From: Spinacia oleracea
Lineage: Eukaryota; Streptophyta; Magnoliopsida; Caryophyllales; Amaranthaceae
Length of the DNA: 64,000 nucleotides
Direction: 5' to 3'
Assembly (NCBI RefSeq): GCF_020520425.1
Contig: NC_079488.1
Location: 25,174,247 to 25,238,246 of the forward strand
Below the pieces are notes generated by a model. It did no database searches and was not told where the DNA came from. It worked only from the letters and a program-made list of their open reading frames with translations. Each line of letters starts with the position of its first letter. Position 1 is the first letter of the stretch. Below, piece after piece: positions 1 to 64,000 of the stretch. The position numbers and the translations under genes were made by a program.

Positions 1-186
1 GAGAAATTCGCTGAGGAGAGAGATCGACGCGGGTGTTGAAGAGAGAGAAAATGCCGGTTCAATCGAAAGGGAAAAAGGAACTCACGTGATTTGATCTCAT
101 CCGTTCATTTTCTTTTAATCCAACGGTTATAAGAGGTTCTCATTATAAGGAGGTTCTCATCTTAGTAGAGGTTCTCACCAGAACCT

Positions 187-313
187 GGTACACAATTAGT
201 GCTTCAACGATGATTAGTACACAATTAGTACTAATCATCGGTTCTCACAATTAGTACACAATTATCCTTTCACCGATGATCAGTTAAGCTTGTTGAAGCA
301 CCAATTGTGTACC
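187..313. repeat. nested inverted repeat (hairpin-forming)
   Basis: Two 22-base arms (187-208 and 292-313) are reverse complements with one mismatch. Between them lies a second hairpin with perfect 12-base arms (209-220, GATGATTAGTAC, and 228-239) and a 7-base loop. The motif CACAATTAGTAC is repeated inside. No gene is seen in 1-690. This could be a small foldback element or chance AT-rich structure; its function is unknown. Confidence 0.6.
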
Positions 314-698
314 AACAGTAAAAATTGACAAGTACATGTGTTTATTTGTTGGACAAAATCTCATACCCGGTACTTCGTAGTTCGTAGCTAGTAGCACTGT
401 AGCAGCTTGTCGCACAAATTTGATAATACTCCTAGGAGATGATCTGACTTAGAAACAAACAACACGATCAATGTGTCCATACTCCATGTACGTGATGTAT
501 TCCCTGGAATTGTTGTTGATGCGGTTACAAGTTTTACGAGTCGTGCAATCAGTTCAAATGGTCTTGCACGCATAACGTGGCAGGCAAATTTATTAACACA
601 AGGAACCAATTTTTTGTAATTTTTAGTATATTTTGATTAACTTTTATATTATGGAAAAAAAAAAGTTGATCGATTAAAATTTTAAAGGGTTAAATAGT

Positions 699-910
699 TA
701 ATGAAATTCTGTCAGAAAGTGACCTTTTAAAACCCAAAATTTGTGACAAAGAACCTTTTAAAAAAAAGTTGTGAGATAGACTCAATTTCTATTTTTTGTT
801 GTGAATAGGGACCAAAGCCCAAATTCTGGTGGTCGAAGCAATTTGTCCAGAGTCGACAATCACGTGCCTGGCACGTGACTCGTTTTTAACAAATTATTTA
901 TTTTTTAAAA
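699..910 (+). repeat. left copy of a ~200-bp inverted repeat flanking the HSP70 fragment
   Basis: This stretch is a diverged reverse complement of about 13560-13745. Shared landmarks in order are a GTGACCTTTTAAA-like block, a GTTGTGAGATAGA block, a TTGTGAATRGGGACCAAA block, and a block near GTGGTC. Together the two copies look like the terminal inverted repeats of a DNA transposon of Mutator type that enclose the HSP70 fragment. I could not find a convincing target-site duplication, so the outer limits are approximate. Confidence 0.55.
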
Positions 911-959
911 AAGAATTCCCTCCAATTTTTTTTTAACACCCGCTCCTTCTTTGTGGGCA

Positions 960-1427
960 TGGTGGTCTTTCTTGGGATAAGCACAATCATAATACCACCA
1001 ACGGTCTCTATCCCAAGAGACAGGGGAGTAACATCCAGCAACAATAATTCATGTACCTTCTCAGTCCCTTACCACTCAAAATCGCAGCCTGAACAGCTGC
1101 CCCATACGCCACAGACTCATCAAGGTTGACACTCTTGCAAAGCTCCTTCCCATTGAAGAAATCCTGGAGTAATTGCTGAACTTTTGGAATCCTAGTATTC
1201 CCACCAACAAGTACCACATCATCTGCATTGCCCTTATCCATCTTAGCTTCCCTCAAACACTTCTCAACAGGCTCCATACACTTCCTGAACAAATCCATAT
1301 TCAACTCCTCAAAAGGAGCCCTAGTAATGGTGGTGTAGAAATCAACTACCTCGTACAGAGAATCGATCTCAATATCCGTCTGAGCAGTTGAAGACAAAGT
1401 CCTCTTCGCCTTTTCACACGCTATCCG
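960..1427 (-). pseudogene. HSP70 fragment (ATPase-domain end), broken
   Basis: Read on the minus strand, this encodes a stretch typical of cytosolic HSP70/HSC70: [60 protein letters not shown] and [14 protein letters not shown], i.e. the second half of the nucleotide-binding domain. Near 1045 the frame shifts and the homology goes on as [14 protein letters not shown] down to about 960, where it stops. The N-terminal part and the whole substrate-binding domain are missing, so the protein cannot work. The upstream edge of the homology (NPMSLRRLR) lies at about 13292-13311, on the far side of a copia solo LTR that holds a gypsy element. I infer a gene fragment captured by a DNA transposon and later split by these insertions. 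Confidence 0.85.
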
Positions 1428-1743
1428 TGAAGGAATTATGTCCTTAGACATTTCCGGCAATTACTAAATACAAATAGGAATTAATTATGAAGATAATAAG
1501 TTAATTATTTTAGTAATCATATTTGCTTGCTAGAGAATAAATGTGATTAGTAGGACAATATTGATTGGACCTACAACTAAAATAATTTAATCCTATAAGG
1601 TCACACATATAAGCACTAATTGGAATGGGCCCAAAAGGCCCGATGGCAACCGGTCTATTAAGGGAAAAAATGTTGGGCCTTGGTTTTGTGTTAACCTAAA
1701 ACTCTCACATTATAATAGTTATAATGTCAGGGATTTAGAAATC

Positions 1744-1748
1744 ACGTT
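1744..1748. repeat. target-site duplication ACGTT (left)
   Basis: ACGTT directly precedes the 5' LTR of the gypsy element and is repeated directly after its 3' LTR at 12949-12953. A 5-bp duplication is normal for LTR retrotransposon integration. Confidence 0.93.
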
Positions 1749-2090
1749 TGTTTGGGCCCATATACATGGTCAGCCCAACTCGGTATAAAAAGACAAAAAT
1801 GCCCTTGAGTCTTGAAAACCAAGGAAAACAGCTGTTCATTAGAAGTAGACATAATTACATAATTACCCCGGTGTAATCATATAAATACTCTACTGTAATC
1901 ATTAAGAAAGGCTATCTAATCATTACCTTTAAAAGCAAATCAGTCTCTCTCTCTCTAGTTCTTCTCACTTAACAACAACTTATCTAATTTTAATTATCAT
2001 ACGAAGGTTCCTCGGAAATCACGGTCGAATACGTCATCGGTTACGTTAATCCCCCAAGTTATTATATTCACAGTTTCTCAGGCAGAAACA
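1749..2090 (+). repeat. 5' LTR of gypsy element 1
   Basis: A 342-bp LTR, TGTTTGGGCC ... GGCAGAAACA. It holds two possible TATA boxes (TATAAAAA at 1784-1791 and TATAAATA at 1880-1887) and a short CT repeat near 1946. By eye it shows no difference from the 3' LTR. Confidence 0.95.
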
Positions 2091-2091
2091 G

Positions 2092-2111
2092 TTTGGCGCC
2101 GTCTGTGGGGA
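2092..2111 (+). promoter_or_regulatory. primer binding site of gypsy element 1
   Basis: TTTGGCGCCGTCTGTGGGGA follows the 5' LTR after one base. This is the usual position of the site where a tRNA 3' end primes minus-strand DNA synthesis. An almost identical site follows the 5' LTR of gypsy element 2 (47378-47397). I do not assign the tRNA with confidence. Confidence 0.85.
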
Positions 2112-2129
2112 TCGCTTAACAAAAAAGCC

Positions 2130-5100
2130 ATGGTGAACACCAGACGTGCTCGACGACCGTCACCCATTCGACATCCCTCACCTACCCAGTCACCCTCTCA
2201 AGGAAGGTCCTCGGCCTCCAGACATGTGGACGATCGGTCGCGTCATGGTCCAGTGCTGTCTTCTCGACACGATCACGTGCTCGAGTCGATCCATGCCAGT
2301 GACCCGCAACCTCACGGAGAAGTCGAGGGACCTTTGCCCGTCACACAGGAAGACTTAAGGAGACTGGCTGAACAGTTCAACGACACTCTAGAGCGTAGCC
2401 TCAGGGCCGCCGTGTTGAACCTCCGGGATGCCAATGAAGGCCCATCTCGACCCAGGGGGCAACCAAGAAGCACACACTCTCTACGAGAGGTCCTCCTCGG
2501 TCCGAAAGAGACCATGAACCACTGCTGAACCTTCCTCGACACCCAGGGGAACCTCGGGCTTCGAGAAGCCTCCCCCCGCTACCCCAGAGGCATGGCCGGA
2601 GCGATGCTCGAAATGTGATTGTCCGACGAAGACTCAGGAGAGGTGAGCTCGACGCCCGCGAAATCATCAACTCTCGAAGAACCGAGGGGAGACAAAGAGA
2701 TGCAGAGGGGATTTCTGCTCGCTCTCAACATGAGAGTTCGAGAAGATCCCTTGATCACCCTCGACACTCCCTCACCCCAGCGGAAACTCCAAGATCTCAG
2801 CACGGGTCCTCTCGAGAACGAGATCAAGAAGAAAACTCAATCACATCTGGAAGAGGGGCTGATAGACACACCCGAACAGAGAGAGAACCTCCTCTGACTG
2901 GGAGACGAGAGCCAACTCCCCCTCGAGACGAGGTGCAGCTCGGCAACCTCAGCTTCCTAAGTCCTTTTAGCAGACAGATCATTGAAGCACCAACCCCGAA
3001 CAAAGTCAAGGTGCCTTCCATCGACCCATATGATGGCACCTCTGACCCGAACGACCATATGGATGCCTACAAGGCCCGAATGACTGTCCAAACAGGAGAT
3101 GAAGCGGCATGGTGCAGGTTTTTCCCGGCCACTCTCAAAGGGATGGCCCTCTCATGGTTCTCAGGGCTGTCGGCTGGTGTCATCACAAGATTCTCAGTGC
3201 TCGAAGCTCTATTTAAGTCACAGTTCATTGCCGGACAAGTATACAAGAAGACCAGTATGCATCTCATGTCCGTCCGACAACAACCCAACGAAAGTCTCAA
3301 GGAATACATTAAGAGATTCAATGACGAATCCCTGAACATACCGAACTTGCAAGATTCCGTTGCCTTCACCGCACTCATGACCGGGCTAAAGGCAGGAAGC
3401 CGATTTCGTTGGGTCTTGGCCGACGAACAAATATCAACCCTGCCCCAAGCAATGATCCGGGCACAAAGGTACATTCAGTCCGCGGAAATCTGCAATCCGT
3501 CGGTCGAAGCTGACCTTAAGAGGAAAAAAGAGGTCGGTGGACGAGAAAAAGAAAAGAGACCCAAAGAGACTGATAACGGAAATGACCCTCGGTACAACAG
3601 TAACAGGAGAGAGATATACCTTGACATCAAGGAAAAGTCATTGTTGCCAAGTCCGACCCCGATCAGGACCCCCGCGTCCAAAAGAGATAAGAGCCTCTGG
3701 TGTGAGTTCCACAAAGAGTGCGGACACACTACCAAGGACTGTCGAGAATTGAAAAGGGCCTTGGACAGACTGGCCGACGAGGGAAAGTTGAACAAATTTT
3801 TGAAGGGCTCCTCCTCTGACAAGAAGGAAGATAACAAGGGATCAGATGCCCATAGTGATCACACCGAGGGATATGTTGGGGTGATAGCAGGGGGTCTCGC
3901 ATCCGGTGGCCTAACCGGCAACGCCAGAAAAAGACACTTACACGCACTAACCCAGCAGATCCTCGATGTCGAAGCACCTCCATCAAATCTCAAATGTCCC
4001 ACAATAACATTCCAAGAGGACTCCTCCCGAGTTATTCATGGTCCGCACGATGATCCCCTGGTTGTCGAAATCAAGGTAGCCAACCGAACAGTTAAAAGAG
4101 TATTGATTGACAGTAGAAGCTCGGCTGACATCCTAACTCTTGAATGCCTCGAGAGACTACGTTACAAGAAAAGTGACCTCGTCGACATCAGCCAACCTCT
4201 CGTAGGATTCGGAGGTCAATCTGTATACCCCGTCGGCATGATCAAGCTCCCCGTCCGTATTGGAGAAAAAGGAAAAGGAAGAAACCTTCCCATAGACTTC
4301 ATGGTCGTCGACACGCCCTTGCCTTACAACATAATAATGGGGAGGCCTCTGCTAAACAAAATCAAGGCTGCAATCTCAACCTACCAACTCCTCCTCCAAT
4401 ATGAAACAGACAGCGGGGTAGTCGGAAAACTCTATGGAGATCAGCGGTCTGCTCGGCAATGTTATAACAACAGCTTCAGGAATGAGAAAAATTCAATCCC
4501 GAACATAGAACCCCCTCGGAAGAAGAGATGTGTGGAGGAAAAAGAGTCTCCGGCTGACGATCTAGGTGTATTCCTTGGCGAAGATCCAAAATTTTATGCC
4601 CGGCCTAGACCAGCCGAGGAAGATGAGGAGATAGTGCTTGACAAAGATCCACTCCATACCGTCCGGGTTGGAAAGAACCTAGGCGAAGAATTGCGAGGCA
4701 AGATCATTGATATCTTGCGAGAATACAGGGATGTGTTTGCTTTCTCGGTCAAGGAAATGTCGGGCATCGACCGACGGACTATGGTGCACGAACTGAACAT
4801 CAAAGAAGGTCATCGACCAATCAAACAGAAGTTGCGGCATCAAGGCCAAGAACGCAACCAAGCTGCTGCTGAAGAAATCCGCAAGTTGTTGGAGGCAGGG
4901 TTCATCCGGGAGTGTCAATACTCAGAGTGGCTCTCTAATGTGGTCTTGGTAAAGAAGCCGAACGGAACCTGGCGAATGTGCGTCGACTTCACAGACCTAA
5001 ATAAAGCTTGCCCAAAAGATGACTACCCTCTGCCAAAAATTGACAGGCTCGTCGACTCGACGGCCGGACACGGCCTGTTCAGCTTCATGGATGCCAATGC

Positions 5101-7816
5101 AGGCTATCATCAGATTCCCATGTCCGAAAAAGACCAAGCCCACACTGCTTTCATCACCAGCCAAGGAGTATATTGCTACAAAGTGATGCCCTTCGGGCTA
5201 AAAAATGCAGGGGCAACATACCAGAGGCTAGTTAACAAAATCTTTGGGGAACAGATTGGGAGGAACATCGAAGTGTACGTTGACGACATGATCGTTAAGA
5301 GAAAACTCCCTGAAGGGCACCCCTCCGATCTCGAAGAAACACTCAAGACCCTGCGCCTACACAACATGAAGCTCAATCCAAAGAAATGCGTATTTGGTGT
5401 CAAAGGTGGGAAGTGCCTCGGATTCCTTGTGGATGAAAGGGGAATAGAAGCAAATCCTGACAAAATACAGGCGCTCCTCGACATGAAATCCCCCCGGTCA
5501 GTCAAGGAAGTCCAAAGACTCACTGGATGCATAGCAGCCCTCGGCAGGTTCTTGTCCCGATCGGCCGATAAAAGTCTGGCTTTCTTCAAAGTACTGAAAG
5601 GAGCGGGGTTTAGTTGGAATGCCGAAGCCGAGGCCGCTTTCCAACAACTGAAGGCGCATCTCTCGACCATTCCCAAGTTGGTCTCGCCATTAGCAGGGGA
5701 AACTTTATACCTTTACTTGGGCATCACTGAGTATGCACTTAGCGCGGTCCTTGTCGCCGAAAGAGAGAAACAGCAACACCCAATATACTTCATCAGCCAT
5801 GCATTCCGAGGAGCAGAAGCCAAGTACCCACTCATTGAGAAATTGGTATACGCCCTAGTAATGGCCAGTCGAAAACTCAAACCATACTTCCAGGCACATC
5901 CAATCAAGGTACTGACAAGCCAACCTCTGAGAAAGGTCATTGAGAGTCGAAATCACTCGAACCGCATGACTGAATGGGCAAACCAGCTCTCGGATTTCGG
6001 CCTGGAATATGAGCCGAGAAGGGCAATCAAAGCACAAGCCCTCGCCGATTTTATCGTCGAATGCACCAATCGGCCACCCGAAAGAGAAACGACGAGCCAA
6101 AAGTCGTGGGAACTCTATGTTGATGGGTCGGCCACTAGGACAGGATGTGGAGCGGGCATACTGATCAAAACACCCAGCGGTGATCGGTTCGAATATGCTG
6201 TTAAGTTCTCATTCCTAGCCTCCAATAATGAGTCAGAGTATGAAGCGCTCATCCTCGGAATTCAAATGTGTCAAGCCGCGGGGGCTGTCTCTGTGCAAGC
6301 CAAGTCCGACTCACAACTCATTGTCGGACAAATTCAAGGGGATTTCGAAGCTAAAGAAGACAGCATGAAAATGTACCTGTCAAAGGCAAGGAAAGTCATC
6401 GACCAACTGCAGGGTTTCACCATCCAACACATTCCCCGGTCAGAAAACCAACAAGCCGATGCCCTTTCAAGGTTAGCAAGTTCCGCAGAGGGGATGGAGC
6501 CTAGGACAATTATTTGGGAAGTTCTCCAAGAGCCTAACATAAATGTCGAGGCATTCATGAGCTTAGACAGAGGTCCAGATTGGATGGAGAAAATCATAAA
6601 GTACAAAAGAGACAACGTGCTCCCTGACAGTGAAAAAGAGGCGGCATCGATCAAGAAGCAAGCAGATTGGTTCCTTTGGCATAATGAGGCTCTCTACAAG
6701 GTTTCATACACCCACCCCTTGCTCAAATGTGTCACCCCAGAGGAAGGAAATTACATACTCAGGGAGATACACCAAGGGGCGTGCGGAAGCCACCAAGGGG
6801 CAAGAACCATTGCAGGAAAAGCGCTCCGGTCGGGTTTCTATTGGCCAACTTTAAGAAGTGATGCAACAGACCTGGTTAAAAGATGTGGTCGATGCCAAGA
6901 GTTTGCTAATCTCACCCGAATGCCGGCCAATGACCTAACAACCGTTCAAGCTGTTTTACCCTTCGACAGATGGGGGATGGACATCCTCGGCCCATTCCCA
7001 GTGGCTTCCGGCCAGAGAAAATTCTTAATTGTGGCTGTCGACTACTTCACTAAATGGATCGAGGCAGAACCTCTGGCAAAGATAAGCGACAAGCAAGTGC
7101 AACAATTCATCTGGAGGAATATCATCACGAGATTTGGGGTCCCTCGGACATTAATATCAGACAATGGTCGACAGTTTGATAGCAAGGCCACCAAGGGATA
7201 CTGTGATCGCTTCGGCATACAGACTCGGTTCACGTCGGTTTCACGGCCCCAAAGCAATGGTCAGGCAGAATCTGCTAACAAGATTATCTTGAATGGACTC
7301 AAGACAATGATCGAGGGATCTAGTGGTTCTTGGGTCGATGATCTGCCAGGTGTCTTATGGTCGGCTCGAACCACTGTCAAAGAATCAACTGGGCAAACTC
7401 CTTTTTCACTTGTCTATGGAAGCGACGCCGTCCTTCCCGTCGAGGTTGGCATTCCCTCACCACGAGTCACCTACTATGATTACGAGAAAAATGAAGTCGA
7501 AAAAAGGGTGAATCTCGATTTGCTCCCCGAAACAAGAGGAAACACTCTGCTCAAGTCCATTGCCTATAAGCAGAAGATTGCTCGGTATTTCAACAAAAGA
7601 GTTCGTCCTCGGCCATTGCACGAAGGAGATTGGGTACTGAGGAAAATTGAAGCAACTGGCCGAAGAAGCACCCTCGGAAAAATGGGACCTAACTGGGAAG
7701 GTCCTTACAAGATTGCAAAAGTTATTCGACCTGGCACCTACAACCTCGTCGACACCAAAGGCAAGCAACTTCCTCGACCATGGAACGCCGACAACCTTAA
7801 GAAATTCTACATCTAA
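2130..7816 (+). pseudogene. gag-pol: gag-pol polyprotein of Tat-lineage Ty3/gypsy element (one frameshift)
   Basis: The ATG at 2130 has a good context and begins MVNTRRARRPSPIRHPSP, a usual gag start in this lineage. This frame stops at 2528; the rest runs in another frame to the TAA at 7814-7816 (1733 codons counted from 2615, a position that is not an ATG). In that numbering: retrotransposon gag domain about 130-300, a CEFHKECGHTTKDC knuckle, protease about 480-600 with DSR (499-501) where DSG/DTG is expected, reverse transcriptase with YVDD at 888-891, gypsy-type RNase H, a second RNase H with its first Asp in YVDGS at 1170, integrase HHCC finger from about 1386, and catalytic Asp1456, Asp1516 and Glu1552 (exactly 35 residues between the last two). 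RT, RNase H and integrase look complete. The frameshift and the protease change argue against function of this copy. Confidence 0.93.
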
Positions 7817-8116
7817 AGTGTCTTGGTATGTATTTAAGTTTCAATGATGTAATAGGGGCATGGTAGGGGCATTGACGCCAAATGATAAGTAATTTCATCA
7901 TTGTAATAAACAAAGTGCAAGGCTATGTTGAATGAAACGAGAGAAAAATTTTGAGCCAAAATCTCGAAAAATACTTAGATTTAATTTCTTAACAAAGTTC
8001 CTCTACGAAGGATCAAATACAGTTCAATATCAATGTTCCTCTACTTCAAAGATTACATCATACTAGGTGCGAAAAGAAAGCAACAAAAGCAACACAAGAA
8101 AATAACAACCATCCAC
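7817..8116. other. pol-antisense gene spacer in gypsy element 1
   Basis: A non-coding stretch between the gag-pol stop and the stop codon of the convergent antisense gene. Both transcripts probably end here. I saw no clear plant polyadenylation cluster. Confidence 0.6.
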
Positions 8117-10715
8117 CTAAGGGTCGACGACATCAACATGGCTACCAGCGTCATCATCACCACTGCTGCTCGAATCAGAACCCGAAGTACTAGCAGAATC
8201 AGAATCGGACGAATCGCCCTTGTCCTGAGCAACCAGCTGAGCTCTGAGATCCTCTCGCTCCTTGGCCAAGATAGAATCATACTTTCCTTGTATCTCATCC
8301 CAACGTACATTGGGCGCAAACTCAGCCAAAGCAAGCTGAACTCGACGCAATGTGTCGGAAGTAACAACAGAAGTCGCCTCAAGGCCTATCTCAACATCAT
8401 GAGCCTCACCCTCCTCGGAATTCTTCCATTCTTCGATGATCTTCTCCTTCAGACGGTTCTGCGAACTCAAAAGCTCACCAATCCTAGCATCGGAAGTCTT
8501 AAGCCGACCCTTGACGGCCTCTAACTCAGCTTTCACATCCTTCAGCGCCCTGTTAACGGAATCACGCTGGCTCGTGAGAATCGTCGAATCTTCCTTGGCT
8601 TTGGCAAGATCAACCTTGGCCTGTTGGAGCTCCCCCTCGTCATTCTTAAGGCATCTCTTAGCACGATCCAACTCAGACTCAGTCCAATGAAGCTTCTTCT
8701 TCAGCTCACTCACCTCCGAGAGATACATCTTCTCTTTCTCCTGAAGTTTCCCGATCTCATCCCGCAACCTCTCTACCTCATCTGAATCCCCACTGTAGCA
8801 TCGGCGGGTGTAAGCCGTCATCCTGATGGAAAACTGAGAAACAATGTCTAGTTAGAAGGGAAGAAAATCATAAAATTCAAGCAAGAAAAAGAAGGAACTA
8901 TATCGAAGGACTCACCTCGGCCCAACTCTCATGGAGGGCATCAATCTCAGACTTCCCAAGGGAGGACAAGTGAGCATCGTCGGCAAGAGTAAACAACTCA
9001 CCCATCGCCCTGCTCATACGCCGATTCTTCAGATTGGAAGGAAGCTCTGCAAAAGGCTTTGAACTCCCATCATCGGTCGAAAGACACATCAATGACCCCC
9101 GAGCCAGGGGAGCCTCCTCGGCGAGATACTCAGTAGACTGATCACAACCATCCTCGGATACGGGGGCATGATGTCCCTCCTCCTCGTCAGAACAAACCCT
9201 AAGAGGGGTAGGAACCACTCTCTTGGCAGCTTTTGATCCTTTGGACCCCGAAGCAGCAGTCGTCGACACAGCGCGAGAAACCTTCTTCGGCGCGTGTTTG
9301 GTCAGAGCGGCCGTCGGAACCAGATTAGTAGTAGGCGCCCTTTTCCTCTTCAGCTTTTTGGGATCCTGTCCAAGGAAAAATTAGCACGAAAGCGAAGAAC
9401 GATGCTTATTCATCGGAAAATAAAAACCAACATACCTTCGGAGGTTCAGGAACCTTCATCGATCCAGCGGCCAGGTCCTTCCTTATCTGTGCGGCAAGAA
9501 GAGCACTAGCACTAATCCTCCCCGCCATTTCCTCGTCCAACTTCAACCGGGCAATATCTGCAAACCAACAAGCAATCAACAAAATTCACAAGGGAGAAAG
9601 AAAAGTTAGGAAAGCGAAGTAAAGATCCCCCGGCGCCTACCCTTAGGATAAGCCGGACTCAAACCAAATGATGACAAGAAGTGCTCGTCACTCAACTCCC
9701 GTGAACTCGGCAACCAGAATGGGGCAACCAGGAACCGCTGACCCTTTACCCGCTTCTCCACTTTCTGGAGATATATAGCAACTATCGCCTCATCTATCGA
9801 CATCATCGGCACTTTCCTATTGAGGGAAAAGTTCGGACCCTCGGACCCCGGAACCAACGGGATGCCCCACTCTCCACCATAATACACAAAAACAAACTCG
9901 TGGCGGAAACCCCTATGATTTGAAGGAACGGTGTCAACGACCTTAAAACCACCTCGACATTGGAATGACCACCAACCGGGACCATACTCGTAAGACGATA
10001 CTTCCACCAACTTCATCACCGACCGCCACAACGTCAAAGTACATCGAACCCTCAAAAGATCACAAATGGCCAACACCGAATTTATAGAAGCCCATGAGTT
10101 GGGCATCAACTGGCAGATAGACAAGTTATAGGCGCTAAGCAATTCAACAATAAAGGGATGTAAAGGAAATCGAAGACCCAGCTGAAGACCCGACTTGTAC
10201 ACGGCCGTACAACCCGGAGACGGAGTCAAGATAGTGTGTAACACCCCCGGCCTATACAAAATATACTCACCCTTGAGCGAATACTTCTTATTCAGGTGAT
10301 CGATGTGTCCTTTCAAGGTTTTCCTCCACCCAGGCTTGAGATAAAAATTAGCCGGACCCCCGGCAGGATCAGGCGCAGGGTAATCATCGAAGCTAGAAGA
10401 TGTCTGATCCTCTCCCTCGGACATTATTTGGACGAAACCACTGTTCAAATAAATATCTAAGTAACTATTATGTACAGGTGGAAAGGCAATTGAAACCTCC
10501 CACGGATAAGGACAATGTTCCTCCTCCCCGGCTGAAATCGACTCATCTGATGAAGTAGGAAGGGGTATGGCATCGGGTATCGCCGAGGGATCTAAGCATG
10601 ATGATACGACATTGACTACTACAACCCCCTCCACTCTTATTTCCCGAGATAAGTCAAATTTCTCGGGGGAGGTAGGTGGGGTGATCGGTTCGGACCGAAT
10701 ACCTCGTTTATTCAT
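8117..10715 (-). CDS. antisense four-exon gene of gypsy element 1: Transposase_28-like domain plus coiled coil
   Basis: Four exons on the minus strand: 10715-9641, 9557-9436, 9365-8916 and 8833-8117, all with GT-AG introns (donors GTAGGC, GTATGT, GTGAGT). Joined, they keep one frame of 787 codons from ATG 10713-10715. Exon 1 holds a domain that resembles Pfam 'Transposase_28, putative gypsy type transposon' (GLRFPLHPFIVELLSAY, QLMPNSWASI, WWSFQCRGGF). Exons 2-3 are basic and Ser/Pro-rich with KKLKRKR, a possible nuclear localisation signal. Exon 4 is a long coiled coil (about 130 residues rich in E, K, L and R) ending in an acidic Ser/Asp tail. Extra antisense genes downstream of pol are known in the Tat lineage; their role is unsettled. 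The frame is intact although gag-pol of the same copy is not. Splice sites are predicted by eye. Confidence 0.8.
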
Positions 10716-11760
10716 AATACAACGGTATTCGGCCCGAAAAACAACCCTTATTTACAAGTTAAAACTACACCTAAGGAAAAGCACAATGGCATACCTCTTG
10801 AAGCGTGCCTCCGTCGACCAAAAGAACAAAAGAGCGGTAGAAAAGGTGCACCGAACGCCCCCCTCAATCAAAGCTTCGCCAATAGACCTCTGTCCACCGG
10901 TGAAATAGAATACCAACAAAATTGAACACCGTCGGACGAATTAAATGAGTCGACCGACCGACCTCATAACATGCCAGACGGAATGTCGACAAGCCGCGGA
11001 ATGACCCGTCGACAAAGGGTCAAGGTACCTTCGGGAGATGCGCCGACAAATGATCGGCCGATAGCCGAACGGTGTGTCGACCGCCGGTAAATGCGTCGAC
11101 AGTCGGCAGAAAGTTGAAGGGTTCGTCGATAACCCCTACTCACCGCGAATGGTTCGTCGGCAATCCCTACTCACAAAATGTATAAAAAGAGAGGAGTGAG
11201 TAATTTTTAAGAAACACTGAAGAGATTATAGAAAGAAGAGCTCCCCTCCCCCCTTTCTTATACTAAGGAGACGGCTAGGTCAAAGGGAAGGGGGACGGCG
11301 GCTGCCTCAATGGAAAGGCCAAGATGATAACAACGGCCCATTATGAGGCCCAATACACTCCCCATTCGTGACTAACCCATCGACGGGTGCACTTTCCTCG
11401 GTCTCTGGGCCTAACTTCCGAAATTCGCAGGGCTCATTAGCCCTCTTCGAAGTCCCGAACTCAAAAGGAACACTTAAAGCTAAATTAAGTGCTTAAAGAC
11501 CTTCTAAAAAGGCGTGCTTAAGCATATCGTTTAAGACATTTAAAAGACCTTCACCCAAAGGCACCTTCCTCTTATCGAGGTCGGACTATACCTCTCTAAT
11601 CTAACTCTTGGGGCTTAATCCCTCGACCAACCTAACATGGGATAATTACCCGTCACTACGGAGAGAATCATCTCCTCGACCAAACCACTAACGCCAAACA
11701 ATACGGAAGGCCCCACGACTAAGTGCCCAAGTATTAAAGTATGAAACTCAAACACAATGA
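10716..11760. other. 3' untranslated region of gypsy element 1, upstream side of the antisense gene
   Basis: No credible ORF. The stretch should hold the promoter of the antisense gene. GTCGAC-type words recur between 10930 and 11160, often as GTCGACA or CGTCGGC. A possible minus-strand TATA box was not obvious. Confidence 0.5.
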
Positions 11761-11789
11761 GCGGTTCCTCGGCCAAAGGTAAGAGGGAG

Positions 11790-12510
11790 AATGTTATTAC
11801 CAGAGCAACAAAGCTCCTCGACCGAAGGAGTCCTTCGTCGACGCGCAAGGTTGTAGAAGATGCCTCGACCAAGGATCATGAAGCACCCAAAAATCGCAAG
11901 TCTCCTATATGCTCGAAATATGTGGTCCTCGACCAAGCCTCACTATACGAACCGGAGACGTTCCTCGACAAGGCCATGCGAAGTCAACCCGCCGAAGAGC
12001 TGCTCCTCGACCGAATTTATTCGGCTCCTCGACCAGGCGACCGCTCAAGATAGAAGGTCCTCGACCAAGCTTTGGCGCGTAGACCGAGGATCCTCCTCGA
12101 CAAGGCGGTCGCGAAGCTCACCCGAGCTTTACCGCGTGGGTCGAGGACCTCCCTCGACAACAAAACCGCGAAGCCCACCTGGGATCTTCCTCGACAACGT
12201 GGTTGTGAAGCGGACCTCCCTCGACAACGTGGCTGCAAAGCCCACCTAGGGACCTTCCTCGACATCGTGGCTAAGAAGCCCACCCAAAGTTGTTCCTCGA
12301 CCAGATTCAGAAGGTTCCTCGACCGAATAAGCATGCGAAATGAAACATCCTCAACCGGGCGCCGGTGCATGAACCTAGGTCGCTCCTCAACAATATAACA
12401 CAAGGTCCGCTCGAGGAAAAGCCAATGAGCAACGTGAAAATGACATTCCTCGACACTATGTAGTCCAGGAATCAAGGAAAGGAAGGAGGTTCCTCGACCC
12501 ATACGTAGAT
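11790..12510 (+). repeat. dispersed short motif array (TCCTCGAC) in the 3' region of gypsy element 1
   Basis: The octamer TCCTCGAC, or near copies (TTCCTCGACC, CCCTCGACAA), recurs at irregular gaps of about 20-50 bases throughout this stretch, always in the same orientation. The sequence between copies differs, so it is not a simple tandem repeat. Tat-lineage elements are known to grow tandem repeats between pol and the 3' LTR; this may be a decayed array of that kind or a cluster of binding sites. Confidence 0.6.
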
Positions 12511-12590
12511 AAGCTAAGAATGACAATAAACGGTGACCGACACTGAACTCCGCTCAACATACGACATGCCGACGACGCCATCTCCTACGT

Positions 12591-12606
12591 CAAGCGTGGG
12601 GCTAAT
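12591..12606 (+). promoter_or_regulatory. polypurine-tract region of gypsy element 1
   Basis: The bases just before the 3' LTR contain GCGTGGGGCTAAT, which is G-rich and in the place where plus-strand priming occurs. A similar word (GTGGGGGCTTC on the minus strand) adjoins the LTR at 57795. The tract is short and not purely purine. Confidence 0.5.
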
Positions 12607-12948
12607 TGTTTGGGCCCATATACATGGTCAGCCCAACTCGGTATAAAAAGACAAAAATGCCCTTGAGTCTTGAAAACCAAGGAAAACAGCTGTTCATTAG
12701 AAGTAGACATAATTACATAATTACCCCGGTGTAATCATATAAATACTCTACTGTAATCATTAAGAAAGGCTATCTAATCATTACCTTTAAAAGCAAATCA
12801 GTCTCTCTCTCTCTAGTTCTTCTCACTTAACAACAACTTATCTAATTTTAATTATCATACGAAGGTTCCTCGGAAATCACGGTCGAATACGTCATCGGTT
12901 ACGTTAATCCCCCAAGTTATTATATTCACAGTTTCTCAGGCAGAAACA
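12607..12948 (+). repeat. 3' LTR of gypsy element 1
   Basis: A 342-bp LTR identical by eye to 1749-2090. It is followed by the target duplication ACGTT (12949-12953) and then by the rest of the copia solo LTR. Confidence 0.95.
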
Positions 12949-13286
12949 ACGTTCATTCAATATATCTGACAAAAAGAAAAACACAAAAACCCTAATTCTA
13001 ATTCTCTAAACGCCGTACATCCCAAACAAAGCAAGAGACAGATTGTGATCGTTCTCTTCCGTACTAGCATACGTGGGATTCAATTCGTGCTTGTGGACTG
13101 AGTAGAGGAGCAACAAGTGGGGCTCTAAGATCTTCGAAGCTTGCATACGAACGGGAGAACACGCTTCAAAGGTGATTATTCTTTCGACTTAATCTGATCT
13201 ATACTATTGTTATGCATGAGATCCTGTGATAGATGTTAGGAAATTGTTTCCTGAAATTCCGCTTTATGCATCTATATGTTCCTACA

Positions 13287-13560
13287 ATCCTCAACCTCCT
13301 CAAAGACATCGGGTTTATGAACCCTAATTTCAAGAATTCAAAAATTGGAGAAATTGGACCCAAAAATTTGGGGCTTCCAGTGTTACCTTGTATGAATATG
13401 GCGAAGAATCAAAGGGGGGTTGCGCGAATTTTTTTGTTTTACACTCGAGAGAAAGAATTAGAGAAAATAAGGGAGGAAGAAATTTACGAAGAACACAGAG
13501 GATCAGAGGAGAGAGAAAAACGAGGGGGTTTTTTTATTTAAGGTCAATTGCTTTGACCTT
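13287..13560. other. edge of the HSP70 fragment and interior of the putative capturing transposon
   Basis: About 13292-13311 read on the minus strand continues the HSP70 homology (SLRRLR). Beyond it the similarity ends. A short open frame at 13233-13541 (+), rich in Glu/Arg, crosses the LTR edge and has no recognisable homology, so I do not call it a gene. Confidence 0.5.
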
Positions 13561-13745
13561 CTTTAAATAAAATATTGTTAAAATGAGTCAACGTCGGAAA
13601 AATTCCTTTGACCACTGTAATTTGGGTTTTGGTCCCCATTCACAACAAACTTAAATTAGCTTCTATCTCACAACTTTTTTTTAAAGGTCCTTTGTCACAA
13701 TTTTTGGCATTTAAAAGGTCATTTTTGACAAAATTTCCTTAATTT
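13560..13745 (-). repeat. right copy of the ~200-bp inverted repeat
   Basis: The inverted partner of about 699-910. Its outer end (GACAAAATTTCCTTAA on the plus strand) mirrors TTAATGAAATTCTGTC at the left. By eye the copies are roughly three-quarters identical with small gaps, which suggests an old insertion. Confidence 0.55.
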
Positions 13746-14205
13746 TATACATTATTAGTAATTTTTAAGGAAATTTTTTTATTAAAATGAAAAATTTTAT
13801 CACTAAATAATAGATAAATTTTAATCATTTTGAGTTAATTTTATGTGTACAATATTTATTATACACCAGTTTTAAATAAAAAATTGTGTTATCAAGATGG
13901 GTTCAACATGACTACATGAAGTCTAACAATTCTTAATTTGGTTAATAAGTTTTGGGTTATGCGTGTCCAAAATAATGTCCGGCAAAAACTCCTAGTCACG
14001 GATGTAGTAGACCCCATCATGGCCCATTGGCCTCACCTGACATGAAAATGGCGAGTTTGGAAAGAATTCTCAGCCCTGGTTTTTAGGGCCCAGTCTGATT
14101 TTAATTTTGGACAGGTTTTGGCGGCTAATGTCTTAATTTTAGTTATAATACTTATTTTTTGGACAGTCTGATTTTATTTTTTTTGACAGGTTTTGGCGGT
14201 TAATC
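13746..14205. other. intergenic, no gene seen
   Basis: AT-rich sequence without credible ORFs. A phrase containing GACAGTCTGATTTTA and GGTTTTGGCGG occurs twice (about 14090-14130 and 14160-14205), a short direct repeat. Confidence 0.5.
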
Positions 14206-14212
14206 TTAAAGA

Positions 14213-15838
14213 ATCTCCAATGGTTCTAGTTAGGGATTAGCTTGAAATTTTTATAAATTTCAAGCTAATAGCTAGACCATTGGAGTGAAAATAATAAATT
14301 AGTTTGGCCAAGCAAATCAATACCTAATATTTAAAAAGGAAAACCAACTCAATTCTAAGGACACGTAAGCAGCACCATTTCGAAGACACGTGGCGGACAC
14401 ATAATCATCACCACTTAGAAGACACGTGGCCAATAATACATAATCAATTCTTCATTTAATACATATTAAGTCACCTCAACATTTCATCCTTCCCTTTCCA
14501 ATTTTAGTTTAACCGTTTAGAACAATTTAATTAGAGACATTGCCGTCAAAAAAATAAAAATAAAATAGAGACATTGATTAAAATATTGGCAGTTGTGGTG
14601 AATCAATTAAGAATGAGAAATGATTCAGATGGTTATAATTCTCGGGTTAATGAATTTGACTATTTATTTAACCTACATGTTTACAATTTTTTATAGACCG
14701 CCATTCCTCCCTACTTATTTTGCTAAATTTCTTCATTCTAACGAATTTTACTATTTTCCTATAGGTGGGTGGAAGTTAAAATTATGTCATGAACTTCTAA
14801 TTTATGCCCACCTCATTGTTTTCTGGACAAATATTTCTTCTAATGAGGTTGGTATTAGTTAATGTACATTATATTCATTTTTTTAGCCCATTTAAATCAA
14901 CAGTGCATCTACTTTGCATCTCGTTGCCTGACTTGCTTCAATCATCATCATATTTTAAGTTCTTTTACAAACGAATTAAAAAACGACAACATTGATGCAT
15001 TTTTTGTTTTGAAATCTGTATGATACTACTACCACACCCTAACTCTGTAAGCATAATTTCGAGTTTTAAAAAAATGGTTTAGTCTTTGATGTTTTCTAGA
15101 TTTTTAACATATCACGTCTGGTTAGCTTGACCAACAACTCTTAATTCTTAGGCCATTTTCCTTTTTGGTAGTTTTCTTGAGTGTGATGCAAAGGATATGG
15201 TGCGAAACTTCATGAATTGAAACATAGTTTTTTAATTCAACAAACAACAATCGTGAATTTCTTAGCATATTGAAGATTTGTGGATTTCTTTGGTTTAATC
15301 TAAACAATACATATGCTTAGTTTAGTTACTCTGTACTAGCATATTTCTCTTATTCTCATTTTTTTAAAAACCCCTTGGATAAAAGCATTACTCCTAAACT
15401 AAGAATGTATTTGTGGTCTTGTGGGAGCTCATAACATATTCCATAAAAGTAATCCTTCCACCCAATATATCTTGAAAATTTTAGTTTGTCTACGTACTAT
15501 CAAAATTATTAGTGAAAGTTTGTAGTGAAATATTATACATTTATACCTTTATCATTTTGGTATGTCAATTTACCATTTTTTAATTGAATTTCCTTAAATA
15601 TAGCCCGTGCTTAGAACGGGCCAAAAGATAGTTAGCTTAAACAAGCTAATTTTCTTGACCACTAGCTCCCAAAAGTTGTCAAATAATTAATTGACAAGTG
15701 GACAAGTGGGATCAATTTAAATAACAAGCAAGTTGCTAGCCATTGTAGCACAAATTAGATAGACAATGAAATAGCTTGAAATCATACGTGGCATAACAAG
15801 CTAATTGTCAAATTAGCTTACCATTATAGATGCTCTAA
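14213..15838. mobile_element. non-autonomous DNA transposon with GAGCATCTCCAATGG-type ends (candidate)
   Basis: The left end reads AAAGAATCTCCAATGGT. The right end, reverse-complemented, reads TAGAGCATCTATAATGGT and is followed by AAGCTAATTTG, like the left interior where 'agcttgaaattt' and 'ttcaagct' recur. Ends of the form GAGCATCTCCAATGG are common on non-autonomous plant DNA transposons. There is no transposase; the interior is AT-rich with only short frames. The target duplication is not clear, so superfamily and limits are uncertain. Confidence 0.45.
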
Positions 15839-15970
15839 ATTAGATTAGTTTCTGTAGAGGCACGAATATTCTAAAATTTTTATTTTACCCTTTTTAGTAA
15901 AATAATAGTTTTTGGCACTACTACATTAAACTCATATATTGTGGAGTATATTACGTAAAACAAGGTTAGG

Positions 15971-15985
15971 ATCCGTGCAACGCAC
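15971..15985. repeat. CCGTGC-AAC-GCACGG hairpin
   Basis: Perfect 6-base arms around a 3-base loop. A degenerate relative (CTGTGCAACGCATGG) lies near 38699. Words like this are found at the ends of dispersed plant repeats; no further call is made. Confidence 0.4.
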
Positions 15986-16386
15986 GGTTTAAAATAATTT
16001 TATTATTTCAATAGTAACTAAATAAAATACTTGTGATATTAGGAAAACTTGAAAGTAAAAAAGGATATATGCAAAAGTATAAATTCAAAGTGTGCAAAAT
16101 GAATATTCAAATGAACTAAATTTTAATATTACGATAAAAAGTTGAGGATTATAATTGTATACTGGTATGTAGATCGATCTAACACCAAACCCGAATGACC
16201 GAACCAAGACTATTTTTTGTCATAAACCCGAGAACTATTTCAAAAAATATATAACTCTAAAAGACCCGAGCATAAAAAATAAGGGAAAATCAGGTGAATA
16301 GATGCACCCTTATAATTAACTTATCTGAACTTTACTAGAACTGATCAAACCTGGTTGGAACTTATAGGACCTTATCGGAACTAATT

Positions 16387-16405
16387 AAAAATTATTATTA
16401 TTTTA

Positions 16406-16441
<36 letters not shown>

Positions 16442-16459
16442 TATTATTATTATTATTAC
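16387..16459. repeat. (TTA)n microsatellite
   Basis: An almost pure ATT/TTA trinucleotide tract with two small interruptions. Confidence 0.9.
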
Positions 16460-18700
16460 AATAATCCTATTCCAACTTATTAGATATGGTTGAAACTTAT
16501 TTAACTTATTAGATCTGATTGTAACTTAACTGAACTTATTGGACTTGAAACTTTTTTTCCCGAAGCTGCAGGCCTTTGTAAATATATTTAAAAGTTATTT
16601 GAAAGGAAAAGTGGATTATTTATAGAAAATATGGATGTCAGATTGTCAGTGGGGCGGGTTTTTTGGGATATCCCCCGTGTATAGAGGTCACAATGGATCG
16701 GGTTTGGATCAGGTGAGACTCAACCCGCGTCCATCCATGACATTTTATCCGTCATTCAACCCACCCATTATCCGTTAAATACTTCGTCCACATCCGATCC
16801 ATCCATCATCAACGGGTGATTCGGGTGGATCGGGTGTGAATGGGGTAAAATATATTTGAAGACATATAAATACAACTGATAGTGACACATATGCAATTAG
16901 GAATCATTAATTCACATATAGTACACATGACTAGTTTTCTTTTTGAAAAAACATAGCATGACTTTTACAAAGTTTTAGAATTATCAGTGTGTTATCCTAG
17001 TAAGGGAACATAATATTTTGTGTTATGCTTATGTCTAGTATAATTTTATTTACATTAATAAATATATTAAGAAAGTAAATGATGAAAAATTAAATCCTAC
17101 AACTAATGTAATAGGATGGATCAGGTGATGGATCGGGTGGTGGATTGGTTGCACCTTCATCCGTATCCGATCCACCCGTCACCAGATCCATCCATCATCC
17201 GTCAAACATTCGCTTATTTTCGGGTTTTAGTCCATATAATCTAGAACGGGTGGATGGATATCCATTGAGTTCGCCGTACCTGTGCATCCGCCGCAAGTGG
17301 GCTGGGATGGAGGAAAGTTTGACGAGTGATGGTTTAAATATGTATTCGTCGTGGGTGACGTGGCGATAATGGATTTAGATCAGACCCGTCCGTGTCGCTA
17401 ATCTTTCATCTAATTGATTATGAATATATTAAAAATTACTACTATTTTACATATTATAATGTTTTATTTATTTACTCAACTACTTTAGACAAGCGAATTG
17501 CCAAAAACTCTAGAATAAATCTTTAAAATTCAGAACTCTCTCATAGGTTGAGTTTAGGAGTGGGTTTGAGGAGGTGTGGATACACCGGAGGGGTGATAAA
17601 GAGGAATGTATTTTATTTTGTACCTCTCGAGACGGGGATTGGAAGGGGAATATCATTCTTTTCGTGGATGGAGGGGATGGGGATGATAGTTGTAGGTGAG
17701 TACGGATATGCAATCCTCGCCTCGTCTCAAAGTCATTTCTAACTGAATAAAATAAATGTTGTAGGTACTAGGTAGGTGTTAAGTGATCGGGTAATGAGAT
17801 TGATGGCGCGACTATGCGAGTATTAAGTGTGTATTACTATTGAAGTGAAGGGTGAATAACTTTATACTTATACAAGTGGTTAATGGGAATGAAAATAATT
17901 TTATCTATGTACCCTTACTTATTATAATTATTTTAACTTTTAATAAATAAGACACCTAATGAGCAATAACAAATTTATCCATTATTAATTTTAATTTGAA
18001 GAATATCTATAAACTCTCGTTCTTTTACAAATTTCAACAGTTTTCCTCCTTAAACTAGGTTAAATATTTTACTTTTCAATAATTTTTCTCATTCACAATC
18101 AAACAAGTGAAAACTAATAATTTCTTTAATTTTGATTATCCACATAACCACATTCCAAACATGTCCATAGTTTTGGGTTTTCACACATTTCACCGCTAAT
18201 GTATCCAAACCACAACTTAAAAGAAGTCAAGGTGTACCAAGATCACAACGCTGCTTTGGATGGATTGTGAATTTATGATACTCCTTAGTCCCTAATTATT
18301 TGTCTCATGCACCAAAACTGTTTTATGTGAGAGTAAAGTTGTGGTTTTCATGAATCATCTTTTGACGGGCTAACATCATATTTTACGGAGATCGACTCAT
18401 GAGTGCTTCGGAGAGTTTTTAAACCATACGCCATTGATACTTCTATACTTTTGTTCTTGCAACCAACAAAAAGTTAGATAAATTTTTAGGAAAAAGAAGT
18501 TCAGATATGTTGTTTTCTCTGGTGAAAGGAGAGAAACCGAACTGTCACAAATACAAGATTATAGGGCTAAATCCTCTCCAAAAGACTTGTGTTGTTACAA
18601 ACTTACAATCTTTCACACATGTATATCCAAATCTGTTTGAGATGGAAAAACAATATCAAGGGGCGGGGTATATATGTGGTTGTAGACACAAAAGAAACAC
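16460..18700. other. intergenic; contains GGATCGGGTGG-type inverted phrases
   Basis: No gene recognised. Between about 16690-16860 and 17110-17250, words such as GGATCGGGTG, GGATGGATC and their complements (CCACCCGTC, GATCCATCCATC) recur on both strands, so the DNA can fold. This suggests an old repeat. The rest is AT-rich and featureless. Confidence 0.4.
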
Positions 18701-18731
18701 GCCTGAACGGGGGAACTATACATAATATATG

Positions 18732-21700
18732 TACTTAGGAACTCAATCAACTCATCACACATTCAACTACAGCAATTTTGCAGAGCCTCATCTTAGGAAA
18801 GGAAACAGAAGACTGAAGACACCTTTCAGTAATCTTCAATGACTTCTTTTGCATTCTTTTCCAGGTACCAATTCTATGAAGGAGAAAAAATGGAACAGAA
18901 ATAACTGTACCATGATTGTCTGAGGATTTCTTTATGAAGGCCAGAAACACAGGATCACCTGTTAGAAGGAAAAAGAAACTGTCATAAAACGCCTCTTTCG
19001 ATGCCTAATAACATTGGGGAAACACTGTCGGGAATATAGTCTGTATTACATATGGAAAATCAATCATTCATTATCACAACCTTGTATGAAAGATGATGTG
19101 CAACATTCTAAAGAAATAACATCATTTGGCTTACAGCGGAGGATACAGGGGTTTAAGTGGGGTCACGTGACCCCACTTGCCAAAAAAATTACCTAATTAA
19201 ATTTAATTTCTCCCTAATTTAAAAAAAAAATACTCAACTTCAGTTAATTTTTCATTAACTTTTAAATAGTGACCTCACTGCCTACACTTTCTGGATTCGC
19301 CACTGTTGGTTTTTGTTGGTTTAGTACTGTTTTCATCTTAAATAATACACAAGTGAAACTCGCTTTACCACCCAAAGCATACTACTACAAGGCCAGCAGT
19401 ATTCGCAGACCAACAACATATAAACGAAGACAGAACAAATTTAATCAATATATTTTGATGCAAATTTTAAACATCACTTAGGGCGCACATATACTATAAA
19501 CAATTGTTACTTCTTTTTTTTTTGATAAAATAAACAATTGTTACTAATTCAAAGCCATATTCCATCTTTGATATCAGGAATATGCCTAATTACAAGCCTA
19601 CGAATAGTCTAGAACTGAACTGTCTGAAGTTTGGGGTTGATTTAAGCTGGTGATCTTACCAGGATTTGCTTATAAATTTTCCAACAGGGAGAAGATAGGC
19701 ATAATCAGGTCATGTTTACTCTAAGGTCATCTCCTAAGGTACGGTCTCCAATTATTTAGTCCTGTACGAAATAGATTATAAAGCAAAAGAACATAGAGGT
19801 GGAAATTAGAGATGGATGGGAGGAGAGAAAAAGAAATGTATAGGATTAAAAGAGGAAAATGTGGCATTCTTTATTTTCAAAGGGAAAGTTGTTTCGCCGC
19901 TAGAAAAAGTTGTTCTCCACCTTTTGGGGAAATTGTTTTCCACCTTTAACAAAACAAACAAAAGAAAATAGGAAAATCATTTTCAGGGAAAGTGTTTCCG
20001 TCAAAAAAACAGAGCCATAATGTCAATAATGAGAAAGTCCTATTACTCTTTCAAAGAAAAAAGGGTAACTTGTCGTTTGCTTTCATCCTTCCAAATACTT
20101 GATGGCTCGATCTCGTGTGTTTTTCCATAGCCATTCATTAACATACATCATATGTTTTTGCCTATTGTGTACATATAATGTCAATGATGAGATGGCAAGA
20201 GTTATCATTGGTATTCGACTATTTTCATCTAATGAATGACACAATGGTTATTTATGATTGAATTATAAGCTGTGCAACCCAAGCATAGGTTAGGCCTCCT
20301 TAAAATTTTGGCTAGGGACCCTTATTCTCAAACAACCAATATTTATGAAATATAAGAACCGATCAACTAGATACTAGCAAAGGCAGGCATGAAAAAGGAC
20401 TAAATATCAACTACGACCTTTACTGAGTTCAACCTGAGCAAAGTTAAAATGCATACCTCTTTAAGGCAACCAGGGGAACGACTGTCTGCTGGTAAAGGCT
20501 TCTTAATCCCCCAGCGAGTTATGTCAGCCTGCATTAAGTCAATTTTATCCCTAATCTCCCTCAATACTCTCAATTCTTCTTCTTCAGCTTTTTCAGAGTT
20601 CATTTCATGGCCCCTTGTTACAAACCTCTGATCCTCAAGTTGCTTAAGTCTTCTATTAAACTGCTGAAGTTCAAAGTCAGCAATGCCGCCTAGTGTTGGG
20701 TGTTTGAAAAGCAATGGTTTATCAGTCTTGCGATCTTTTAGTTTAGGGGATTCATTACTGCTACCCGGGGAAAGCAATGGCTTCTTTTCCCAGTCAATTT
20801 TATCTTTAGAATCGTTTGTCTTAGAACTATTGTCACTTTCTGGGGATAGCAACGGTTCCTTGACATCAGACTTCCAAATCTCACCCCAAACCAAATCTAG
20901 TTTGCCATTCCTAGTTTCACTTCCCAAAGTTACATTTTGGCTTTCTTTCTTAATATTAGAACTGTCAATGTAAGAGCATATAGGGACTTCATAGATATCC
21001 TGAGCAGTTGTTGAGCAAGCAGAACTTTCACATGCTTGAACACTCGCTACTTTTTCAAGGGATTCAACAAAATTTGTTTTTGCAGGAAAATTCTCTGGTG
21101 AGGGATGCGGCATTATTGCAGATTTCTTTGTTAGTGGGACATCGTTTGTATCCTCAGTTGAAGGGGGACTATTAGAGACCTTTAGACTATCCAACTCTTT
21201 CACCCGATCATCTAACTTCCTAATCTCATCCCAATATGAATGGAAGTCTCCATGCTCCTTTCTGACAGAGGGGTCTGCACTTTTGCTTTCCTGCCATGGA
21301 ATAGGAGAAGAAGTTGAGGACCTAGTTGTTCCCTCATTAGAAGTTCTTCTACTCAATACACCATTAAGTGGATTAGGTGGCAGTGAACTAAGCCGTCTAA
21401 GAGAACGAGTACTTGATTCTTCTGAGACCACGTTTTTTCTTGACAACATGTTATCAGGAAAGTGCAACTCACCGGCACCTAAATCTTCACACCCCATGCT
21501 TAAAAGTTTGAACCTGTATGCCTGAACTTGGAACTCAAGGGAAGCAATCTGCATTTCTTTCTGGTATATTATTTCCTGGAAAACCTCAAGTGTTTCTTGA
21601 ACATGAGAGATTTTTTCTTCGGCAATTCTCTTGTATTGACTCGCCTCCATTCCTACTGCTGCCTTTTCCCCCTGCAGGCGTAATATCATGGATAAAGCTT

Positions 21701-21848
21701 CATCAGCAGCAGTAGCAGAGGATTCTCTCTCCATATCCAATTCATTGTATAGTTTCTGCAGAAGTTCTTGCTGAGCTTGAAGCGTCTCCTTCAGGAAATT
21801 ACTTCCGTGTGTGGCTAGAGACAAAGTACGCGTAGCCATCAGGCTCAT
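18732..21848 (-). CDS. GTD-binding (zein-binding, DUF593) domain protein
   Basis: The only ordinary host gene recognised. Exon A runs from ATG 21846-21848 to 20457 and ends ...SPGCLKE before a GTATGC donor. The last coding exon is tiny: after an acceptor at 18959-18961 come eight codons (VILCFWPS) and a stop at 18932-18934, in frame, giving about 472 residues. Residues about 20-115 form a coiled-coil GTD-binding domain (LLQKLYNELDMERESSATAA, EALSMILRLQGEKAAVGMEA). Known family members bind myosin XI tails or act at membranes. The middle is Ser-rich and disordered, with two similar PLLSPES/PLLSPGS phrases, and the C-terminus holds a second coiled coil (FNRRLKQLEDQ, REIRDKIDLMQ). No transmembrane segment is seen in this start model. 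The 3' end of the transcript (18732) is approximate. Confidence 0.88.
19133..19305. mobile_element. small hAT-like MITE in the last intron of the GTD-binding gene (candidate)
   Basis: The left end is ACAGCGGAGGATACAG. The right end, reverse-complemented, is ACAGTGGCGAATCCAG. These 16-base ends agree at 12-13 positions. The flanks TTGGCTTA and TTGGTTTT are a possible degenerate 8-bp target duplication. The element is about 173 bp with no coding capacity. A 24-bp perfect palindrome lies near its left end. Confidence 0.55.
19155..19178. repeat. 24-bp perfect palindrome with a CACGTG core
   Basis: AAGTGGGGTCAC is followed directly by its reverse complement GTGACCCCACTT. The centre is a G-box (CACGTG). 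It lies inside the candidate MITE. Confidence 0.9.
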
Positions 21849-21892
21849 CAGTAATCTACTACCTTACTTCAATTTTGGATCAGGATTTATAG

Positions 21893-23250
21893 CTGCAAAG
21901 ATGCACAAGCATTTATGTGAGCATAACTGATTTCATTAGAAATACAGGTGCTTGGTTTGATTAAGAAGATTCCTGACTGAATGGTGTCTAATTTGGATAA
22001 GTTGACTGATTAAAGAAATTCACTAATCTTCAAAGGCGGATGCTCTTGACAATTACAGGCAATCTGCTAGTTGGTAAATCAGTTATGAACATCTTCAAGA
22101 AAAGAATTTATGTTCAGTTACAGACTCACAGCCACATTTAACCAATAAATTAAACAACTCTCAAAGAACATGTTGGGATTGCTATGATTTTTAAAGGGGA
22201 CCCCAATTATTACAAGCCAATAACCAGTTAAGCAAACTTATCTCACCTCGAAGGGGTTTCGTTACAGTGACACCAATCCAAAATGTATCCGGGGGTCTAG
22301 GGGTTCGCTACAACCTCAACAACCCAAAATCTATCTAAAGAGTCTAAAGCTCCTTTTGGTTTAGCGTAAAATGTTTTACACGATTCCAAACTTGTTTTCC
22401 TTTATTTGGTTCCTTGCAAGAAAATTAATAGAAAATGAATTAAAAATGGAAGAAGATGGCGGAAGATTGAGGGGAAGAATGAAGAGGGAGAAAGAAAAAT
22501 GAAAAAGTGGTTTCCTTTCCTTTCAAATGGAAAAGGTTTTTCTACGGTTGAAGGAGTTATGGAAAATTGTTTTCCTTCCCTCGCCAAACCAAACAACATA
22601 AAATGATTAAAAAGAAAAAACTAAACGTTTTACGCCATACCAAACAGTCCCTAAAGCCCAAGAGTTTTCTACAACCACACCAACATATAATGTGTCAGGG
22701 AGATTCAAGTTACACATGGCTTCATCTCTATTACTGATACCGAGAACTACAAGAACTTGACAGTTAAAATTGAGACCAGTTCTGAAAGACCTACAACCAA
22801 ACCATCAACAAACAATGATGGAAACTCCGATCACCGTTCGCTATAAATCGATTTACTAACCTAATTCTCCCTACAAGGATCAGGAAAATCACTAGCCTGC
22901 AAATCATTCTTCAACAAACCTCTTCCATATACCAGGAACAAACCATATTCATGATGTTACCTTGGAAAAAACTGGCCCTAAATTGTGATATTGACACAAA
23001 AATTACTTATTTTCATGTAACTGTAAAGTAAAAGTTCAGTAAACCCAGAGAATTATTCATCCACCATACTTAATTTCACCCAATACTATAAGTTAGAATT
23101 CTCCATTTATTACCCCTTACCAAACTGGACGTTATTGCTACAAACAAAAACAACTAAAGAACAAGACAGTTTTCACATTTGTAACACCCATATCTGTAAC
23201 ATTCTAGAATCCAAAAAGGCAGATAATCCAGCAAAAAATCAAAAGGTTAC
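21893..23250 (-). other. 5' UTR intron of the GTD-binding gene
   Basis: On the minus strand, TTTTCAG|GTAACC at 23251/23250 is a good donor and TTTGCAG|CTATAA at 21893/21892 a good acceptor. The 44 bases from there to the ATG would be the end of the leader. The upstream leader exon probably starts between 23300 and 23650. This is inferred from splice signals only; no transcript evidence is available. Confidence 0.6.
22343..22655. mobile_element. MITE in the 5' UTR intron of the GTD-binding gene (candidate)
   Basis: The left end reads CTTTTGGTTTAGCGTAAAA. The right end, reverse-complemented, reads CTGTTTGGTATGGCGTAAAA. The ends are therefore inverted repeats of about 25 bases, and GGAAAA/TTTTCC words are repeated inside. 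The size is about 310 bp with no transposase. 'CTAAA' occurs on both flanks, but the duplication is not firm. Confidence 0.55.
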
Positions 23251-23889
23251 CTGAAAATGCTGCAACCCAGATCAATTGCAACCTGTAGCAAATTCCCAGA
23301 ACACCTGACCAAAAACAAAACCACTTTTTTCACGTCATCACACCATTTTGCAGAAGATCAATAAAACATCAATAAAACCTCAAAACAACAATTCAGATCA
23401 CACCCATTTGACAATTAGTCAAGAACAACAAAACACAGTTTCAATTTCGTCCCACTTTTACAAAAATGACATAAATTTCTGCGTCAAATTTCGAGAAAAA
23501 AAATGGCAAAAAAGAAGTGGGTACAAGAAAAAGAAGATAAATGAAAATTGTAATGTAGCGATGTTATGTCGGTATAAATTACAAAAGTATTTGATTGATT
23601 GAGTAAAAAGTACTAAATCCCAATAATAATACTATTAGAACAAAACAATTGTGGAATCCAGATACAATAATAAAGCGACAATTTTTCAGATACTTGACTT
23701 TTATTAATTAATTATTAATAAATTAATAATTTGTTAATTCTTCAAATATTAGATGATGGGTCAAAATTCCCCTACTAATAATGTTTTTCTTTACCTTTCC
23801 AACGGTTTCGTTCGTTGCCTTTCTTTTCATTCCCAAATTCTTATATGAGACTGTCCACCATCAACTGATGGTGAGACCAATTTACACTT

Positions 23890-24049
23890 GTGAATTTAGG
23901 TTAGACATGTTACTTTTTTTTATATAATTTTAGAGGATGTACTTTTTTAGTTTAGGTATGTTACTTCTATAGTTTATACATGTTACTTTTTTTTTATACG
24001 GAGTAGTTTTAGGGGAGATACCTTCTTAGTTTAGGTATGTTACTTCTAT
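23890..24049 (+). repeat. tandem repeat (~75-bp unit), left of the Mutator-like element
   Basis: Units contain GTTTAGGTATGTTACTTC, TATAGTTTATACATGTTAC and TTTTAGAGGAGGTAC-like words. The same array continues at 36049-36535, so the Mutator-like element was inserted into it. Confidence 0.8.
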
Positions 24050-24347
24050 TATTTACACTATGCTAAACCGGGTCCATGCTATGGACCAGGGTATTATTGT
24101 CTTTGTGGTTTCGTGTGTGAGAAGTTGCGTGTTGCTGAAATGTAACTGCCACGTGATTTCTTAATTTTATATATGTTTTTTTTTTTAATTTCCTTTTTCC
24201 CGGCTTTTGAACTTCTCACTCAACTTCTCTCTCTAAACTGCTTTCGAACTTCTCTCTGAATTTCTCTCTCCATTTCAAATTTAATTTCAGTGATTATTTT
24301 CATCCATTTGCATCAAATTACTCTTCCGGTCTTCTTTTTTCTAAAAA

Positions 24348-27300
24348 ATGGTGAAGAAAGCGGCACCGAAGAATCCGGCAGCGAAGAAACCGGCAGCGAA
24401 GAAACTTGAAATCGACAATTCCGTCGCTGAAATGGCTGTTGAAGCTCCTCGAAGGCGAGGAAGAAGGCCAAATGATGTTTCTGAAGAAATTCCTGGTAAT
24501 TCGAACTTATTTTTTGTTTGATTTTGAATTATTGAAATGTTTGTGGTTTTTGCTGAAATTAGGTTTAGTGTTTCATGCAGTTACTGTTTCAAAGATATAG
24601 TTACCTTTTATTTGTTGTTTCTGAAGAAATTCCTGGTAATTCGAACTTATTTTTTGTTTGATTTTGAATTATTGAAATGTTTGTGGTTTTTGCTGAAATT
24701 AGGTTTAGTGTTTCATGCAGTTACTGTTTCAAAGATATAGTTACCTTTTATTTGCTGTTTCTGAAGAAATTTCTAGTAATTCGAACTTATTTTTTGTTTG
24801 ATTTTGAATTATTGAAATGTTTGTGGTTTTTGTTTGAAGTTACTATTTCAAAGATATAGTTACCTTTTATTTTATGTTACGAAGTTTTTAAGTGTTTTTA
24901 TTAGTGACTGGTTTGTTCGTAGTGCTAGTAGTTTTTCAGAGTAATTATATTTTTAAAAGGTTACTATATTTCTAAAACAGTAACTATGTTTTAAAAATAG
25001 TTACTGTCTTTTTAGAAAGTAAATTAACTTTAAAATAGTAACTATGTGTTATAATTAGTTACTATCTTTTTTAGAAAGTAAATATAACTTTAAAACAGTA
25101 AATATGTGTTATAAATAGTTACTGTGTTTTTAGAAAGTAAATAAACTTTAAAATAGGAACTATGTGTTATAAATAGTTACTATCGTTTTTAGAAAGTAAA
25201 TATAACTTTAAAACAGTAACTATGTGTTATAAATAGTTACTATCTTTCTTAAATGTTATTATAAAATTAAACAGTTACTATGTCTAATAAATAGTTACTA
25301 TCTGATTTAAATGGATATTCTATGTTTATGTATTTATTATATTATTTGAAAGGTTACTATATGATTTTATTGGTTACTATGTGATTGTAATGGTTACTAT
25401 ATAGTAATATTTTGTTTTATAATTGTTTTGTTTCAGTTGCTAAGGAATCTGTGTCTATAAAGAAGAACAAAAAGGTTGGCAATCCGAAAACAAAAGCAAT
25501 TGAGCTTGTACCTGAAAAAGAACCAATTGAAGAAGAACAACCTAATCAACTAGTTTTACAAAATTCTTCTCTGGTTGACGTTCCACAGCCTGAATCTCAT
25601 CAACTTCATTCACAAGTTTTGAAAGAAGTTGGCGCTGATGGCCTGCCTATCGTGTAAGTGTTAGTTTAATTTAGTTAATTGTTCTAAATAGTTACTATAT
25701 GTTCAAAATAGTTACTATGTTCTAAATAGTTACTATATTTTTTAAAATAGTTACTATATGTTGTAAACAGTTACTATATGATTCCAAAGGTTACTATATG
25801 TTGTAAACAGTTACTATATGATTCCAAAGGTTACTACATGTTTTAAATAGTTACTATATGATTCCAAAGGTTACTATATGTTTTAAATAGTTACTATATG
25901 TTTTTAAATATGTTCTAAATAGGTTCTATGTGTACTATGTTTACAATAGTTATTATATGATTCCAAAGGTTACTATATGTTCTAAACAGTTACTATATGT
26001 TTTAAATAGTTACTATATGTTTTAAACAGTTACTATATGTTTAAATAGTTTCTATGTGTACTATAGTTACTATATTATTTGAAAGGTTACTATATATTGG
26101 TAACAGTTACTATATCTTCTACATAGTTACTATGTGTTTTTAATAGTTACTGTATGTTTTAAACAGTTACTATGTGTTCTAAATAGTTACTATATGTTTG
26201 AAATACCTGACTTACTTTCATTATTCATTATTTTCAGGTTTAATTTTGATACACAATGTTCAGGAGGATCATTGTGTAAATTAATTAAAGACTTCTCTCC
26301 TGAACAAAAGGCAGTTGTTCAAGTGATAGGCTTTGGAGGATTGTTATGCCTTCAATTAAGTCGAAAGAACACTCAAATGATGTACTGGTGCATCAAATGC
26401 TTTGATGGAGTGAGTTCTTTGTTCACTATCAGTGATTCCAAGCAGTTTGAAATCACTGATTATGATGTGTACGATTTGTTTATGCTCCCCCTTTCTGAGC
26501 TAGAGGTTGAAGGGGTTAAACGCGGGCGCAATTCTACTAATCCTGATTTGGATTTGAAGGTCAAGTGGAGAAAAGAGTTTGGATTTGAAGAAGTCAATGC
26601 TCAAATTCCTGTGAGGTTGCTTGAGGAAAAGATCAAATTGTTGACAGACGGTGGTGATCTGTTTAAACAATTGTTTGTTTTTGTTGCTTTTTCTACATTT
26701 TTGACTCCTACAGCCAATAGGACTGTAGATTTACGATTGGCTAAGGCTTTGGAAGATCCTAAAATGATTCCCCAATACAATTGGTGTAAATACGTTCTTG
26801 ACGTATTATGTGAGGAAACTGTGAAATTTAAAAATTGTCTATTGAAAGGCAAAGATCAAAAGACATTTGGAGGCTGTGTTGTGTTTTTGCAACTTGTTTA
26901 TTTTCAGAGGATTAAGTTTAGGAATTCCAGTAGTATTCCTGATCAATTACCTCTTATTCAGCATTGGACATCGAAGATGGTAACTGATCGGATTCATGCT
27001 GAAAATGCAAATATGAGTGCATTATATGGTTCTGGAATTTCGGAGAAGGAGAAGTATCCAATTTCCAAAAAATTTGTTTTTGTTGATGGTCAAATAGATT
27101 TGAGACAAATAGAATCTATTTCCAAAGAAGGTGAACCTGACAGCAGTGGGAGAAGTGCTGAACAACCCTCTGTTGGCCGTCGACGTCCAAGTCGGCGTCC
27201 TAGGATTCTTCAGTTTGAGCTCCCTGATTCTCATCCTAGTGATGAAGAAATTCTCTCCAAAGCCACTGATGTAAGTTTACTTTATGGTTGATATATTTGT

Positions 27301-30300
27301 CATTATAAACTATAGTTATTTTTTATATCCTATACTTATCTTTTATACAGTATAGTTATCATTATCTTTGTTTTAGTAATTGTAGATATATTATAGTTAT
27401 CTTTTATATACTATAGTTATCATTTATGTTCTATAGTTATCTTTGATACACTAAGTTATCATTACTTTGTTTTAGTAATTGTATTATATACAATAAATAC
27501 TATAGTAATCTTTTATATACTATAGTTACTTAATATTTACTATAGTCACCTTTTATATACTATAGTTACCTTTTATTTACTATAGTTATCTTTTATTCAC
27601 TGTAGTTATCTTTTATATACTATAGTTACCTTTCATATACTATAGTAACCTTTTATATAGTTATATTTATATACTATAGATACCTTTTCTTATAATATTT
27701 GTTGTACTTTTAATTAAATTTTTCTAATATGTTCCATATTTAAATTTATGTATTTTGTTTTACAGAAGTTTCATGGTCAGTGGTTGTTGATGAGGAGAGA
27801 TTTGGATGTCGTTTCGGCCATCCATGCTGACGAGCTGTTCAAAATACAGGCTTCGATGGCAGCACAGAGCCATGGTGATGATATTTTGGAGAATTCCACT
27901 TATCAAAAAATGGTTGATGAGTTGGTGGATTTTCATCAAATGGTGAAGAATCTACCAAATGGTTGGGATGCTCTTTTTGATGATAGTAACAATCCTGTTG
28001 TTACCGTTGCCCCTCAACCTTCTGCTGTTGTTCCAACTGAGCCTGCAGTTTTGTCTACTGCTGCCGTTGTTGATCCAACAACATCTACTGAAGCAGTTGG
28101 TAATCCAGCTCAAGTTACCTCTCAAATATATGAAGTTATTGATGATTTGAATGCCAAAATTAAAAGAACTACAGAGGATGATGATGATGAAATGGATGAA
28201 TGTGAGCGCGTGTGGGCTGCATTCCAAAAATGCATCATTAACAACAATGATGTATCCAATGTGGATGTGAGTGTCTATGGCATAGAGGAGAACGTGCTGT
28301 TCATGTCTCCGTTTATGATTGCATTTGAAGATTTAATGAGACATCTTTCAGCATTTGTTCAAGAAGTTGTGGATTTTGCTGCTTTGTCTGATGGAGAGGG
28401 TATTTTGACTGAGTAAGTTGAAGTTTTTTCATTTCATAATTTATTGTTTTTCTGTATATGTGTTATAGTAACTTTATATTTGATATAGTATCTCTATATT
28501 TGTTATAGTAACTTTATAATTTGATATAGTATCTTTATATCTGATATAGTTACCTATTATATACTATAGTTTCTTTCTATACTTTATAGTTTCCTTTTTA
28601 TATTTTGTAGTTACCTTTTATACTTTATAGTTATCTTTTATATATATTAGTTACCTTTTATACTGTATAGTTACCATTTGAATACTATAGTTACCTCTGT
28701 ATTTTATAGTAACTTCATATACTATAGTTATGTTTTGTATACTATAGTTTCTCTATACTTTATAGTTACCTTCTATATACTGTAGTACCCTTTTATTTAC
28801 TATAGTATCCTTTTATATTCTATTGTTAATTTTTATTTATTATAGTAATCTTTATAATATTTCTGACCTAGTTATTGTTTCTTTTTTATGTTTTTCAGTG
28901 ATAAAGTTCTTGAATACAATCCGTTTATTGCGGTAGCAAGAGAGGACATGTGGACACTTCCTTCTACCTTTGATATTCTTTTGATTCATATTGAAGCTTG
29001 GACTTTCTTATTGAATGAAAATGAAAGGAATTCTGCTGGTTGTCCTCAAAAGCTGTTTTTAGGTGGCACATGCTGTGTAAGTTATATTTTTAATAATATA
29101 GAATGTTAATAATTTTAATTTTTTTGGCCTTTGTTTAATTTTTCTTCTAATATTCATTTGCAGAAATATGTTGCTGCATTGATTGAGAAACCAGACGATG
29201 CAAAAGTTCTGTCTGAATTGTCTGTTTGTCATTCTTATGGTGTGAAAGATGTTAATGCAGTTCAATCTTTGAAAGATTGTAATATGGTATGATTTATATT
29301 TTCTTTATATAACTATATTATTTTCTTTTTTTTGTCTACTTTTTGTAGTTGTAATCTGTTGTTTTTCTTTTTTATATAGATTTTTGCTCCTGTTCTGATT
29401 GAAGATCCGAAGCATTACTATCTGTTTGTGGTTAGTATGAAAGACAAAAGTGTCTATTTCATTGATAATATGCTTCTTGAACCCAAAGAGATTGAAAGAA
29501 AGAAGAAATCTTTTTCTGTCTTGGTAAGTTTTTATATAGTTACCTTATATTTATTGTAGTTACTTTATAAATTTTATAGTTACCCTTATACTAGTCTGAG
29601 TTTTTTAGAGGAACTATATTTTTAAAGGCTACTATGTTTTTTAAACAGTAACTATGTTTTTAAAATAGTTACTATCTTTTTTAGAAAGTAATTTTAACTT
29701 TAAAACAGTATAAATAGTTAGTGTCTGATTTTATAGTATACCCTATGTGTACTATAGTTACTATATTATATGAAAGGTTACTATATGGTGTGCAATAGTT
29801 ACTATACTCTTTTAGAAATAATTATGTGTACAATATTTACTCTATGATTCCAAAGGTTACTATATGTTGTTAATAGTTACTATATGATTTTAATGGTTAT
29901 TATATGATTTTAATAGTTAATCCTGTCCTTATTGAATACAAATACTTTGTTTTGTACAGTGTTCTCCATTGGAAAAACTATTGAAAGAGATGGATAACAT
30001 TCATCATGAAGATATTAGAAGCTTCAGATTTATCCCAGTTGGTGGTAATTGGAAGCGAGGAGCTTATGACAAAGACTGTTGTGTCTATTTGATGATGTTT
30101 ATGATGGTCTTTCATGGTGTTGAAACTATCCAAGATGGTGTTGGGATTTTTGACTTTGATCCCTTGGCAGATGTAAGTTTCTGTATTTAAATTAATTAAT
30201 GTTATTTTTATTTTCTCATCATAGTTATTGTTTTTTTATTATAGTTACTGTTTTTATTCTAATAGTTTCTGTTCAAATATTTGCAGGAAGATTTCAGGAA

Positions 30301-30646
30301 GTTTCTCAGAGCTTGTTTGTGTAGCACCATTGTGTTGTCAAATTTGAATGTTTACATGGATGAATTTCTGAAACAAATGGTTGCATTTAGGGGAAACAGG
30401 AAACAAGATGTTTTGGATGCCTTGATTAAACAAAGGGAAGAGTTGACGCAGAAATACATGAATGACCCTTCAAAAATTGAAATTGTTGCAAAAAATAGTT
30501 CAGCAAGGAAATCCAAATATGTTGAAACAGAAGATGAAGCTGAGACAGATGTCATTGTCGAAGAGAAAGGACTTGGCAAAGGCGGGAGACGCGCTACAGG
30601 AGGCAAACGCGGTAAGGGACGTGGACGAGGTGCTTCACGTGGTTAA
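24348..30646 (+). CDS. Ulp1-like (C48) cysteine protease gene of the Mutator-like element
   Basis: Nine exons with GT-AG introns: 24348-24495, 25437-25653, 26238-27270, 27766-28412, 28899-29076, 29164-29286, 29380-29523, 29960-30172 and 30287-30646. They join without a stop to 1020 codons. The N-terminus is Lys/Ala-rich with an AT-hook-like RRRGRRPND. Exon 3 is a conserved-looking plant domain (FNFDTQCSGGSLCKLIKDF). Exons 5-8 resemble the C48 protease fold: His in PKHYYLFVV and Asp in YFIDNM (exon 7), Cys in YDKDCCVYLM (exon 8; the family usually has DCGVY). The C-terminus is basic (GGKRGKGRGRGASRG). Ulp1 enzymes remove SUMO or similar modifiers; what transposon copies do is unknown. The intact frame suggests recent activity or constraint. 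Homology is inferred from the catalytic pattern and setting. Confidence 0.8.
24476..24870 (+). repeat. 140-bp tandem triplication spanning the first splice donor
   Basis: Three copies start near 24476, 24616 and 24756 (TGTTTCTGAAGAAATTCCTG, the third with a T for C and a truncated end). Each contains the last codons of exon 1 and the donor GTAATT, so three potential donors stand in a row. The first is the exon 1 donor; the rest is intronic. Confidence 0.9.
24890..25430 (+). repeat. AGTTACTAT motif array, intron 1
   Basis: Degenerate repeats of AGTTACTATGTK and GTAACTATGTTTTA words fill the rest of intron 1 up to its acceptor. Longer units (TTAGAAAGTAAATATAACTT) also recur several times. Confidence 0.9.
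25670..26225 (+). repeat. AGTTACTATATG motif array, intron 2
   Basis: Nearly continuous units of AGTTACTATATGTTTTAAAT or AGTTACTATATGATTCCAA. Almost the whole intron is repeat; only the splice ends are unique. Confidence 0.95.
27295..27680 (+). repeat. TATAGTTACCTTTTA motif array, intron 3
   Basis: Units of ACTATAGTTACCTTTTATAT and variants with TTATC. This is the same core as in introns 1-2 but with a different spacer, so each intron has its own subtype. Confidence 0.92.
28450..28865 (+). repeat. TATAGTTACCTTTTA motif array, intron 4
   Basis: Units like those of intron 3 (ATACTATAGTTACCTTTTAT and variants), filling the intron. Confidence 0.9.
29530..29930 (+). repeat. AGTTACTAT motif array, intron 7
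   Basis: A mixture of the two spacer subtypes (ATAGTTACCTTATA and AGTTACTATATGATTTTAAT). Short introns 5 and 6 of this gene lack arrays; intron 8 (30173-30286) has only a few units. Confidence 0.88.
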
Positions 30647-30699
30647 TAATGATTGTTGGTGAAAAAACAATTTAATTTTTGTGTTAGTGTATAGTCAAA

Positions 30700-31770
30700 T
30701 TACTGTTTAGAAAATACAATTAATTCTAGTTTTGATATAGTTACTCTCAGTGATTTTTAATTGTTTGATATATGAGAGTAATTATGACTTTTACAGTAAT
30801 TGTGTCATATTGTTCAATTACTAAGTACGAATATAGTTTCTATTTCAATGAAATAGTTACCTTTTTAAAAATATAGTTACTCTTATAAATTTGTAAGTTA
30901 TATCATTGCATCGAAAATTACTATATTGTCAAAATAGTAACTATATTTTATAAACAGTTACTATATGTAAAGAAGGGTGACCACTAAATGTGAAGAGTTA
31001 GTATATATAAATAGTGAATAATTTGGTGTATAAATCTAAATAGTTACTATCTTACAGATATAGTTATCTTTAATAAGATATAGTTACTCTCTTTTTTATG
31101 GTAATTTATTATTTGATGAATATATAGTTACTATATTGTATGATATAGTAACTGTATTGTATTAAGAGTTACTATATTGTCAAAATAGTAACTATAAAGA
31201 GATAATTTTCAGAATAGTAACTATTGTAATAAGAGTTATATATTGTCAATATAGTAACTATATTTTATAAAGAGATAATTTTCAGAATAGTAACTATTGT
31301 ATTAAGAGTTACTATATTGTCAATATAGTAACTATTTTATAAAGAGTTACTATATTGTCAAAATAGTAACTATATTGTATTAAGAGTTACTATATTGTCA
31401 AAATAGTAAACTATATTGTATTAAGAGTTACTATATTTTCAGAATAGTAACTATACTGTATTAAGAGTTACTATATTGTCAAAATAGTAAACTATATTGT
31501 ATTAAGAGTTACTATATTTTCAGAATAGTAACTATACTGTATTAAGAGTTACTATATTGTCAAAATAGTAAACTATATTGTATTAAGAGTTACTATATTT
31601 TCAGAATAGTAATTTATAAAGAGTTACTATATTTTCAGAATAGTAACTATATTGTATTAGGAGTTACTATATTGTCAAAATTGCAACTATATTTTATAAA
31701 GAGTTACTATATTTTCAGAATAGTAACTATATTGTACTAAGAGTAACTATATTGTCAAAACTATAATATA
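30700..31770. repeat. intergenic motif array between the convergent genes, made of small inverted repeats
   Basis: A unit of about 40 bases, AGAGTTACTATATTGTC followed by AAAATAGTAACTATATTGT, recurs many times from about 31130. Each unit pairs AGTTACTAT with ATAGTAACT across a short loop, so the array can form a row of hairpins. Its right end overlaps the last exon of the transposase gene. Confidence 0.93.
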
Positions 31771-33235
31771 AAACAAGAACATCACTAAAATAGTTGTTCT
31801 TTAGGTGTAAATAATTGAATATTTGGTGTCTTGGATCCAAATTTTTGTGTTTCTTTTTTCCTTTCTTTGATGGCTGCTTGTAATTGTCATATTGACCATT
31901 TATTCTCTTCTTACTCTTTCCTTTAGTATTAGCACGATCAGGATCAAGCACAATTGTTATTTCAGAATTAGTTGATTCTTCGTCTTGTGTTTGTCGTTGT
32001 GCTTCAGCTTTTGCCTTTTCTTGTTCTGCTATCTTTGCAGCTTCTTCTTTTGCCTTCCTTTCTTCTTCCTTTTTTATGATTTCATCAAGTGCTTTATTAT
32101 TCGTTTTAAACTTCTCCTCGGTAAATTTTCTGGCCTTTGCTATCTTATGCCCTTTCAAAATTAAGTTATAGTATTTGTGGTATAAAGTTTAAGCATGAAG
32201 TCAAATATCTACTGTAATTGTAACTATATATGAAAATGAACTAATGTATATTGAAAAATTACCTTCTGATCATATGTAATCTCCAACCAGTAAAATTGTT
32301 GATTTCACCTTTCTCCCTTTTTATTGTATCAACCCTTTCCCATATCTGTTTCTTTGCATATCTAGTCCATCTTGTTGTTATGTAACGATCTGGAATTGTA
32401 TTGATTGAATGTAAATGCAATATTCTCAAACAATGGAAGCACAACCATCCAGATTCTTCAAAGTTTTTGCATGTGCAAGTGACGGTTGAATCTTCCATTT
32501 TGTATTGAACTTCTTGCCTTGATCCTGTTAGATTATTTACATATAATATAATATTATTCAAAAGAACATCTACTCCAAATATTAAATAAAGATTTATAGT
32601 TTTTTTACCTGTTATTCCTTCTATCCACACTTCAAAAAACACTGTTCTTCCAACACTTCCCTTGAACATTGTACTACTTGCCACAGAAAGCTTGAACTCT
32701 TCTTCAAAATCACGGAAAAGTGTTATCGTGTATACATTTGCTGCCTGTTTTAATATAGCACTCATACTTAGCTCTGAAGTAGGTATTCCCCTTGTACAGT
32801 CAAAGTCGTCTTTTTCTTCGGTTTTTCTCCATCGATTTATTGTAGCTTGAAAAATACTATAGAACTCTGTTAATGTTGTACTTTTATTTGCTTTAAATCC
32901 AACAGCATGGTTTGTACTTTCACTCCTTTGTGAAGAAAGTATACCGGCAGAAAAAAAAATCTTTACTTAAAGCTGTACACCATTTTTCTTTAAGACCATA
33001 CAATCTGTTGAACCAATCATCTTTTTCCAGCTTAAAAGTGTTGATCATAGATTTCCAAGTTTCTTCAAAATCATTTGGTGTTATACACCCACTTAAACAC
33101 TTGTAGAATGCGTTTTTGAAATTTTTATCAGACTTCAATAAACCAAACCTACTGTTTGCATTTTTACTCAAGTGCCACAAGCATAACCTGTGTCTTGAAG
33201 AAGGAAAAACCTGAAAAACAATAATGAATATATAT

Positions 33236-33690
33236 AGTTCCACAAAATAGTAACTATATTTTATGAAGAGTTACTATATTTTATAAAGAATTACTATATT
33301 GTCAAAATAGTAACTATATTGTATTAAGAGTTTCTATATTGGCAACAGAGTAACTATATTTTATAAAGAGTTACTATATTGTCAAAATAGTAACTATACT
33401 TTATAAAGTGTTACTATAATTTCAGAATAGTAACTATATTGTATTAAAAGTTACTATATTGTCAAAATAGTAACTATAATTTATAAAGAGTTACTATATT
33501 AACAATATAGTAACAATATTTTATAAAGAGTTACTATATTGTCAAAATAGTAACTATATTTTATAAAGAATTACTATATTGTAAAAATAGTAACTATATT
33601 TTATAAAGAGTTACTATATTGTCAAAATAGTAACTTTTTTTTACAAAGAGTTACTATATTGTCAACATAGTAACTATAATATATGAAGAG
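33236..33690. repeat. motif array in the transposase intron (33211-33694)
   Basis: The same ~40-base inverted-repeat units as at 30.7-31.8 kb (ATAGTAACTATATTTTATAA + AGAGTTACTATATTGTC). The array fills the intron between the two exons that hold the catalytic residues. Confidence 0.93.
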
Positions 33691-34737
33691 GTACCTGTTC
33701 TATTCCAGCAGCAATAGCTGCATCTTGATTAGTGAAAATTGATATAGGGTGCTTTCCTCCCATAGCCTTCAGAAAAGTTTCAAACACCCAAACAAAAGAT
33801 TCTGTAGTTTCATCCCCAATGAAAGCACAAGCAAACATTGTGTTTTTCCAATGGTTATTTATACCAACAAATGGAGCACATATGAGATTGTACTTATTGG
33901 TTCTAAATGTAGTATCAAAAACTAGAACATCTCCATATATTTTGTAATCTTCTCTCATCATAGAATCCCTCCAAAATAGGCACTCAACTTTTCCTTCAGC
34001 ATTGAGTCTTACTCTGAAAAAGAACTCGGGATCTATTGATTGTATGCCATACAGTTTGTTCACTAGTGTTTGTGAATCCTTGCCATCAATTTGCTTCATT
34101 TTTAACTTGTAGCAGTAGTTTAGATGATCAATCATCGTATGACCAACACAGTCGTCTCCGCCAGTTTCTGTTGACATATACCTATAAGACTCCATTGGTC
34201 TTAGACCACATTCTGACATTGCCTCAATAGCTTCTTTTTTAGGTTCTGTCATTTGTCGTTCCGATCGGTGGAGATAATTACTTATTTCTCTTGTCAATGG
34301 GTGATTATGTACCACTACATGCTTTTCTATTTCAAAATCTCCATTTTCATTCTTCTTTGCAAATATTTGAGCTTCACATTTTGTTCTTGTTATCATAACC
34401 CTCTTTCTCCTTTCTTTCTTCTTTGCATCTGATTGATCATCTTCATTTTTGAGTTCTTTGTTTTTAGGAGGGTCTCTTATTCCAGCAGCAGAACAGTAGA
34501 AGTATTTTCCATTAATGATTGTAGTTCCTTCTTTATATCTATTCTTCCCTTTTCGTACACTAAAACCAATAATAGCAGCATGTTTGCAATATAGATCATA
34601 AATCTCATCGGTTGTTTTCCTTGCTTCTCCAATTAAACTGCCATCTAATTCTTTATCAATGTTTTCTTCCTGCTCATTATTTGGATTTTCAAAGATGCCG
34701 TGGTTTGTATCAATTGAATGTATAATGTACAAATACA

Positions 34738-35575
34738 AATATAGTTATCATTAAATGTGATAGTTACTCTTCATTTTTATATAGTTATTCTTTATATGTT
34801 ATACTTATTATATATTTAACATGGTTACTTAAGACCTATTGATTGTTATAGTTACTCTACAGTTCATATAGTTACTCTCTATATGTTATAGTTACTCTAT
34901 ATATTTAACATACTTACTTAGGATCTATTATTTGTTATAGTTACTCTACAGTTACTATAGTTATTCTTTATATCTTATAGTTACTATAAGTTAAATGTAG
35001 TTTATTTCTTATATAGATTACTTCGTTATGTGAAGTTACTTTATAATTAATATAGTTACCTTTCATAAATTATAGTTACTTTATTTTAAATATAGTTATC
35101 ATTATATGTGATAGTTACTCTTCATTTTATACAGTTACTGTTTATATATTATAGTTACTCACAGTTAATATAACTCCTTTTTATATGTGATAGTTACTCT
35201 ACAGTATATAGTTCCTCTTTATATGTGATAGTTACTCTTCATTTTATATAGTTACGTTTTATATGTTATAGTTACTCTATATTTAACATTGTTATTTAAG
35301 ATCTATTAATTGTTATAGTTACTCTACAGTTCATATAGTTACTCTTTATATGTTATAGTTACTCTTCATGTTATATAGTTAGTCTCTATAGTTTATAGTT
35401 ACTCTTAAGTCCTGTCTATATGAGATAGTTACTCTACATTAAACATAGTTTCTCTTTGTATGTTATAGTTACTCTACGTTAAATATAATTCCTCTTTATA
35501 TGTTAGTTACACTATTGCAATTATAATATGTTAACTATATCAACATAACAATTACTATATATATATTAAGAGATA
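34738..35575 (+). repeat. TATAGTTACTCT motif array in a 5' intron of the transposase gene
   Basis: Units such as TTATATGTTATAGTTACTCT and ATATAGTTACTCTTTATA. On this gene the motif is antisense, whereas in the Ulp1 gene it is sense: the core keeps its plus-strand direction over most of the element regardless of the gene's direction. Confidence 0.92.
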
Positions 35576-36048
35576 ATATATCATACCTTCTTCAATACAT
35601 TGATTTGCAACCATAACTTGCTGAGATGTGCCTTCATCTTCATCTTCAACGTCATATACTTCTCTATGATTCTCTAAATTTTCTAAAATAATAATAATTA
35701 CTCAATGAGTATGAAAGTTACTATAATTCTTCGTAGTTAGTTATTAGGATTCGAATATTACCGTCATAATTATACAATTTTTATTCTATTGCACGATTTA
35801 AATCGATATTCAAATCGATTAAATCGTCGTCCATTGTTGAAGCTCGAAGAGAGAGAAGCTGTTGGAGGAGAGAGAAGCTGCTGGAGGAGAGAGAAGCTGC
35901 TGGAGAATAGTGATTTTAGGGTTTAGTTGGGTCGCGCGTTCTGTTTTTTGGATCACGTGATTTCCTAACGGTATATGCGCTGCAAATTACCTAATTACCA
36001 TGGTCCATGGTAACCTTATGGTGGACCGGGTCCATGCAAGCGGAATTG

Positions 36049-36535
36049 TACTTCTATAGTTTAGACATGTTACTTTTTTTATATAATTTTAGACGAAGTA
36101 CTTTTTTTTAGTTTAGGTATTTTACTTCTATAATTTATCCATGTTACTTTTTTCATACGAAGTAGTTTTAGGGGAGATACCTTTTTAGTTTAGGTATGTT
36201 ACTTCTATAGTTTAAACATGTTACTTTTTTTAAATAATTTTAGAGGAGATATTTTTATTAGTTTAGGTATGTTACTTCTATAGTTTAGACATGTTACTTT
36301 TTTTTTATAATTTTAGATGAGGTATTTTTTGAGTTTAGGTATGTTACATGTTACTTTTTTTTATACGGAATAGTTTTATGGGAGGTACATTTTTAGTTTA
36401 GGTATGTTACTTCTATAGTTTAGACATGTTACTTCTTTTTTTATATAATTTTAGAGGAGGTACTTTTTTAGTTTAGGTATGTTACTTCTATAGTTTAGAT
36501 CTGTTACTTTTTTTTATATAGTTTTAGGGGAGGTA
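36049..36535 (+). repeat. tandem repeat (~75-bp unit), right of the Mutator-like element
   Basis: About six units of GTTTAGGTATGTTACTTC / TATAGTTTAGACATGTTAC / TTTTAGAGGAGGTAC, continuing the array at 23890-24049. The array as a whole predates the insertion. Confidence 0.88.
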
Positions 36536-37825
36536 CGCTATTGGTTTCGCGCTCGTCACACCATCAAGTTGATGATGTGACTGGTCTCACAGGAGACGCG
36601 CTGCTTTTCATTTTTTTTGGGTCTCCCTTTGTTTTCTTTTTCGATCACTAGGAGAGCCTAGAATGATTCTAAGGATCTGTTATATTTTTTACTTATTTTA
36701 AATTATTTCAGATAAAAGTGAGTTCAGATAATATAAGGTCAGAATTTTTTTTTTTTTTTGATATTTTAACATATAAATAAATTTATTTCAGTTAAGATAA
36801 GTTTTTTTGCAGATAAAATAAGTGCAGTTAAATTCAGATAATATAAGTTCAGACAAAACAAGTCAAATAGAACGGAACATAAGTTCAAGAGTAATTAGAT
36901 GGGTTTGAGTGATAGATTGTACAGTTCATTTGAAATTTTGCACTTGGGTAGTCGGGTGTATCCTCGAAGTGTAATGGAGTGTACAGAGATGCATAATAGA
37001 GGTTCTATGGTTTGTTAAGTGTCGTATATTTTGTCTAGCAATGGATTATTAATGTGTTGCAATAATGTTGATAAGACTATGTTCTCACAAGATAAGGTCT
37101 GATCTAATGGTAAGATTTTGGAATCAAATTAATTTCGGGTATTTTTCTTAAAGAATTTTGGTTTTTTAACCAGAACCAGTTGATCAGTGCGGGGTTTCGG
37201 TCTGATGCACCTTCTCCTTATCTACCAAAAATATTAAGGAATATGATTAATATTGGAATGCAATAATTGAATCGTGTACACAACCCTACATACCTCAAAG
37301 TCTTGACTCTTGAAGATCAAACTTTTAACCATAAGAACTACGTAGTAGTACTAACTAGATATTATAAAATTATATTTGATCATTTTATTATAAATAATTA
37401 ATTGAAATATTTCTCCCCCTAAAGTTATTTTACCCGTAATTAATAAATCTTGAACATACTAATTTAATCATATAATATGCAATTTTCGCTCTACTACATA
37501 CGTATTACACGTTTTATATGCTTAATAATATGCTAATTTGACCAAGATATTGAGTAAATATATTTCTCGTTATTGTATATACCGATTTGACTAAATATTT
37601 TAGCAAACTATTATTACATGGTATCAATTAATTTTTTACATACATAAAAAGTTTATATAAAAGGATAGAAAATAACAATAATAAAAAAGGTGAAGAGTTT
37701 TTTTAGGGAAAATATTTTTGGCGGAAAAATTTTCTACCATAAAGTGACATTTGTCATTCTTGATGTCTATTATAGTATTAAGTTATACGGAGTAGAAGAT
37801 TGGTAAATTAAAATCCTCCTTTTTT
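36536..37825. other. intergenic, no gene seen
   Basis: AT-rich, with words such as AGTTCAGATAATATAAG and CAGATAAAATAAG repeated around 36720-36870. No ORF with recognisable homology. Confidence 0.5.
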
Positions 37826-37827
37826 AT

Positions 37828-38222
37828 ACTTCCTCCATCTTTTTTACTTGCGACATTTTCCTTTTATGGAAATTGCATATTAGTTGCACCATTTTCCCTT
37901 TTATGGCGTGTTTTCATATACCATGTTTTTTCTGTGTGCTCACACATTAAATATCCACTTTATCCTTACTTACCTTTCATATTTACCATAGTCAATGGCA
38001 TATCTTTTTTATTGTCAGGGTGGACCCGACCCCCTAACAGAAATTTTCGTCGTGTATTTTTTGTTCTGGCCTCCCCTAAAATTTTAATAATTGCATACAT
38101 TACATTATTATATTTCTTAATTCGTCTCCTATTGGTCCCCTTGTAAAACTGTTTAAAATACGCCACTGACTATTGTTTCCATCACAAATGGTGCAAGTTA
38201 GTAAAAAAAATGGAGAAAGTAG
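37828..38222. mobile_element. Stowaway-like MITE (candidate)
   Basis: The left end is TACTTCCTCCATCTTTTTTAC; the right end, reverse-complemented, is TACTACTTTCTCCATTTTTT. Ends of the form CTCCCTCCGTCC with a TA target are typical of plant Stowaway elements. The size of about 395 bp is large for the type. Other pieces with the same end word lie near 38995-39008 (ACGGAGGAAGTA) and 39988-40005 (GAGGGAGTA). Confidence 0.5.
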
Positions 38223-40557
38223 TACGGTGACTTAGGAGTATAAATTTGTACCTTTGAAATAAAATTTGAATTTATGCCAAATTCTAATTTAATTTCACCA
38301 ACCTAGAAAGTTTTTTTCCTTTTATAAAATACCTCTATTACAACATCTTTTTTAATAATTATTATTTTACTCCAATTAATCATTACGTATCTTTTTTTTC
38401 AAAAGAATTTTAAAAAATAAATTATTACACACAGAAATGAAGTTTGCATCTTGAGGGCCAAAAGAAGACAACAAAAAACCACCCCATCCAAAATGTTCTA
38501 TTCTTGATGAAATTTTAAAAATTAGTTATGATGTTGAATTCCAACGGCTATTGTCTAGGTCGACGTTGTGGAGCCCACATATCAAAATCTACCGACCATG
38601 TTTTCCCTTCAAAGCTACGTGTTGGCAATGCTGCCTTAATAAGATGGGGTGATTAATTTGCTGTTGTGGACTCTATTATTTTAACACTAGGTTAGGTCTG
38701 TGCAACGCATGGATGACACTAAATAATTTTTTTCTCTATTCTGATTAATTTTATATTCGAATATTTCCTCCAATTTCTCTATTCTGATTAATTTTAATAT
38801 TCTACTTCGCTTATTGTTGGTCATTTATATGTAAGATAAAATATAGTGTTGTGGGATCTTATTAGATTTGTTTCAATGTGTAATTTCAAAATATCAACTT
38901 TTTTTAATTTTTAATTAAAGATATTTAAAGATATTAATAATCAAAATTGTGTATTTCCATGCGTGAAAATGACAAACGTTGCGAGTAAAAATTGACGGAG
39001 GAAGTATCAAATTTTATCATGGGTTGTTGTAAAATTAGAGAAAAATATTATTTTAATCGAATTATAAAGTGATTAGTGCGCAATCTTGGTGTTTGGGTTT
39101 CGACAAAAGTACTTAAGTTGGGCAAAAAAAAACTTGTCATACCCTTATCAAGTAACTGTTCTTTTAAAATGGAATGATGTCCAAATCTGTGACCATACCC
39201 GTAGCCGCTACATAAAATGGAAGAAAATAATAATATAAAAATGCTTGTTTGGGTATGGACATATAATAACACCCTTTTTTTTAAACTATTGCATGTAGGC
39301 TGAGAGTATAATGTTTTTTTTGAAAAAGGTTTATGAAAATCAAAATACTATCTTGCCATTACGGAGGAGAAACTTACTACTTATATTCTAAAAACAATAA
39401 TATCATAAAAATTGTGATTTTTCCATTCATATATTTTTCAAATTAGAATATATTATGTTAGATTCTTGTCATAATACACATGAAATCGTAATTTTGGAAA
39501 AAAAAAATAAGAAAAAAAAATCAGGAAATTAGATATTTTAAAATATTCTTTAATTAAAATTTTATTTTACAAGATAAATCTAAGGATACACCAGGAGATG
39601 ACATGTGTCATTCCTGATGTGTCTTTTAGTATATAGTATATAGTATTGATTGATTATTGTTTTTGAGAAGCTATATATGATAAAAATAAATTATTAAAGT
39701 ATTCATTAAGAGTGTAGATGTCAACTGGCTTAACTGGTAAAATATTGAGGGGTGGTATCCAAGATTTGGGATAGAAACTCGTCTATATCAGTTGTGCTTT
39801 GCCCGAATCCTGTTTGCATCAGTTGTTGTCTTGCCCTTGTGGCTCTCTCTACACACACACAAAAAAAGTATTCATTAAGACGAATCAAATAAGACTCCAC
39901 ATAACTATATTTTTTTTTAATATATTGGAAAATATTTAGAAGGTTTTCTTCCATTATGAATAGTGTCAAGATTTCAAATGAAAAGAATAAAAGGGAACCG
40001 AGGGAGTAATCTCCGTTTTTTTGTAGGAGTCACATGGTGACCGCACAAGTATTAAGAAAGTATAATTGAATTTAATAATAACGATGCAGGTGTGGTACTT
40101 GACAATGAAGAAATATATAAAAATAAAAAAAATAATAAAAAATAAACAGAGTTAAGTTAAACATTGGGGTCTCAACTTTGCAATTTTTCACCGGTAAGGA
40201 CCCAAAGCTTTTATTTTCACCGTTAAGGACCTATAAAGTATTTTCCGGCCAAAAATCAACTAAAAAGTAAGAAAAGTTAGTCCCTTAGTTAAAAGGTTAG
40301 TCCCTTACACATGTCAGCATATTATTTGTGGTGTAATAAAGAGTTAAGCACAACTTTGGGGCCTCACATTTTCATTTTATCACCGTTTGGGACCCGGGAC
40401 TTATTCTTTCACCCTTTAGGACATATAAACCCATTTTCAGCCATAATTAACTCATTAATGTGAAAGTTTAGCCCCTTTAGTAAAAAGGTTTGACCCCTTG
40501 ATTAATTGTACATTATTTTGGCAACTTTTGATTTATTTCGTGATAAACGTGGAAAAC
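38223..40557. other. intergenic; degenerate repeats, no gene seen
   Basis: AT-rich. Two related direct copies of a ~190-bp stretch (about 40149-40340 and 40351-40510) share GAGTTAAG, TTGGGGYCTCA, TTTCACC and AGGACCTATAAA-like words. Short ORFs here have no homology I recognise. Confidence 0.5.
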
Positions 40558-40562
40558 GTTAC

Positions 40563-41604
40563 TGAAGGAAATATGTCCTTCACCCAAGGTGCATTTAGTC
40601 TAATACCAAGGTTCAGATTAATTGCGAACATTTAATTCAGTGAGATCAAGTGATCGGAACAACTAGCTGGAGCAATGCTTCCGATCAGTGAGTTCTAATG
40701 AATATTAAGCTCACAACTTACTCTTGACTGAACCTACAAGGTCACACCAATGGCACGTAACAGATCACCAGATGAAATGAATCGGAAATTCATTTAATAG
40801 CTTTTCGGGAATTAGTTTTTGAAAACGTATTATACGATACGACCTTGCATCGGAATCGTACGTATATCGTATCGCAAATATTCGTAAGCTGGGCGAAACG
40901 AATAAATCGTATCGTACGACGGTGATTCGTCGTATACGATACGATAAATAATATGCGTAAGGTATTAATCGCGAATACGAGGAGCATCAGAGCTGCCGGC
41001 CCGTCGAGCCAAGCGCGCAAGCGCGCAAGGCCCAACGAGCCAGCGAGCTCGCGAGCAGGCCAGCCCGTGGCGTGGCGCAAGTGCGCAGCAACACAAGCAA
41101 CGCAGCAGCGAGCATGCGAGGCCCACGGCCCAGCTGCTCGGCTGTGCGCACTATGGGCTTCGACCTGCAGCGTGTTGGCTGTGCGCGGGTCCGTGTGGTC
41201 GTGTGTGCAAGTGTGGCTGGTCAAGGCCTTGTCTTGGCCGGTTACACAATATAATATTAAGTTATTATATTTTTGCACACACCCCTAAGAACACCCAAGT
41301 TTCCAAACCATAAACCTAATTCAGAAATTACGTTCTTCAGTTTTCTCTCTCTGAGAAAACTGTTCTTCCCAATAGCAAAAACTCTTGATTGATTGTCTAA
41401 GCTACGGTTATCAAGACGGATCTCATCGTGTCGGTGAACCAAGTAGAGGAACGACATGTGGAGTTCTAAGTTCGTGTTCGTTGACAGATTACTAGGGAAA
41501 ATACGCTTCGAATGTAAGTTTGCTTAATTTGTGCTTTATACATGTTTCGTGGCTTTGGGGATTGTTTCCGCACATGTTATTATGTTTAACTGTATTCCCC
41601 AACA
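40563..41604 (+). repeat. 5' LTR of the copia element
   Basis: 1042 bp, TGAAGGAAAT ... CCCCAACA. It shares blocks with the solo LTR 45445-46828 (start, CAGTGAGATCAAGTGA, CTTACTCTTGACTGAACC, and the end region with TTTCCGCA) but is clearly a different subfamily. It contains a GC-rich block at about 40975-41240 in otherwise AT-rich DNA. Confidence 0.88.
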
Positions 41605-41619
41605 GTGGTATCACGAGCC
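41605..41619 (+). promoter_or_regulatory. primer binding site of the copia element
   Basis: GTGGTATCACGAGCC directly follows the LTR and resembles the initiator-methionine tRNA site TGGTATCAGAGC used by most plant copia elements. Confidence 0.8.
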
Positions 41620-43266
41620 TTATGTATTCAAAGCATCTTTTAGCATGAATTTTTTGCTTTTTTCCTGTTGTCGAAATTTTGGGAATTTTTGTTGATTTTT
41701 CGGAAATTTTATGGATTATTGGATTAATTGCGTAACCAGTTCTGAAATCAAAAAGATTAGGTTTTTCGACTTTTCTGACCCTAATATGATTGAAAACTAT
41801 TTTCTAAGATCAACTCATGAGAACGGAATTGCAAAAACAGGCCTCGAAGTGATGTTTTTTGGGCGTTTTTGTTAATTTTCGAATTAAAATTAAAAGTTTC
41901 GTAAAGTATTTCAATTAAAAAGTCGATCTAAACAACTTGGAATTAATGGAAATTTTGACACGATGTTGCTGGGTACATTCTTGATCTATGGTAAAAATTT
42001 CAGATTTTTCCAATAAGTATAAACTCTAGTTTTACTTTACCCAAATTCGTAAATTTTAGATCCCTAATTGATTTTTTAAATAATTTAGATCTAATCACTC
42101 GGTTAATTGGGAAAGGGAATATAATTTCATGGGTTAGTAGCTAATTTTAAAAATTATTGGATTAAAAGTTTGAATGATTTCGTTAATTTTAATCGCACTT
42201 AAACCTAATTATTAAAATGTGAAATTTAAATGTTTAAAGAACAATTTAAAGTTTTAGATTTTATTATTTAAAAGTTCAAATTTTTGGTTGAAATCGTTCG
42301 TTCTTAAAATTTGAATAATGTTAGCCTTGATTTAATATTTTACGAAATTAGATTGTCGTTAAAATTAAAATCGTAAAAAGCGTTGTTTTTCAAAATAAAA
42401 ATCGTAACTTTTTATGAAAAATAACATAAATGCAAAGGTTCGTGAAATTAATTTTTTTTAATTGAGTTGGTCCATAGTACGAACCAAAAGCATGAACACA
42501 AGGGTGGGGTGGACGTGTGGCTCGTCGAGCCACGCGGGCTGCCGCATCAGTGCCGAGCCGCAGCGACGCGGGCAGCGGCATGGGCGCTGCGTGCGCTGGG
42601 CGAGGAAGGGGCAAGCAGGCAGGGCCTTGCTTGCGAGGGCTGCGAGCAAGCAAGGCGCCTAGCCTTGCGATGCGCAGCAACAGGCAGCGACGAGGCGCGC
42701 ATGGGCAACATTGGTTGTGGGCACGCGTGCTTGGGGCGGGGCGTGCGGGCATTGCTCGTGTGCCTCGTAGGCCACACAGTGCTGCGATGGGCTGGGCACA
42801 AGCCTAGCCCGAGCAAGCACATGAACATTTTTTTTAATTTGTTTATTTCATTGGGCTTGAGCATGTTTGCATTATTTTGGGCTAACGGGATATTTAATTT
42901 AATATTTTATTTACTTGGGTTAGGCTGCGAGTTTTAATTTAATATTTAATAGCTAATTATCCGGAATAATTATTGGTTTGAGTGGGAGCCACTAAATGAA
43001 ATTAAAATGAAATAATTATTTTAATTATTTTTCGTAGGTCGCATTATTTTAATTAAATTCAATTTTAATTAGAATAAAATCTAAGGATTAATAATTTGGA
43101 AATTGATTAATCTTTTAGGACGCGTTTATGTGAACGTGAATTTTAACTACTTACGTAAATACTTGCATTATTATCATGGGCCATTCATTTTACCATGCGA
43201 ATGGGTGAATGCATAGAATATATATAGAATATATATATATATATATATATCAAATGCATAAATAAA

Positions 43267-43357
<91 letters not shown>

Positions 43358-43904
43358 GCTTGAATGTATGTATGTATACTTTGCATGAATAGGTTGTTTC
43401 GTATGACTCGATTAGATTAAGTTCACTAAATAATCGAACCAACATAGAAACAACTAGGTCCAAAGTAATATTGAGTTTAAAAAAATTGCCTTCCAAATCA
43501 AGCACTTACAAAAATCTAAGGACCTAACGTAGTAGGTTTACGCCAAAGCGAGGTGCTATATTAGTTGACTTAGATGGTAAGGCGTCCCAAAGGAGCACGT
43601 TGATTGTGGTTTCAACTCAAACAACAATGGCATTATGTTGTGGCAATGGGATAAATTTTGGTATTAGTTTATTAACCAAGAGTAATTTGGAGATTACTAG
43701 CAATAGGTTTTGCTTACCTATAATCTTAAACTACTTAAGACATGCCAAAGCTGCTTAAGGATTTAGGACTTTTAGGGTCTTGGAATCGTTTCATTCATTT
43801 TGGACCATGTTTTTCTTTTGCATAATGATTGCATGTTAGCTTTTAAAGTTATTAAAGTTAGGAATGGTTATTTATTGCGAATTCTTTTCAAATGTAGTAA
43901 TCAA
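41620..43904. other. untranslated leader of the copia element
   Basis: No real gene. It holds a GC-rich island (about 42500-42810) that gives overlapping spurious ORFs on both strands, and two (TA)n tracts. The length is unusual for a leader. Confidence 0.7.
43217..43354. repeat. (TA)n microsatellite
   Basis: Two TA dinucleotide runs (about 43228-43250 and 43270-43354) separated by a short unique piece. Some short ORFs predicted here are only Tyr-Ile repeats. Confidence 0.95.
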
Positions 43905-45417
43905 ATGGCCGCAAACATAACAACAATCATATCATCTGAAATTCTGGATGTTGAGTTGAACTTGACTAACTTTCTTGAATGGAAAAGGAAACTTATCGAA
44001 GTTTTAAAAGTTAATGACATGCACTATGTCATTGAACAACCTTTTCCTAGCTATGATGCGCAGGGTATGACTTTTGAAAGGTACAGAAGTTGGGCACTTC
44101 ACAAGTACCTTGTCACGGAGTTTATCCTAAAGTCTATTCCCGAAAGTTGGAGAGGGAGGTTCATTACTTTTGAGCCTCATGCTCTCCTAAGTCGTCTTAA
44201 GGATAGGTGTCGTGCGGGGTTTCAACCCAAGTTCCAAACTGGTGGCAAAAGGGTTGATGAATTGGCTAATTCAATGAGCAATCTCAAACTCATTACCCCA
44301 CACAAGTCGTGCCTAGAGAACGAACTTCTAGAGGCACAAAAGCGCATTTACTCAATCAAGATGGACAAAAACACACCAATTCCGTCTCATGTGGATATGA
44401 TGTCTGGATTATTTTTCACAATCGAGAGACTTGGTGGTTCCGTCAAAGAGTCGATAGCTATTGCACTAGTGCTGAATTCTCTTCATAGGGATTATGAGGG
44501 GTTTAAGATGCACTATCTCTTTAATTAGAAAGAGAGCACATTCTGTGAACTTGTGGAATTGCTCAAGAAATTCGAGAGAATCCTTAAGTTAAAGCAAGAC
44601 CCTTTGAATGTGAGGTGCACCAAATTCAAGAAAGTGTGCAAGAGGAAGATAAGCAAGGCTGGATCTTCATCCATTCCCGGAAGGCAACTGGCGCCTTCCA
44701 AGAGCAAGATGAGGAAGAATGCTTCTCCTTCAACATCGCAATGCTTCAATTGTAATGAGATTGGTCATTACAAGCGAGATTGCCCCAAACTAAAGGAAGA
44801 GAAGAAGGACGGAAACGTTGCTTCTCCTTCAGGTATGTATGTTATACATTGTAATCTTGCTAATTCTACTTCTTGGGTATTAGATACTGGTTGTGGCTCA
44901 CACTTATGTTCCAATTCGCAGGGACTAAGGAGAAGTAGAAGGCTTGATAAAGGCGAGATGGATCTACACGTGGGAAATGGAGCACAGATTGCTGCATTAG
45001 CCGTAGGATCTTATTTTATTTCTTTGCCTAGTGGTTTTGTTTTGGAACTAGAAAACTGTTACTATGTTCCTAGTATCACCAGAAATATTATTTCCGTTTC
45101 AAGTTTGGATTCTAAAGGTTTTAGTTTTCAATTTAAAGACAATAGTTGTTCTTTTGCTTTGAATGGAATGTTTTATGGTTCAGCACAACAAGTAAATGGT
45201 CTATATATGCTAGATACGAGCAAACACATGTATAACATAAATACTAAAAAGGCTAAAACTGGTGATTCGGATCTCACATTTCTGTGGCATTGTCGATTAG
45301 GCCATATAAACACAAAGCGCATGGAATTACATCAACGACAGGGAATTCTAGAATCATTCGACTTAGAGAAGATTGATCAATGCGAATCTTTTTTACTTGG
45401 CAAAATGACAAAGCAAC
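43905..45417 (+). pseudogene. copia gag-pol fragment with an in-frame stop
   Basis: ATG 43905 opens a gag (MAANITTIISSEILDVELN; FLEWKRKLIEVLK; IPESWRGRF) that runs to an in-frame TAG at 44526-44528. The same frame then continues with the end of gag, a CCHC zinc knuckle (CFNCNEIGHYKRDCP), the protease (WVLDTGCGSHLCSN, catalytic DTG present), and a GAG-pre-integrase start (FLWHCRLGHINTKRMELHQR). It breaks off after ...LLGKMTKQ at the insertion of gypsy element 2. It cannot make a complete polyprotein. A single stop with few other lesions suggests moderate age. Confidence 0.9.
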
Positions 45418-45444
45418 TGTTGTGGGCAAAATTACCGTGCCAGC

Positions 45445-46828
45445 TGAAGGAAATAATGCCCTTGGTCCAAGTATGCATATAGTTAAGTCTAATAAATGCG
45501 GTTCAGTATTAATTGACAAGTTAATAAATTCAGTGAGATCAAGTGAGCTGAATGCCTAGCTAGAGGCCGCTTTAGTTCAAGTGGAATTAATGATATTAAT
45601 CCACAGCTTACTCTTGACTGAACCCGTAGGGTCACACAAATAGTACGTAAACGGATCAAGTATTTAATGGCATTAAATACTCCATCTATGAATATTCAGA
45701 ATCGACGGATCTTGGTTTCAGTGGGAGCTGAGATCGTCAAAGCCAAGTAAATGAATACTCCGGAAACGATGATATTGCCGAAAACGGAAATATGGATCAT
45801 ATCGGAAATATAAATATTATCCAAGTCGTAGATGTTGCCGGAAACGGAAACATGGTACGTATCGGAAAATATTATCGGAAATGGAAATATTGCCGGAATC
45901 GGAAATATTACCGGAAACGGAAATATTGTCAGAATCGAAAATATTATCGGAATCGGAAAATAATTCCGGAAACGGAAATATTAAATATTTGTTTGAAATG
46001 GAAATTTATTCCGGAATCGGAAATATTAAATATTGTTCGTATCAGAAATAAATTCCGGAATCGGGAATTTAATCGGAAGCGTATCGTACGAATTAGCATC
46101 GGACGAGGCCTGCCAGACGAAGGCCCAGCACGAAGCCGGGCCATCGCCCAGCAAACCACACACATCAATTACACACAGTCAAGCCTCGCCAGGCCCAGCA
46201 AGGCCTTGGCGCGCGCGGAGCAATATGGGCTGCGATATTTGGGCTGCGAGCGAGTGCAGCTCGCGTGGGCCGCAAGGCTTGCACGGGTGGTGCTCGTGTT
46301 TGTGCTCGTGTATGGTTGTGTGCAATACAAATCCTAAAGCTATTAGAATTTGTTCTATGATTAAATCCTAATCCTAGTAGATAGATTTTATTTAATAAGA
46401 ATCCTAACAGGATTCTAATTAAACTAAATTGGTATTCTAATAGGATTATAATTCCTTTCCATAAACTCTATAAATAGGTGCCTAGGGTCACATATTTAAA
46501 TGGAGAATTGAAGTATTCAAAGGTAAGATTTTCAAGAAAAATCAGTCACTCTCTTGCCCCATAATAGCCGAATTTCATACTACCTTAAGGGCCATTCTAG
46601 TTGGTCAAGCTTAAGGCGGATCCGGACGTGCTGTGGACTATCTACGGAGGGACGACACTTGGAGTCCTAAAGACTTGTTCTTGTTCGGTTCGGGCGCAGC
46701 TAGGGAGGGCACGCTACAAAGTGTATGCATCTGAATTATGCTAAATGATTATGTGTTAATAATATGTTTCCTGGCTTTATGGTTTTTCCGCATGATTAAT
46801 GTTTATTCATATGTATCATAACCTAACA
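45445..46828 (+). mobile_element. copia solo LTR inside the 5' LTR of gypsy element 2
   Basis: TGAAGGAAAT ... ACCTAACA, 1384 bp, flanked by a perfect 5-bp duplication CCAGC (45440-45444 and 46829-46833). No internal copia sequence is attached. Removing it joins the two halves of the gypsy LTR. The middle (about 45770-46080) consists of GGAAACGGAAATATTGCCGG-like words repeated with variation, followed by a GC-rich block (46100-46320). Confidence 0.93.
45770..46080 (+). repeat. short-period GGAAAYGGAAATATT repeat in the solo LTR
   Basis: Degenerate units of 12-24 bases (CGGAAACGGAAATATT, CGGAATCGGAAATATT) fill this part of the LTR. It lies upstream of the probable promoter, so it may be an enhancer-like array. 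Confidence 0.85.
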
Positions 46829-47377
46829 CCAGCTCGTACCAATAAAGATACGACACGTGGCACGAATTATGCCTCGTAAGCAATCTTTAGTCTGATTACT
46901 GAGAGTCTATGTACTTCTCCATGTGAACGAAGAGTATATGTATTCGTATCCATATACGAATAAGCATACGTATTATATCCATATAAAAATGGCATACTTG
47001 GTAAATACGTTCTGATGGCACAAAAGCCCAAAAAGCCCATTTATGTCCTAAAGAGCCATGACTGCAAAAGAGAAAGGACACTTGTCCTCTTCTCCTAACT
47101 CAGCCAATCATATGAAGGAATATTAGGTCATTCTCTCTAAACCTAGTACTATATAAAGCCTCAAATCCCAAGGACAAGGTTTTCAATTACACAACAACCA
47201 CAAATATTAATTGCTCTACCTTCTCTCTACTTTCTCTCTCTATAAACTCATACTTACTTAAGCATCGGATGGAATATTCTGAGAGGAATATTCTTGTTTT
47301 GCAGGTCGGAGAGGAGATCGTGTTGCAGGCTACCGGAAACCTCCTTGTCATCAACTGATCGGAAAAACCCCACAACA

Positions 47378-47397
47378 TTTGGCGCCGTCTATGGGGA
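47378..47397 (+). promoter_or_regulatory. primer binding site of gypsy element 2
   Basis: TTTGGCGCCGTCTATGGGGA directly after the LTR end. It differs by one base from that of gypsy element 1, supporting the shared lineage. Confidence 0.88.
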
Positions 47398-50300
47398 GGT
47401 ACGGTAGTATGGAGGATCAACGACAGGAAAATGATATTGGACGGCCTATTCGAGTGGAGCGGCCACCCCTGAAAAAGGAAATGCCGACTAAGCAGCAACA
47501 GACGCCGGCTCCAAGGATCACAGGGGATGCCGCCCGGATTTTTGCAGCAGGACACACGCCTCGTCATGCCGCCGAGGTGGAAGTGCTCAGTGAGGAAGAT
47601 GAGCAGGGAAACCGCACACCCCCTAGAGGACACCTGAATCCTCAAGCAGATACAGTAATGGAAGAGAATCCTGACATGCCCGTGTCTGTGGGCACCCTAC
47701 GAGCCATCTTGGCCGAGTTCCAAGCTGACATGGGCAAGACAGTCAACGCTGAAGTACAGAAGAGCATGCTAATTTACACCACCAGAGCGGCTACCAATCA
47801 GGAGAGGCCTGCAGATAATAGACCATCACTTTCTCTACGTCCCCCGAATGTCTGGACCAGGCAGACAGAGGAGGACGTCAGGAGGCGGTTGCCTGGGAAC
47901 CAAGCCAATCAGACCCTGTCTTACCTGCCACGCCGACTGCCCCAACGCCTGGTCGGAGAAACGTCTCGAGGACGTGAGCAGCCACAAGCGGAGCTGGTCC
48001 CTGACTCGGAATCTGACCTTTCTGACATAGGGTCAACCCCCGTCATGCCGGATAGACCTCTACCTCACCCAAATTACACGCACTTGAGTCAGGCGCGCCC
48101 ACGGGGAACCCGATCAAGTCTTCAAACTCGCCGTCATGAGTCCTCCCGGCGTGAGCCGTACTCAATGTACTAGGATCCTGTGTATCACATTCAAGAGGGA
48201 GTGTCCAACCTGGCCCTCGGACATTCCACTCCTTTTGCAGATAATATCATGAGAGCACCGAAGGAGCCTAAGATCAAGCCGCCCAACATCGACTCATATG
48301 ATGGAACTACAGATCCGGATATGCACCTCTTAGCTTACAGGCACCATATGTATGTTCAGGGAACAAATGACTCCACCTGGTGCAAGTATTTTCCGGGTAC
48401 GCTGAAAGGGGTAGCGTCTAAGTGGTTTGAGAGGCTCCCCGCTGGAACCATTCGCACATTTTCTGAGCTTGAGCTACTGTTTTCCACTCGGTTCATGGCT
48501 CACAAGGAAGAAAAGAAGACGAGCATGCATTTGAGTCGGATCCAGCAAGGGAAGGACGAGTCTTTAAGGAGTTATGTGAAAAGATTCAACTTAGAAGCAG
48601 GGCAAATCCCTGATTTGCCGGACGGGGTTGCATTTGATAATTTCATCAGGGGGCTTAAGAAAGGCTCCTTCAAGTTTTACTTGGTAAAGAAAAGTGTACG
48701 AACCATGGCGGAGGTGCTAGATGAGGCCGAGGCCTTTATCCATGCTACGGAAAATTGCAGCGTCCCAAAGGAGCCTCGAGGAAGTGATACTGTTGAGCCA
48801 GCGGCAAAGAAAGAAAATTTTGAGAAGAAGAGCCGGCCTAATGGGACCTGGGCTATTGCAAAAGAGTCAGACAGATTTCCAACAGCTGCTGGTCAGAAGA
48901 GGTCCAGAACCTATGACCGGGAGCGATTTGAATACAACACAGATATGTACACAATTCTGATGGACCTAGGGTCCAAGTTTGAGATTGATCGGCCGTTTCC
49001 CATGAAATCGCCGCCGGAAAGTAGGGACCCCAAGCTGTATTGCCACTTTCATAGTGACATTAGACATGACACTAAGGAATGTAAGAGCCTGAAAAGGGCA
49101 CTGGACGGCCTTGCCGCTAAGGGTTTCTTAAAGAGTTATATCAGCAGAAATACTGGAGGTTCAGGAAAACCGTTCTACAAAAAGAACAAGTCACCTCCCT
49201 CGGAGGAGGATGGAAACTGTACTGATCCGGAGTGTGTGGCCGTCATATCAGGAGGATTGGCCGCCGGAGGGCCAACCATGAGAGGTCACAAAGACTATGC
49301 CAAGCGGCTGGGGCAAGTGATGTTGTCGGGAAAGGCCACAGCCGACCCGTTCCCAAAAGTAGAAATCGGCGAGGCCGACCGTGGAAAAATAGCTACCCCA
49401 CATGACGACCCACTGGTGATCGAGCTGAAAACTGCCAACCTAAGGGTTAGGCGCATCGTGGTTGATACAGGGAGTTCGTCATACATAATTAGCCTTGACT
49501 GCAGCATGATCCCTCAAAAATAGAGAAAATTCACTATCCCATTATAGGCTTTGGGGGTAGTATAATTCATCCAGTCGGCATCATTTCTCTCCCTCTGCGG
49601 ATGGGAAGTAAGAAAGAATTTCGTCAAATGGACGTTCGTTTCCTCATAGTGAAAGATCTGACTGCTTACAATGTCATTTTGGGGCGTCCTACTTTGAACA
49701 GGGCAAAGGTTGTCATCGTTACTCAACTAATGCTCCTAAAGTTTGTTTGTGATGATGGGAGCGTCAGCACTATACATGGTGATCAACCGCAAGCTAGAGA
49801 CTGCTATTTAACCACCTTGAGCCCAGAGGCATGGGGGTCAGGTGAGGAGAAAGATGTGTCAGGTAACAAGCGAAAGTGCAGTGGCACGCAACCCAAATCT
49901 ATGAAAGAAACACTAACTATATCAACGACGCACATGGAAGAGAGACGGCCAGAGGCTGTTGGGGCTCATTACAATGTGGTGTTAAATGTGGACAAACCAG
50001 ACAGAGTAGTGCCCATTGGAATTTCTCCTGACGACCCGCTGGCGGCAGAGTTGGTCCACTTACTGAGAGAATTTGAGGATATCTTCGCTTTTACTGTTGA
50101 GGAGATGCCCGGGATTGACCCTATTGTGGCCGTTCACAAGATAAATGTGGACCCAAATTTTAAACCGGTCCGTCAGAAGAAAAGGAACCATGGGGAAATT
50201 AGAAATCAGGCGGCAGCGGCAGAATTGAAAAAGCTGATGGATGCAAGGTTTATTCGATCTAGCCAATATCCGGACTGGGTTGCTAATGTGGTCCTCGTCC

Positions 50301-53117
50301 CAAAGCCAAACGACACCTGGAGGATGTGTGTGGACTACACCAACCTCAACAAGGCATGCCCTAAAGACAGCTTCCCATTGCCAAAGATCGACAGGCTAGT
50401 CGACTCCACGGCGGGGCATGCCATGATGAGCTTCATGGATGCATACTCGGGATTTCATCAGATTCCTCTGTGGCCTAGAACAAGGGCTATATTGCTACAA
50501 AGTAATGCTGTTTGGGTTGAAGAATGCCCCGGCCACCTTCCAACGTCTCATTAACACTGTGTTCAGTAAACAGCTCGGAAGAAACATTGAAGCTTATATT
50601 GATGATATGATAGTAAAAAGTAAGCAGCGAGCGGCACATATAGCTTATTTGAGGGAGACATTCGAGACCATTCGTACTTACAACATGAGGTTGAATCCAA
50701 AGAAGTGTGTGTTTGGGGTAACGTCGGGTAAGTTCCTAGGTTTCTTGATTGACAAAAGAGGAATTGAGGCCAACCCAGACAAAATCCAGGCGGTAATTGA
50801 TATGAGCTCACCAAAGACGGTAAAAGAAGTTCAGCGGCTTACAGGTTGTTTGGCCGCCCTAGACAGATTCCTTTCCAGGGCCGGGGATAAATGTCACTAC
50901 TTTTTTAGAGCAATCAGGAAGAAGTCCAAGTTTGCATGGTCAGATGAGGCAGAGGCGACACTGGTGAAATTAAAAGATCATTTGCACACATTACCTTGCC
51001 TTGTTAGCCCTTTGCAGGGGGAGATCTTATACATGTATCTCGCAGTATCTGAACACTGCTGACAGAAAGGGAAGGAGTACAGATGCCCGTGTACTTCGTG
51101 AGTCGTGTACTTCAAAACGCTGAAATTAGATACCCAATAGTGGAAAAGTTTGGTCTAGCCTTGTTCATGGCCAGTAAAAAGCTCCTCCCTTACTTCCTAG
51201 CCTACAAATTAGTGGTTTACACTGACCAACCACTCAGGCTGCCGTTCACAAAGTTGGAGGCGTCAGGCCGAATGTTGAATTGGGCTATTGAGTTGAATGC
51301 TTTTGACATTACTTATGAACCAAGGAAAGCCGTCAAGGGACAAGCATTTGCAGATTTCATTGTGGAAATGACGAGGCCTGTCTTTGCCGAGAACACAAAA
51401 ACAGTGTGGACACTTTACGTGGACGGATCATCCACGGAGAATGGATGTGGAGCCGGGATCATCTGTTAATCGCCAGAAGGGGATACTTTTGAGTATGCTA
51501 TGCGTTTTAACTTTCAGGCGTCCAATAATGAGGCCGAATATGAGGCCCTGCTCTGCGGCATTAAAATGTGTAAAGCGGCTGGCGCCGAGGAGATCTTAGC
51601 TCTATCTGACTCTCAACTAATTGTGAGCCAAGTCAATGGAAATTACAAGGCCAGGGATCCGACGATGATTAAGTACATGAAGGCCGTCCACCAAGAGGTG
51701 GAGAAACTGAAAAGCTTTGAAGTAAGGCAAGTACCTCGCTCTGAGAACAATCAAGCTGACGCATTGTCAAAACTAGCCAGTTCTGCATCCTGTGGTACCC
51801 CACGACATGTGTTTTGGGAAGTAAAAGATCAGAAAAGCATTGAGCAAATGGAAGTAGCAACCCTAGACAGAACTTCCACATGGATGGATGACATAATTAA
51901 CTTCAAAATGAATGGAGTCTTGCCAGACGACTCAAGGCAGGCGGCGAAACTTAAGAAAAAATGCTCCTGGTTTGAAATGTGGAACAACACACTTTATAAA
52001 AAGGCCTACTCTCGCCCATTGTTGCGATGTGTGACTCTCGAGAAGGGGCAGGAAATTCTAGTAGACCTTCATCAGGGACTGTGTAGCTCGCACATTGGGG
52101 GAAGAGCCTTGGCAGAAAAAGCACTTCGAACTGGTTATTACTGGCCGACCCTTAAGGATGATGCAATCTCATTGGTCAAGAAGTTTGACAAATGCCAACA
52201 TTTTGCTCATCTGATACATCGACCGGCTCGAGTTCTGACACCCATCACGAGTCCAATACCTTTTTCTAAGTGGGGAATGGACCTCCTAGGCCCGTACACC
52301 CGCTTCCGGAGGTAGGCGTTATGTCATTGTTGCTGTAGATAATTACTTCACCAAGTGGGTGGAAGCGGAAGCACTCAAGAATATAAGAACCAGTGATGTA
52401 AGAGCATTTATTTGGAAAAATATCATGACTCGTTTCGGAATACCACAAGCTATCGTCTTTGATAATGGGCCTCAGTTTGAGACGCCTAAGCTGAAGTAAT
52501 GGTTAGCAGACCATGGCATACACATCTATTTTGCTTCTGTCGGACGTCCCCAAGACAATGGCCAGGTCGAGGCGTTCAATAAAATAATCTCTGAAGGGAT
52601 TAAAAAGAAGCTGGATGAAGCCAAGGGTCTGTGGGCTGATGAGCTGCCAAATGTCTTATGGTCAATCCGCACCACGGCTAAGAACTCCACCGGCGAAACC
52701 CCCTTCTTACTAGCTTATGGTGCCGAAGCCGTCCTACCCATAGAGATGTGTGAACCAACCCTGAGGGTCATGCTATATGACGAGAATGCTAATTGGGAAA
52801 TGATGAAGGTGGCCTTGGACTTCTTGCCTGAGGATAGAGGAAATGCGGCACTAAGACAACAGATGTACAAGATAAGGATGGCGAGGGAATACAACAAGAA
52901 AGTCTCCAAGAGAGTGCTCAAAGTGGGAGATTTCGTTCTCCGAAAAATGGAGTCGACAGGGCGAGCCAATGAGCAGGGTAAGTTGACACCCACCTGGGAA
53001 GGACCCTATGAGATCTATGATGAAGTCAGGGATGGAACTTACCGCATTCAAGACATGCAAGGTCGACCTATTTTGCGCACCTGGAATGCAGACAATCTCA
53101 AGAAATATTTCTTCTAG
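47394..53117 (+). pseudogene. gag-pol: gag-pol of gypsy element 2, multiply disrupted
   Basis: Gag starts at about 47394 (MGRYGSMEDQRQ) and has an in-frame TAG at 48171-48173. The gag domain (WCKYFPGTLKGVASKWFERL) and knuckle-like CHFHSDIRHDTKEC follow, then protease DTGSS, a frameshift near 49510, reverse transcriptase (frameshifting deletion near 50475; YIDD present), a frameshift near 51060, and the second RNase H with a TAA at 51467-51469 inside it. Integrase has a frameshift near 52300 and a TAA at 52497-52499, but the Asp, Asp and Glu codons remain (GMDLLGPY, VFDNGPQF, GQVEAFNK). The end ...ADNLKKYFF matches element 1 (ADNLKKFYI). Domain order is the same as element 1, about 5.7 kb. At least seven lesions make it non-functional and clearly older than element 1. 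Confidence 0.93.
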
Positions 53118-53649
53118 ATGAGTGCTAGTTTCGTCTTATATAGAAGGATCTGTTGCTTAAGGAGCGACCTCTGACGGTCCTGATAGGGTAGTAATCGCTC
53201 TTGTAACCGGCTAAATTTTCCTTACAAAGTTATAAATAATACTACTCTACCTGTTTCATATTATTTATTACTCGCACGTCAAATACAAAATTATTTAAAA
53301 TATGCATACCAAAGCCTAATTGAATGAAGGCCTGAGAAGTGGCCCAGATTAGCACATATTCATAACAAGACTAATTGTTTAAAGCCTAAGAAGTGGCCTA
53401 GATTAGCACTAAGTTGTAGGCTGATCACCTATCCAACTATCACCTCAGCGGCACAACATGCCACTGGGGAGCTTGTACGTAAAAACAAGGTTTTTTCTGC
53501 TAACCGTCCTGCGGCATACTAGCATTCATAATAAGTTTCTATGACTTAATCACCAAAATAGGAATAGGTTGGCAGAAATGTCCCTGCAAACAAAGTTTGC
53601 TTGCTCTAATTCTCATACGGCATAATTAAGTGCCTGCGGCAAGAAAGAC

Positions 53650-53787
53650 CTTGGAACAAAGGTTGCTTGCTCAAAAGTCTTGCGGCAAGAATGACCTTGG
53701 AACAAAGGTTGCTTGCTCAAAAGTCTTGCGGCAAGAATGACCTTGGAACAAAGGTTGCTTGCTCAAAAGTCTCGCGGCCACATTTCT
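53650..53787 (+). repeat. 46-bp tandem repeat, three copies
   Basis: Units of GACCTTGGAACAAAGG / TTGCTTGCTCAAAAGTC / TTGCGGCAAGAAT, nearly identical. A shortened, diverged copy recurs in each 210-bp unit downstream (about 53950 and 54165). Confidence 0.92.
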
Positions 53788-54345
53788 TGTCGTCCATTCT
53801 TTGGTCGTCCACTTCATCTGACGAGCCTGTCTAGCGGCAATCATACCTATTGATTGACTTGCGTCAATCAATCCCATTTTAGACACGCTCGTCAGAAAAA
53901 TGACGACCATACAAAAGCCCTGCGGCATAATTTGCTGCCTGCGGCAAAAAGACCTTGGAAAGGTTGCTTGCTCAATTGTCCCGCGATAACATTTCTTGCC
54001 GTCCATTCTTTGGTCGTCCACTTCATCTGACGAGCCTGTATAGCGGCAATCATACGTATTGATTGACTTGCGTCAATCAATTCTACATTTGACACACTTG
54101 TCAGTTAAAGGGACGACCTTACTAAAGCTTACCGCGACATAATTACTTGCCCGCGGCATAAAGGACCTTGTACCAAGGATGATTTTCTCAAAAGACCAGC
54201 GGTAATGTTTCTTGCTGTCCAGAATATGGCCCGTCCATTTTCCTGACGAACCTGTCTAGCGGCAATCATACCTATTGATTGACTTGCGTCAATCAATTCA
54301 ATGATAGACACGTTCGTCAGAAAAAGTGACGCCCATACCTATTGA
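53788..54345 (+). repeat. ~210-bp repeat, three copies, each with a nested hairpin
   Basis: Spacing is 209 and 216 bases (measured on ATTGATTGAC at 53849, 54058 and 54274). Each copy has an inner hairpin ATTGATTGAC / GTCAATCAAT with a TTGC loop, and an outer stem: 53817-53833 with 53880-53896, about 54026-54039 with 54091-54104, and 54243-54258 with 54305-54320. In copy 3 both strands of the outer stem have changed together (GACGAA / TTCGTC against GACGAG / CTCGTC in copy 1). Confidence 0.88.
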
Positions 54346-54600
54346 TTGGAAGCACCGTCGATAAGAAAAACCAAGTATGGAAAACAGTTAAACACGAGAT
54401 AAGGAAGCAACAAGCAACCCTATTCATAAAACGACGTCCATTGTTAGGCGTACAAAAGTAGCAAAAAATAAAATTGTTGTGTGCTCAGCAGGCACAAAAG
54501 TACACACGCCAGCGGCGCAAAACATAGAAATAGAAATTGTTTTTGCCCTCAAGTATAAGAACACTAAATTAAAAAACTGTTTACAAAGACATGAAGCAAA

Positions 54601-55790
<1,190 letters not shown>

Positions 55791-57795
55791 TGTAGGGGGT
55801 TTTTTTGTTTCAAAACTTGTTTCCCGTTCTACAAGAGGGGCGGTTCTTTAGAGAACCGTAGAATTTTTGTACCTCAAAGGAGTTGCCACCAAACATTTTT
55901 TAAAGTCTCGTTCGGAAAGACCGCAAGTGACTCTATGTTGGATAAGGCCTTGAATCCTTGAAACGGATGGGTGAGATCCGGGCACGGGAACAAGATGCTT
56001 ATTCGGCGAGCTTTAGAAATATTCAAGTACGTTGGCACAACATTGTTTTCGAAAATAAACCCTAGATTAGACTATGTGGGTTTGCATTAAAAGAAAATTG
56101 AATCTCTAATTGTATGGTGGTCACTTTGCTTTAAAGATTGATTTAAGGAACCTAAGGCCGGTTTGTCCAAAAATATCTTTGTTAAGCGTGATGTAACCTT
56201 TGTATTTTGTTGTATTTAGCATGTTGGTGATGAAAGCGATAAAGCAAATAAAGCAACATCACAATACTAAATAAAGTGCGGAATTAGTAAATACAAGACC
56301 CCCTAGAAAAGGACTAGGGAGTAGGTCCACATTGCCTAGAAATGGACTAGGCAAGTAAAGATGCAGAATCGAAAGTGCGGTATTGAAATTGCGGTATTGA
56401 AATTGCGGTATTGAAAGTGCGATATTGAAATTGCGATATTGAAATTGCGGTATTGAAAGGTGCGATATTGAAATTGCAATATTGAAAGGTGCATAATTGA
56501 AATTTGTACCCGGGCACATGAGATTCGAATGCCAAGCGGCTCCTTAAAAATAAGTGCTCCCAACACTAATTCAAAGCCAAAAATCTCAACTTGGGAGCGG
56601 TTGCTCAACCCAAATGTCCTACATTTTGTATGTTAAACTTGAACTTGAAAGCTTGAATACTGAAGTTTTGAACTTGAAATGATTGAAACTTGAACTTGAA
56701 ATGATCCTAGTTTAGGGAAATAACTTTGAATAACCCTAAACATGGTAAGATCTTGAAAATTGAAAACTTGAACTTGTATATTGAAAATGGAGTTTTGAAT
56801 CTCAAAAAGACTAAACCTTTAAATGTTAAATGGTGTTATCTTTGATTACCCCATGTTTGATGGCGATTCTAGTCCAAGAGGTGATTGTAAACAACTTGGA
56901 CATCCTTGAATCTTTGAAAATTGTATTTTGTATTTTGGAAAAGTTTGTATTTTTGGAAAACATGTGTGATTGTTGCAAGTGGTGTTGTTAATGATTAAAA
57001 ACACCAACTTGCTAATCATTTAGAAATCAAAGCAACATAGTAGATTAGAATGGGATTCCGATTTACCTAGTTAGATTTAGGCAAGAGCTCCCAATTGCTT
57101 TTTTTTGAATTTAGGAATTTTGTATGTGTTTTTGAGGAGTTTTTGAGTTTTATTTTGAGGCGTAATGTCGAAATTACGACGTTGTATTGTTGTTCCCCTC
57201 TCCATTATGCTGGAAATGAGGGGTATTTATAGAAGGAATTGGTGCAAGGCACCAGCACACGTCAGCGCAGGGCGCTGGACCAGCGCTGGGCGCTGGTAAC
57301 GTGGCTTGAATGCCGCCAAAGCAAGGACGGGGAATCGTCCTTGTTTCGTCTTGTAGTGTTGTACCTGTTGTACGAATAGTACTAGGTTTGACGTTTTGTA
57401 TTTGCTTGGAGGTTAAGGCATCGTTTAGCGTCTAAAAACAAGCCTTTCTCGGGTTTTTGAATTCCTGTTTTACAGGACGAGGCCCGGCATGCTCGGTTTT
57501 GTGGGTCGGCGTCCGAATTTGACTTGCCTTATATGATTTTGAGTGGAAAAGGCCTAGTAAAACCAATGGGATGGTCTACTAGATGAGATTGTACTTGGAT
57601 TTTGAAATTGATTTTGGAAAATTGTATTTTGTATCGAGAACCGAAAAGGGAACGGTCTCGGGGCTGGATTTTGGATCTTAAATTTGGAAATGTTTTTAGC
57701 AATTGGGATTTCCGCCTGGAGTTACTCCAATCACCTAACAAGGATAATGGTATCGTTTGACATCCCAAAGGGGAGACAAAAATTAGGTGTCTACA
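55791..57795 (-). repeat. LTR of element 3 (probably its 3' LTR, minus orientation)
   Basis: About 2005 bp with TG...CA ends whichever way it is read (TGTAGGGGG ... GTGTCTACA on plus). Orientation is inferred as minus for two reasons. A tract reading AAAGTGGGGGCTTC on the minus strand adjoins the end at 57796, like a polypurine tract. A good TATA box (CTATAAATA) lies on the minus strand near 57220-57230. The five bases before it (CCACC, 55786-55790) should be one target duplication. It contains a 15-bp repeat array. Confidence 0.72.
56365..56500. repeat. 15-bp tandem repeat in the LTR of element 3
   Basis: About eight or nine units of GCGGTATTGAAATT with variants GCGATATTGAAAGGT. The unit length is 15 with one-base slips. 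Confidence 0.9.
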
Positions 57796-57816
57796 GAAGC
57801 CCCCACTTTGACTGAG
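57796..57816 (-). promoter_or_regulatory. polypurine-tract-like sequence next to the LTR of element 3
   Basis: On the minus strand AAAGTGGGGGCTTC leads into TGTAGACACC, the LTR start. A near copy with its flank (GTTAGGAAA, GCGCAARTCAAAGTAT) recurs at 63902-63960 without an LTR behind it. Confidence 0.55.
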
Positions 57817-58844
57817 CGTTCGGTTAGGAAAGCGCAAATCAAAGTATTTCGAAAGGGACGGAGAATGATCAAGATGTTCTGCAATCGAAACCACTCTTTG
57901 TACGCCGGTACCTGCACAAAACAGGCGTTAGAAAAAAAGGATAGAGTCTACCTCGGTGCGGTTGGTGATGACTCCAGTTTGTACTTGTACCTTTCCGCCT
58001 TCAATTCAGGGCGGAGCTTGGCATCGAAAATTTTGAATCTTGAATTTTTGAATACTCGGAGTTAATCCGTTGGGGATGTGCTTTGCTGGGGATAAGAGCT
58101 TTTTACTGGCCCTTAAAATTTGAAATTTCGACTGACTTTCCCGGAGCTTGGGGCCGTTGGGAGTTGGGCGCCTGAGTCGTTGTATTTTTTTGGACTTTGT
58201 ATTCTTGAAATATGCATCTGTTTGTACTTGGAGATACAAGTGTATACCCGTATTTTCGATGGATGGTTCGATGCGACGTTTGATGCTTGGTGCGGAAGAC
58301 CGTAGCAGCAAAGGACGTGCAATCAGCACGGGAGACCGCGCGCGCTGCAGATTCGCGCATGCAGCAGGCAACACTGGGCGCTTGTGCGGCACTTGGCGCG
58401 GGGCTGAGCTATAAAAGCTCCCCTTGCCGTGCCATTTTGAGGTACTCTCTTGAATTCTTTGCTCTTTTCTCTCTCAATGGTCAATTAGGCTCTTCCCTTG
58501 ATCTTGTTCTTGCCTTGTCCATGTAAGTATTTCACGTTTTTGCTTATGAAATAACTCTAGGATTGCATGTAGTTTTGATTTTCTCGTACTTTGAAATGAT
58601 GCTTGTATGCTTAAGCTTGTTGAATCTTGTAGATGACTGTTTGATAGCCACTTGAATTGAACTGTTGGAACTTGTAGATTTGAATCCTTCGAAATTTCTT
58701 GAAAGTATGTTTTTGTACCGGCTTCGGCATGGATAGCCTAGGCGTTGATGTAGAACTTGTATACCTGATTCGGCGTGGGTAGCCTAGGCGTTGGTGTAGA
58801 ATTTGAATACCTGCTTCGGCGTGGGTAGCCTAGGCGTTGGTGTA
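57817..58844. other. spacer between the LTR and the PMD gene
   Basis: No convincing gene. A TATA-like CTATAAAA at about 58409-58416 lies upstream of the PMD gene and could be its promoter. A phrase with CTTCGGCRTGGGTAGCCTAG recurs three times between 58720 and 58845 (about 56-bp spacing). Confidence 0.5.
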
Positions 58845-58966
58845 GAACTTGTATCTTGAACTAGAGGTCCACTGGGGATTTGTCTTGAATTTTCCGCTTT
58901 GTATAGGCCAGTATAGGATAGCCCCCGGTTTAGGATTTTGACACTTTGTATGCTACTTAATTTAGT

Positions 58967-60890
58967 ATGCCTCGTTACACTCGGAGGAAGCTCGCTGAAT
59001 CATCTGTGGTTCGAGCCGCTGAGGAAGACGCTGCGGATGATGAAGCGGCTGCAATAAATGCGTCAGGTGGGGGTATGGTTCAACGAGATGCGCCGACTTT
59101 CCCTGGTACTGGTTGGATCCCTTCCGACCAGGTGTTTCGGCCGGATTGACACTTGTCTCAGCGGCCTCGCGCTGGCATGGTGAGTCTTGTACCGTGCTTT
59201 GAATTTGTATCTTGTAATTGTATAGGTTTTGAGCTAACTCGTTCACCTGTAGGCCGATGGAAAGCCATTCCGTACCTACTGGTCCTTGGTGGAGGTTCAA
59301 AGGGCCTAAGCTCTTCGTGCTGATGAGGAAGCGATGGAGATTTGGTCGCAGATGGGCCTGGCCGATTTCTAGCGTACCATGGGAGGTTCTTCGAAGAGAA
59401 CGGGGATTAAAAACCGTTTGTGGGCTTTGATAATGCGGTGGTGGGATACCACCAACACCTTCTACATGGCATGGGGGGAGATTACTATTACCCCTTTTGA
59501 GTTTGCTATGATTATAGGTCTTCCTTTTTCTAAGAGGAATGTGACCTTTGATCCTGAGCTGACGTGGCGCTCGGCCGCTGCCAAGGACTTGCTCGGCCCT
59601 GTTGTTGACTTGTCTGATGATGATGCTCACGCTTCCGTGAAGGTGATTGTGGAGGCTATCTGTGGTGGGGGTGTGTCCGCGGAGCAGAGGGTTAGGCTCT
59701 TCCTCCTAGCCTTGGTGAGCAGAGTGATGGCCCCGAGTAGGAATAGTCGGGTGCACATCAAATTCTTGTCCGCTTTGCGGGACTTGGGAGCTGTTTCAAG
59801 CTATAACTGGGGTGGCTTGGCATACAGCCACCTTTTGTACGAGATGAAGCGGGCCTCCCGGACTGCACTGGGGAATGACCCGAGCATGGCTGCTCTATGG
59901 AGCGTGCTGGAGGTATTTGAGACTCCTTGTACTTTGTACTTTGTACTTGTATGCTTGTATTTTGAATTTGACTGATGCTTTTCTTGTTCCTTGAAAGATT
60001 TGGATCTATGAGCACTTTCCGACTTTGGCGCCGGAGCGTACTAGAGATGCGGCTTACCCGTATGCTGCCTCTTGGGTAGGAGCGGTGCGCTTGGGTGCGT
60101 CTTTGGCGGCTTCTCGCAGAGCTTGGAGAGTTCTATCCGCTGAAGATGTAATCTTTTGTACTGTTTTGCTCTCTTGTATTTGTATTTGTACTGTTGCCTG
60201 AGTTTTTTGCTTTGCAGATGGTATGGCGTCCTTTTGCCAACGCGGTTGTACCTGTCTCGGCTGCTCGTGCCCATTTCCTGTCTGCGCGGCGGGTTTTTCT
60301 TCCAGGGTTGTACCGCCATATGTGGTATCTGGGGGAGCGAGTGTCCCTTCAACACCATTCGGGGGATAGGCTTGTCCCCAAGGATCCACCGGAGTCCATG
60401 CTGGTTCTGGATGAAGATCTTGCCCTGCTCTATGCGGAGGCTACGACGAGGCTGTTTGCCGCTCTTGGAGGGAGTTTATACACAGGAAGGGGAGCTATGA
60501 CGACTTCCTGAGGAGGCTGGCTCCACCAGTACGCTTCGTACTGCCGGTGAGCTTTGAACCTTGTATTCTTGTATTCTTGTATTCTTGTATTGATTGGATG
60601 ATTGGATGATTGTATGATTGAATGATTGTGTGATTGCATGATTGTATGATTGTATGTAGGAGGAGGAGGTTGATCTTGAGGACATTCCTCATGCTGATAG
60701 GATCCTCCCCTATGAGAATTTGGACGGGGAAGAGGTGGTGGAGACCATTCCTTGGGCTTCTCCTCCGCACCGGAAATCATATGATGCTGTACCTGAGCAT
60801 TATGCCCCTATAAGTACTGTTGTATTTTTGAAACTGTTTGTAACTTTGTACAGGAAAATTGATCTTGAATTTTGTATGCAGGCGCCTCGG
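58967..60890 (+). pseudogene. plant mobile domain (PMD) gene, copy 1, truncated
   Basis: The exons correspond to those of copy 2 but end within exon 6 at the duplication junction. The PMD is best seen in exon 2 (WWDTTNTFYMAWGEITITPF, ITPFEFAMIIGLPF, SSYNWGGLAYSHLLYEMK) and continues in the next exons (IWIYEHFPTLAPERTRDAA; MVWRPFANAVVPVSAARAHF). Lesions are TGA at 59147-59149 (TGG in copy 2), a 3-base loss that makes TAA at 59307-59309, TAG at 59370-59372 shared with copy 2, and the missing 3' exons. The PMD is known from plant transposons and from host silencing factors of the MAIN/MAIL type. Confidence 0.85.
60555..60660 (+). repeat. TTGTATTC / GATTGTAT short repeats in a PMD intron, copy 1
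   Basis: The intron between exons 4 and 5 is made of TTGTATTC and ATGATTGT words. Copy 2 has the same intron (about 62612-62697) with one unit fewer. Confidence 0.85.
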
Positions 60891-62931
60891 GAACTTGTAT
60901 CTTGAACTAGAGGTCCACTGGGGATTTGTCCTGAATTTTCCGCTTTGTATAGGCCAGTATAGGATAGCCCCCGGTTTAGGATTTTGACACTTTGTATGCT
61001 ACTTGATTTAGTATGCCTCGTCACACTCGGAGGAAGATCGCTGAATCATCTGTGGTTCGAGCCGCTGAGGAAGACGCTTCGGATGATGAAGCGGCTGCAA
61101 TAAATGCGTCAGGTGGGGGTATGGTTCCCCGAGATGCGCCGACTTTCCCTGATACTGGTTGGATCCCTTCCGACCTGGTGTTTCGGCCGGATTGGCACTT
61201 GTCTCAGCGGCCTCGCGCTGGCATGGTGAGTCTTGTACTGTGTTTTGAATTTGTATCTTGTAATTGTATAGGTTTTGAGCTAACTCGTTCACCTGTAGGC
61301 CGATGGAAAGCCATTCCGTACCTACTGGTCCTTGGTGGAGGTTGAGAGGGCCTTTAAAGCTCTTCGTGCTGATGAGGAAGCTATGGGGATTTGGTCGCAG
61401 ATGGGCCTTGCCGATTTCTAGCGTACCATGGGAGGTTCTTCGAAGAGAACGGGGATTAAAAACCGTTTGTGGGCTTTGATAGAGCGGTGGTGGGATACCG
61501 CCAACACTTTCTACATGGCATGGGGGAGATTACTATTACCCCTTTTGTGTTTGCTATGATTACAGGTCTTCCTTTTTCTAAGAGGAATGTGACCTTTGAT
61601 TCTGAGCTGACATGGCGCTCGGCCGCTGCCAGGGACTTGCTCGGCCCTGTTGTTGACTTGTCTGATGATGATGCTCACGCTTCCGTGACGGTGATTGTGG
61701 AGGCTATCTGTGGTGGGGGTGTGTCCGCGGATCAGAGGGTTAGGCTCTTCCTCCTAGCCTTGGTGAGCAGAGTGATGGCCCCGAGTAGGAATAGTCGGGT
61801 GCACATCAAATTATTGTCCGCTTTGCGGGACTTGGGAGCTATTTCGAGCTATAACTGGGGTGGCTTGGCATACAACCACCTTTTGTACGAGATGAAGCGG
61901 GTCTCCCGGACTGCACTGGGGAATTACCCGAGCATGGCTGCTCTATGGAGCGTGCTGGAGGTATTTGAGACTCCTTGTACTTTGTACTTTGTACTTGTAT
62001 GCTTGTATTTTGAATTTGACTGATGCTTTGCTTGTTCCTTGAAAGATTTGGATCTATGAGCACTTTCCGACTTTGGCGCCGGAGCGTACTAGAGATGCGG
62101 CTTACCCGTATGCTGCCTCTTGGATAGGAGCGGTGCGCTTGGGTGCGTCTTTGGCGGCTTCTCGCAGAGCTTGGAGAGTTCTATCCACTGAAGATGTAAT
62201 CTTTTGTACTGTTTTGCTCTCTTGTATTTGTATTTGTACTGTTGCCTGAGTTTTTTGCTTTGCAGGTGGTATGGCGTCCTTTTGCCAACGCGGTTGTACC
62301 TGTCTCGGCTGCTCGTGCCCATTTCCTGTCTGCGCGGCGGGTTTTGCTTCTAGGGGTGTACCGCCATATGTGGTATCTGGGGGAGCGAGTGTCCCTTCAA
62401 CACCATTCGAGGGATGTGCTTGTCCCCAAGGATCCACCGGAGTCCATGCTGGCTCTGGATGAAGATCTTGCCCTGCTCTATGCGGAGGCTAGGGGCGAGG
62501 CTGTTTGCCGCTCTTGGAGGGAGTTTGTACACAAGAAGGGGAGCTATGACGACTTCCTGAGGAGGCTGGCTCCACCAGTACGCTTCGTACTGCCGGTGAG
62601 CTTTGAACCTTGTATTCTTGTATTCTTGTATTCTTGTATTGATTGGATGATTGTATGATTGAATGATTGTGTGATTGCATGATTGTATGATTGTATGTAG
62701 GAGGAGGAGGTTGATCTTGAGGACATTCCTCATGCTGATAGGATCCTCCGCTATGAGAATTTGGACGGGGAAGAGGTGGTGGAGACCATTCCTTGGGCTT
62801 CTCCTCCGCACCGGAAATCATATGATGATGTACCTGAGTATTATGCCCCTGTAAGTACTGTTGCATTTTTGAAACTGTTTGTAACTTTGTACGGGAAAAT
62901 TGATCTTGAATTTTGTATGCAGGCGCCTCGG
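60891..62931 (+). repeat. tandem duplication, copy 2 (2041 bp)
   Basis: The second copy of 58845-60890. After it the PMD gene continues with exons found only once, so this copy is the original or completed end. Confidence 0.92.
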
Positions 62932-63626
62932 GTGAGAGTGCATCGCTGGATGCTCTTGCTTGATTCTTGGAAGAGACAGTGTGCCAAGCTGACCAGGAAG
63001 CTTTCTGGCTGGAACAGAGAGGTATCTCACTTGATCTTGAAACTTGTATACTGGAAATACAAACCGGGAAATTGATTCCTGAAATTGTATTTGTATAGGA
63101 GCGTCGTTGAGACCGTAGAGATTCCGTTGGCAGAGAGCCTCAGGCGGAGACGTCCTTGGGACAGGAGGGACCGAGCTTGGAGCTGGGATAGGGGTCTGGT
63201 GCTGGTGCTCATCAAAGCCATTCTGATGCTGAGCGGGGAGCTTCCCCTTTTGTACATGTTGATCCCACCAGGCATTCATTTGGAGGTGCTAGCGGTTCAC
63301 GGCCCTTTGTTCCTCCTTCCGGTTACTACTTCGGAGGAAGTGGTCCTCAGCCTTGGGGTGCAGGTTCATGGGCTTGCTATGCGGAGATGGAGAGGATGCG
63401 TCAGACTCAGATGTTTGGGTCGTACCCGTATATGCCGATGCCGCCGCCTTATCAGTATTCCTCTCCTCAGCAAGGAGTTCATCCCTCCACTGGCACACTT
63501 CGTATCTCGGAGGAGGATCCTAGTACCCTTGGGACGGAGCGGGATCGGGAGTTGGAGTGCCTTAGGAGGCGTAACAGGGACAAGGAACCCGTGATTGATG
63601 TCTCTGCTGGTGATGATTCAGACTGA
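61013..63626 (+). pseudogene. plant mobile domain (PMD) gene, copy 2, full length but broken
   Basis: Seven exons, all with phase-0 GT-AG introns: 61013-61225, 61299-61960, 62046-62195, 62266-62595, 62701-62850, 62923-63021 and 63099-63626. Exon 1 is acidic/basic (MPRHTRRKIAESS); exons 2-4 carry the PMD (GEMTITL-type motif, GLPFSKRN, YNWGGLAYNHLLYEMK); exon 7 is Gly/Pro/Ser-rich and ends ...IDVSAGDDSD. Exon 2 is 662 bases: one G is missing in the G run near 61520 compared with copy 1, a frameshift. Stops are TAG 61419-61421 (shared with copy 1), TGA 63108-63110 and TAG 63189-63191. If element 3 is minus-oriented, this gene is antisense to it, as the extra genes in gypsy elements 1 and 2 are. 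Its role in the element is unknown. Confidence 0.83.
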
Positions 63627-64000
63627 CCCTGCATGGTAGCGAGTTCCAGCTTGCCTGGGTTGATTTTGTATAGGCTGGATTGTATTGTATTTGTATGGCT
63701 TGACACTTGAATTTTGTATGGTTGAATTGGCTTTGAACTTGAATTGGTTTGAAGTTTTTTGAAGATTGGCTTTGTATGTTTGAATGCTTGAAATTGTATG
63801 CGTTGTGTGTGCCTTGAAATTTTGTAGCTATATGCATGCATGATAAATTTGCAAAAAATTTGAAAAAATTTGCCCATTTTTTCGGGTGTATATACCCACT
63901 ATAAGCCCCCACTTTGACTGAGGTTTTTTGGTTAGGAAAAGCGCAAGTCAAAGTATATTCAACTCTTGCTATGCATATGCAGACTCGACTTAGGACGCCG
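63627..64000. other. downstream region with a second polypurine-like copy
   Basis: TTGTATGG/TTGAATTGG-rich DNA follows the PMD gene. At 63902-63960 a diverged copy of 57796-57850 appears (AAGCCCCCACTTTGACTGAG on plus), preceded by GGGTGTATATACCC rather than an LTR end. Confidence 0.6.

Follow-up and report, generated by a model that had tools for sequence, protein, structure and literature searches.

TAGTTAC arrays in the introns and intergenic gap of a spinach Mutator-like element are probable targets of an element-encoded, VANC-like anti-silencing protein

What has filled the long introns of two neighbouring genes, and the gap between them, with one short motif? The question is raised by a 64,000-nucleotide stretch of spinach DNA (the window, meaning the whole stretch analysed), in which a first-pass annotation had described such arrays; all results presented here come from one element copy, and confinement of the motif was assessed within these 64,000 nt. 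Our preferred answer, to which we give a probability of roughly 70%, is that the element encodes a sequence-specific anti-silencing protein and that the arrays serve as its cis targets. The source of this protein is probably the first gene, a VANC-like candidate combining a Ulp1 domain with a divergent region resembling DUF1985. Binding by the gene 1 protein, loss of methylation, and mobilisation are the steps that we infer.

Judged by the domains found, the DNA of the window looks plant-like. A Mutator-like element, not assigned to a strand, occupies approximately 23.85-36.59 kb, with provisional limits (23846..36589) placed at a degenerate inverted repeat. This repeat (23846-23877 and 36555-36589), picked out by eye, scored 43, and none of 500 shuffles went above 34; a stricter unguided alignment gave no inverted match between the two element flanks, and among 4136 candidate pairs there was no convincing target-site duplication of the 8-11 bp expected for a MULE and none that fits the repeat. 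A general search for inverted repeats returned 958 pairs, and the 25 listed all lay inside the arrays. Neither blastn with the whole element nor tblastn with part of gene 1 exon 3, each run against the rest of the window, revealed a second copy.

The element comprises two convergent genes with a gap of about 1.1 kb between them. Gene 1 (24348..30646, plus strand) has nine exons, GT-AG introns, and an open frame of 1020 amino acids. Gene 2 (31727..35834, minus strand, with provisional 5' exon limits) encodes a transposase with the MULE domain by which a Mutator-like element is recognised (PF10551, E 3.3e-16), together with FAR1 (PF03101, E 2.7e-15) and SWIM (PF04434, E 9.3e-05) domains. Its frame shifts near 32950, at a run of nine T on the minus strand; either this copy is broken or the T run was miscounted. 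The last open frame of gene 2 reaches the edge of the intergenic array, with its stop at 31727.

The claim that the motif fills the long introns of both genes and the gap was borne out: all seven introns longer than 300 bp (gene 1 introns 1, 2, 3, 4, and 7; gene 2 introns 2 and 3) and the intergenic gap carry arrays, and none of the six short introns (80-115 bp) contains more than one AGTTAC. The motif itself needed redefinition. The 10-mer AGTTACTATA occurs 46 times in the window (0.15 expected; a total not attained in any of 100 shuffles), spanning 25690-35725, with 45 copies in six of the eight arrays and one at 35716, but it is missing from the other two arrays (24890-25430 and 27295-27680). 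The core common to all eight is TAGTTAC/T, not the full 10-mer; TAGTTAC is present 90 times in the element.

Counting the shorter word AGTTAC gave 130 sites in 7349 bp of non-coding element DNA (17.7/kb), 2 in 5412 bp of exons (0.37/kb), and 14 in 51239 bp outside the element (0.27/kb). The exons had been called free of the motif, which is true of the 10-mer (0 of 46 copies in modelled exons, nor any outside the element) but not quite of AGTTAC, since besides the two exonic sites there is one more in 31727-31769, a segment scored as non-coding because the counts took the end of gene 2 as 31770. AGTTAC exceeded all 200 shuffles in gene 1 introns 1, 2, 4, and 7, in the intergenic gap, and in gene 2 introns 2 and 3. 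Within the window, a dense tandem short motif occupies the non-coding DNA of the element and is rare elsewhere, as in VANC systems.

When core-free 12-mers were compared, the arrays fell into four spacer classes. Class A comprises gene 1 intron 1 (24496..25436, plus; 16 AGTTAC, 13 plus and 3 minus, 1.2 expected), intron 2 (25654..26237, plus; a 20-bp unit detected by TRF at 25680-26198, 17 AGTTAC, all plus, 1.4 expected), and intron 7 (29524..29959, plus; 8 AGTTAC, 7 plus and 1 minus, 1.0 expected), the last having 20 such 12-mers in common with intron 2 and 19 with intron 1. Class B consists of gene 1 intron 3 (27271..27765, plus; TRF 27303-27659), with 12 AGTTAY, and intron 4 (28413..28898, no strand assigned; 9 AGTTAC, 6 plus and 3 minus, 0.8 expected). 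The core of intron 3 is mostly AGTTAT, which explains why its AGTTAC count of three stays below the highest shuffle value, 4. Class C, built of 40-bp units with one site in each orientation and hence given no strand, unites the intergenic array (30647..31769; 32 AGTTAC, 19 plus and 13 minus, 2.0 expected) and gene 2 intron 3 (33211..33694; 17 AGTTAC, 7 plus and 10 minus, 1.05 expected), which have 36 core-free 12-mers in common. Gene 2 intron 2 (34656..35586, plus; 24 AGTTAC, all plus, 1.5 expected) stands alone as class D.

The spacers were thus correctly described as differing, except that gene 1 introns 1, 2, and 7, introns 3 and 4, and the intergenic array and gene 2 intron 3 share spacer words. 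Pairs of arrays have 8-36 core-free 12-mers in common within a class and 0-4 between classes, where a single 18-mer is also common. Within a class, whole units are shared across distant places; between classes, little is shared beyond the core. Element-wide gene conversion, one of the origins suggested earlier, finds a counterpart in the sharing of whole units between introns, but this sharing stays within three spacer classes.

Such sharing is also what would be expected if the arrays were neutral minisatellites, that is, if an AT-rich 20-bp repeat from one intron had been copied to others and had diverged, with exons lacking it since coding sequence is intolerant. The introns are AT-rich, and the locus has undergone a recent tandem duplication: a 140-bp unit at 24476-24832, ahead of the intron 1 array, is present in 2.5 copies with a 98% match (TRF) and repeats the end of exon 1, the splice donor, and part of intron 1. 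Neutral copying sits poorly with the survival of little except the core between classes, and with the rest of the window, which has its low AGTTAC density even though it includes AT-rich stretches. It also sits poorly with the degree of conservation. When each array was aligned to its own consensus, with the core unweighted, core columns matched in 771 of 814 cases and spacer columns in 1719 of 1937, the core being higher in 8 of 8 arrays (Mantel-Haenszel odds ratio 2.3; p = 5e-7, an optimistic value since repeat units are not independent). This comparison covered arrays with an exact core, two of the eight lying in one intron; gene 1 intron 3 was left out, and columns with a one-mismatch core were placed in neither group. 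Insertions and deletions speak the other way: they numbered 26 per 814 in core columns and 63 per 1937 in spacer columns, and in the intergenic array were commoner in the core (13 per 158) than in the spacer (7 per 367). That the core is spared no more than the spacers counts against selection on the core and is in keeping with neutral repeats, which we nevertheless regard as an unlikely origin of the arrays.

The spacing of the sites bears on the same point. Among 118 gaps of up to 130 bp between successive sites, 89 deviated by at most 1 bp from a multiple of 20 and 7 lay near odd multiples of 10, and the best period was 19.9 bp. Inverted neighbouring sites hold the 20-bp register too, most commonly at offsets of -19 and +21, a regularity that goes against mere copying of a neutral minisatellite.

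Regarding orientation, AGTTAC lies on the plus strand 47 times and on the minus strand 7 times in gene 1 introns, and 32 and 11 times, respectively, in gene 2 introns. Relative to the transcripts, this amounts to 47 sense and 7 antisense sites in gene 1 but 11 sense and 32 antisense sites in gene 2, where only intron 3 is mixed (10 sense, 7 antisense). The first-pass annotation had the word keeping its plus-strand direction outside 30.7-33.7 kb, and it mostly does, although gene 1 intron 4 contains three of the six 10-mers found on the minus strand. A word running mostly along the transcription of gene 1 and mostly against that of gene 2 speaks for a role at the DNA level. A splicing or RNA element, also proposed at the outset, is not favoured, as orientation mostly tracks the plus strand and not the transcript, and the intergenic gap is filled as well. 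The suggestions of a binding site or a chromatin feature have fared better, the arrays behaving within the window as DNA-level sites confined to the element.

If the arrays are binding sites, the protein that reads them could be the transposase itself. They would then be internal transposase sites, binding the FAR1-bearing protein of the element or aiding its assembly; the element does encode a FAR1 DNA-binding domain, and related repeats are found near its ends. The array extent of 24890..35575 given earlier covers arrays that were all recovered, but it stops short of these repeats, which have a GTTACT core and occur in both element ends. On the left, subterminal repeats with a ATGTTACTT core (23897..24065, plus strand) match 36057-36223 directly with a score of 241, and GTTACT occurs four times in 23846-24347. 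On the right, tandem repeats with units of 73-75 bp and the same ATGTTACTT core (36049..36536, plus strand; TRF) accompany 11 plus-strand and no minus-strand GTTACT in 35835-36589. The two sets of subterminal repeats (23897-24065 and 36049-36536) are direct, not inverted, relative to each other. For transposition, sites would be expected at the termini, whereas 129 of the 130 non-coding AGTTAC are intronic or within the gap, leaving one in the terminal flanks, and the terminal repeats have a different context (ATGTTACTT) and longer units. The FHY3/FAR1 box is CACGCGC, and it has a single copy in the element and another outside it. Taken together, these observations make a transposase-binding function improbable.

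A host protein is another candidate reader. The GT-3 box of trihelix GT factors is GGTTAC, and arrays bound by such a factor might serve as intronic enhancers or as nucleosome-excluding DNA; GGTTAC occurs 14 times in the element and 9 times in the four-times longer remainder of the window, and AT-rich phasing at 20 bp could conceivably influence nucleosomes. Yet TAGTTAC, at 90 copies, far outnumbers GGTTAC in the element, and the gap between the convergent 3' ends is filled by arrays as well, which is unlike a promoter-linked enhancer. Of the explanations considered, we hold binding by a host factor to be the least probable.

The preferred reading, recognition by an anti-silencing protein of the element, directs attention to gene 1. 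Its product contains a partial Ulp1 (C48) domain at residues 775-881 (Pfam PF02902, E 8e-06, 26.3 bits against a cut-off of 20.7), the match spanning only positions 78-182 of the 217 in the profile. At residues 220-314, the second-best family was DUF1985 (PF09331), with a weak match of 14.4 bits (E 0.039) against a cut-off of 35.1; exon 3 alone reached 16.2 bits (E 0.011), still under that cut-off. DUF1985 had been named before the domain scan, and if it is treated as a single pre-named model among 24736, the E value of 0.039 becomes approximately 1.6e-6 by our own arithmetic. A weak PMD match (E 0.11) overlaps the same stretch; with this overlap, the sub-threshold DUF1985, and the incomplete Ulp1, gene 1 stands as a candidate VANC. 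DUF287 was absent from the matches of the whole protein at E up to 1 and of 5 of the 9 exons at E up to 10. The lysine-rich, repetitive N-terminus corresponds to a 15-bp tandem repeat in the DNA (24353-24405) and includes an AT-hook-like stretch, RRRGRRP, noticed by eye. Searches of solved structures gave 0 matches at E up to 10 for the N-terminal 466 residues and just two for the Ulp1 part (E 0.43 and 0.75), both to a deacetylase, and the structure predicted for exon 3 from the single sequence (mean pLDDT 34.5) was too poor to use. Viral contigs contained no confirmed relatives of gene 1 exon 3 or of the main transposase exon.

The annotation had also stated that it knew of no described system of this kind; the target repeats of VANC proteins in VANDAL elements are, in fact, the same kind of arrangement (PMC5735166). 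As described in passages of that paper, VANC21 of Arabidopsis binds YAGTATTAY in tandem repeats in the introns, intergenic regions, and terminal DNA of VANDAL21 (Hosaka et al. 2017, PMC5735166), and the targets of VANC6 contain AGTTGTCC/AC. The same passages report that VANC expression removes methylation throughout the cognate elements, with motif density appearing to matter, that target arrays vary through gain and loss of tandem repeats, and that VANC proteins have DUF1985, DUF287, and variable repeat-rich parts (PMC5735166). The spinach element resembles VANC21 and VANDAL21 (Hiun) as portrayed there: it is a MULE with a transposase and a further gene, a dense tandem short motif fills its non-coding DNA and spares the coding parts, its arrays vary by tandem duplication, its gene structure includes tandem repeats, and the further protein has a match to DUF1985, although only a weak one in spinach gene 1 (PMC5735166). 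It differs in its word (TAGTTAC, not YAGTATTAY), in its FAR1 transposase domain and Ulp1 domain, and in the number of genes, VANDAL21 having three and the spinach element two recognised, a third not having been sought beyond the list of open reading frames (PMC5735166). VANC21 motifs are arrayed in a single orientation (PMC5735166), as are those of gene 2 intron 2 (24 plus, 0 minus), whereas class C alternates. VANC6 and VANDAL6 likewise use a different word (PMC5735166), and the known VANC21 and VANC6 motifs each have 0 copies in the element, though differing motifs are to be expected from family to family.

Other studies add to this comparison. Host RNA-directed methylation targets the same non-coding regions as VANC, according to part of another study (PMC10398659). 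Ulp1-carrying VANCs, termed KIU, are VANC genes in non-TIR MULEs that also act on their cognate elements, according to passages of a 2026 review (PMC13317346); spinach gene 1 shares with them a Ulp1 domain in the further gene of a MULE and differs in the TAGTTAC motif and the FAR1-bearing transposase, a likeness drawn from description and not from sequence. Among the entries consulted in the table of a MULE survey, FAR1 is given for the Jittery plant sub-group, which has one open reading frame, and for half of a Hop sub-group; VANDAL is entered without it (PMC6446971). With its FAR1 match, the spinach element would by this feature stand outside the VANDAL clade, a placement made by domain alone, yet this would not prevent it from functioning in the VANC manner. 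A 16-kb mobile element at the Kochia EPSPS locus likewise combines an FHY3/FAR1-type gene with further genes, so elements of this general build have already been reported (PMC6808082); there, the other genes belong to ubiquitin-like and endonuclease/exonuclease/phosphatase superfamilies, Ulp1 goes unmentioned in the main text, and arrays go unmentioned in the passages that describe the element (PMC6808082).

The case for the VANC-like reading is thus built from site density, the 20-bp register, the better-conserved core, and a Ulp1 domain and weak DUF1985 beside a FAR1/MULE/SWIM transposase. On the other side stand the sub-cut-off DUF1985, the overlapping PMD, the partial Ulp1, the FAR1 domain, the absence of known VANC motifs, the alternation in class C, the indels of the core, and the frame shift of gene 2 in this copy. 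Sasaki et al., writing on VANC in eudicots in EMBO J in 2022, reportedly described the gain and loss of Ulp1 and other domains, a helical periodicity of motifs, and several Arabidopsis systems. We can picture a VANC-type module in a FAR1-bearing (Jittery- or Hop-like) MULE lineage, either moved between transposase lineages or older than their split, whose protein would read 20-bp-phased TAGTTAC, some of it in inverted pairs, and would thus bind cooperatively along one face of the helix; this more detailed proposal is tentative, and we lean slightly against it.

In the mechanism that we favour, the gene 1 protein would bind TAGTTAC-type sites side by side, one per two helical turns, in the introns, the intergenic gap, and perhaps the element ends. 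Such dense binding would remove DNA methylation and other silent marks across the element, allowing both genes to be expressed and the FAR1-bearing transposase to act. The arrays would expand via local tandem duplication and copying between introns, with selection preserving the core and its register. If this is right, gene 1 and the TAGTTAC arrays form a candidate sequence-specific anti-silencing pair, both members of which can be read off the sequence, and VANC-like escape from silencing extends to an element with a FAR1-bearing transposase. The locus would also offer a natural case of one core preserved in four spacer contexts, which would help in learning what the protein reads.

The base composition of the arrays was examined separately. 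The ratio of observed to expected CpG was 0.12 in the arrays (4.79 kb within 24973-35586), 0.46 in the exons, and 0.73 and 0.75 in two AT-rich controls. With CpG so scarce, methylation of the arrays could sit mostly on CHH, with few CHG sites. The scarcity may come from the multiplication of a few CpG-free founder units and is taken as an observation only, since multiplying such units would produce the same result.

A paired 10-mer pattern in bacterial (four stretches) and viral (five) contigs did not correspond to arrays, with 0.5-1.5 AGTTAC/kb in all nine. An Rfam search gave no match at gathering scores. Six further open reading frames of the window were scanned, and four encode retrotransposon proteins. 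The retrotransposon coding region at 2615-7816 contains a 1733-residue open frame with gag, reverse transcriptase, RNase H, and integrase domains, and that at 48180-49523 contains a gag domain. An open reading frame at 20400-21848 on the minus strand carries a Zein-binding domain (E 9.4e-33) and is probably a host gene near the element.
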